DNA of 42,578 nucleotides from a virus: positions 1-42,578 of the IMG/VR virus record IMGVR_UViG_3300025647_000075; one strand, written 5' to 3'. The position numbers were made by a program, and so were the translations under genes. Below the pieces are notes generated by a model. It saw only the letters and a program-made list of their open reading frames with translations, ran no database searches and was not told the origin of the DNA. This document shows positions 1 to 42,578 of the stretch, piece by piece (the first letter of the stretch is position 1; the number at the start of each line of letters is the position of its first letter).

Positions 1-2064
1 ACTAGCACCACTTGCAGCATTACCAGCACCACTTGCAGCATTACCAGCACCACTTGCAGCATTACCAGCACCACTTGCAGCATTACTAGCACCACTTGCA
101 GCATTACCAGCACCACTTGCAGCATTACCAGCACCACTTGCAGCATTACCAGCACCACTTGCAGCATTACCTGCACTACTACCTGTAGTATTTGAACTTT
201 GATTTGGAATAGTTGCAGTAGCTAAATCAATTGAAAGACTATTAGCAATATCGTCGATACTAGTATCAGTTAGTCCTGCTTGTTTTAGAATATTTGCTAT
301 GCTACTACTATCAGTCGGCTCACCTGCGTTCTTCCATAAAGAATTTAGCATGTCAGCAGTAACTTTGCGAGATGCTTTTTTAGCAACTTTTTGTGCCGAT
401 TTTTGTGCCGATTTTACCAAATCACCGAATGTACTTTCAGAAATAACATATGTAGATGATGCAAGTAATGATGCTTCTAAATTGTTTAATAACGTATTTG
501 ATTCTGATAGCAAGTTTGAAGATGATTTTAACATAGATTCTTTGTTAGCCTTATGTTTAGCATCCCATTTAGCAATTTGTTCGTCTGCTGGCGTAGGTAA
601 ATCCCCAAGCTCGTCTTCAGTATTATTATACGTTTGTTTCTCTTCATCAGTCATGTTTCTCAGTTGATCTATTCTAGAAGCTTCTTTAGCTTCAAAATTA
701 GCCTCAACATCAGCAGCAAATCCTGGATTTTTATCTTTTAAGAACTGCTCGACAGGTTCCGGTAAGTTAAATGATCCTTTACCACCGTGTTGAGTTAAAA
801 GGCGTTTATATTCTTGTGCTTCGTCAGGAGAAAGATAATATCCTCTTACAACTGTTCCTTTGAACTTAAAATTCCCATCCTCACCTTGGATATTAGCTGC
901 AATCTTATCTAACAATTCTTGATTAGCAGGCAGACCTTTGTGATATTTTCCTATATATTTGTCATAAACTTCTTGAGCATACTCTGCTTTAGTAGTAGGA
1001 ACAAAATCTGCGGCATTGGAAAAATTGTGCCGATTAACTATTTCTTCGAGTCTATCCCAATCACTGCCTACTACAGTATTACCTAAATCTAAGTTATTTA
1101 AAGCACTTCTAATTGCAGCATCATCGCTAGCATCAATAGATCCAGAATTAATTTGTTGTTGTATTTGGTTTATTGCATAATCATCAGGAGTGATATATCC
1201 TTTTTTTAAGTTATCAAGAGTCATTGGCGGTTTTTTCATACTACTAGTATCGTTGCTACTTGCACTGCTGTGTGAAGTTGCAGCATTTTTATCAAATGAT
1301 GAATCATTTCCTGCAGAACCGCTACTGTAATTAGAACTACTATTACTATTACTTGTAGCGTTATCTTCGTCATCGTATACATTAGACCATTCATCAGGAG
1401 AATCATTCATCATGTCACTAACGCCGCCTACTGCAGCACCTGCAGCAGCACCCATAGCACCCTTTCCAAGAGCAGTAGATAGTTTATCACCTTTGATAGC
1501 ATTATTAGTTAATCTAATAAAAAAGCCAATAGCAGATCCACTAACCACACCACCGCTTGCAAATGATAGTATAGCAACCATAGCACCGACAATAAATGCA
1601 CTTTTTACAGGTGAATCTTTTGAAAATTTTTGCCATTGTTTAACTGCGGCTAATACTTTTTTACCATACGGCTTGCCTTTTAATGCAGTTGTTAACTGTC
1701 TTTGTAATTTTATAAATTGTGCATCTATATTTCTAACAGGTTTAGTATTTTGTGCAGATTTTAATAGCTTATCAATTTCAACTTTCAGTTCATTTGCAAG
1801 TTTTGAAGATACTGAACTTACTTTACCAAAAGTATTTAAATTATCGCCGGAGGCTTCGGCATTAGTTTCAGCAGTTTGAAAAATTTTTTGAATATCGTCT
1901 GGAGATAATTCTGCTTCCATTAATCTACTATAATGCTCAACTAACGGCCATACTTTATTTTCCCAGCGGTATAAATAAACTTGCTGTGTTTCTGTTAACT
2001 GCCCCCAACTTTCTGTTAAGAGTCTTGATGATTTATTTCTTTGTCCTAGTAATCTACGATTCAT
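1..2064 (-). CDS. Putative virion-associated protein with low-complexity repeats, 3' end outside window
   Basis: An uninterrupted frame of 688 codons reads leftward and leaves the window without a stop, so the C-terminus is missing. The ATG shares one base with the upstream gene's TAA (TAATG), suggesting translational coupling. Residues 1-150 are mostly helical and charged. Residues about 154-215 form a Gly/Ala/Ser-rich hydrophobic stretch (SAFIVGAMVAILSFAS, then AMGAAAGAAVGG) that could be a membrane or glycine-zipper segment. Residues 235-275 are Ser/Asn-rich, the middle is acidic and helical, and the visible end is a GNAASGA heptad repeat. LTE (residues 16-18) and LME (48-50) fit the (L/I)-x-E consensus of T4-type prohead protease sites. 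I do not recognise the family. Location behind a late-type promoter and the composition suggest a virion or internal head protein, but this is inference. Confidence 0.85.
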   Translation of the reverse strand, partial: MNRRLLGQRNKSSRLLTESWGQLTETQQVYLYRWENKVWPLVEHYSRLMEAELSPDDIQKIFQTAETNAEASGDNLNTFGKVSSVSSKLANELKVEIDKLLKSAQNTKPVRNIDAQFIKLQRQLTTALKGKPYGKKVLAAVKQWQKFSKDSPVKSAFIVGAMVAILSFASGGVVSGSAIGFFIRLTNNAIKGDKLSTALGKGAMGAAAGAAVGGVSDMMNDSPDEWSNVYDDEDNATSNSNSSSNYSSGSAGNDSSFDKNAATSHSSASSNDTSSMKKPPMTLDNLKKGYITPDDYAINQIQQQINSGSIDASDDAAIRSALNNLDLGNTVVGSDWDRLEEIVNRHNFSNAADFVPTTKAEYAQEVYDKYIGKYHKGLPANQELLDKIAANIQGEDGNFKFKGTVVRGYYLSPDEAQEYKRLLTQHGGKGSFNLPEPVEQFLKDKNPGFAADVEANFEAKEASRIDQLRNMTDEEKQTYNNTEDELGDLPTPADEQIAKWDAKHKANKESMLKSSSNLLSESNTLLNNLEASLLASSTYVISESTFGDLVKSAQKSAQKVAKKASRKVTADMLNSLWKNAGEPTDSSSIANILKQAGLTDTSIDDIANSLSIDLATATIPNQSSNTTGSSAGNAASGAGNAASGAGNAASGAGNAASGASNAASGAGNAASGAGNAASGAGNAASGAS
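4..171. repeat. 21-bp tandem repeat, at least 8 copies
   Basis: Eight consecutive 21-bp units run from 4 to 171 and continue past the left edge, since bases 1-3 match the end of another unit. Copies are identical except for one base in the 67-87 unit (C to T at its last position). The period is a multiple of three, and on the minus strand each unit encodes Gly-Asn-Ala-Ala-Ser-Gly-Ala (SNAASGA in the variant context) within the partial gene at 1-2064. Near-identity at DNA level indicates recent expansion by slippage or recombination. There are no spacers, so it is not CRISPR. Confidence 0.97.
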
Positions 2065-2645
2065 TACAATAATCCTAATAATTGTGTACGTTCAGCACTT
2101 GATAACTGTCTAATTTGATCTTTTATTTGTTTAGGGATCTTACTTTGCATAGTAGACGATCCTGAAGAAGATCGAGTACTTGCACTCGATCTATTAGTTT
2201 TCGATGACCCGCTTACTGATGATGAGCCCGATGTAGTACTAGCCCCTGCAGCAGCAGGTTGACTACCTGCTGCAGTCTCAGGTTCTGGCATATCTTTAGC
2301 AGCTTGAATCATAGCAGTGTTTAATTGTTGTTTATTCAAAACGCCTGCAGGTATTCCTTTAGGTGGAATATTTTTTGATTTTAAAAAAGTAACTAAGTCG
2401 TCACCTGTTCCTTGTGCAATACGTTTTCCCAGTGTACCTAAGTATTGACTAAATTCTGTATGTAAGCCATTAGCTAGTTTTGCAAATTGATGTTGACCTT
2501 GCCAGTTTGCTCCAATTGATTTAGCTGTTGAACTGGGAAGCCATTTCATAGCTTTTCCAGCTATATTTTTTGCACCTGAAGTAAATGCGTTAAAAGGTCC
2601 TTCATTAAGTTGTTCTTCAACGTCTTTAAATTCGTTATATCTCAT
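2064..2645 (-). CDS. Small late protein with prohead-protease-like site and Ser-rich linker
   Basis: A 193-residue protein of unknown family. It opens with a short amphipathic segment (MRYNEFKDVEEQLNE) followed by Gly-Pro. LNE (residues 13-15) fits the (L/I)-x-E cleavage consensus of T4-type prohead proteases, and T4 internal proteins carry a similar short N-terminal capsid-targeting peptide. Residues 16-115 look globular. Residues about 118-165 are a Ser/Ala/Thr/Gly linker, and the last 25 residues form a charged helix ending LLGLL. Its stop overlaps the start of the next gene by one base. It sits just behind a late-type promoter and stem-loop (2649-2709) whose 3' arm holds its only Shine-Dalgarno-like bases. 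Likely an internal virion or head-associated protein; function is inferred only from context and the N-terminal motif. Confidence 0.85.
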   Translation of the reverse strand: MRYNEFKDVEEQLNEGPFNAFTSGAKNIAGKAMKWLPSSTAKSIGANWQGQHQFAKLANGLHTEFSQYLGTLGKRIAQGTGDDLVTFLKSKNIPPKGIPAGVLNKQQLNTAMIQAAKDMPEPETAAGSQPAAAGASTTSGSSSVSGSSKTNRSSASTRSSSGSSTMQSKIPKQIKDQIRQLSSAERTQLLGLL

Positions 2646-2648
2646 AAG

Positions 2649-2709
2649 TAGTATCCATTAAGTTAGGTATATATTTTAGTATTTACCTAAGAATTAATAA
2701 TGGATACTA
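2649..2709 (-). promoter_or_regulatory. Stem-loop enclosing a late promoter and occluding a ribosome-binding site
   Basis: On the minus strand, a perfect 12-base outer stem pairs TAGTATCCATTA (2709-2698) with TAATGGATACTA (2660-2649). Inside it a 7-base inner stem pairs TTAGGTA (2690-2684) with TACCTAA (2669-2663), leaving a 14-base loop (2683-2670). The GGA at 2656-2654, eight bases before the ATG at 2645, lies in the outer 3' arm and is the only Shine-Dalgarno-like sequence for the 193-residue gene. The late promoter core (2687-2679) lies in the inner 5' arm and loop. A transcript reading through from gp46 would contain both arms; one started at the late promoter would contain only the 3' arms. 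There is no U-tract, so a simple terminator is less likely. Confidence 0.7.
2679..2687 (-). promoter_or_regulatory. Late-type (gp55-dependent) promoter core
   Basis: GGTAAATAC on the minus strand, 34 bases before the start of the 193-residue gene. The same core, GGTAAATAC, AATAAATAC or GATAAATAA, occurs in the gaps at 8280, 35911 and 40511. It resembles the T4 late -10 element TATAAATA recognised by gp55, which is encoded in this window. No -35 element is visible, as expected for a gp55 promoter. Confidence 0.6.
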
Positions 2710-2717
2710 ATACGTTA

Positions 2718-4493
2718 TTAAATAACAATATCTACATCTGTTGAAAATGAAGTAAACCCTGAATCTTTTATTACTTTGAGGATTGTATTTACTCTATTAA
2801 CAAGTTCGTCTTTATGAGAAATTAAAAATACATTTTTATTACGATCTCTTCCAAATTTTTTTAAAACACTTAATGCGTTATCTACACCGGAAGCATCCAT
2901 ACCAGAATCGATTAATTCATCTATAAATAACAAATTAATATTTTGGTATAATCCTTCCCATACATCACGAAATGCAAAACTTAATCCTAAAATTAATCTA
3001 TTACGCTCACCTCGTGATAAGTTATCAAAATCTAAATCTTGCCCTAGTTGTGAAATCTCTACTGATAAATCATTTAAAAAGATAACTTGATGAGGCAAGC
3101 CTAACTTATCTAAGTAATATGTTAATCTATTGTTAAGGTAAGACAGATTTTGATCAATAATTTTTTTACGAATAAAACTATCTTTATTTGTTAATAGTTT
3201 TAATAAAAAATCTTGATGTTCCTTTAGAGAAGTTAACTGATTAACAGTGTCCCATACAATAGGTTGTAGTGCAGTTTCTTTTAATTCAACAATCTGAGCA
3301 TTATATGGATTTTCATCTTGTTGTTTTAACGATAATTCTTTTTGGAGAGACTCGATTGTGGAACGATGATTGTATGCTTCATCGATTGTTTGATAAAATG
3401 TAGTCGGAAGAGACTCAATTTCTCCAAGTTCTTCAATAGAAGCAGTGTAGCTACGATGTTGTCCTGTTATTACTAATAAATGATGAGTTAAATCAGTTAA
3501 AGCATCTTCTTTAATAGACTTAATTTCTTCTTGTTTAGTGTCGTGTAGCTTATTTCCACACGCATAACACTTGTGATCATTTAACATAATAAGTTCAGAT
3601 CTAAGTTTTTCAATAGTAGCATTACTTGAAGCAATATCAGATTCAAGGGATTTAACCCATTTTGATGCTTCTGCTACTTTTGATTGTTTAGCAATGATAG
3701 AATCTTTAATTTTATGTGCTTCAATTTCTTTTTCTACATCTAATTTTTCAAATTCTTGAATAGCTGCTTGTAATTGTAAGATATCTTCGTTGTGTTTAAG
3801 TTTCCAAGCATTTTGTTTAGTAGTTAAACTGTTTATAGTTTGTTGAATATTATTATTAGCAGTTTGAATAGCTTCGATTTTTAGAGTTTCTTCAGTAATT
3901 GAATCTTTAATTGAACGAATTTCTTCTTTTAACTGAGTTGCTTTTTCAGAAAGAACAGTAATGCCTAACAATTGTTCAATAATTGCACGTTGATCGTTGG
4001 CTCGCATAGATAAAAATGGTTCTGAATACGTATTTAATGCAACAATGTTCTTAAACATATCGTGCGACATTTCTAATAAACTGTTAATAGTTTCTTGTGT
4101 CTTTCTCGAATCGCCTTGAGATTCATCAACATCTTCCTCTTGTTCTTGATCGTTGATATAAAATTTTAATATATTAGGTAATCTACCTCTTTCAATTCTA
4201 TAATCGACACCGTTTTTTTCAAAATGTAAAGTAACTAACATTCCTTTGTTATTAGTTTTATTAATTAAGTTGTTTTTCTTAATATTTGTAAGTGCTTGAC
4301 CATAAAGTGCATAAGATAATGCGTTAACAATAGAAGTTTTGCCAACGCCATTCCTCGACCCAGAATCGTCCCCACCTTGATCGATATTTTCCCCTAATAC
4401 AAGGGTTAAACTATCAGTATTAAATGAAACAGATTGAGTTATATTCCCAATACTCATAAAATTTTTTACAGTTAAATCTTTAATACAGATCAT
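2718..4493 (-). CDS. 46: Recombination endonuclease subunit gp46 (Rad50/SbcC-like ATPase)
   Basis: 591 residues, close to T4 gp46. It is the ATPase of the gp46-gp47 complex, which resects DNA ends for recombination and recombination-dependent replication in the cytoplasm. A Walker A region spans residues 34-54, ending NGVGKTS, but with a long Asp/Gly-rich insert between GEN and GKT. Long coiled-coil arms flank a zinc hook (CYAC, near residue 310). The ABC signature LSRGERNRL is near residue 490, and Walker B LLFIDE near residue 520 is followed by a D-loop region. Start: ATG overlaps the gp47 stop (TTATGA) and has GAGG upstream inside the end of gp47, so the two subunits are translationally coupled. 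It is the last gene of the early unit; a late promoter follows. Confidence 0.96.
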   Translation of the reverse strand: MICIKDLTVKNFMSIGNITQSVSFNTDSLTLVLGENIDQGGDDSGSRNGVGKTSIVNALSYALYGQALTNIKKNNLINKTNNKGMLVTLHFEKNGVDYRIERGRLPNILKFYINDQEQEEDVDESQGDSRKTQETINSLLEMSHDMFKNIVALNTYSEPFLSMRANDQRAIIEQLLGITVLSEKATQLKEEIRSIKDSITEETLKIEAIQTANNNIQQTINSLTTKQNAWKLKHNEDILQLQAAIQEFEKLDVEKEIEAHKIKDSIIAKQSKVAEASKWVKSLESDIASSNATIEKLRSELIMLNDHKCYACGNKLHDTKQEEIKSIKEDALTDLTHHLLVITGQHRSYTASIEELGEIESLPTTFYQTIDEAYNHRSTIESLQKELSLKQQDENPYNAQIVELKETALQPIVWDTVNQLTSLKEHQDFLLKLLTNKDSFIRKKIIDQNLSYLNNRLTYYLDKLGLPHQVIFLNDLSVEISQLGQDLDFDNLSRGERNRLILGLSFAFRDVWEGLYQNINLLFIDELIDSGMDASGVDNALSVLKKFGRDRNKNVFLISHKDELVNRVNTILKVIKDSGFTSFSTDVDIVI

Positions 4494-5500
4494 AAATCCT
4501 CGTAAATAGATAACAACAGGTTTTTGTCAAAATTATCAGAGTCTATTGCGGCAATTTCACTTGATACAATGGTATCGATTGATTTAAATTGCTCAATATT
4601 AAGTTCAGTGTTTATTTCTTCTAATTGTTTTTGTGGAATTAATGTAAGTTCTCTACATTTATGTTGATTTACAAATGTTTCTTTAATAAAAGAAGCTTCT
4701 TCGTAAGAAATAGGAATATCAATTGCTACTCGCAAGTGCATTTTTTCTTTAATTATACTAGTATCCGGTTCGAGTAATTCGGAAAGTTTAACAGTTCTAT
4801 ATCGTGGGCAGTTATCCCAGTTTAAATATACAGGTTCTAATCCGTTTTCTTTATCAATAATCATCATTCCACGGTCATCGTCCCATGCATCTGCATAGTT
4901 GTGAGGGAATGCGTTTCCTATGTAATGAATATTTCCACGAACTTGACGTTTATGAAAATGCCCAGAAAACACATATTTTTGATTTACAAAGTGTTCAGCA
5001 CGTAAATCACCGTGATCTGGCATACGAACTAATGAGTTCATGTAAAATGTAGGTAATTCAAAGTGACCAAACATATATTCTGCGTTAATCTTAGAAATTT
5101 TCTTCCATTCATCACCTATAAGCCAAGGAACTAATGCAACATTATCATCAACGGTTATAGAATTAATTACAGTTATACCTGAAATATGCCGTCCAAACTC
5201 AACAGAATGTAAATCACGTTTATCTTTGTAATATAAGTCATGATTACCTGGAAAATAAAAAAAATGTTTAAATGATTTTCCTAATTTTTCTAAAATTTTA
5301 ATCGAAGTAGATAATGTAGTGATACTTAATGCACTTCGACTATGGTGATAATCCCCACAGCAGATTCCAGTATCACAATTATGTAATTGTGCTTGATTAA
5401 TAAACCAATCAATAAATTCCTCACAATCCTGGTTATGTGTTTTTGAATTTCCTTTTAATCCCAAATGTAAATCTGTGAAAACTGCAGCTTTTTTAAACAT
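4490..5500 (-). CDS. 47: Recombination endonuclease subunit gp47 (Mre11/SbcD-like nuclease)
   Basis: 336 residues, matching T4 gp47 in size. It is a metallophosphoesterase-fold nuclease that partners gp46 in DNA end processing. Visible metal or catalytic motifs in order are D10/H12 (FTDLHLG), D50 (CCGDYHH), N86/H87 (FPGNHD), H146 (FGHFELP), and H181/H183 (SGHFHKR). The C-terminal part would contact the gp46 arms. The start has a strong Shine-Dalgarno, AAGGAG, four bases before the ATG. Those bases are also the last sense codons of the endonuclease gene upstream. The stop overlaps the gp46 start. All expected active-site residues are present, so the enzyme should be functional. Confidence 0.96.
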   Translation of the reverse strand: MFKKAAVFTDLHLGLKGNSKTHNQDCEEFIDWFINQAQLHNCDTGICCGDYHHSRSALSITTLSTSIKILEKLGKSFKHFFYFPGNHDLYYKDKRDLHSVEFGRHISGITVINSITVDDNVALVPWLIGDEWKKISKINAEYMFGHFELPTFYMNSLVRMPDHGDLRAEHFVNQKYVFSGHFHKRQVRGNIHYIGNAFPHNYADAWDDDRGMMIIDKENGLEPVYLNWDNCPRYRTVKLSELLEPDTSIIKEKMHLRVAIDIPISYEEASFIKETFVNQHKCRELTLIPQKQLEEINTELNIEQFKSIDTIVSSEIAAIDSDNFDKNLLLSIYEDL

Positions 5501-5501
5501 T

Positions 5502-7199
5502 TTACTCCTTTATGAAAGTTAATTGCCCAGCATCCCAATATCGATCATAATTATTCAATCTCATATTGGCTACTTCTGACAAGTTAGGGTTGAAAAATGG
5601 TAATAGTTTGTTTAATTTGTGTTTTTGAAACTTATTTCTTGACTCTAGTACATTATTTTTAACATAATAATAATTAAATGACACGGTATTTAATTTTTTA
5701 AATCCAAGGGTAGCATATACATTACCATTTGAGTAGCTATTATCAGCATATGAAATAATTGATCCCTTAATTGATGCTAATAACTTGCTTGCTCCCCCTA
5801 TGATATTTGTATTTAATTTACTAGCTAATCTAATTAGTTCGTTATCGTACTTTTTATTAAATCTAGGAATACCTACAACTACTGCTTGTACTAGTTCGTT
5901 GTTGTAAAACAAGCCTAATTTAGTATGCCCACCTACATAACCGTTTAAATGATTACTAGTAAAAAACTCTCGAGCAGTTTTAGTATCTAGTTCTTTTACG
6001 ATACATTTTCTTGCATATATTCTAGAGTTTAATCTTAATTTTGATTTTAAAATACTTTTCCAAATTTGTTGTTTAATAGGATCATTCCAATCAATATCTA
6101 AAATATGCAATAATTGGTAATCATTTTCATTACAAAGTTTAGTTTTATTATAATGGTAGTGTTTATCTTTCCCTTTGCTCTCACAATGCCAGTAAACACC
6201 ATTATATTCTATTGCTAAGTTATAATCAGGTAATACAATATCTAATTCTTTTCCATTCAATATAGATCGATCATTAGTGATAATAGTATTAACACCTAAT
6301 GATTTTAAAAATTGCACTACTTCGTATTCACCTTGTGACGTATTTCTTCCTATATTAACATTAATATTATATTGATTAAAGTATTTTCCTAAATTTGAAG
6401 AACTTACATTTAATTGTTCTGCAATTTGATAAACCGTAAGACCAGAATCAAACTGAGATTGCAACCACATAGGATTATTTAACTTGTTTAGTACAGTTGC
6501 AGGGTAGTAATTCTTTTTTCGAGTATTAACTGCTTTATTTTTTATAACATTAGACTTTAATGGATGATCGACTCCATATTTTGCTAATAATGTTTGCTTC
6601 CGTTTATTAATATTAACAAAGTTCTTATTATTATATTTTTTTAATCTAGTTGTTTGTCCGGTTAATCGAATAGAAGCCATATAAGTGAGGTAATCTACAC
6701 CGTATTTTTCTTCTATAGTTTTCTTAACTTTTTCTTTTATAGAATCACACTGCATTGCATGTGAAGTATTGTACTTTTTTAATGAAGTATTAACAACTGC
6801 TTCTTTAAATTCCTGAGTTTGTGAGTAATGTTCAACCCCATATTTTTTTAATGAAGTATTAACAACTGCTTCTTTAAACTTTTGAGTTTGTGAGTAATGT
6901 TCTACGCCGTATTTTTTTAACGAAGTAGCTTTTGCAAGATCTACTGATCCTATTGCAGTGCATTTATTACTACAATAGGATCGATATTTTCTTAGATCAG
7001 AATGCCATTTTAATTGTTTTTGACATACCGGGCAAGTTGGTTTTGTGTTAGTATTGTTAGTATAATGCCAGAGCAATTGTCTGGCATTATTTGTATTAAG
7101 ATCTATAGCTAATTGCGTAAATGACTCATCAAATTTACATAAATCATTTAAGTTTAATCTAGATTTATTAATAAGATCATCTATAGTTAGATTATTCAT
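5502..7199 (-). CDS. Homing-endonuclease-like protein (zinc finger, CapR-type repeats, HTH, Vsr/PD-(D/E)XK-like nuclease)
   Basis: 565 residues from the chosen ATG; residue numbers below use this start. A Cys cluster (CPVC near 56-59, CSNKC near 76-80) looks zinc-binding. Residues about 92-225 hold five or six repeats of the LKKYGVEHY..T type, as seen in phage-encoded DUF7487/CapR-repeat endonucleases. An HTH-like segment (LTVYQIAEQLNVSSSNLGKY) sits near 254-273. A nuclease core ELDIVLPD...AIEYNGVYWH near 319-338, with acidic residues D320 and E331, resembles Vsr/PD-(D/E)XK homing enzymes. A further domain of unknown role covers about 390-560. The chosen start overlaps the gp55 stop by 8 bases; an in-frame ATG at 7226 would add 9 residues and overlap gp55 more. 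Neither has a clear Shine-Dalgarno. Likely a selfish insertion between gp55 and gp47. Confidence 0.85.
   Translation of the reverse strand: MNNLTIDDLINKSRLNLNDLCKFDESFTQLAIDLNTNNARQLLWHYTNNTNTKPTCPVCQKQLKWHSDLRKYRSYCSNKCTAIGSVDLAKATSLKKYGVEHYSQTQKFKEAVVNTSLKKYGVEHYSQTQEFKEAVVNTSLKKYNTSHAMQCDSIKEKVKKTIEEKYGVDYLTYMASIRLTGQTTRLKKYNNKNFVNINKRKQTLLAKYGVDHPLKSNVIKNKAVNTRKKNYYPATVLNKLNNPMWLQSQFDSGLTVYQIAEQLNVSSSNLGKYFNQYNINVNIGRNTSQGEYEVVQFLKSLGVNTIITNDRSILNGKELDIVLPDYNLAIEYNGVYWHCESKGKDKHYHYNKTKLCNENDYQLLHILDIDWNDPIKQQIWKSILKSKLRLNSRIYARKCIVKELDTKTAREFFTSNHLNGYVGGHTKLGLFYNNELVQAVVVGIPRFNKKYDNELIRLASKLNTNIIGGASKLLASIKGSIISYADNSYSNGNVYATLGFKKLNTVSFNYYYVKNNVLESRNKFQKHKLNKLLPFFNPNLSEVANMRLNNYDRYWDAGQLTFIKE
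6781..6918. repeat. 69-bp tandem duplication inside the homing-endonuclease gene
   Basis: Two adjacent 69-bp units (6781-6849 and 6850-6918) differ at only a handful of bases. They encode two nearly identical 23-residue LKKYGVEHYSQTQ(K/E)FKEAVVNT units, and a third diverged copy begins at 6919. High DNA identity compared with the other, diverged protein repeats points to a recent in-frame duplication. Confidence 0.92.
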
Positions 7200-8001
7200 C
7201 TTTAACTTGAGATTCCCATTCAGCATTGTGCAATCTAGTATAGCTAGGAGCTAATCCATGAGATTCTAAAATGTCATCTCTAATATTTTGATTGCGTTTT
7301 TCAATATTTATTACACGAACGAAGCTATTTTTAATAGTTTGTGTATAATACGCGAATGGGTTATTTGATTTTGATTCATCAAATTGTAATCCAATTTGAG
7401 CAAGTTGAAGAATTGCTTGCCCTCTCATCTCATCGTTGTACGTGTACCCGCGTACATTGCTTCTAGTAGCATATCGTTCAACTAGTTTTAGCCACATTAA
7501 TGCTAACTTATTAGTAGTTTGACCTTTATCTTTACAAAATTTACCAGAATGTACATCGCCTTTCCAATGACTTTTACCGACACATTCTAAGTTTCCGTAT
7601 TCATCCATTTTCCAATGTTGAAATGGTGGAAAATTTAACTTAACTTTACTATCTGCAATTGATTTAGGATTTTTCTTACGGCCTGGAGCATTAGGGATAT
7701 GATCATAAGTCATTATCCTAAAGACAACTTCCGACGGTTTAATACTATCTGGATCGATTTCAAACTCTTGTAGTTTTACTCTTTTTTGAGTAAGTTTTGC
7801 ATTTTCAAACTCAACAACGCTTAGGCATTTAGCTTTATTTTTGCGAGCAGTTATTAGTGCTTCTTCGTCTATATCATTAATAGAATCTAAAATTAAGTCG
7901 TAATCAACGTAGTCTGGTGAAGAAAATGAACTAAATGATGATTTTGATCGATGAATTTCTAATAAAATGTCTTTATTATTAAGATAATTTTTTTTCTGCA
8001 T
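7192..8001 (-). CDS. 55: Late-transcription sigma factor gp55
   Basis: 269 residues. It is the T4-type sigma70-family late sigma factor that directs host RNA polymerase to TATAAATA-type promoters. The N-terminus (KKNYLNNKDIL) parallels T4 gp55 (YNYVNNKELL). The sigma region-2-like core lies near residues 165-245: RGYTYNDEMRGQAILQL, then FDESKSNNPFAYYTQ and NSFVRVINIEKRNQ, matching T4 GYTQSWKQEM and FDETKYKNPHAYITQ. It is longer than T4 gp55 (185 aa) because of a middle segment containing KSHWKGDVHSGKF, which I remember from cyanophage gp55 proteins. It overlaps the DUF1737-like gene upstream by 23 bases and the endonuclease downstream by 8. It is transcribed from the sigma70 promoter at 8208-8236 and is the likely activator of the late promoters in this window. 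Confidence 0.93.
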   Translation of the reverse strand: MQKKNYLNNKDILLEIHRSKSSFSSFSSPDYVDYDLILDSINDIDEEALITARKNKAKCLSVVEFENAKLTQKRVKLQEFEIDPDSIKPSEVVFRIMTYDHIPNAPGRKKNPKSIADSKVKLNFPPFQHWKMDEYGNLECVGKSHWKGDVHSGKFCKDKGQTTNKLALMWLKLVERYATRSNVRGYTYNDEMRGQAILQLAQIGLQFDESKSNNPFAYYTQTIKNSFVRVINIEKRNQNIRDDILESHGLAPSYTRLHNAEWESQVKDE

Positions 8002-8182
8002 AAGACTCCATAGTGTTGTCTACAATAATATTTTTAATAACTACTTGAACATACTCTACACTATTACGGGTTGGGACATACGTAAAATTCCCATATAATT
8101 GCCATCCATCGTTTAATAAACTTTCCACTCGTTCGCCTAATCCACGATATGTAGCTGAATGAACTATTTTATATTCTACCAT
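7979..8182 (-). CDS. DUF1737-like small protein
   Basis: 67 residues starting MVEYKIVHS. The pattern of a YKIV strand, an amphipathic helix (ERVESLLNDGWQLYG) and further strands resembles DUF1737, a small domain of unknown function common in phages and bacteria. An in-frame ATG at 8236 would add 18 residues but lies at the -35 box of the promoter, upstream of the expected transcript start, and encodes an unrelated hydrophobic stretch. The ATG at 8182 has AATAGG five bases upstream. It is the first gene of the early leftward unit and overlaps gp55 by 23 bases. Confidence 0.85.
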   Translation of the reverse strand: MVEYKIVHSATYRGLGERVESLLNDGWQLYGNFTYVPTRNSVEYVQVVIKNIIVDNTMESYAEKKLS

Positions 8183-8207
8183 AATACCTATTCTAGTTAA
8201 AACGTAT

Positions 8208-8236
8208 AGTATACAATAAATTGATACCGATGTCAA
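8208..8236 (-). promoter_or_regulatory. Host sigma70-type promoter for the leftward gp55-gp47-gp46 unit
   Basis: On the minus strand TTGACA (8236-8231), a 17-base spacer, then TATACT (8213-8208). The -35 is perfect, the -10 is one mismatch from TATAAT, and the spacer is ideal. Transcription would start near 8201, about 20 bases before the ATG at 8182. This suits early expression by unmodified host polymerase and sets the start of the DUF1737-like gene. Confidence 0.85.
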
Positions 8237-8279
8237 GTATATTTTTATTTATCAGTTAAAAATGTGTTTTTTTAAGACA

Positions 8280-8288
8280 GGTAAATAC
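8280..8288 (+). promoter_or_regulatory. Late-type promoter core before the baseplate module
   Basis: GGTAAATAC followed by AATATATAGGAG, 18 bases before the first baseplate ATG. It is identical in core to the minus-strand element at 2679-2687. The Shine-Dalgarno AGGAG (8296-8300) follows at once, so the leader would be very short. No -35 box is seen. Confidence 0.6.
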
Positions 8289-8306
8289 AATATATAGGAG
8301 AGTTTT

Positions 8307-9236
8307 ATGGCCAATAATTACGAAACTACTACAATTAATACTAATTACAGTAGTATTCCAATATCGACACAAGTAAATATACCGGCAAATTATCAAATTG
8401 CATCAGATCCAGTAATAAATGATGCATTGTATAGTGTTAATATACCTAAAAGTAAAGTTGGAGAAGGGCTTGCAAAAAGTCAAACTGAAATTAGTAAAAT
8501 TCTTGCACAAGGTAATAAAAATACCGATAATATTGCAAGTGCAGCTCGACAAGGAACGGTTCAAGCACAAGGTATAGGCGATAATGCTAATCCAGAACAG
8601 CCTAAACAAATACAGGTTCAAGTTAAATCAACTACAGGAGCAAATGCAGTTGACTGGAGAGTAAATATTTCAGTACCGTCTATATTTCCAACAGTAGGTG
8701 CATTAGAACCGTTAAGTAAAACAAATAATAGAATGATATTCCCATTTAATCCGTCGATAACTATTAGTCATACTGCACAATATAGTCCGATTACATTAAC
8801 TCATACTAATTATGCGTTTAATTCATATGAAAATAGTGTTGTTGATAATTATGTAATTTCAGGTGAGTTTTATAGCGAAAACGACGATGATGCCAAATAC
8901 TGGTTAGCTAGTGTGCATTTTTTACGATCAGCTACTAAAATGTTTTATGGGAATAGTGCATTAGTTGGAATGCCCCCGGTAGTATGTAGATTAAACGGGT
9001 ATGGAAAGCATGTGTTAAATAATATTCCTGTAATTATTACAAATTTTACAGCAGATTTAAATCCAGATGTAGATTATATTGAATGTAAGCTAGATGGTGA
9101 AACTAATTATGTTCCTGTAAAGTCTACTATTTCTGTAACATGTGTACCTAATTATGCACGTAGAACACATGCAAAATTTGGATTAGAAAAATTTGCAAAA
9201 GGCGAATTTGTTGGCAGTTCCGAAGGATTTGTATAA
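8307..9236 (+). CDS. 48: Baseplate tail-tube cap protein, gp48-like
   Basis: 309 residues. The first ~110 residues are polar and low-complexity. Residues about 115-300 form a domain I recognise from marine T4-like gp48 proteins: DWRVNISVPS, a phrase like FPFNPSITISHTAQYSP, SGEFYSENDDDAKYWLASVHFLRSATKMFYG, then LNNIPVIITNFTADLNPDVDY. T4 gp48 caps the baseplate hub and starts the tail tube. AGGAG lies seven bases before the ATG. The stop overlaps the next start (TAATG). First gene of the rightward baseplate operon behind a late-type promoter. The 48 assignment rests on family memory; gp54, its structural relative in T4, is the main alternative. Confidence 0.8.
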   Translation: MANNYETTTINTNYSSIPISTQVNIPANYQIASDPVINDALYSVNIPKSKVGEGLAKSQTEISKILAQGNKNTDNIASAARQGTVQAQGIGDNANPEQPKQIQVQVKSTTGANAVDWRVNISVPSIFPTVGALEPLSKTNNRMIFPFNPSITISHTAQYSPITLTHTNYAFNSYENSVVDNYVISGEFYSENDDDAKYWLASVHFLRSATKMFYGNSALVGMPPVVCRLNGYGKHVLNNIPVIITNFTADLNPDVDYIECKLDGETNYVPVKSTISVTCVPNYARRTHAKFGLEKFAKGEFVGSSEGFV

Positions 9237-9532
9237 TGAATCTAAAGTTAACAGCATACAAAAATACGGAAATTACAAAATCAGGGTATTTAGGTATATG
9301 GGAGCCGATACCTATTCCAAGAGCTGATAATGATCCTTTATTTGTGATAACAACAGTATATACATACAGGCCGGATTTATTGGCTTATGACTTGTATAGG
9401 AAAAAAGAACTATGGTGGATTTTTGCACAACGAAATCCTGATACATTAAAAGATCCAGTATTTGATTTTATTGCAGGAACAGAAATATATCTACCTCAAG
9501 GAAAATATATAACACAATATATGGGAATTTAA
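9236..9532 (+). CDS. 53: Baseplate wedge protein, gp53-like
   Basis: 98 residues, shorter than T4 gp53 (196). The pattern RPDLLAYDLYRKKELWWIFAQRNPD...DFIAGTEIYLP is the LysM-like motif shared by gp53-type wedge proteins of many myoviruses, which help join wedges around the hub. It overlaps the upstream stop by one base and its own stop directly abuts the next ATG, a tight translational arrangement. Symbol given by family similarity. Confidence 0.75.
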   Translation: MNLKLTAYKNTEITKSGYLGIWEPIPIPRADNDPLFVITTVYTYRPDLLAYDLYRKKELWWIFAQRNPDTLKDPVFDFIAGTEIYLPQGKYITQYMGI

Positions 9533-12241
9533 ATGGCAATACAATTTGAATCAATTGCTACTGACGCAGCAAATACAGTATTAAACAATATAGCAAACAT
9601 AAGTGTTAATGACGTAACTGATTTTTTAAACGAGTTCGGGCCAATATCATCTACACTTGATGTAAGTGATTCTAGTGATTTTTTAATTGACCAATTTAAC
9701 AGCGCGAAAACTGCTGTAACAGATGTTGCAGAGAATATATCAGAACAAATTAACAGTTTGTCAAATTTTAGTAAAACAAGTTTTAACGATATATTAAATG
9801 ATGCTAGTGGTATTAGTGATAGTATTTCTGATTTTGCAAATGACTTCCTAAAAGATTCTTCAAGTGCATTTAGTTCAATTTCATCGTTATTTAAAAACAT
9901 TGAAACGACTGCAGATAAAATATTACCAGAATTTATTGATTTTTCATCATTTCCCGGTAGTAAATTAGTTGTCGAAGAAGTTAGTTTTGCAGAAGTAGTC
10001 GGACCGATTGGTGGAAAGCGATCACAATATTATCAAGATATTCAAGCAGAAGAATCTTCACTTGATAAAATTCCAAAAGAACAATCAACAAATGTAATAA
10101 ATGCTGGAGAAGTATCATCAGGAAATAGTGCAAGTAGGATCCCTAATCCGTTAAGAGATCATAATCATTATAATTATATTATCACATTAGGAATACTATC
10201 TGCAGGCGAATATAATAACCCTATAAGTTATCGAAAAAATCCAAATACTATGGATCCTTATATTATCCAGTCAGGCGGTGGTGATTATGGTAGTAGATTT
10301 AAGTTACCAATTGAAGGAGGTGACGATGCAGAATATTTTATTGAAGATTTAGAATTTGATGCAGCAATTGCTCCAAATAAAAAAACAGGAGTTGCAATTG
10401 GAACATCTATGCAGTTTACAGTTATTGAACCGTATTCTATGGGTAATTTCATTCAAGCATTAATTTCCGCAGCAGATAGCAAAGGATTTAAAAACTATGC
10501 AGATGCTCCGTTTTGTATTAGAATCGATTTTTATGGTTGGAACGAACCAGGCGACGTTCCAACCAAACTAGCATCGCCGTCGTATATGCCAATAAAAATA
10601 GTAAAAGTTGATCTTAATGTTACAGGAAAAGGATCTCAATATCAAGTCGAAGCAGTACCTTACAGTGAAGACGCAATGTCTGATTCAAATAATCAAACAA
10701 AGACTACTATTAATGTAACAGGGCAGTTTGTACATGAAATTTTAGTATCAGGCGTTCAATCGTACACTACTGCACTAAATGATCGAACCGAATATAATGA
10801 AGAAACAAAAAAACAAATTGCAAGTGATAGATATCTTATATGTTTTCCAAAAGAACCAGATCATTTAACTAAAGTTATTAATAATGAAATTACACCTAAA
10901 ACATATACTGTAAATGCAGTAGAAGAAACACAGCAACAGTTAGGTAAAAAGAGCCCTCCAGATTTAGATAATCCAGGACCTAAAGAAGCTACAACTCAAG
11001 CATTAAAAATTCAGCCCAAAGGTGATATTTTTACTAAATTATTAAATTATGCAACAGATCCTTCGTTTATTAATGAAATCGGCAAAAGTATTATTGTTGA
11101 AAATACTGCGGAAGCAAGAGAACAACCGATGGGTGATAATAATACTGTTAAAAATGAAAAAACAGATACTAATCGAATTGGTGGTACAGAATTAACTTTT
11201 TCAGAAAAATCTAAAACATTTCAATCACATTCAAAAGAAACAATAACATCTTTTATTGAAAAAGTATTGTTACAAAGTCAGTATTGTAGAGATCATGCAA
11301 CAGCACAACCGGTTAATGGAGCATTTAAATGGTGGAGAATTGAAAGTTACACATTTGTAGATCATGATCCAGCTTCGGAAGTTCAAATAGGTAGACCACC
11401 TAAAGTATATGTATATGCAGTTATGCCGTATCATCCAGATTCTGCTAAATTCTTATCAGGTGGAGAACGACCTGATAACACTGAAGGATTGAAAAAAACT
11501 GCGGCTAAAGAATATAATTATATATACACTGGAAAAAATGAAGATATAATAGATTTTGATATTAATTTTAATAATGCGTTTACGCAATTAGCATTTGCAA
11601 ATTTTGCTGAAAATTCAGGATCTGATGCATCAGGATTAAGTAATGCATCTCATAAAGCTGCAAGAGATGAAATTGAACGAGGAGGACAAGCTACTCAACA
11701 AACATCGCAGCCTGAAAAAAGTGAAATACAAGGACAAACAATTGAAGCTGTAGAACTTCCAGGTGTAAACGTATCAGGAACAAAAAGTTATGATATACGC
11801 AACAAAATTGCAGAAATTTTCCATCATAGAATTACTAATCAAATAGTAGATATGGTTTCAGTAGAAATGACAATATGGGGAGATCCATTTTTCATACCAC
11901 AACAAACAGGAAATTATGTAGGAAAAACTGAAAATGGAACGCTATCAGTTTCTAGCGACTACGGTGATGATTATCGAATGGCATATACTGAATACGAAGT
12001 TTTTGTTATAGTAAATTTCTTAACGCCTTTTGATTATCAAATGACCGGCCCTACAATGGAAGTTGCTGAAAAAGTAGCAAGGTTTAGTGGCTTATTTTCT
12101 GTATGGGGAGTAACAAATAAGTTTAGTAAAGGGAAATTTACACAAGTATTAAAAATGATTAGACGTAGAGGTCAAGACGACCCTGCAACAAATAATAAAG
12201 GTACTATTATTAAAAACATAACAAAAGTAGAAACAGATTAA
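9533..12241 (+). CDS. Large baseplate hub-like structural protein
   Basis: 902 residues. Residues 1-140 are a low-complexity, Ser/Asp/Asn-rich helical region. A globular domain begins near residue 200 (IPNPLRDHNHYNYIITLGILSAGEY) and continues through strand-rich stretches (LEFDAAIAPN, GTSMQFTVIEPYSMGNFIQAL, FCIRIDFYGW). A second domain lies near 550-700 (WWRIESYTF, VYVYAVMPYHPDSAKF), with further strands to the end (VEMTIWGDPFFIPQQTGNY). Similar proteins sit between gp53 and gp5 in marine T4-like phages and are annotated only as structural. The position, and a two-domain architecture before a gp5-like spike, suggest a gp27-type hub role, but no direct gp27 similarity is apparent. Weak AT-rich initiation: the ATG immediately follows the previous stop. 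Confidence 0.85.
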   Translation: MAIQFESIATDAANTVLNNIANISVNDVTDFLNEFGPISSTLDVSDSSDFLIDQFNSAKTAVTDVAENISEQINSLSNFSKTSFNDILNDASGISDSISDFANDFLKDSSSAFSSISSLFKNIETTADKILPEFIDFSSFPGSKLVVEEVSFAEVVGPIGGKRSQYYQDIQAEESSLDKIPKEQSTNVINAGEVSSGNSASRIPNPLRDHNHYNYIITLGILSAGEYNNPISYRKNPNTMDPYIIQSGGGDYGSRFKLPIEGGDDAEYFIEDLEFDAAIAPNKKTGVAIGTSMQFTVIEPYSMGNFIQALISAADSKGFKNYADAPFCIRIDFYGWNEPGDVPTKLASPSYMPIKIVKVDLNVTGKGSQYQVEAVPYSEDAMSDSNNQTKTTINVTGQFVHEILVSGVQSYTTALNDRTEYNEETKKQIASDRYLICFPKEPDHLTKVINNEITPKTYTVNAVEETQQQLGKKSPPDLDNPGPKEATTQALKIQPKGDIFTKLLNYATDPSFINEIGKSIIVENTAEAREQPMGDNNTVKNEKTDTNRIGGTELTFSEKSKTFQSHSKETITSFIEKVLLQSQYCRDHATAQPVNGAFKWWRIESYTFVDHDPASEVQIGRPPKVYVYAVMPYHPDSAKFLSGGERPDNTEGLKKTAAKEYNYIYTGKNEDIIDFDINFNNAFTQLAFANFAENSGSDASGLSNASHKAARDEIERGGQATQQTSQPEKSEIQGQTIEAVELPGVNVSGTKSYDIRNKIAEIFHHRITNQIVDMVSVEMTIWGDPFFIPQQTGNYVGKTENGTLSVSSDYGDDYRMAYTEYEVFVIVNFLTPFDYQMTGPTMEVAEKVARFSGLFSVWGVTNKFSKGKFTQVLKMIRRRGQDDPATNNKGTIIKNITKVETD

Positions 12242-12256
12242 TATAAAGAGGTTTAA

Positions 12257-13567
12257 ATGGCATCATTATCAGCACAAGATATAGCATTATTAAATCTGAT
12301 TGCAAAAACAGAAGCAGTTAGAGGGAAAGATCCTTATATGTCATTATATCCGGGAACAATCGAGCAATCATTAGTACAAATGACCCTCGCAGAAGTTTTA
12401 AAGTTTCAACAAATGAGGATAGATAAGGGTTTTAAATCGTCAGCATGTGGCAGATATCAAATAATTCGTAAAACATTAAAAGAATGTATAGGATACTTAG
12501 GAGTAGACCCATTGACAACTTTGTTTTCTCCTGATATCCAAGATGCATTGATAATCAAAAGATTAGAAGTTGTTAGATCTTACCGAAAATGGTTAGCAAA
12601 CGACGAAAACGTACCTACACATAAATTTATGGTCAAATTAGCACAAGAATTTGCATCATTTCCTGTACCATACGACATGAAAGGGGCATTTAGGAGTGTA
12701 CAAAAAGGAGAAACATATTATGCCGGGGACGGACTAAACAAAGCATTTCACGATCCAGATGCATTATTTACTATGCTTGAAGATATTAAAAGTGGAGTTC
12801 CAGGAACAGGAAAAGAAATTAGTTATGCAGCATCGTCGCCAAATACTGCTAAACCTAAATATGGAACTAGTACTAAGCAACGCGCACTATCAATATTAGG
12901 AGGTCCTAAAGTAGGAGATGTATTAGGCGGTAATGCAGGCGATCGTCGGTTACCTGCAAAGAAAATAGTGCCTCCGGTTAATCCTTACAATTATAGTAAT
13001 CCTAGACCGTTTGATACTAGATATGATTTTAGGACAGGCAGATATGTGTATGATACGTTAGTTCATAAACTAGACCCATTAGCAAAAGATCCGCATTCTT
13101 CTTATGCAGTTGGGGAATCAAATAGTGAAATTTTAAATGTTGGTAAAGTTCCTGAAAATGTTAACGTACCAACTTATGGAGATTCACCACCTGAAATTGA
13201 TCCGTTACAATTATTAACTAACCCAGAGCAAGCATTGCAATCAGCGTTAAGTAATGTAATTAACGATGTTGATCTTGATAATATTTTAAGCGGTAACGCT
13301 CCAAGTATTGATATTCCAGATGAGTTTGATTTTTTAAGTGATTTCCCAGATCTTAGTGAAATGTTCGATTCTGTAAAAGAGAATATTGTCAATTCTGATT
13401 TAGTCGATCAAGTAACGAGTCAAATTGTGTCAATTGAAAAAAGTGCATACGATTCGATAAATGAGTTAAGTGATAATTTAAGTTCTTTAGCAGATAACTT
13501 AGTAACTGCAGTATCAAATACAGCATCATCAATATCAAAGCAATTTCCAACATTTAATAATGAGTAA
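12257..13567 (+). CDS. Lysozyme-like (GH104-type?) baseplate-associated muramidase
   Basis: 436 residues. Residues 8-175 resemble lysozyme-fold, lambda R/GH104-like enzymes: a candidate catalytic Glu at 19 (LIAKTEAVRGKDPY) and a CGRYQII motif (res 64-70), equivalent to the GRYQ motif of that family. They would cut peptidoglycan glycan chains during tail penetration. In T4 the lysozyme domain is part of gp5; here it is a separate gene just before the gp5-like spike. Residues 190-436 are not enzyme-like: a Pro/Tyr-rich linker, then acidic, helical low-complexity sequence resembling the first 140 residues of the preceding hub protein. AGAGG lies five bases before the ATG. The fold call is from motif reading and moderately sure. 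Confidence 0.75.
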   Translation: MASLSAQDIALLNLIAKTEAVRGKDPYMSLYPGTIEQSLVQMTLAEVLKFQQMRIDKGFKSSACGRYQIIRKTLKECIGYLGVDPLTTLFSPDIQDALIIKRLEVVRSYRKWLANDENVPTHKFMVKLAQEFASFPVPYDMKGAFRSVQKGETYYAGDGLNKAFHDPDALFTMLEDIKSGVPGTGKEISYAASSPNTAKPKYGTSTKQRALSILGGPKVGDVLGGNAGDRRLPAKKIVPPVNPYNYSNPRPFDTRYDFRTGRYVYDTLVHKLDPLAKDPHSSYAVGESNSEILNVGKVPENVNVPTYGDSPPEIDPLQLLTNPEQALQSALSNVINDVDLDNILSGNAPSIDIPDEFDFLSDFPDLSEMFDSVKENIVNSDLVDQVTSQIVSIEKSAYDSINELSDNLSSLADNLVTAVSNTASSISKQFPTFNNE

Positions 13568-13572
13568 TACAA

Positions 13573-16305
13573 ATGTCTAATGAAAATCGAAGTTATACAA
13601 GAACGTCCAATAATCATAAAGTTCAAATAAAAAATCCAGGACCATACGAAGCAATAGTTGTAAATCATTTAGATAAACAATTTATGGGAACTCTTGAAGT
13701 CGAGCTTTTAAAATATACAGAATCTGGAAATATACCTGAAAGGTCTGGCCAAATTATACAAGTGAAGTATCTGTCACCTTTTTACGGAGTAACATCAAAC
13801 AAAGGGTTGCAAAAAGTAGATGATTATGCCCATACACAAAAGTCATATGGAATGTGGTTTATTCCACCCGATATTGGCACAAAAGTTTTAGTAATATTTG
13901 CAGAAGGTAATGCAGATATGGGATATTGGATAGGGTGTATTCAAGATGATTTTATGAATTTTATGGTTCCTGATGGAAGGGCCTGTACAACTGTTACAAC
14001 TGACTCGACACCTGAAAATTTAAAAAAAATGAAACTTCCAGTAGGTGAATACAATAAAGAATTGGAAGATGGATTAAAAATTGACCCAACCTATTTTAAA
14101 AAACCTTATAACAAAGACTTTACATGTATCCTTGAAAATCAAGGATTGCTAGAAGATGAAACCAGGGGAACAACAACAAGTAGTGCAAGACGAGAAGTGC
14201 CAAGTATGGTATTTGGATTTAGCACACCTGGCCCGTTAGATAAACGAGCCGGATCACCTAGAGTTGAATTGGGAGCTACTCATAAAAAAGCAAATTATGC
14301 GTATAATCGATTAGGCGGTTCTAGTTTTGTTTTAGATGATGGTAATGAAAGATACGTTAGAAAAACACATGCTGCAGAAGGTCCTCCATTTTATTATAAT
14401 AGAGATGCCGAAGAATTAGAAGGCGATGAAACTATTCCACATAACGAATTAGTTCGATTACGGACAAGAACTGGTCATCAAATATTATTGCATAATTCTG
14501 AAGATTTAATCTATATTTCAAATTCAAGAGGAACAGCATGGATTGAGCTCACTTCTGATGGGAAGATTGACATCTACGCAGAAGATAGTATTAGTGTTAT
14601 GAGTAATAATGACATTAATTTAACTGCAGAAAGGGACTTTAATGTTGAAGCAGGTAGAAATATTAACATGAAAGCTACTGCTAGATGGAGTGACGAGCAA
14701 CAATATTTAGATAATAAAGAAAGCGGCCGCATACATTTAGAAAGCGTGTTTAATACTAATTTATATGTTGGCAAAGATTATCGATTAACAGTTAAAGGAA
14801 CAAGTGATACTCATGTAGGGTTAACGAAAATGACAACTGTTGAAAAAGATTATCACTTGCATTCTAAACAAAGCATTTTTCAAAAGTCAGAAATGTCAAC
14901 ACATGAGGAAGCAAAAAAGAGTTGGTTTAGAAAAGCAGAACAAGATATTAATGATATTGCAGGATTATCTTTTCAAACTAAATGTAGCAATCAACATATA
15001 TTTGTATCAAATGACACAAAATCCAGGATAGGTAGAAACTATCATATGGAAATAGTAAAAGATATGTTTACGGTGATAGAACAAGGAAATCAACATTTAC
15101 AAATAGAAATTGGAGAACAGCGAGTATTTGTAAAAGATAAAATTTCAATAGACACTGATGCATCGCAACATTATAGAGCAAATGAAGGTATTAATTTAAT
15201 AGACGATACAATTATAGCCGGGGATGCAGCAGTAATTCATTGGAACAGCGGATTATCTACATGGGGGAACGATTCTGAACGTGCAAAAACACCGAAAGTT
15301 GCAACTATTCCAACGCCACCAACTGATGCATTAGTTATCGAACCGTTGCCAACTATAAATTTACCGTATGTAATTCCAGGCGCAAATAAGCCTATTATAT
15401 ACGATTCGATACTTGCAAGAGCTCCGCAGCACGAGCCGTGGATGCATCATGAAAACTTAAACCCACACGCATTTAAAAAAGAAGATACAGATAGAGAAGA
15501 TCCTGGGATGATTCCTACTGCGGAAATCTACATATCTCCTGACATTTTTATGAAAGGTAATTCAACCGTAAAATCAACACAAGTTGCACTTAAAACTAGT
15601 AGAGGTAAAAACAATTACACAGGCTCCACAGGTGATGGATTACATGAAACTGGAGATTTAGGAAGTGAATCTGGAAACACTGATGTTAATTCAGATGAAG
15701 AAGGAATATTAGTTCCTGTTAAAACTAGTTCAGGTTTAACTGCAATGGTTGCTGAAATGTTTAAAGACAATTTTCAAGGGTTTATTGATGATTTAGAAGC
15801 AACTGGATATAAAATTAAAAAATTAGCAGGTTATTCAAAAAGAAAAACAGCATCAGGAAGTGGGAGCTGGTCAGTTCATGCATCAGGTGGAGCTATTGAT
15901 ATAAACTGGCCAGATCAAGTAATGGGAGGAGTACCTAATGGATTTTTTATGCCAAGACCTGCAAATGCTCCAATTACAGACATGCCTGAAAATACCCAAG
16001 AGTTAGCTAAAAAACATGGATTGGGATGGGGTGGTGCATGGAGATCAAGCGATGATGCTATGCATTTTAGCGCACATAAAGCTGAAGGTGGTGCATGGAA
16101 TTTTCCTAGAAATGGTAAAATACCTATAGGGCCATCAAATATAAATAATAAGTCAGTTCCTCCAAAACCAGAACAAGCAGGGCCAGATTTAGCTGATCGA
16201 CCACCTGGTGAAACATTGCCAGGTCCGCAGAATGCAGATGATACCCCAAGAATTGAATTAGTAAGGGAACCTGAAGGGGGATTTCCAGAACCGGATGAAG
16301 CATAA
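13573..16305 (+). CDS. 5: gp5-like baseplate spike with C-terminal M15 peptidase domain
   Basis: 910 residues. Residues about 15-130 form a gp5/VgrG-type OB-fold region (GPYEAIVVNHLDKQFMGTLEV, then YGMWFIPPDIGTKVLVIFAEG and YWIGCIQDDFMNFMVPDG). Residues 300-560 show short beta repeats (SDGKIDIYAEDSISVMSNND, LTAERDFNVEAGRNINMKA), as in spike beta-helices. Residues about 715-850 look like an M15 D-Ala-D-Ala carboxypeptidase/endopeptidase: SVHASGGAIDI (His and Asp zinc ligands) near 767-777 and DDAMHFSAH (His ligand) near 826-834. The tail end is Pro-rich. The protein would puncture the outer membrane and cleave peptidoglycan peptides, complementing the lysozyme-like protein encoded upstream. 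T4 gp5 instead carries a glycan-cutting lysozyme. The gene starts five bases after the upstream stop. Confidence 0.88.
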   Translation: MSNENRSYTRTSNNHKVQIKNPGPYEAIVVNHLDKQFMGTLEVELLKYTESGNIPERSGQIIQVKYLSPFYGVTSNKGLQKVDDYAHTQKSYGMWFIPPDIGTKVLVIFAEGNADMGYWIGCIQDDFMNFMVPDGRACTTVTTDSTPENLKKMKLPVGEYNKELEDGLKIDPTYFKKPYNKDFTCILENQGLLEDETRGTTTSSARREVPSMVFGFSTPGPLDKRAGSPRVELGATHKKANYAYNRLGGSSFVLDDGNERYVRKTHAAEGPPFYYNRDAEELEGDETIPHNELVRLRTRTGHQILLHNSEDLIYISNSRGTAWIELTSDGKIDIYAEDSISVMSNNDINLTAERDFNVEAGRNINMKATARWSDEQQYLDNKESGRIHLESVFNTNLYVGKDYRLTVKGTSDTHVGLTKMTTVEKDYHLHSKQSIFQKSEMSTHEEAKKSWFRKAEQDINDIAGLSFQTKCSNQHIFVSNDTKSRIGRNYHMEIVKDMFTVIEQGNQHLQIEIGEQRVFVKDKISIDTDASQHYRANEGINLIDDTIIAGDAAVIHWNSGLSTWGNDSERAKTPKVATIPTPPTDALVIEPLPTINLPYVIPGANKPIIYDSILARAPQHEPWMHHENLNPHAFKKEDTDREDPGMIPTAEIYISPDIFMKGNSTVKSTQVALKTSRGKNNYTGSTGDGLHETGDLGSESGNTDVNSDEEGILVPVKTSSGLTAMVAEMFKDNFQGFIDDLEATGYKIKKLAGYSKRKTASGSGSWSVHASGGAIDINWPDQVMGGVPNGFFMPRPANAPITDMPENTQELAKKHGLGWGGAWRSSDDAMHFSAHKAEGGAWNFPRNGKIPIGPSNINNKSVPPKPEQAGPDLADRPPGETLPGPQNADDTPRIELVREPEGGFPEPDEA

Positions 16306-16313
16306 GGAAAAGC

Positions 16314-16754
16314 ATGAGCCAATTAGAAAAAAATCTATATAAACGAGTAGCAGTATCTCCGTCAAAGCAAAGCCCAAAATCTGGAAAAACTTATCGGGGA
16401 TTCTCAACAGTTAATTCAAATCATCAAGGTTTTGCATTATATGATTTTGAATTAATAAAACAGGATTTAGTAAACCATTTTCATATCAAACAAGGTGAAA
16501 AATTATCAGATCCAACATTTGGTACTATATTATGGTTTTTGTTGTATGAACAATTTACTCCAGAAATAGAGCAAGCAATTATAGATGATGTTGTAAAAAT
16601 AATTAACTATGATCCTAGAATAACCGCAGAAAATGTCACTGTGGAATCGTATGATCGAGGAATAATAGTCGAATGTATTGTAACTTATTTAAAATATAAT
16701 ATTTCTGAGAATTTACGATTTAGATTTGACCAAGCTAATAGTTTAGTGCTTTAA
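16314..16754 (+). CDS. 25: Baseplate wedge subunit gp25
   Basis: 146 residues, near the T4 gp25 length (132). It has the GPW/gp25 pattern: DFELIKQDLVNHFHIKQGEKLSDPTFGTILW, then EQAIIDDVVKIINYDPR and a strand-rich C-terminus. gp25 binds gp6 and gp53 in the wedge core and helps nucleate the sheath. AAGGAAAA lies shortly before the ATG, eight bases after the spike gene. Directly upstream of gp6, as in many contractile tails. Confidence 0.93.
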   Translation: MSQLEKNLYKRVAVSPSKQSPKSGKTYRGFSTVNSNHQGFALYDFELIKQDLVNHFHIKQGEKLSDPTFGTILWFLLYEQFTPEIEQAIIDDVVKIINYDPRITAENVTVESYDRGIIVECIVTYLKYNISENLRFRFDQANSLVL

Positions 16755-16784
16755 CACTAGTATTACAGAATAGAGGATAATAAT

Positions 16785-19700
16785 ATGTCTGCAAGTGATA
16801 GACAGTCGAGATTAATAGTAGCAGAAGACTGGAAAAGAATATACCAATCGTTTAGAAATGCCGATTTTCAAAGTTATGACTTTGATAATTTAAGACGAAC
16901 TATGATTAATTATTTACGTCAGAACTATCCAGAAGATTTTAATGATTATATTGAATCTTCTGAATATTTGGCATTAATTGATATGATTGCATTTTTAGGT
17001 CAAAATTTAAGTTTTAGGATTGATCTTAATGCTAGGGAAAACTTTTTAGAAACTGCAGAACGTAGAGAAAGTATTTTACGATTAGCTAATATGTTAGCAT
17101 ATAATCCAAAAAGAAATCAAACAGCTAACGGTTTATTGCGAATTGAAACGGTGAAAACTACAGAGTCGATTAAAGATAGTTCTGGATTAAATTTAAGTGG
17201 TTTTGTAGTAAAATGGAATGACCAGTCAAATGCAAATTATTTCGAACAGTTTATCAAAATATTAAACGCTGCATTACCAGTATCAAATTCAATTGGAAAT
17301 CCACTAAAAAGTGCAAACATTAATGGCGTACAACACCAAAAATATCGGTTTAATGCAACTAACAAAGATAGTGCAATTTTTAAATTTACAAAACAAATTG
17401 AAGGAGTTAGTACACGATTTGAAGTTGTTAGTTCAGATATTAGTGAAACAGCAGTAAACGAAGAACCGCCTATTGCAGGAACAAGTCCAGCATTTTTATT
17501 TAGAGATGACGGACAAGGTTCAAATAGTAATAATACTGGGTTCTTTATGCACTTTAAGCAAGGAGTAATGAACTCAAATACATTTTCAATTAGCAATCCT
17601 ACTCCTAACCAAGTAGTGTCTATTGATGCTGAAAATATTAATAATACAGATGTTTGGCTGTATGGGTTAGACTCTAATGGGATTGAAACTGTACCGTGGA
17701 TTAAAGTCGATTCTATTGAAGGTAATAATGTAATTTACAATAACTTATTTAATGGTATACGCGACGTATTTTCTGTATTAACTAGAATAGGGGATAGAAT
17801 TAATTTAGTGTTTAGTGACGGTGTATTTGGCAGTTTGCCTTCTGGAAATTTTAAAGTATTTTATAGAACTAGTGCAAATGCAAGAAGTGTTATTACACCT
17901 GGTGCTATCGGAACTGTTAATTTAGAAATTCCATATGAAAGTAGGTCTGGGACTCTTGAAAAATTAATATTAGGATTACGATTAAATTATACTATTTCCA
18001 ATGGATCTGCTTCTGAAACAAATTTAGAAATTAAACAAAATGCTCCAGCTACTTATTATACTCAAAACAGATTAATCACAGGTGAAGATTATAATATAGG
18101 CCCACTAGCAATTGATCAGGATATTATTAAAACTAAAAGTACAAATAGAATATCAAGTGGCGTATCTAAATACTTTGACTTAAAAGATGTTTCTGGAAAA
18201 TATTCAAATACTAGTTTATTTGCAGATGATGGTGTACTTTTTAAAGAATATTACGAAACTAAAACGCAATTTAAATTTGCGTCGCAAAGTGATATAGAAG
18301 GGATTATATATAATACCATCGAACCTATTATAACATCGACAAATGTTAAAAATTTTTACTTAGATAAACAACCTAAAGTTATAGCATATGATTTAAATGT
18401 TAGATGGAATCAAAAATTAACTAATACAAATCGATGCACAGGTACTTTAATTGACATCGATAACAGAGTAAACCCAGTAGGCGTATACACTGCAAGCAGT
18501 TTACGGTTTATTGAAACAGGAACCATGTGTAAATTTGTGGCTCCAGTTACTAGCGAAGGAGTAGCTCAATATTTTACTAAAGATGGTAAATTAACAACCG
18601 ATAGTACTATGTTTGGAGCATCACCTTATAAATGGACAAATGTATTAAAAGTAATAGGTGATGGTACTACAGTTGACGATAATAATGTTGGAGCTATTGA
18701 GTTAACAGATACAATTCCATCTGGTGCTATTTTAGATCAATTAATGCCAAAATTATCAAGGTCTTTAACAAAAGATGCAAAAATACAAATCATTGACCAA
18801 GCATTTGCTTACAAAGATTTTGGTTTACGATATAACATAGAAAGTCGAGAATGGACTATAATAACTGAAGAAAATATTAATACCAGTGAAGATTTTGCAA
18901 CAGGAAAAGCAGGAGATACATCAGGTAGAAACTTTGATTCAAGTTGGTTTTTGTATTTTAAAACAGATAGTGAAAAATATACAATTACATATCGAAATTT
19001 AAGATACGTATTTGAAAGTGAAAATGCGTTAAGGTTTTATTTTGATAGTGCTGATAAAATCTATGATCCTACAACAGGCACAATTGTTAGGGATTTTATT
19101 AATGTGATGAGTATTAATAGAAAACCTGATTCAATATTTCCATTTAACCAAGATTTTAAATGGAGTATATTGGACAGTTATAAAGATAAAGAAGGTTACT
19201 TAGATTCTAGAAAAATACAAATACAATTTTTGGATCTAGATGATGATACAGCATCTGACGACATTGATATGTTTAACACGTTAGTAGATGAGTTAGTTAA
19301 TCCAACTGAAAAAATTGTTTTTCAAAAACGATATGTTACATCCGACGGTGTTGAAGATTTTAAATATTTTAATAATAACGATGCTACAATTAAAATTATT
19401 CAAAACGAATCTAAAATTATTCCAAGTGTTGAAATAGATGGACAAGTATTTTACTTAGTAGATGAACATGTATTTAAAACTTTAAATAAAGCAAAAAATA
19501 ATACAGTAATTAATACAAATTACAAAGCATACGTAGGACGATCTGATTTAAAATTTCATTATGTACACGTAGCTGACAGTAATTATCGCATTGATCCTAG
19601 TGCAAGTAACTTAATAGATACATATTTACTAACAAAATCGTACGATACAGAAATGCGTAAATATATTAATGGAACATTATTATCAGCACCTAAACCGCCA

Positions 19701-20258
19701 AGTAGCGACGAGTTATTTAGAAAATACCATCCAGAGTTATCGAAAATTAAATCAATAAGTGATGAAATAGTGTACCACCCTGTTAAATATAAAATTTTAT
19801 TCGGAAGTAAAGCAGTTCCAGACTTACAAGTAAAATTTAAAATTGTAAGAAATAAAGAATTAATAATTAATGAAAATGAATTGAAAGCTGATATTATACA
19901 AGCAATTGACAGATTTTTTGAAATAGAAAATTGGGATTTTGGAGAAACTTTTTATTTTCAGGAACTTAGTGCATACATAATGAATACACTGACTCCTAAA
20001 CTTTTAAGTATTATTATTGTTCCAAGACAAGGACTTCAGGCATTTGGTAGTTTGTTTGAAATTAAATCTGAAATAGATGAAATTTTTATTAATTCTGCTA
20101 AAGTAAGCGATATAGAAGTAATTGACGAAATTACAGCATCGGAACTTCAAGCGTCAGGCGATGTGATTACAAATGTAACTACATCGAGCACTGGAAATAT
20201 TATAAGTACAGCATCAACTAGTTTAGTGTCGCCAAACGGCGGAGGATATACATACTAA
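16785..20258 (+). CDS. 6: Baseplate wedge subunit gp6 (gpJ-like core)
   Basis: 1157 residues, nearly twice T4 gp6 (660). The N-terminus is diagnostic: EDWKRIYQSF, LRRTMINYLRQNYPEDFNDY, SSEYLALIDMIAFLGQNLSFRIDLNARENFLETAERRES, and LANMLAYNPKRN, residues about 14-110. gp6 dimers form the inner ring that holds the baseplate wedges together. The C-terminal ~150 residues, with AIDRFFEIENWDFGETFYFQ, match the gpJ-type end domain. Middle insertions account for the extra length. GAGG lies about eight bases before the ATG after a 30-base gap, and the stop overlaps the next start (TAATG). Confidence 0.93.
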   Translation: MSASDRQSRLIVAEDWKRIYQSFRNADFQSYDFDNLRRTMINYLRQNYPEDFNDYIESSEYLALIDMIAFLGQNLSFRIDLNARENFLETAERRESILRLANMLAYNPKRNQTANGLLRIETVKTTESIKDSSGLNLSGFVVKWNDQSNANYFEQFIKILNAALPVSNSIGNPLKSANINGVQHQKYRFNATNKDSAIFKFTKQIEGVSTRFEVVSSDISETAVNEEPPIAGTSPAFLFRDDGQGSNSNNTGFFMHFKQGVMNSNTFSISNPTPNQVVSIDAENINNTDVWLYGLDSNGIETVPWIKVDSIEGNNVIYNNLFNGIRDVFSVLTRIGDRINLVFSDGVFGSLPSGNFKVFYRTSANARSVITPGAIGTVNLEIPYESRSGTLEKLILGLRLNYTISNGSASETNLEIKQNAPATYYTQNRLITGEDYNIGPLAIDQDIIKTKSTNRISSGVSKYFDLKDVSGKYSNTSLFADDGVLFKEYYETKTQFKFASQSDIEGIIYNTIEPIITSTNVKNFYLDKQPKVIAYDLNVRWNQKLTNTNRCTGTLIDIDNRVNPVGVYTASSLRFIETGTMCKFVAPVTSEGVAQYFTKDGKLTTDSTMFGASPYKWTNVLKVIGDGTTVDDNNVGAIELTDTIPSGAILDQLMPKLSRSLTKDAKIQIIDQAFAYKDFGLRYNIESREWTIITEENINTSEDFATGKAGDTSGRNFDSSWFLYFKTDSEKYTITYRNLRYVFESENALRFYFDSADKIYDPTTGTIVRDFINVMSINRKPDSIFPFNQDFKWSILDSYKDKEGYLDSRKIQIQFLDLDDDTASDDIDMFNTLVDELVNPTEKIVFQKRYVTSDGVEDFKYFNNNDATIKIIQNESKIIPSVEIDGQVFYLVDEHVFKTLNKAKNNTVINTNYKAYVGRSDLKFHYVHVADSNYRIDPSASNLIDTYLLTKSYDTEMRKYINGTLLSAPKPPSSDELFRKYHPELSKIKSISDEIVYHPVKYKILFGSKAVPDLQVKFKIVRNKELIINENELKADIIQAIDRFFEIENWDFGETFYFQELSAYIMNTLTPKLLSIIIVPRQGLQAFGSLFEIKSEIDEIFINSAKVSDIEVIDEITASELQASGDVITNVTTSSTGNIISTASTSLVSPNGGGYTY

Positions 20259-23200
20259 TGGCATATAATGACAATAACAATATAAATCCATTACCTACTC
20301 CAGAAAATAATAATTTTTCATCAATTGATTTAATCCCTCAATTTTTTAGATCAGATGAAAATAAAAAGTTTCTGCAAGGCACAATCGATCAATTAATTAA
20401 ACCCGGTGTAGCAGAAAAACTCAACGGGTATGTTGGCAGATTAAACTCAAAATCGTCATCAGTGGATGATATATACATTTCAGATGTTTCACCAGAACGG
20501 ACTAATTATCAATTAGAACCGGCATTAGTAATTAAAGACGATTCAGATAATGTTGTATTTTATAAAGATTATAACGATTATATTAATACATTAAAGATTC
20601 TTGGAGCAAATGTAGAAAACCATAGTAGGCTAAATAGCCAAGAGATGTACGCATGGAATCCTAATTTAGATTGGGATAAATTTGTCAATTTTAGAGAATA
20701 CTACTGGCTACCTAACGGGCCGACTAGGGTTTCGGTATACGGACAATCTCAAGAAGTTGCAAGCACAGTTTCAGTATCACTGCGTAATAACGATGACAAT
20801 GTATCGTATGTATTTTCTTCAAGCGGGTATACTAATAATCCTACATTAAATTTATATAGAGGGCAAACATATAAGTTTGAAATCGATACACCTGGATACC
20901 CAATCGCATTTGCCTTATCAAGAACATTTACACCAGGAGTATCTTTATTATTATCTGGAAACAAAGGTCTATATACATCAGGATTGTACGACGCTATTGA
21001 CTATGAAGCTACACGATATGATATTGGAGAATACGTTACTTTTCCAGATTCAGATACTATTATCTCCGAAGATAATGGTATTAAAATATTAGCATATAAT
21101 CCACAGCAAGATAATAATAGATTACCTGGAATATACTTTGTAAGGAACTATACAACTAATTATAGTGGTAAAGACGCAGCATTTAACATTACTATCGGAC
21201 AAGATCAAACTATTACTAATATTGAAATATTAGATCCTGGCTCTAATTTTAAGAAAGGCGAGCGAATAACCATCTCAGATCGATACTTAGGTAATAATAA
21301 TGCAAGCGATATAGTAATTACAGTCTCGGAAATTTCAAAAAGTAAAAATATCTCAACATTATATTATGATGGTATTCGTAAACTAGACGACAATGGAGAT
21401 GAAGTTGCTGTTGTTTATATTGAAAAAGGTACGATTGAATTTACTATACCATTAAATGCGCCAAACAGATTATTTTATATTAGTCAAAATGATATTAATA
21501 CTAGTGGTGCAATTAATGTTTATGATATAGAAGAAAATTCATATATTAATATTGAAGAAGAAATATTAGGAAAAAAATATTATACAAGTGCAAATGGTGT
21601 TGAATTTACAAACGGTTTAAAAGTATATTTTCAAGGGGAAGTATATCCTGAGAAGTATGCAATTGACCAATGGTATATCGAAGGAGTTGGAGAAGAGATT
21701 AAACTAATAAATGCAAAAGATTTAATCATACCAGCAGCATATACTGAAAACAAATTAATCCCATTTGACTCAGATGAGTTCGACGAGCTCCCCTTCTCAA
21801 ATGCAAATTCATATGCTGGAACTAGAGATTATATTGTATGTAATAGAGCATCTATAGATAAAAATTCTTGGAGTAGGTATAATAAGTGGTTTCATAAAGA
21901 AATTATTATTAAAAGTGCAGAATACAACAATCAAAATGTAGACATTGATGAATCTAAACGGGCTACTAGACCTATTATAGAATTTGAACCTGGTTTAAAA
22001 ATGTTTAATAGTGGAGTTTATGCTAAGAAAAACATCGATTTAGTAGATAATTACACTGATGACGTATTTAGTAAGATTGAAGGAAAGTTAGGTTATAATA
22101 TTGACGGTGTTGATTTATTAGATGGAATGCGGATTTTATTTACTGCAGATCGTGATATCTTAGTAAGTGGCAAGATTTTTGAAGTTCAGTGGGTTACTTT
22201 TAATGGAAAACAACTAATTCATTTAGTTGAAACAACAGACTCTCACCCTAATGAGTTAGAATGCGTATTAGTAACAAAAGGGGCAGAATATGGTGGTAAA
22301 ATTCTACACTACTACAATAGTCAATGGAAAGTTTCTCAAGAAAAACTAACGCACAATCAGCCTCCTAGATTTGATGTGTATGATAATCAAGGTATAAGTT
22401 TTGGAAATACTTCTGTATTTGAATCTTCTACGTTCAACGGCACTACTATATTTGAATATCGTAAAGGATCGGGAGAAAACGACTCTGAGTTAGGATTTCC
22501 ATTATCATATAGATCTATTGAAAACTCAGGAGATATTATATTTAATTTTAGTTTGTTAAATGATGTATTCACTTATCAAACAATTACTGACAAAATAACA
22601 AGAAAAATTGATACGGGATATTTAAGAAAATATAACGATAATAACACATATAATTATGTAAACGGGTTTAGTAGTAAGCCTGTTAACAGTAAACAGTATG
22701 TAATTAAAACTGAATATATTACTGCAAAACAAGTTAATGAATTTAAAATTGATGTTTTTGAAAAGTCTGCGTTATTAACTGATTTAAAAGTATTAGTATA
22801 TGTAAACAAAAAATTTCAAATACAAAACAAACATTATAGGATTGTTAAGATTAACGATGTTGCTATTGTAAACTTTTATGTTAATCTAAAAGAAGGTGAT
22901 TTCTTAGAATTAAAAGCACATTCGTATGCTAATAAAACTGATAAAGGATATTTTGAAGTTCCAAATAATTTAGAAAGAAATCCGCTTAATCAAAATATAG
23001 TCGAGTTTACATTAGGTGAAGCAATTGATCATGTAAGCAGTATGATCGATGAAATTACTGGATTTGCTGGAGTGTATCCGGGAACAAGTAATTTAAGAGA
23101 TTTAGGGTCATTAGATCATTATGGAAAACGATTTGTAAAACATAGCGGGCCTATTAATTTACCATTATATCATTTAACAAATACAAAATATAATGTTGTT

Positions 23201-26200
23201 AACGCATTAGAATATAGTCGAATTGAATACTCAAGATTTAAACGTACATTTTTAAGTACAGCAGAAACTTTAGGATTTGACGGATATACTAAACAGCATG
23301 TTGATCGATTAATACAAGAAATAACCAAGGATAAGTTAAAGAGTCAGCCGTTTTACTTTTCTGACATGATTGGACATGAAGCAGCAAATAGAATAGAATA
23401 TAAAGTATTAGATCATCGAATTAATCTGTATAGTTTAAGCGATCAGTTTGATTTAACTACATTGTCACCTAAAAGTGTATTAGTTTACTTAAATTCTGAA
23501 CAGTTAACCTATGGTGTTGATTATACATTTACAGATGATGCGTTTGTATCAATTAATGCTGGGCAAAAAGAAGGAGATAAACTTGAAATTTACGAATATC
23601 AAAATACCGATGGGTCGTTTATTCCGTGTACTCCTACAAAGTTAGGATTATATCCAAAATATGTACCTGAATTAATTTTAGACGATACTTATCAGTCAAA
23701 TGAAACAGTAATGGATATTCCTTATAAAGTATATGGGGAAATATATAAAGAAACTATTCAACCTACAGTTCGCGGGTGGTTTTATCCCGTATTTACTTCA
23801 CGGTCTCAAGCAAAATCGTTTGATAAAGACAATGGAGGAGAAGGCAATGCTAATATACTGAAAATTAACGGGTTAAGTACACTTCTTTATACACCAGAAA
23901 CTAATACTACTTTAGGGGGGATAGATACGGTTAAATACGACATATTACCACTAGGTGTTCCAATGATTCGAGGACACGATGGTAGTTTTAGCAGAGCTTT
24001 CCTAGACTTTAGAGATAATTTGTTACTTGAACTAGAGAAACGAATTTTTAATAATATTAAAGTAGATTATGATTCTAGTTTACTTAAAATTTCAGATTTT
24101 GTTAATCTTGAATCTAAGAAAAATGAATTTACATTAGAAGAAATTAATAACAGTTTATTTAAAAGTTTTGTTAAATGGCTTCCAAATGTAGATAGAGATT
24201 ATACAAATCATTATTTCTTTGATCGTACTAACCAATTTACATTTAATTATGTAAATGCTACATCGTTTTCTGGAAATACAGTACCTGGATATTGGAGAAG
24301 TATTTATGAATATGGAATCGGCACAGACAGTCCGCATACCCGCCCCTGGGAGATTTTAGGATTTACAATTAAACCTGTTTGGTGGAATGAAGTATACGGT
24401 CCTGCTCCATATACTAGAGATAATTTAATTCTGTGGGAAGATCTTTCAAATGGTATTATTAGAGAGCCCAATAAACCTATTGTTGTAAAAACACAATATG
24501 CTAAAAAGGATCTTCTTAATTTTATCCCAGTTGATAAGTTTGGAAAATTATTATCTCCAGTTAATTCAGGATATGTTAAAAATTTTACACAAAGAAGTTC
24601 TAATCAAAACTTCAAATTTGGTGACGGTGCTCCAGTTGAATCTGCTTGGAAGAAAAGTTCAGATTATCCATTTGCAATATTATCAGCATATCTACTTAAT
24701 AAACCTGCGAAAGTTATGGGATTAGGGTACGATGTTTCACGTATCAAACGAAATTTAGCAAATCAAATTTCATATACTGAAACAGAAAAACCAATCGAAT
24801 TATCTTCCGTAATTTTACCTAATACATGTGACGACGATTATCGTATACAAGTGTCAGGTTTTTTAAATTATATTCAAGATGTTATTGCTAGAGATCGAAT
24901 TACAGGATGTCCAGAGTATCGAACTAATATTAGAAGCATTACTAATCAATTAGGGTTTAAATTGGCAGGATTTAGTGATAAAAAGAAGTTAAAACTAATA
25001 TTAGATAGCAGGTCACCTCAACAATTTAATACAGGATCTAGTATTTTTATACCGCAAGAAAATTATAAAATTTTTTACAATGTTAGCTCACCTGTTGACA
25101 TTGCGTTGTATAGCGGTGTAATAATAGAAAAAGAAACAAGTGGATACACAATACGAGGGTATAATAAAGAAACACCGTATTTTGAATATTTTGAACCGTT
25201 AGTGTTTGAAAATTCTGTTGTTATATCAGTAGGTGGAATAGCTGAAGTTTACAGTGCATGGGCTGTAGATAAAGCATTTTATAAAGGTCAGGTTATTCAA
25301 TATAACAACAGGTATTACCGAGCACTTGAAACATTTACATCAACAAACGTATTTGATGAATCTAAAGTAGTATTTTTACCCAACCTTCCTATTATTGGTG
25401 GGAAATCTGCAACATTTTATCGGTACTTTAACGAGCGTGAATCATTTAAATTACCATATGGTACAAAGTTACGTACATCGCAAGATGTGATAACATTTTT
25501 ATTAGGACATGCTGCTAATTTAAAATATAAAGGATTCACATTTAATTACGTTGATACAAATGGTCGTTTACATAATTGGGAAGATGTCGCAAAAGAATTT
25601 TTATTTTGGACAACACAAGGATGGAGCGAAGGAACAGTGATAACATTATCACCTTCGGCTTATCAAGTTGACTATAAACGAAATTATGTAGTTGCGGATG
25701 ATATTTTTGCTCAACAATATACATATAGTTTACTGTCTGAAACAGGACAACCATTAGAACGGGAATTTTCAAGTGTATATCGCATAGAAAACGAATTTGG
25801 AATTAGAAGTGTTAATACTGATCATGGTATTTACAATATAGCAATACCGTTAGTGCAGAAAGAACATGTTGTGTTAATTGATAACAAAACTGTTTTTAAT
25901 GATATTATTTTTGAGCCTGAAACTGGGTATAGACAAGAACGACTAAAAGTAGTTGGCTATAGATCAGATAATTGGACAGGTAGTTTAAACATACCAGGAT
26001 TTGTATTCGATGATGTAGTAATCACTGACTGGGCTCAGTGGAAAGATTATAGCATTGGAGCTGTAGTGAAATACAAGCAATATTATTATATTGCATTAGC
26101 AAATGTGTCCGGCTCGCTTAATTTTAATGTAAATTACTGGTTTAAATTAAAAGAAAAACCGCAGCCAGAATTGATTACAAATTTTGATTATCGTATTAAT

Positions 26201-29200
26201 CAATTTGCAGACTTTTATGATGTTAATACATTAGGCTTTGATAGTGATTTACAAGCATCTGCTCAACATTTAGTCGGTTATCAACCACGTAGTTACTTAG
26301 CAAATATAATTAATGACGATATTTCTCAATTTAAATTTTATCAAGGATTTATCCAAGAAAAAGGAACTAAAAATTCATTACTAAAGTTATTTGAGCCATT
26401 AGGTAGTGCCGATATAGAAAATTTAGAATTTTACGAAGAATGGGCAATACAAACTGGACGATATGGAACTACTGATGCTATTTCACAAGTTGAATATAAT
26501 CTAAAAAAAGACAAATTACTAGTGTCACCTCAACCTATAGAGTTAACTACAGTAATTCCAGAAACTAATTATGAAAATACATATTTTATACTTCCACATG
26601 AAGTATATGATAAACCGGAAAATTATACACATAAGCCATTTCCAGTTACATCAACATACACTGAATTTGTTAAAACTGGAGGATATGTTAATGACGAAGA
26701 TGTAACATATATTGCAAATTCTAAAGATGATTTAGCTAAAGGCGATGTTAATTTGTTTGGATTAGGTGACTATGTATGGGTTACAGAAAAAGGTGATAAT
26801 TCATGGGCAGTTTATCAGCATATTACTACTAAACTAAATGTTTTACAAGTATCTGATGAAAAAGAAAAGACTGATAAAGGATACTACTTAATTGAGCTAT
26901 TAGTGGACAATTGGGTTGAAGATCAAGTATTACCAAATGATATAATTGGAATTAAAGGTGCTCAAGAATTTAATTTAACAGGTTTATATATTGTTGAAAG
27001 CGTAAGACTGAATAAAATAAAAGTAAGAACAGGCACATCATATGTAACAAATATTAAAGCATTTATTGAGCGTAAGTTTGTATTAACTAAGCTCAGAAAT
27101 ATGCGAATAACTGATTTATCTAAATTAAATGAAATATCTCAGCAAAAAATTTATAATAATCAGAAGGTGTGGATTGACAATTATACAGAAGATACTTGGG
27201 CAGTATTAACTAACAATGCAGTGTACCAAGTATTACAAACTATACACAATCCATCTAACGATTCAACATTTGACAACTTTAGTGATGTTATTACAGCATC
27301 TAAAGATAACAGTACAGTAGCGATATCAGCACCGTTAGATCAGCAAGGAATTATCACAGTATTTAAACGTAAAAACGAAAGATCAAACTTAGTTTTCAGT
27401 GATACAATAAATGTAGCTAATCGATATATGACTATTCCCGATGAAGCATTTGAAAATATAAGTATGTCAATGAGTCCAGATGGTGAGTATTTGGTTGTAG
27501 GCATTCCATCAGCGTCAAACGTATTAACAAGATACAAAGGGGGTTTTGATAAATTTACCGAATATAATAAAAATGATATAGTAAAACATCGTGAAAGTTT
27601 GTGGAAAGCACGAAGAAATATTCTTCCAGAAGTGGGACAAGTACAATTTACGTCGTTTTCAGAATATGCACAAATTGACTTAGCATCTGAGGAAGATTCA
27701 ACAGAAATTGAGTTAATATTAACTGGAAATCCAGGATTTAAGAATAACGAAGTTGATCATATATTAGTTAGATCTCCTAAAGAAATGTTTTTAGGATCAA
27801 AACCGGGTGATAATGTTACATTAGAATGGCTAGGACAAACGTATTTAAATGGCACATTAGACAGTATTGAACCATTTAATGGTGAGATTCCTGAAATTAC
27901 TAGAGATCGATTATCAGGTACTCATGATATTTTTGAAAAAGTTGAAAATATATTTATAATATCGAACTATCTTACGTTGCCAGAAGTAGGTGATATTGTA
28001 TTTTCAGAAATTGCAAACGGGCAAGTTTGTTATGTTGATGTGTATTTAAATGATTGTATTGTATATTTAAACAATGTTAATGGTGTTTTCAACTCTACAG
28101 GAGAGCTATTAATTGGAAATAGTAATTTAGTTGGAACATACAACGAAGGAATTGCATATAGTTTATCAGATTCGACATATGGCTTTTGGATGATTAAATT
28201 TTATAAGCCAACCGGTGAGCCTATTGAGTATAGTAATAACAATAAATTCTACGATGAAGGACGTGGGTTAGTATATGTTGATTTTAGAGTAAGCGATGCT
28301 AATCGGAGTGTTAATCGTTATCATAATATACAAACAACAGCCGAAGAAATCGGCCCATTTTATGCAGAAAAAAATAGAGCTAGTTTCATAAGTCAGTTGT
28401 CGTATTATGGTAATCAAAACAATATCGAACAAAATTATACTAGTAACAAGTGGGTAGTTAGAGTAGGCAGAGAATATTCTAGTCATATACTAAGTAATGT
28501 TTTCGGACCTGGACATGAATCTAATATATCAATAAATTTTAGAGTTTATGATTATGAAAATAGATCAGTTGACTTAGAATCGCATGGATTTAACTATAAC
28601 ATTACAAATAAGTTACTGCAAGTGTATGATGTTTGGAATGGATATATAGATTTTGAATATTCAAACTTTGATGTTAACGGAGATCCTTACGAAATAATAG
28701 TAGGTGATATTATTGAAGATATTCAAAGCACCTCAGACGGTATTAATACTGCGGTTGTAACTACTAGTTCTGCAAAAGTTGAATTTTATCAACGAGTAGG
28801 CTCTAAGGTTAGAGTGTATGTAAAAATATTAACAGGTACTTGGCGTAAACTAAGCAACGCATATAAGGTTGAAATTAATAGAAAAAGTAGATCAGCATAC
28901 GATCCTAGTAGGATCACAGGAACTATTCAAGACTTTGAAAATGATGTTGTTGTAGGTAATAACATTATTGGAGATTTAATAGTATTTGAAAATGAAACAG
29001 CTTTTCCAGTAGTGCAAGATCCTGTAATTGTCGATGAGGAATATTACTTTTTTGAAGAAACTATTAATTTTGGGATTTCACGAACTTCGAGTATTCCAAG
29101 TGGACTCAATAAAGATTATGTGCAAGTATATAATATTCAAGGTGACGAATACGGCCAACCTGGATATGAAAATGAAGGTGCTATTGCGGTATACAGAAAA

Positions 29201-32200
29201 GTAGATCAAGGATACTTTAAAAGACAAGCAGTATTTGTATCTCAATTTAGACGAGCTAACAAGTATTTTGGATCTAAAGTAAAGATTGTACAAAAAGATA
29301 ATTATTACACGTTGCTTGTTGGTAGCAAAGGAGATAACTCGGAAAATAACTCAGGAAACATTGAAATTTTCCATCACGGCTTTACTGATGCATCTAAATT
29401 TAAAGGCATTTATATTCCTATTAGCTATTTACCAGGCGATATTGTAGTTTATAGAGATGAATACTATCAAGCTATTAAAACCACTCCAGACGATGTTAAT
29501 ACTATAAATGACACTCTATATTGGAAAAACATTAGCTGGCAATCTGGAGTTGATTTCAATTTCAAAGGAGAATTTGACACTGTAGGTGGATATAATATAG
29601 GGTCAATTGTTTCCTATAATAATAAATTGTATAAAGCTAAGACTAATATAGGTGCATCTACAACATTTAATACTTCGGTATGGGAAGAAATTAGTACACA
29701 TATAGATTACTTGGGATATTTACCAAATTTCACAAATTTAGCATTGTACAATGAAGATAAATTGGAATATTTAAGCAATTTAGTACAATTTGGAGCTAAT
29801 TTTGACATAAGCAGCGATGCAGAAGTGTTAGTTGTAATGTCATCGTACTTAGTTGAAGAAAAATCACAAATAGAAATCAGTATATATCGACTACACGACA
29901 GCAAATATGAATTACATCAGCGCATTTTAGCACCAAATAATACAGACGACTGGGCATACTCTGTTAGTCTTAAACCAGACGGTACAAAATTTGCAGTAGG
30001 AGCACCGTTAAGCGATGTACATTCTATAGATCAAGGTGCTGTTTACATTTATTCATTTAATGGTACAGAATTTGTACAAGATCAAACATTAGTATCTCCA
30101 AAAAATGAAGTTTCTGAAAAATTTGGGTATTCTTTAAGTTATAGTGATGAAAATTTAGCAGTAACTAGTATCAATGGTGACCAACATATCCCAACTACAT
30201 TTGACAAATTTGATAGTAATGGACTAGAAAATGCAGTTGAAACTACATTTGACAATAAATTTACATCATTTAGCAATAATATAATAGATTCAGGTGTTGT
30301 TTATATCTTTGAATCTATAAACAACCAATTGATGTATTCTGAAGAATATAGATATGACAATGCGTTATATGATTTTGGAGGTAATGTATATGCAAATGGT
30401 AATCATGTTTATATTGGTTTACCTTTGCAAAGCTCTGGGTATGGAGGAGATAGCGGTATAGTTATCGATTATCGAAAACCAAAAGCACGATACGCTTGGA
30501 ATATTACTAGACAAATTAATACACCTGTTGATATTTCAAAAATTAAAGGAGTATATGTATACAATAAGCGAGAAAATCGAATTGTATCGTATGTAGATTA
30601 CATTGACATTGTTCAAGGGAAAATTGCAGGAATTGCAGATCAAGATATAACTTTTAAATTAAGTAGTGATCCGGCAAAATACAATACAGGTAATTTAGCC
30701 GATGTATTAGTTGACAATAAATCGTTCTGGGCGAAGGAGCATGTAGGACAAGTTTGGTGGGATATTAGTAATGTGCGGGTCGAGTATCCATATCAAGGTT
30801 CTGTTACATATCAAAAAAATAAATGGAATACATTACTTCCTGGTTCTAGTATAGATGTATACGAATGGGTAGAAAGTATTTATTTACCAGCTAAATGGGA
30901 CGAATTAGCTGATAGTGTTGAAGGAACAACGCTAGGAATCAGTGGTCAGTCGTTATATGGAAATAGCAAATATTCAACATTATTTACATATGACGATATA
31001 TCTAAAACATTTAAAGCTATGTATTATTTTTGGGTAAAAAACAAAAAGACTATTCCTTCAGTTGAAAATAGAAATCTAAGCGCATACAGCATTGCTAACC
31101 TTATTCAGAGACCTAGACAGCAAGGATATCGATTTATTAGCTTTTTAGGAGATAATAAATTTATACTTAATAATTTTAATAATTTGATAACGTCTGATGA
31201 TTTAGTTTTAAGTATAAAATATGAAACTAGTACAGTTGATGTTCATCAAGTACATCATCAGTATCAACTTATAGCAGAAGGGTTAAGTTCAAGTAAAGTG
31301 TCACCTGACATTGAGAAAAAATGGTTTGATAGCTTAATTGGATTTGATGAAAATTACAGACATGTGCCTGATCAATCGATTACAGTTAAAAATCGATACG
31401 GCATTCAAAATCGACCTAGACAAAGTATGTTTATCAATCGATTCGAAGCATTAAAACAATATATCGAACGGGTTAATATAGTATTAAAAACCCATTTGTT
31501 AATAGAAGACCACGATATAAGTTCATTGTTTAAAAAAGAAGAACTTCCTATACAGTTAGACGGTACTTTTGATGTAGCAGTTGATACTATAGAAGAACTT
31601 GAATATATTAGTACAAATAAAATATCTCCTGCAAAACTAACCCCAGTTGTTGCTAATGGTGCAATAGCAAAAGTATTAATAGCTGATTCAGGTAGAGGAT
31701 ATAAAGTAGCACCTAAGATAGAAATATTAGGTGAGGGAACCGGGGCAGAAGCTGTTGCTGAAATTGATAACTTAGGTAAAATTGTCAAAGTTAATGTGTT
31801 ATCAAAAGGATCTTATTATGGTGAAAATACTTCAATTTCAGTAAGACAATTTAGTGCATTAGTAAGAACTGATAGTACAGTGTTTAATAAGTGGTCAATT
31901 TATTCATGGAATAGAGATGAAAGTTTGTGGGTTAGAGTTAGTGTACAAGACTATGATGTAACTCTTTTTTGGAATTACATTGATTGGTACGCAGATGGAT
32001 TTAATAGCTATACAATTATAGATCATTTAATAGATTCTACGTATGAATTGGAAATCATTAACGACAATATTGGAGATATTATTAAAGTAAGATCTGTAGG
32101 ATCAGGTGGATGGTTATTATTGAAAAAAATATCAAACTCTACTGCTTCCGGGATTACTACAAAATATCAAACAATTGGTCGAGAAAATGGATCAATTCAA

Positions 32201-35200
32201 TTTAAAGATACGTTGTATGACTATACAAAAAACACTATAGGATTTGACAATCGAAGCTACGATAGCTACTTTTATGATAATAACCCAGCATCCGAACTTC
32301 GTATTATATTGAATACTATAAAAAATGATTTATTTGTAGGTGATTTAGAAATAGAATATAATAATTTGTTCTTCGCAAGTATTCGATATGTATTATCTGA
32401 GCAACATTCTGCAGATTGGTTATTTAAAACCAGTTTTGTTAAAGCAACTCATAATTTAGGAGAGTTAAAACAACTTGTAAATTTTAAAAATGAAAGTTTA
32501 AACTCATATCAAGAATATGTTAACGAAGCTAAACCATATAGTACTAAAGTTAGAGAATTTATTAGTAAGTACACTACAATTGATCCAACACTAAGCGTAA
32601 ACACAGATTTTGACTCAGCTCCATACTATAATAGTGTTGAAAAACGATTTATCCCTAATACTAGTAAAATTGTTAATAATACATTAGTTGAAACTTCTGA
32701 AATACTTAGCACTTATCCTCAAAAGCATTGGGCTGATAATATTGGATATTCTATAGTAGATATACAAATAGCCGATAGTGGAAGTGAATACTTATATAAA
32801 CCTACTGTTGTTATTGAAGGAGGCGGTGGATACGGTGCTACTGCAGAAGCATTTATAGGATATGGTAGAATTACAAAAATAAAAGTAATTAATCAAGGAT
32901 ACGGATACATTTCAGCTCCTCGTGTTGTAATAAATGGCGCACAATCTACAACAGGAACACCGGCTATTGCAAGTGCTATATTGGGTGATTCGAAAGTTAG
33001 AACTATCGACATGGCAATTAAATTTGATAGAGTATCCGGTAAGTATACATATAATGATTTATTAACTGAAGAAACTTTTACAGGAACCGGTGCACTAACG
33101 GTATTCAATTTAGAATGGCCTATGCACATTGATTTATCAAAGGTTAAAGTTTTTGTAAACGGAGTGCAACAACTTCGAAGTCGATATACGTTTAAGAATG
33201 TAGCAAATTTAGATAAAAAAGAATACATAATAAGTATCGACCCTGTTAATGATGAAAATATTAAACAATTAAAATCAGGGTATACTCGCGAGCAAGGTCA
33301 AATAATTTTTACAAATCCGCCAGCATTGGATTCAACTGTTGAAGTTCAGTATTATAAGTCGTTAAGCATGTTAACTGCGGAAGATAGAATACAATTTGCG
33401 TACAATCCAAAAAATAATATGCTTGGAAAAGATTTAGCACAACTTATGGTTGGAGTTGATTACGGTGGCGTTGAAATTCAAGGAATGGATTTTGGAGAAT
33501 TATCAGGATGGGATAGTCAAGGATGGTATACAGATTTATGGGACAATTATAACGATAGCCTTGAAGATATTAGAATAATAGCAGACGGATCAACAGTAAT
33601 TGTTGATTTAATGCAGTCGTTAGAAAACGATGAATTATATAATGTGTATTTAAATGGTATTCGAATTGATGACCCTAATTATTCAGATAATACTAGTACA
33701 AATCAAAATGCAATAATGGACAGCATTGTAGGAGAAGGGCAAACTACATTAGATCTTTCAGATGCTGGGATTATTATGTACGACGGTGATGAACTAATTC
33801 TTCGGAAAATAACTAGTGATGGAAGTGTTATTTTAAATCCAGATAATTATGACCTAGCATTAGTCGGTGGAGATTTAAAATATTCTACAGCAAAAGGTAT
33901 TCGTGCAGAAGAAATAATCGTCGACGGTGACGATTTTGTTTCACCAATATCATCAGGCGGTCCGGAAGAACTAGTTCCAGGTCGGGTAAATGATGCGTTA
34001 ACTATAACTGTAATGTCAAAAGGAACTCCAGGACAAGGCAAAATATATGTGCATCATTATCAAATAACTAACAATGTAGATACATTTTCATTAGAAATTA
34101 ACCCTGGAAGCAAAGATTCAATATTTGTAAGAATTGATGATCATATTTTGCAAGAAGATGAGTATAGTATAAATTGGGTAGAAAATACTATAACTATATT
34201 AAATCCCGTAGTGGGAGATTATGTTGATATATTAGTTACGGAATTAACTACACAAAATGCAATATATTCTCAAAGTTTTGTAAATACATCAAACTTGAAA
34301 GTTATTACTACAGATATAGAGTTTAATGATAATATTGATTCTATTGTAGTATCTAATGGTGAAGTAATCGAGCATTTACTAATACAAGATGATAATGGAA
34401 AAATTAATATTGAAATTGGTTCTGCTGAGAATGATAAATTTATTTATTATGTATTATTTAATGGTAAAAATCCAATAAATTATAGTCAAGTAACTAAAGA
34501 TTCATTTACAGTAATTAATAATGAAACATCGTTTGAATTAAATAAAACACCATTTTATTCAAAACCATTATACTATAATATCTTAGTTAAACATAATGAT
34601 ACTATATTATCATCAGGATATAATGCTAAGTATATTATTAAAAATAATAATAGAGTATTTTCATTACAACCTTTCCAAAATCCAATTAATATTAATATAT
34701 CTGGAAGTTTGCAAGTATACTTAAATGGCGTTAGTATCACTGCATGGAATTATGATCCTTCTGTTAGTGCATTAATATTGTCTAAAGATTATGGTAGAGA
34801 TGGCGATGTAATAGAGATTTATCATACATTAGACAGTGAGTATTCGATTGAAGGTAATACTGTTACGTTATCTAAAGAAACAGCAGAAAATGATATTGTT
34901 GAAATATATCAATTTTCAAACCATGACTTATTAGATATCGATAGAATTAGTTATGATGTTATAAGTAGAGAAACAATTATTTTAGACCCGTCAGACTATG
35001 TTACATATCAAAGATTAACTGAAGGAGAAATCAAGTTAAGATCACCGGCAATAAATGCACAATATGTTTGGGTTGTGCATAATGGAACACTGCTATATCC
35101 AAATGTTGACTATAATTTATTGCCAGATAAAGTAACTGTTAGATTGGTTAATAAACCTGTTGTCGGAGATGATACATTAGAAGTTATACATTTTAGTGCA

Positions 35201-35899
35201 GAACCTGTTAGCGAACAAATATCTTACATGCAGTTTAAAGATATGTTAAATCGTACACATTATAAAAAAGTTGACAAACAATTTGCTACAGTGTTAGCAA
35301 AGCCGTTAAATTATTATGATTTACGTATTGAGGTAGAAAATGGAGCAAGTCTTGCTAATCCAGACAAAAAACGCAACTTACCGGGTATTATTTTTATAAA
35401 CGGTGAACGTATTGAATATTTTATAAAAGAAGATAATATGTTACGTCAGCTTCGTAGGGGAACATTAGGAACTGGTATTCCAGAAACACATGCAGCATTA
35501 ACTGAAGTAGTTAGTTACGATTTTAGTAAAACTATACCTTATAAAGATACAATGTTAACACAAAATTTTAAAAATGTATCTAGCGAACAAACACAGTATG
35601 AATTACAATTTAATGTAAACAATGTGAATGAAGTGGAGGTATTTGTAGGAGGTACTAGATTAAGAAAGAATGAGATTGCAAAATACGATATAACTAAAGG
35701 ATTAGATAGTACAGAAGCAGATATCATTCTTCCTGCAGAATTTTCAATAAGTAATGACTTAAAAACAGTCATATTAACTAATAATCCTCCAGAAGGGGTA
35801 ACAGTTACTGTTACTAAGAAAATTGGACAAGTTTGGAACTTATCTGGGAATGTAGATAATAACACTAATTTAACCATTAAGCAGTTTCTAACAAGGTAA
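20258..35899 (+). CDS. Giant mosaic baseplate/tail protein at the gp7 position
   Basis: A single frame of 5213 residues, about 37% of the window. The N-terminus (to ~residue 150, with a phrase like YAWNPNLDWDKFVNFREYYWLPN) matches large structural proteins I recall from marine T4-like phages. Further in I see several module types: a GXGY-type strand repeat near 315-360; five short aromatic modules of the form GxxVxYxxxYYxA (near 1663, 1925, 2428, 3048, 3101) like CBM5/12-type carbohydrate-binding folds; FG-GAP-like beta-propeller blades (near 2338-2425 and 3171-3405, e.g. SPDGEYLVVGIP, PDGTKFAVGAPLSD, GAVYIYSF); two more Gly-rich strand repeats (near 3795-3865 and 4161-4245); and fibre-type VFVNGVQQLRSRYTF units after 4275. 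Genomic position suggests a gp7-like wedge or peripheral role combined with surface binding. Function is inferred. Starts on TAATG overlap with gp6. Confidence 0.9.
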   Translation: MAYNDNNNINPLPTPENNNFSSIDLIPQFFRSDENKKFLQGTIDQLIKPGVAEKLNGYVGRLNSKSSSVDDIYISDVSPERTNYQLEPALVIKDDSDNVVFYKDYNDYINTLKILGANVENHSRLNSQEMYAWNPNLDWDKFVNFREYYWLPNGPTRVSVYGQSQEVASTVSVSLRNNDDNVSYVFSSSGYTNNPTLNLYRGQTYKFEIDTPGYPIAFALSRTFTPGVSLLLSGNKGLYTSGLYDAIDYEATRYDIGEYVTFPDSDTIISEDNGIKILAYNPQQDNNRLPGIYFVRNYTTNYSGKDAAFNITIGQDQTITNIEILDPGSNFKKGERITISDRYLGNNNASDIVITVSEISKSKNISTLYYDGIRKLDDNGDEVAVVYIEKGTIEFTIPLNAPNRLFYISQNDINTSGAINVYDIEENSYINIEEEILGKKYYTSANGVEFTNGLKVYFQGEVYPEKYAIDQWYIEGVGEEIKLINAKDLIIPAAYTENKLIPFDSDEFDELPFSNANSYAGTRDYIVCNRASIDKNSWSRYNKWFHKEIIIKSAEYNNQNVDIDESKRATRPIIEFEPGLKMFNSGVYAKKNIDLVDNYTDDVFSKIEGKLGYNIDGVDLLDGMRILFTADRDILVSGKIFEVQWVTFNGKQLIHLVETTDSHPNELECVLVTKGAEYGGKILHYYNSQWKVSQEKLTHNQPPRFDVYDNQGISFGNTSVFESSTFNGTTIFEYRKGSGENDSELGFPLSYRSIENSGDIIFNFSLLNDVFTYQTITDKITRKIDTGYLRKYNDNNTYNYVNGFSSKPVNSKQYVIKTEYITAKQVNEFKIDVFEKSALLTDLKVLVYVNKKFQIQNKHYRIVKINDVAIVNFYVNLKEGDFLELKAHSYANKTDKGYFEVPNNLERNPLNQNIVEFTLGEAIDHVSSMIDEITGFAGVYPGTSNLRDLGSLDHYGKRFVKHSGPINLPLYHLTNTKYNVVNALEYSRIEYSRFKRTFLSTAETLGFDGYTKQHVDRLIQEITKDKLKSQPFYFSDMIGHEAANRIEYKVLDHRINLYSLSDQFDLTTLSPKSVLVYLNSEQLTYGVDYTFTDDAFVSINAGQKEGDKLEIYEYQNTDGSFIPCTPTKLGLYPKYVPELILDDTYQSNETVMDIPYKVYGEIYKETIQPTVRGWFYPVFTSRSQAKSFDKDNGGEGNANILKINGLSTLLYTPETNTTLGGIDTVKYDILPLGVPMIRGHDGSFSRAFLDFRDNLLLELEKRIFNNIKVDYDSSLLKISDFVNLESKKNEFTLEEINNSLFKSFVKWLPNVDRDYTNHYFFDRTNQFTFNYVNATSFSGNTVPGYWRSIYEYGIGTDSPHTRPWEILGFTIKPVWWNEVYGPAPYTRDNLILWEDLSNGIIREPNKPIVVKTQYAKKDLLNFIPVDKFGKLLSPVNSGYVKNFTQRSSNQNFKFGDGAPVESAWKKSSDYPFAILSAYLLNKPAKVMGLGYDVSRIKRNLANQISYTETEKPIELSSVILPNTCDDDYRIQVSGFLNYIQDVIARDRITGCPEYRTNIRSITNQLGFKLAGFSDKKKLKLILDSRSPQQFNTGSSIFIPQENYKIFYNVSSPVDIALYSGVIIEKETSGYTIRGYNKETPYFEYFEPLVFENSVVISVGGIAEVYSAWAVDKAFYKGQVIQYNNRYYRALETFTSTNVFDESKVVFLPNLPIIGGKSATFYRYFNERESFKLPYGTKLRTSQDVITFLLGHAANLKYKGFTFNYVDTNGRLHNWEDVAKEFLFWTTQGWSEGTVITLSPSAYQVDYKRNYVVADDIFAQQYTYSLLSETGQPLEREFSSVYRIENEFGIRSVNTDHGIYNIAIPLVQKEHVVLIDNKTVFNDIIFEPETGYRQERLKVVGYRSDNWTGSLNIPGFVFDDVVITDWAQWKDYSIGAVVKYKQYYYIALANVSGSLNFNVNYWFKLKEKPQPELITNFDYRINQFADFYDVNTLGFDSDLQASAQHLVGYQPRSYLANIINDDISQFKFYQGFIQEKGTKNSLLKLFEPLGSADIENLEFYEEWAIQTGRYGTTDAISQVEYNLKKDKLLVSPQPIELTTVIPETNYENTYFILPHEVYDKPENYTHKPFPVTSTYTEFVKTGGYVNDEDVTYIANSKDDLAKGDVNLFGLGDYVWVTEKGDNSWAVYQHITTKLNVLQVSDEKEKTDKGYYLIELLVDNWVEDQVLPNDIIGIKGAQEFNLTGLYIVESVRLNKIKVRTGTSYVTNIKAFIERKFVLTKLRNMRITDLSKLNEISQQKIYNNQKVWIDNYTEDTWAVLTNNAVYQVLQTIHNPSNDSTFDNFSDVITASKDNSTVAISAPLDQQGIITVFKRKNERSNLVFSDTINVANRYMTIPDEAFENISMSMSPDGEYLVVGIPSASNVLTRYKGGFDKFTEYNKNDIVKHRESLWKARRNILPEVGQVQFTSFSEYAQIDLASEEDSTEIELILTGNPGFKNNEVDHILVRSPKEMFLGSKPGDNVTLEWLGQTYLNGTLDSIEPFNGEIPEITRDRLSGTHDIFEKVENIFIISNYLTLPEVGDIVFSEIANGQVCYVDVYLNDCIVYLNNVNGVFNSTGELLIGNSNLVGTYNEGIAYSLSDSTYGFWMIKFYKPTGEPIEYSNNNKFYDEGRGLVYVDFRVSDANRSVNRYHNIQTTAEEIGPFYAEKNRASFISQLSYYGNQNNIEQNYTSNKWVVRVGREYSSHILSNVFGPGHESNISINFRVYDYENRSVDLESHGFNYNITNKLLQVYDVWNGYIDFEYSNFDVNGDPYEIIVGDIIEDIQSTSDGINTAVVTTSSAKVEFYQRVGSKVRVYVKILTGTWRKLSNAYKVEINRKSRSAYDPSRITGTIQDFENDVVVGNNIIGDLIVFENETAFPVVQDPVIVDEEYYFFEETINFGISRTSSIPSGLNKDYVQVYNIQGDEYGQPGYENEGAIAVYRKVDQGYFKRQAVFVSQFRRANKYFGSKVKIVQKDNYYTLLVGSKGDNSENNSGNIEIFHHGFTDASKFKGIYIPISYLPGDIVVYRDEYYQAIKTTPDDVNTINDTLYWKNISWQSGVDFNFKGEFDTVGGYNIGSIVSYNNKLYKAKTNIGASTTFNTSVWEEISTHIDYLGYLPNFTNLALYNEDKLEYLSNLVQFGANFDISSDAEVLVVMSSYLVEEKSQIEISIYRLHDSKYELHQRILAPNNTDDWAYSVSLKPDGTKFAVGAPLSDVHSIDQGAVYIYSFNGTEFVQDQTLVSPKNEVSEKFGYSLSYSDENLAVTSINGDQHIPTTFDKFDSNGLENAVETTFDNKFTSFSNNIIDSGVVYIFESINNQLMYSEEYRYDNALYDFGGNVYANGNHVYIGLPLQSSGYGGDSGIVIDYRKPKARYAWNITRQINTPVDISKIKGVYVYNKRENRIVSYVDYIDIVQGKIAGIADQDITFKLSSDPAKYNTGNLADVLVDNKSFWAKEHVGQVWWDISNVRVEYPYQGSVTYQKNKWNTLLPGSSIDVYEWVESIYLPAKWDELADSVEGTTLGISGQSLYGNSKYSTLFTYDDISKTFKAMYYFWVKNKKTIPSVENRNLSAYSIANLIQRPRQQGYRFISFLGDNKFILNNFNNLITSDDLVLSIKYETSTVDVHQVHHQYQLIAEGLSSSKVSPDIEKKWFDSLIGFDENYRHVPDQSITVKNRYGIQNRPRQSMFINRFEALKQYIERVNIVLKTHLLIEDHDISSLFKKEELPIQLDGTFDVAVDTIEELEYISTNKISPAKLTPVVANGAIAKVLIADSGRGYKVAPKIEILGEGTGAEAVAEIDNLGKIVKVNVLSKGSYYGENTSISVRQFSALVRTDSTVFNKWSIYSWNRDESLWVRVSVQDYDVTLFWNYIDWYADGFNSYTIIDHLIDSTYELEIINDNIGDIIKVRSVGSGGWLLLKKISNSTASGITTKYQTIGRENGSIQFKDTLYDYTKNTIGFDNRSYDSYFYDNNPASELRIILNTIKNDLFVGDLEIEYNNLFFASIRYVLSEQHSADWLFKTSFVKATHNLGELKQLVNFKNESLNSYQEYVNEAKPYSTKVREFISKYTTIDPTLSVNTDFDSAPYYNSVEKRFIPNTSKIVNNTLVETSEILSTYPQKHWADNIGYSIVDIQIADSGSEYLYKPTVVIEGGGGYGATAEAFIGYGRITKIKVINQGYGYISAPRVVINGAQSTTGTPAIASAILGDSKVRTIDMAIKFDRVSGKYTYNDLLTEETFTGTGALTVFNLEWPMHIDLSKVKVFVNGVQQLRSRYTFKNVANLDKKEYIISIDPVNDENIKQLKSGYTREQGQIIFTNPPALDSTVEVQYYKSLSMLTAEDRIQFAYNPKNNMLGKDLAQLMVGVDYGGVEIQGMDFGELSGWDSQGWYTDLWDNYNDSLEDIRIIADGSTVIVDLMQSLENDELYNVYLNGIRIDDPNYSDNTSTNQNAIMDSIVGEGQTTLDLSDAGIIMYDGDELILRKITSDGSVILNPDNYDLALVGGDLKYSTAKGIRAEEIIVDGDDFVSPISSGGPEELVPGRVNDALTITVMSKGTPGQGKIYVHHYQITNNVDTFSLEINPGSKDSIFVRIDDHILQEDEYSINWVENTITILNPVVGDYVDILVTELTTQNAIYSQSFVNTSNLKVITTDIEFNDNIDSIVVSNGEVIEHLLIQDDNGKINIEIGSAENDKFIYYVLFNGKNPINYSQVTKDSFTVINNETSFELNKTPFYSKPLYYNILVKHNDTILSSGYNAKYIIKNNNRVFSLQPFQNPININISGSLQVYLNGVSITAWNYDPSVSALILSKDYGRDGDVIEIYHTLDSEYSIEGNTVTLSKETAENDIVEIYQFSNHDLLDIDRISYDVISRETIILDPSDYVTYQRLTEGEIKLRSPAINAQYVWVVHNGTLLYPNVDYNLLPDKVTVRLVNKPVVGDDTLEVIHFSAEPVSEQISYMQFKDMLNRTHYKKVDKQFATVLAKPLNYYDLRIEVENGASLANPDKKRNLPGIIFINGERIEYFIKEDNMLRQLRRGTLGTGIPETHAALTEVVSYDFSKTIPYKDTMLTQNFKNVSSEQTQYELQFNVNNVNEVEVFVGGTRLRKNEIAKYDITKGLDSTEADIILPAEFSISNDLKTVILTNNPPEGVTVTVTKKIGQVWNLSGNVDNNTNLTIKQFLTR

Positions 35900-35910
35900 C
35901 TGAAGATGCG

Positions 35911-35919
35911 AATAAATAC
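35911..35919 (+). promoter_or_regulatory. Late-type promoter core before the fibre genes
   Basis: AATAAATAC followed by AATATG, 12 bases after the giant gene's stop and 72 bases before the GTG start at 35983. It is a one-base relative of the GGTAAATAC elements at 2679 and 8280. It would give an mRNA leader of roughly 55 bases that contains the mini-ORF at 35948. Confidence 0.5.
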
Positions 35920-35947
35920 AATATGTCTAAAAAATTTGGAAATTAAA

Positions 35948-35983
35948 ATGAAACAGCAACACAACTTAGGAGGATCTAACTAG
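35948..35983 (+). CDS. 11-codon leader mini-ORF coupled to the next gene
   Basis: ATG at 35948 opens an 11-residue frame, MKQQHNLGGSN, ending in TAG at 35981-35983. The last G of that stop is the first G of the GTG start of the next gene (TAGTG). GGA lies eight bases before the ATG. The strong AGGAGG of the downstream gene (35968-35973) is inside this frame, encoding Gly-Gly. Ribosomes translating it would run over that site and could couple translation. Whether the peptide is made is unknown. Confidence 0.3.
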   Translation: MKQQHNLGGSN

Positions 35984-36573
35984 TGAAGAGCGATCTTAAA
36001 GCACTTGTTAAAGGACACATTAAAATATTTGATCCTGAAACAGATGAAATTTTTATTGATAAAGATAACAGCATACATTACGAAAATATGAGTATTGCAT
36101 TAGCTGAAAGTTTGAGTAATGCAGGACAAGGATACATTTATGAAATGAGTTTTGGAAACGGTGGCACTTCGGTAGATCCTACAGGAATTATTACATATTT
36201 AACTCCAAATTCTACAGGAACAAATGCAAGTTTGTATAACCAAACATATACAAAAGTAGTAGATGATCGATCTATTAATAATACAGATCCTGCAAGAAAT
36301 AATATAGAAGTTAGACACGCAAGTGGTACTAATTACACAGACATTTTAGTTAAGTGCTTGTTAGATTTTGGAGAGCCAGACGGGCAACAAGCATTTGATA
36401 CTGCATCGAGCTATACTGATGCTTATGTTTTTGACGAGTTAGGTCTTAGAAGTTACAACGCATCGGGAACAGGTCGATTAATAACTCATGTTATATTTCA
36501 TCCTGTACAAAAAGCATTAAATCGTTTGATTGCAATTGACTACACTGTACGTGTTCAAAGTTTAGCGGGGTAA
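35983..36573 (+). CDS. Baseplate/fibre-associated structural protein of unknown family
   Basis: 196 residues with a GTG start, set by a full AGGAGG nine bases upstream. The N-terminal half has GHIKIFDPETDEIFIDKDN followed by a helix (ENMSIALAESLSN) and a Gly-rich turn (MSFGNGGTSVDP); the C-terminal half is strand-rich (YVFDELGLRS, RLITHVIFHPVQKALNRLIAIDYTVRV). Similar short proteins occur beside fibre genes in marine T4-like phages without assigned function. Its place between the giant gp7-position protein and the fibres would suit a fibre-attachment role like T4 gp8-gp10, but no sequence similarity to those is apparent. Confidence 0.85.
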   Translation: MKSDLKALVKGHIKIFDPETDEIFIDKDNSIHYENMSIALAESLSNAGQGYIYEMSFGNGGTSVDPTGIITYLTPNSTGTNASLYNQTYTKVVDDRSINNTDPARNNIEVRHASGTNYTDILVKCLLDFGEPDGQQAFDTASSYTDAYVFDELGLRSYNASGTGRLITHVIFHPVQKALNRLIAIDYTVRVQSLAG

Positions 36574-36576
36574 CTT

Positions 36577-38625
36577 ATGTCATACTCTATTAATTATACA
36601 GATTCTACAAATAAAGGAGAGATAGTAGTTGAAGATAATACAATTAATAATGAAACAACTATTGCATTTCCAGGTAGATACACTTCGTCGTACGGGCAAG
36701 TTATATCAGAAAATTTTCTACATTTATTGGAAAATTTTGCAAATGATACTTCTCCAACTCGACCTGTTGAAGGGCAACTTTGGTATGATACGTCTATCGG
36801 TGTAGATCAATTAAAAGTATACGATGGTACTACATGGACATCTGCAGGTGGATTGAAAAAATCAAAATTACAGCCAGAAGTATCAAATAGTGCAGCAGGT
36901 GATTTATGGGTTAATACAGACCGTCAGCAGTTGTACATGTTTACTGGTAGTTCTTGGATTTTAATCGGTCCTTCGTATTCAGATGGACTATTATCCGGCT
37001 TAGAAGCAGAAACTGTAGTAAGTATTGAAAACATTTCTTATGTAATATTATCGTTAAAGGTTGAAAATGTACCTCTAATAATTATTAGTCCAGATGCATT
37101 TGTTCCAAAAGTCACAATTAATGGATTTAGATCAGGAATTAAAGCAGGAGTTAATTTAAGTACATTAACAATTAACAACCAATCGTTAAAATATAATGGT
37201 ATTGCAGAAAAAGCTGAAAACTTAATTGTAGGATCGGATGTAGTGCCTTCTGGCAACTTTTTAAGAAGCGATAAAATTTCAACTACTAATTACGAATTAA
37301 GAATTAAAAATAATAATGGCATTTATGTAGGCAATAATAATCAGTTATCAACTAGCATTGATGGAGAGATTGGTGTAATACAACATAATACCAGTGGGTC
37401 TAAGATAGATTTTAGGTTACGATCAGCAGGTATTATAAAAACAATATTAACAGTTGATTCTAACCAAAGAGTTGGAATTAATAATCCTGCACCTAATGAA
37501 AGTTTAGATGTATACGGTAATGTTATTATTTCTCCTAAAAATGACGAACCTGGATCTGGAATTTTAGAAGTTTTTAGTACGGCTGATAGTAATGATATTT
37601 CTTCAGGGTCAATAATCACTAGTGGAGGGTTAGCAGTTGCGTTGAATACTACGCTTGGTGGAAACTTAAATGTATTAGGGTCTACTGTAACAACTAATAT
37701 CCAACCTGATTTAGCAGCAGAACGAATTATTGGCAGTTCTGAAAACAAATTTGCTCAAGTACATGCAACAACTTTTTTTGGAAACTTACAGGGAAATGTT
37801 ACAGGATCTGTTAGCGGCAGAGCAGGATCTGCTGACAAATTAACTAGTGTAACTACATTTTCAATTGCAGGTGATGTGTCACCATCAAGTTTTGAGTTCG
37901 ATGGACAAACTGGAGGTAGCAATAAATCGTTTAATATTAAAATTGCAAACAGTTTTATATCAAATAAAGATTCAATTAGTAATGCAGACGACTCTGATGA
38001 GATTATATTAAATGCAATTACTGGAGAAACAGGTGTTTATAAAATTTCTAAACGAAACTTTTTAAAATCTCTTCGATTAACACCTGCAGGGGTAATATTA
38101 CCGTATGGTGGCTCAACACCGCCGGAAGGGTGGCTATTTTGTAATGGTGCAGAAATTAGTAAAACTGAATACAACATTCTATGGGCAACAATTGGTCATA
38201 CTTTTAAAGACCCTTCGCTAATTTCCGATTTTGGAGTTAATTTATTTGCACTACCTGATATGAGAGGTAGATTTCCACTAGGATTAGACAACTTAGGTAA
38301 TACTAGTGCAAATAGAATTACAGACTTTCAAGCAAACACATTAGGCGGAGCAGCAGGGGCTAATTCAAAAACAATACAAACTTCAAATTTACCAGAGCAT
38401 ACTCATAGTTTAGAAGATATTACAGGATCGCAATATTATGCAGTAAAGGTAGGTGCAGGAGAACCTGTCGATGATGAAGTACTTCAATTACCGTTCGAGT
38501 CCGGTGCAGGAGGTAGTCACGGGTTAACTACTAGCGGAAAAGTAAAAGCAGATGTAGTCGGACAACCGGTTGATATAATGAACCCGTATTTAGCATTGAG
38601 CTACATTATTTACACAGGATTATAA
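36577..38625 (+). CDS. Tail fibre paralogue A with C-terminal Tail Collar domain
   Basis: 682 residues. Residues 1-135 hold the module shared with the next two genes: SENFLHLLENF, then two Trp-rich repeats (EGQLWYDTS..LKVYDGTTWTSAGG and GDLWVNTDRQQLYMFTGSSWILIGP). The middle is strand-rich fibre sequence with LDVYGNVIISPKN and GNLQGNVTGSVSGRAGSADKL units. Residues about 500-571 are a phage Tail Collar domain (PF07484 type): GVILPYGGSTPPEGWLFCNG, then FALPDMRGRFPLG, followed by NLPEHTHSL and ending PYLALSYIIYTGL. Such domains end host-recognition fibres and often bind metal or receptor. The gene starts four bases after the preceding gene. Likely a host-binding fibre. Confidence 0.9.
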   Translation: MSYSINYTDSTNKGEIVVEDNTINNETTIAFPGRYTSSYGQVISENFLHLLENFANDTSPTRPVEGQLWYDTSIGVDQLKVYDGTTWTSAGGLKKSKLQPEVSNSAAGDLWVNTDRQQLYMFTGSSWILIGPSYSDGLLSGLEAETVVSIENISYVILSLKVENVPLIIISPDAFVPKVTINGFRSGIKAGVNLSTLTINNQSLKYNGIAEKAENLIVGSDVVPSGNFLRSDKISTTNYELRIKNNNGIYVGNNNQLSTSIDGEIGVIQHNTSGSKIDFRLRSAGIIKTILTVDSNQRVGINNPAPNESLDVYGNVIISPKNDEPGSGILEVFSTADSNDISSGSIITSGGLAVALNTTLGGNLNVLGSTVTTNIQPDLAAERIIGSSENKFAQVHATTFFGNLQGNVTGSVSGRAGSADKLTSVTTFSIAGDVSPSSFEFDGQTGGSNKSFNIKIANSFISNKDSISNADDSDEIILNAITGETGVYKISKRNFLKSLRLTPAGVILPYGGSTPPEGWLFCNGAEISKTEYNILWATIGHTFKDPSLISDFGVNLFALPDMRGRFPLGLDNLGNTSANRITDFQANTLGGAAGANSKTIQTSNLPEHTHSLEDITGSQYYAVKVGAGEPVDDEVLQLPFESGAGGSHGLTTSGKVKADVVGQPVDIMNPYLALSYIIYTGL

Positions 38626-38628
38626 AAC

Positions 38629-40485
38629 ATGAGTTATCAATTAAACAAAACTGATGGAAGTTTGTTAACAGAATTAGTAGACGGACAAGTTGATAAAGAC
38701 AGTACAAATTTAGTATTAGTAGGTAAGAATTACACTGGATATGGTGAATTTATAAATGAGAATTTCATTAAATTGTTGGAAAATTTCGCTAATACTGCAG
38801 CCCCATCAAATCCAGTTACTGGTCAAATTTGGTGGGATACTAGGGAAAATAGATTAAAGATTTTTAATGGTACTAATTGGAAGTCGTCCGGTGGATCTTA
38901 TGTTCAAGGTTCAGTTCCAGATATGGTTGCAGGTGATTTTTGGATTGACAATAGAAATAATCAACTTTATGCGTTTGATGGGTCAGATTTAATTTTAATA
39001 GGACCGCAGTATACTGCCGGGCAAGGTAAAACAGGATTTGAAGTTGCTACTATCATTGATTATCAAGGAGCATCCAAAACTATATTAAAATTATTTATTA
39101 ACAACGAAGTAGTTGCTGTGATTAGTAACGTAGAATTTACTCCAAGGCCTGACTTGCGGATCCCTTCACTTATTACTGAACAAAATCCAGATGCTATTAT
39201 ATATAAAGGAATTAATGTAGTAGATAAACAAACATTTACTATTTTAGGTTATGCAGAATCTGCATATTCATTATCAACTGAAAATGGCGGCATTAGGACT
39301 CCTGATCAGTTTTTACCATCAGACTCAGACGGATATACTACTGGAAAATTGTTTATACAAAATTCTGGTGGTTTAAGTATTGGTCTAGTTAGTAATAATG
39401 TACAAAAAATAGTTAACGATAGATTCTATATTGAAAATCAAATCAACGATCAAGATCTAAGTATTCGAGTACGATCATCTGCGTATGGTTCATTAATAAA
39501 AGATGCAATTTATGTTAAATCAAACACCGCATCTATTGGAATTTTTGAATCTAATCCCTTATATACGTTAGACATAAATGGCGATATTAGGGTTAAAGGT
39601 AACATGATTGTAGAGGGAGATACTGTAAATGTCGATGTTTCCACGCTGTCGGTTGAAGATAAAAATATAGAATTAGCAAATTCAAGTTCAGGTCCTGTCG
39701 GTGACAATTTAATGGTCGACGATGGGGGTATTATTTTACGGTCAACTAGCGGTGATAAGTCGTTTACTTGGAAAAACTCAACTAATTCATGGACGTCAAC
39801 TGTTAATATAGACTTATCAAATACTGCAACTTCTATTAAAATTGGCGGAGTAGATAAACTTACTAATACTAGTTTATCAAACATTTTGTATGCAAACGAT
39901 TTAATTACAATAGGAACATTGCAATATTTAAATGTTGATGCTATTAATATTGATAATAATGCTATTGTAAGTTCAGTTCAGTTATCTCTGCAAGGTTTAA
40001 GTGGTATAAATTTAATTCCACAAGGCGATATTGAAATCGTAGGAAACCACAAGATTACTGGGTTAAGTGATCCAATAAACGATCAAGATGCTACTAATAA
40101 ACGATATGTCGAAACTAGAGTATTGCAAGAACCGATTGTGTTTAGTATGGATATTACTGGGTTAGGAGTAGGTGCAGAGTTAATTGATACGGTTGTAGGG
40201 TACTTAAATGATTTATATCCTGCATCTGATACAGTATCTGGAAAAATAGCTAGAATACATACAACATCATATACTAATGTAGAATTTTCAGGAATTGACA
40301 TTGATTCTGCTAAAGATGTTAGTTATATTGCAGTAGATTCAAACGGAACATTAAATGAGTCAGTAGTTCAAGATATTTCATTTTCATTAGCAGGTGGTGT
40401 TATTAATATGCTATTAAATAGAGCATTAATGGTATTTCAATCAGATGGCATTGGATGGAATTATGTATCAACGACAAACTACTAA
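38629..40485 (+). CDS. Tail fibre paralogue B
   Basis: 618 residues. The N-terminal module is homologous to that of paralogues A and C: GKNYTGYGEFINENFIKLLENF, GQIWWDTRENRLKIFNGTNW, GDFWIDNRNNQLYAFDGSDLILIGP. Near residues 309-355 is a fibre repeat (YTLDINGDIRVKGNMIVEGD, then TLSVEDKNIELANSS), common in phage fibre shafts. The rest is beta-rich with no collar domain, ending in strands about 100 residues long (SYIAVDSNGTLNESVVQDI). It follows paralogue A after three bases; an untranslated 59-base gap with a late-type promoter separates it from paralogue C. Role inferred as shaft or receptor-binding fibre. Confidence 0.88.
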   Translation: MSYQLNKTDGSLLTELVDGQVDKDSTNLVLVGKNYTGYGEFINENFIKLLENFANTAAPSNPVTGQIWWDTRENRLKIFNGTNWKSSGGSYVQGSVPDMVAGDFWIDNRNNQLYAFDGSDLILIGPQYTAGQGKTGFEVATIIDYQGASKTILKLFINNEVVAVISNVEFTPRPDLRIPSLITEQNPDAIIYKGINVVDKQTFTILGYAESAYSLSTENGGIRTPDQFLPSDSDGYTTGKLFIQNSGGLSIGLVSNNVQKIVNDRFYIENQINDQDLSIRVRSSAYGSLIKDAIYVKSNTASIGIFESNPLYTLDINGDIRVKGNMIVEGDTVNVDVSTLSVEDKNIELANSSSGPVGDNLMVDDGGIILRSTSGDKSFTWKNSTNSWTSTVNIDLSNTATSIKIGGVDKLTNTSLSNILYANDLITIGTLQYLNVDAINIDNNAIVSSVQLSLQGLSGINLIPQGDIEIVGNHKITGLSDPINDQDATNKRYVETRVLQEPIVFSMDITGLGVGAELIDTVVGYLNDLYPASDTVSGKIARIHTTSYTNVEFSGIDIDSAKDVSYIAVDSNGTLNESVVQDISFSLAGGVINMLLNRALMVFQSDGIGWNYVSTTNY

Positions 40486-40510
40486 GTGCAGTTTTAAATC
40501 GCGCATTTCG

Positions 40511-40519
40511 GATAAATAA
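40511..40519 (+). promoter_or_regulatory. Late-type promoter core before fibre paralogue C
   Basis: GATAAATAA followed by AATATAATACTAGGGG, 26 bases before the ATG at 40545. It is the fourth occurrence in a gap of the TAAATA core. The Shine-Dalgarno-like AGGGG is at 40531-40535. It would allow separate late expression of this fibre. Confidence 0.5.
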
Positions 40520-40544
40520 AATATAATACTAGGGGTTTTGTCAC

Positions 40545-42026
40545 ATGGCTTATCAAATTAATCGATATAATAACACATTACTAACTACTGTCGAAGATGG
40601 ACAAGTAGACCAGTCAACTGATTTAATTTTTATTGGTAAAAATTATTCAGGATATGGTGAAATACAAAATGAGAATTTTTTATTTTTATTGGAAAACTTT
40701 TCAGGATCGCAAGAGCCACCTAGGCCATTAAGCGGTCAGCTTTGGTTTGACAGCTCAAACAGTAAATTAAAATTTTACGATGGGTATAAATGGAGAACAA
40801 CTGGTGGGGCAGAAGTCGGTACTGACGAGCCTTCAGGTTTAGTTACAGGTGATTTTTGGTGGGATGATGCTAATAATCAACTTTATGTTTATAATGGATC
40901 TACTTTTATATTAATCGGACCTCAAAGCACAGGCGAAGGCATTACTCAAATGCAAAGTAGAGAAGTAATCGATACTGCGGGAAATACCCGAAGTATTATT
41001 ACTGCAGTAATTAATGACGAAGTTATATACATTATTAGTGCTAACGAATTTGATTTAAGTGATGTAAATCCAATACCTGGTTTTGATAGAATTAAAAAAG
41101 GTCTAACATTAATTAACACTAAGTTAGCAACAAATGGAGTTACTACTCCGCCAGACTGGTGGTTTTGGGGAACTGCATCAAATGCAGCAAAATTAGGAGG
41201 TATTGATGCGGATCAGTATATTACACAAGTAGATCCTACTTTTAATTCTGCAGTAAATTTTCCAGATGCAGGTATAACGATAGGAGATTCGTTAGATTTA
41301 CGAATTTATATCGAACAAGGCAATATGGGTGTAATTGAAAATATCATTGGTGTAAATAATGAAATTAGATTTAAAGCAACTGATAGCACAGGAACTTCAA
41401 ATAGAATTGCCACAATTTCAAATATAGGATTAGTGCCTGCTATTAACAGTACAGGTAGCAACGGATTTAATTTAGGGTCTACTTCGTTAAAGTGGAATGA
41501 AGTGCATGCTGTAAGTTTAAAAGGTGTTGCAGATTCAGCAATTGCATTGCGAGTAGGCTCTGTTAACATGCCGGCATCTACGTCTGCTACGCCAGAAACA
41601 GTAGCAGTTAGAGATAGTAATGGAGATATTTCTGCAGTATTGTTCAAAGGAACAGCAACACAAGCACGATATGCTGACTTAGCAGAAAAATATACAACTG
41701 AAGTTGAATACGCAGTAGGAACAGCGATGGCAATTTGTGAGCATTCTGTACATGAAGCATGTCCTGCAGATTGCACATCGATTGTAATAGGTGTTATATC
41801 AGAAAATCCTGCGTACTTAATGAATGCTGATATAACTGGACAAGCTATTGCATTAAAAGGTCGAGTACCTGTTCGAGTAATAGGTCCTGTGACAAAAGGT
41901 CAAAAAATTAGTGTTGCACGTGATGGAGTTTGCGAAGTTAACGGTGAAGGACCGTTAGTTGGTGTAGCATTGGAAACAAATTTAAATGACGAAGAAAAGT
42001 TAGTCGAATGCGTACTTAAAGTATAA
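40545..42026 (+). CDS. Tail fibre paralogue C with processing-type C-terminal domain
   Basis: 493 residues. The N-terminal module is shared with A and B (GKNYSGYGEIQNENFLFLLENF, GQLWFDSSNSKLKFYDGYKW, GDFWWDDANNQLYVYNGSTFILIGP). Near 305-375 come the fibre phrase LGSTSLKWNEVHAVSLKGVA and VAVRDSNGDISAVLFKGTATQA. The last ~115 residues, from ADLAEKYTTEVEYAVGTAM through NPAYLMN and RVPVRVIGPVTKGQK, resemble the C-terminal domain seen after many phage fibres, close to Peptidase_G2-like intramolecular chaperone/cleavage domains. I have no proof of self-cleavage. Cys residues cluster in ICEHSVHEACPADC. Stop overlaps the next start (TAATG). Confidence 0.88.
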   Translation: MAYQINRYNNTLLTTVEDGQVDQSTDLIFIGKNYSGYGEIQNENFLFLLENFSGSQEPPRPLSGQLWFDSSNSKLKFYDGYKWRTTGGAEVGTDEPSGLVTGDFWWDDANNQLYVYNGSTFILIGPQSTGEGITQMQSREVIDTAGNTRSIITAVINDEVIYIISANEFDLSDVNPIPGFDRIKKGLTLINTKLATNGVTTPPDWWFWGTASNAAKLGGIDADQYITQVDPTFNSAVNFPDAGITIGDSLDLRIYIEQGNMGVIENIIGVNNEIRFKATDSTGTSNRIATISNIGLVPAINSTGSNGFNLGSTSLKWNEVHAVSLKGVADSAIALRVGSVNMPASTSATPETVAVRDSNGDISAVLFKGTATQARYADLAEKYTTEVEYAVGTAMAICEHSVHEACPADCTSIVIGVISENPAYLMNADITGQAIALKGRVPVRVIGPVTKGQKISVARDGVCEVNGEGPLVGVALETNLNDEEKLVECVLKV

Positions 42027-42578
42027 TGGATGAAATTACTGCTGCTAAAATAAACGAGCTTCAAACAAATATTGATTTAATTTTAGGAATTGGAGCAGGT
42101 GACAAAGGCTACGGACAACAAGTCCGTAGCTTTCAAGTTAACCGAAGTGATAATACTAACAACACTATACTTGCATCTCATCTTAATCAAATGTACGACG
42201 ATTTGAAAGTTATTCGAACTCATCAAATTGGTGTATCAGAAATACTTATAGATAAAGTTACTTCTAACTTAAACTTAGTAGGAAAAGATGACAGTAATTT
42301 TATTACAGATGGCGGTGATCTTGAAATTGATCCAGACAGTGAAACTAAAGGAATACTTGATTACGAAACTTTAATTAATTTAGTAGTTTCTGACAGATTT
42401 TTAATCCACGAAACACAAGGATCATTGGAAAACGGAATAACAAGTACCCGGCATCGTTCGTGGAACGGAACTATATATCACGAAGTATCTGCAACATTTA
42501 CAAATAGCAATCATAGACGACATTTTTTCAATTCGGGTGGAGATATTCGGTTTGATGCTAACATTACTGGAGCATCAT
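42026..42578 (+). CDS. Tail fibre-type structural protein, C-terminus outside window
   Basis: An open frame starts at ATG 42026, overlapping the previous stop by one base, and runs past the right edge; 184 residues are visible. The N-terminal segment (ITAAKINELQTNIDLILGIGAGDKGYGQQVRSFQV) and later LNQMYDDLKVIRTHQIG and HFFNSGGDIRFDANITG match a fibre/structural family I know from marine T4-like phages (phrases such as GDxGYGQ and FNSGGxIRF). Function beyond tail structure is unassigned. A strong stem-loop (42108-42130) lies within its codons 28-35. Confidence 0.9.
   Translation, partial: MDEITAAKINELQTNIDLILGIGAGDKGYGQQVRSFQVNRSDNTNNTILASHLNQMYDDLKVIRTHQIGVSEILIDKVTSNLNLVGKDDSNFITDGGDLEIDPDSETKGILDYETLINLVVSDRFLIHETQGSLENGITSTRHRSWNGTIYHEVSATFTNSNHRRHFFNSGGDIRFDANITGAS
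42108..42130 (+). other. Strong stem-loop within the start of the last gene
   Basis: GCTACGGAC, loop AACAA, GTCCGTAGC: a perfect 9-base stem with a 5-base loop, richer in G+C than its surroundings and followed by TTTC. An outer AAA (42104-42106) pairs with TTT (42131-42133) across a bulged G. It lies inside a coding frame (codons GYGQQV region, a protein motif conserved in the family), so it may be a by-product of codon choice rather than a terminator. Confidence 0.7.

Follow-up and report, generated by a model that had tools for sequence, protein, structure and literature searches.

A putative late promoter within a ribosome-site hairpin behind gp46 in a relative of the PA5oct, Phosso, and Atu_ph07 jumbo phages

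Introduction

Late promoters located within hairpins that cover ribosome-binding sites (RBS) have been documented for the T4 genes e, soc, 49, I-TevI/II/III, and segB, as well as for mobE of phage Aeh1 (PMC3014915, PMC2988022). Genes switched in this manner are late genes carried on early or middle polycistronic RNA (PMC3014915, PMC2988022). In this work, we analyzed a 42,578-nucleotide (42.6-kb) stretch of viral DNA (IMGVR_UViG_3300025647_000075; hereafter the window), for which an initial annotation had proposed such an arrangement between gp46 and a 193-residue gene. The precedents that it named (e, soc, 49, and I-TevI) are all among the documented cases (PMC3014915, PMC2988022). For this phage lineage, no report of such switches was found in the open-access literature searched, and no published transcript map of PA5oct was found there.

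Structure of the hairpin and the predicted late promoter

The intergenic region contains the following elements:

2698..2709, minus strand: outer stem 5′ arm, TAGTATCCATTA, present in read-through RNA only
2684..2690, minus strand: inner stem 5′ arm, TTAGGTA, overlapping the late promoter
2679..2687, minus strand: late-type promoter element GGTAAATAC predicted from sequence, core TAAATA at 2685-2680
2674, minus strand: predicted late transcription start, placed by T4 spacing
2663..2669, minus strand: inner stem 3′ arm, TACCTAA
2649..2660, minus strand: outer stem 3′ arm, TAATGGATACTA, carrying a Shine-Dalgarno-like GGA
2656-2654, minus strand: the Shine-Dalgarno-like GGA, 8 nt 5′ of the ATG at 2645

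Read directly from the sequence, minus-strand positions 2709-2649 form a 61-nt hairpin with a 12-bp outer stem and a 7-bp inner stem, the latter extended by three pairs to 10 bp in RNAfold. The outer arms are perfectly complementary and lie 37 nt apart; the window contains no other perfect 12-bp inverted repeat whose arms are separated by 60 nt or less. The TAAATA is located between these arms, in the 5′ part of the hairpin, and overlaps the inner 5′ arm. The only Shine-Dalgarno-like site before the 193-residue gene is the GGA carried by the outer 3′ arm. Both stems, the late-type element inside them, and the placement of the GGA had been described in the initial annotation and are borne out by this reading. 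For the late start, which it proposed at 2670-2673, T4 spacing gives approximately 2674 instead.

The predicted fold is strong for the composition of the region. For positions 2640-2720 (81 nt), the minimum free energy is −21.4 kcal/mol (z = −5.3), and none of 200 shuffles was as good. The 72-nt intergenic region folds at −19.4, whereas shuffled versions average −7.4 (sd 2.3), and none of 5,000 dinucleotide shuffles matched the native sequence. In the collections searched, no sequence variant of the hairpin was found; the only other known copy, identical at the element, is in the overlapping contig IMGVR 3300022200_000151. This contig is 99.989% identical to the window over 18.9 kb (two mismatches), extends its left end, and is essentially the same virus.

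The window has just one further copy of the 9-mer GGTAAATAC. It precedes the divergent structural operon at 8307, in which one uninterrupted reading frame of 5,213 residues spans 20258-35899 (plus strand):

8280..8288, plus strand: second GGTAAATAC copy, predicted late promoter of the structural operon, 27 nt upstream, with no comparable hairpin

More generally, TAAATA is found before annotated starts approximately 4- to 9-fold above expectation in the window and all 11 related contigs (5 vs. 1.3 expected in the window; 39 vs. 4.8 in the largest relative). The base that follows is most commonly C (39%), as in T4.

The early operon and the gene pair behind it

The genes and promoter relevant to transcription through the hairpin are as follows:

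8208..8236, minus strand: predicted sigma70-type promoter, TTGACA-17-TATACT (11/12), heading the early operon
7192..8001, minus strand: gp55-like sigma factor for late transcription (phrog_12791, E 1.3e-75)
4490..5500, minus strand: gp47/SbcD-like subunit
2718..4493, minus strand: gp46/SbcC-like recombination endonuclease subunit, with its stop 8 nt before the hairpin
2064..2645, minus strand: 193-residue gene under the hairpin, N-terminus MRYNEFKDVEEQLNE/G similar to capsid-targeting sequences that carry a head-protease site
1..2064, minus strand: downstream member of the late pair, with 688 residues inside the window; the overlapping contig (L082/L083) gives 1,223

From 8236 leftwards, five co-directional genes encode a DUF1737 protein, the gp55-like sigma, a DUF7487 endonuclease-like protein, gp47, and gp46. 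The PHROG match of the second gene indicates that the virus encodes its own late sigma. Promoter-like matches as a class are as frequent as expected in this A/T-rich region (40 found vs. 40 expected); the one at 8236-8208 is the best of them and stands at the operon head. A terminator scan from gp46 to the 193-residue gene found no terminator-like site. Read-through of RNA from gp46 into the 193-residue gene is therefore likely, given this absence together with the near-consensus promoter at the operon head.

The DUF7487 gene (5502-7226, minus strand) lies between gp55 and gp47 and has an internal 69-nt tandem duplication near 6772-6927 (SLKKYGVEHYSQTQ). Phage Paride has the same gp55-gp47-gp46 block, divergent from its baseplate genes and without the DUF7487 gene.

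The hairpin might instead end, protect, or process the gp46 mRNA as a terminator, 3′ stabilizer, or RNase III site, with its overlap of promoter and RBS being secondary. It follows gp46 immediately, and stem-loops are found at this place in cultured relatives, namely, an inverted repeat with a T-run in Paride and an inverted repeat in Phosso. We consider this explanation very improbable, as the stem is long and A/T-rich with 37 nt between the outer arms and no T-run, the terminator scan missed it, and a terminator would need neither a promoter between its arms nor a GGA in its 3′ arm. As a candidate intrinsic terminator (G+C-rich stem plus T-run), the hairpin was rejected in the scan.

In IMGVR 3300022200_000151, the genes past gp46 encode 193, 1,223, 74, and 150 residues and are followed by non-coding DNA. 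T4-type capsid-targeting sequences with a head-protease site are expected to give N-termini with an [LIV]xE pattern. Among distinct N-termini of the upstream gene, 27 of 28 contain [LIV]xE between residues 6 and 26, in many cases with A/K/G and P after it, although this motif is so short that chance matches are common. A head maturation protease was called by PHROG in the same contig. On these sequence features, the 193- and 1,223-residue proteins are probably internal capsid proteins. The description of 1-2645 as virion genes in the initial annotation is thus favored by the capsid-targeting and cleavage-like motifs, but not by annotation. Neither protein has named relatives in phage records, and a PHROG "Hsp70" label for the 193-residue protein (E 8.8e-06) was not accepted. 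The 1,223-residue protein (window 1-2064 plus L082:16367-20000, minus strand) contains several different short tandem repeats (GNAASGA, EVSTEP, and QQQQSNEKKPSSNA).

Accessibility of the ribosome site

We calculated the opening cost of each start as the free energy to hold −20 to +4 around the ATG unpaired, and the switch as the cost in read-through RNA minus that in late RNA; these in silico energies leave out translation, RNA-binding proteins, and host temperature. At the 193-residue gene, the opening cost is 15-17 kcal/mol in read-through RNA, depending on the flank, and 1.8 kcal/mol in RNA from the predicted late start, such that the computed block is gone once the 5′ arm is removed. The ribosome site is equally open for any RNA start from 2668 to 2679. 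The resulting switch of 15.3 kcal/mol ranks first among 142 TAAATA-start pairs in the window and the 11 related contigs (mean 2.8, sd 3.2).

In the same scoring, the T4 controls e (11.8-12.9), 49 (13.8), and I-TevII (13.0) are all below this value, and ipII and ipIII, scored as open starts, have 3-4. The documented switch of T4 soc scores low, at 2.5, so the measure is imperfect.

Translation of gp46 may also be considered. A terminating ribosome with the standard footprint should touch only the first base or two of the hairpin. With 8 nt separating the gp46 stop codon from the hairpin, such a ribosome should hardly disturb the structure; the opening cost is still 15.5 when RNA is available from 2709 onward.

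Folding by chance in an A/T-rich intergenic region, with no regulatory role, appears to be the least probable explanation. When the upstream part was shuffled with the late 5′ UTR fixed, none of 2,000 shuffles reached the observed 15.2, but the best one, at 15.217, was within 0.01 kcal/mol of it; the region is AT-rich, and the margin over this best shuffle is nil. Against chance stand the 5,000 whole-region shuffles, none of which folds as well, the uniqueness of the perfect 12-bp arms in the window, the contrast with 26 homologous starts described below, and the coincidence of the hairpin with the relocation of the pair.

Taken together, the locus quite probably represents a timing switch of the T4 gene e type. 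Early RNA from the sigma70 promoter near 8220 would extend through gp55, the endonuclease gene, and gp47-gp46 before entering the 193-residue gene. In this read-through RNA, the Shine-Dalgarno region would be base-paired to the 5′ arm within the hairpin, which, judging from the computed energies, would block initiation in vivo. Late in infection, the gp55-like sigma of the virus would guide RNA polymerase to the TAAATA element inside the hairpin; late RNA from near 2674 would lack both the outer and the inner 5′ arms, leaving an open site that could be translated. The 193- and 1,223-residue proteins would then be made only late despite lying behind early-operon genes. Silencing of the read-through transcript and late-only expression of the pair were the central proposals of the initial annotation, and the fold, its loss on arm removal, the early promoter, the absence of a terminator-like site, the gp55-like sigma, and the TAAATA enrichment all argue for them.

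Relocation of the pair and relatives of the virus

No close DNA relatives of the window were found in phage records. The nearest cultured gp46 matches have 45-49% identity, and by this comparison and the divergent gp55-gp47-gp46 block found also in Paride, the virus falls in the PA5oct/Phosso/Atu_ph07 jumbo-phage lineage. It had been described as a distant T4-like phage; distant from T4 it is, but it is better grouped with the jumbo phages PA5oct/Paride, Phosso, and Atu_ph07.

Homologs of the 1,223-residue gene were found at 65 loci, most with a 193-residue homolog directly upstream, and homologs of the pair occur in ~60 related contigs. In most relatives, the 74-residue family comes directly after gp46, and the 150-residue family and then 0.4-0.8 kb of non-coding DNA precede the pair, whereas in the window virus, and only there, the pair adjoins gp46 and precedes the 74-residue gene. 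The starts of the pair in relatives have their own TAAATA promoter, and most have a GGA 7-9 nt before the ATG; by these promoter predictions, the pair is a late pair in the homologs. These starts have no such hairpin (26 distinct starts; mean 1.8, sd 1.8, maximum 6.4). The hairpin was not found behind gp46 at any of 79 other loci, nearly all of which have a different gene there. These patterns suggest that the pair was relocated into the early operon in the window virus only, and that the gain of the hairpin was associated with this move. Relocation and hairpin count as one event, hence this is a correlation. The timing switch would thus accompany a lineage-specific move of a late pair to directly behind gp46.

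The same operon has a second RBS hairpin just outside the window (L082:16058-16110 of the overlapping contig, minus strand). Its arms ATGCTACTTTCTTA/TAAGGAAGTAGCAT form 14 pairs, one of them G-U, and hide the GGAAG and ATG of the 150-residue gene (z −5.9). This start is the strongest of 590 gene starts scored and, at 22.4, an outlier among 55 homologous starts (mean 10.3, sd 3.2). The loop contains CAAATA and no TAAATA. As a counterpoint to the timing switch, this stronger hairpin indicates that RBS hairpins in this virus need not in every case go together with a late promoter.

In ~30 relatives, the 150-residue gene is followed by 0.4-0.8 kb without coding sequence (L082:15030-15600, minus strand; L153:2458-3277; and corresponding positions), which contains tandem small hairpins and, in this virus, a sigma70-like promoter (TTGACA..TATAAT). 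No Rfam or tRNA/tmRNA match was found for this stretch, which is possibly a new structured RNA.

Similar arrangements in other gene families

In two other gene families of the relatives, TAAATA overlaps the 5′ arm of a hairpin, and the start codon usually lies within or next to the 3′ arm. The counts given here for both families overstate the evidence because related sequences are non-independent. As a control, arms were exchanged between sites with different arms, and the best stem was scored since the arm offset varies.

The first family is a 115-residue gene behind tail-fiber-like genes (hairpin TAAATAGTTATAC..GTATAACTATG; L198-L277, upstream of position 401). The switch is at least 5 at 23 of 24 distinct TAAATA-bearing sites, and TAAATA is absent at 22 of the 77 loci scanned; relatives without it have a promoter of the TTGAC..TATA(A/C)T type instead. 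The best-stem test gave 12/18 compared with a swapped maximum of 12 and is weak for this family.

The second family is a 106-residue gene (MSRPKP..) found in at least 598 related stretches, with a hairpin TAAATATATGCGTA..TACGCATATG over the start codon (L278-L357, upstream of position 401). Stems of at least 7 pairs were found at 59 of 63 distinct sites, compared with a swapped-arm mean of 38.8 and a maximum of 47. The arm pairs TATGCGTA/TACGCATA, TATACGTA/TACGTATA, and TACTGTGCA/TGCACAGTA all occur and represent compensatory changes. Among cultured phages, the switch at this gene is 9.7 in Atu_ph07, 4.9 in PA5oct, and 2.7 in Phosso, with none in SCTP-2.

These families also bear on whether the inverted repeat at the window locus is a DNA operator, at which a dimeric protein, possibly the gene product, would repress the late promoter and the RNA fold would be incidental. 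The inner dyad overlaps the promoter, and I-TevI autorepression at its own late promoter provides a precedent (PMC2988022). However, the arms fall exactly on the Shine-Dalgarno region, the window has no second copy of the dyad and at most one other copy of its 9-nt half-sites, and the gene product is capsid-like rather than DNA-binding-like. Moreover, the 3′ arms of the two families usually lie on or against the AUG while loop length varies, which suits RNA better than an operator of fixed spacing. We regard an operator as very improbable and retain the timing switch as the preferred explanation.

There is a roughly even chance that hairpin-embedded late promoters are a standing device of jumbo phages related to PA5oct, Phosso, and Atu_ph07, gained when late genes enter early operons. 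On this reading, the device would be present on no fewer than three unrelated targets, namely, the window pair and the 115- and 106-residue genes.

Comparison with known systems

At the sequence level, the window case shares with T4-type switches a hairpin over the ribosome site, a predicted late promoter between the arms, a place in a predicted early unit, and a gp55-like sigma. It is a well-supported case of a known kind, and its recurrence in the lineage is probable. The locus would extend a classic mode of T4 timing control to a distant lineage of jumbo phages and to capsid-type genes. The natural comparison between one relocated pair with a hairpin and ~60 unrelocated pairs without one suggests when such switches arise, and the cultured Agrobacterium phage Atu_ph07, with a similar arrangement at its 106-residue gene, offers a testable case.

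The closest counterpart is T4 gene e, in which the late promoter(s) likewise lie between or overlap the arms, the Shine-Dalgarno sequence is in the 3′ arm, and early RNA is blocked while late RNA is free (PMC3014915). The computed switches are similar, and in T4, e is followed by ipIII and ipII, which encode internal head proteins. The window differs in sequence, in having a longer outer stem and a separate inner stem, and in its unrelated gene and jumbo-phage lineage. T4 49 (endonuclease VII) and soc are also late genes in early or middle units with an RBS hairpin and a late promoter (PMC3014915), but have no gene or sequence relationship to the window, and soc is weak in the same calculation. 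I-TevI/II/III, segB, and Aeh1 mobE are mobile or inserted late genes in early operons with the same switch (PMC2988022). The window genes are likewise newcomers at their site, but they are not endonucleases, and the DUF7487 endonuclease gene of the operon lies upstream of them. With no gene or sequence in common with the known cases, the locus agrees with the earlier suggestion of an independent occurrence on unrelated genes.
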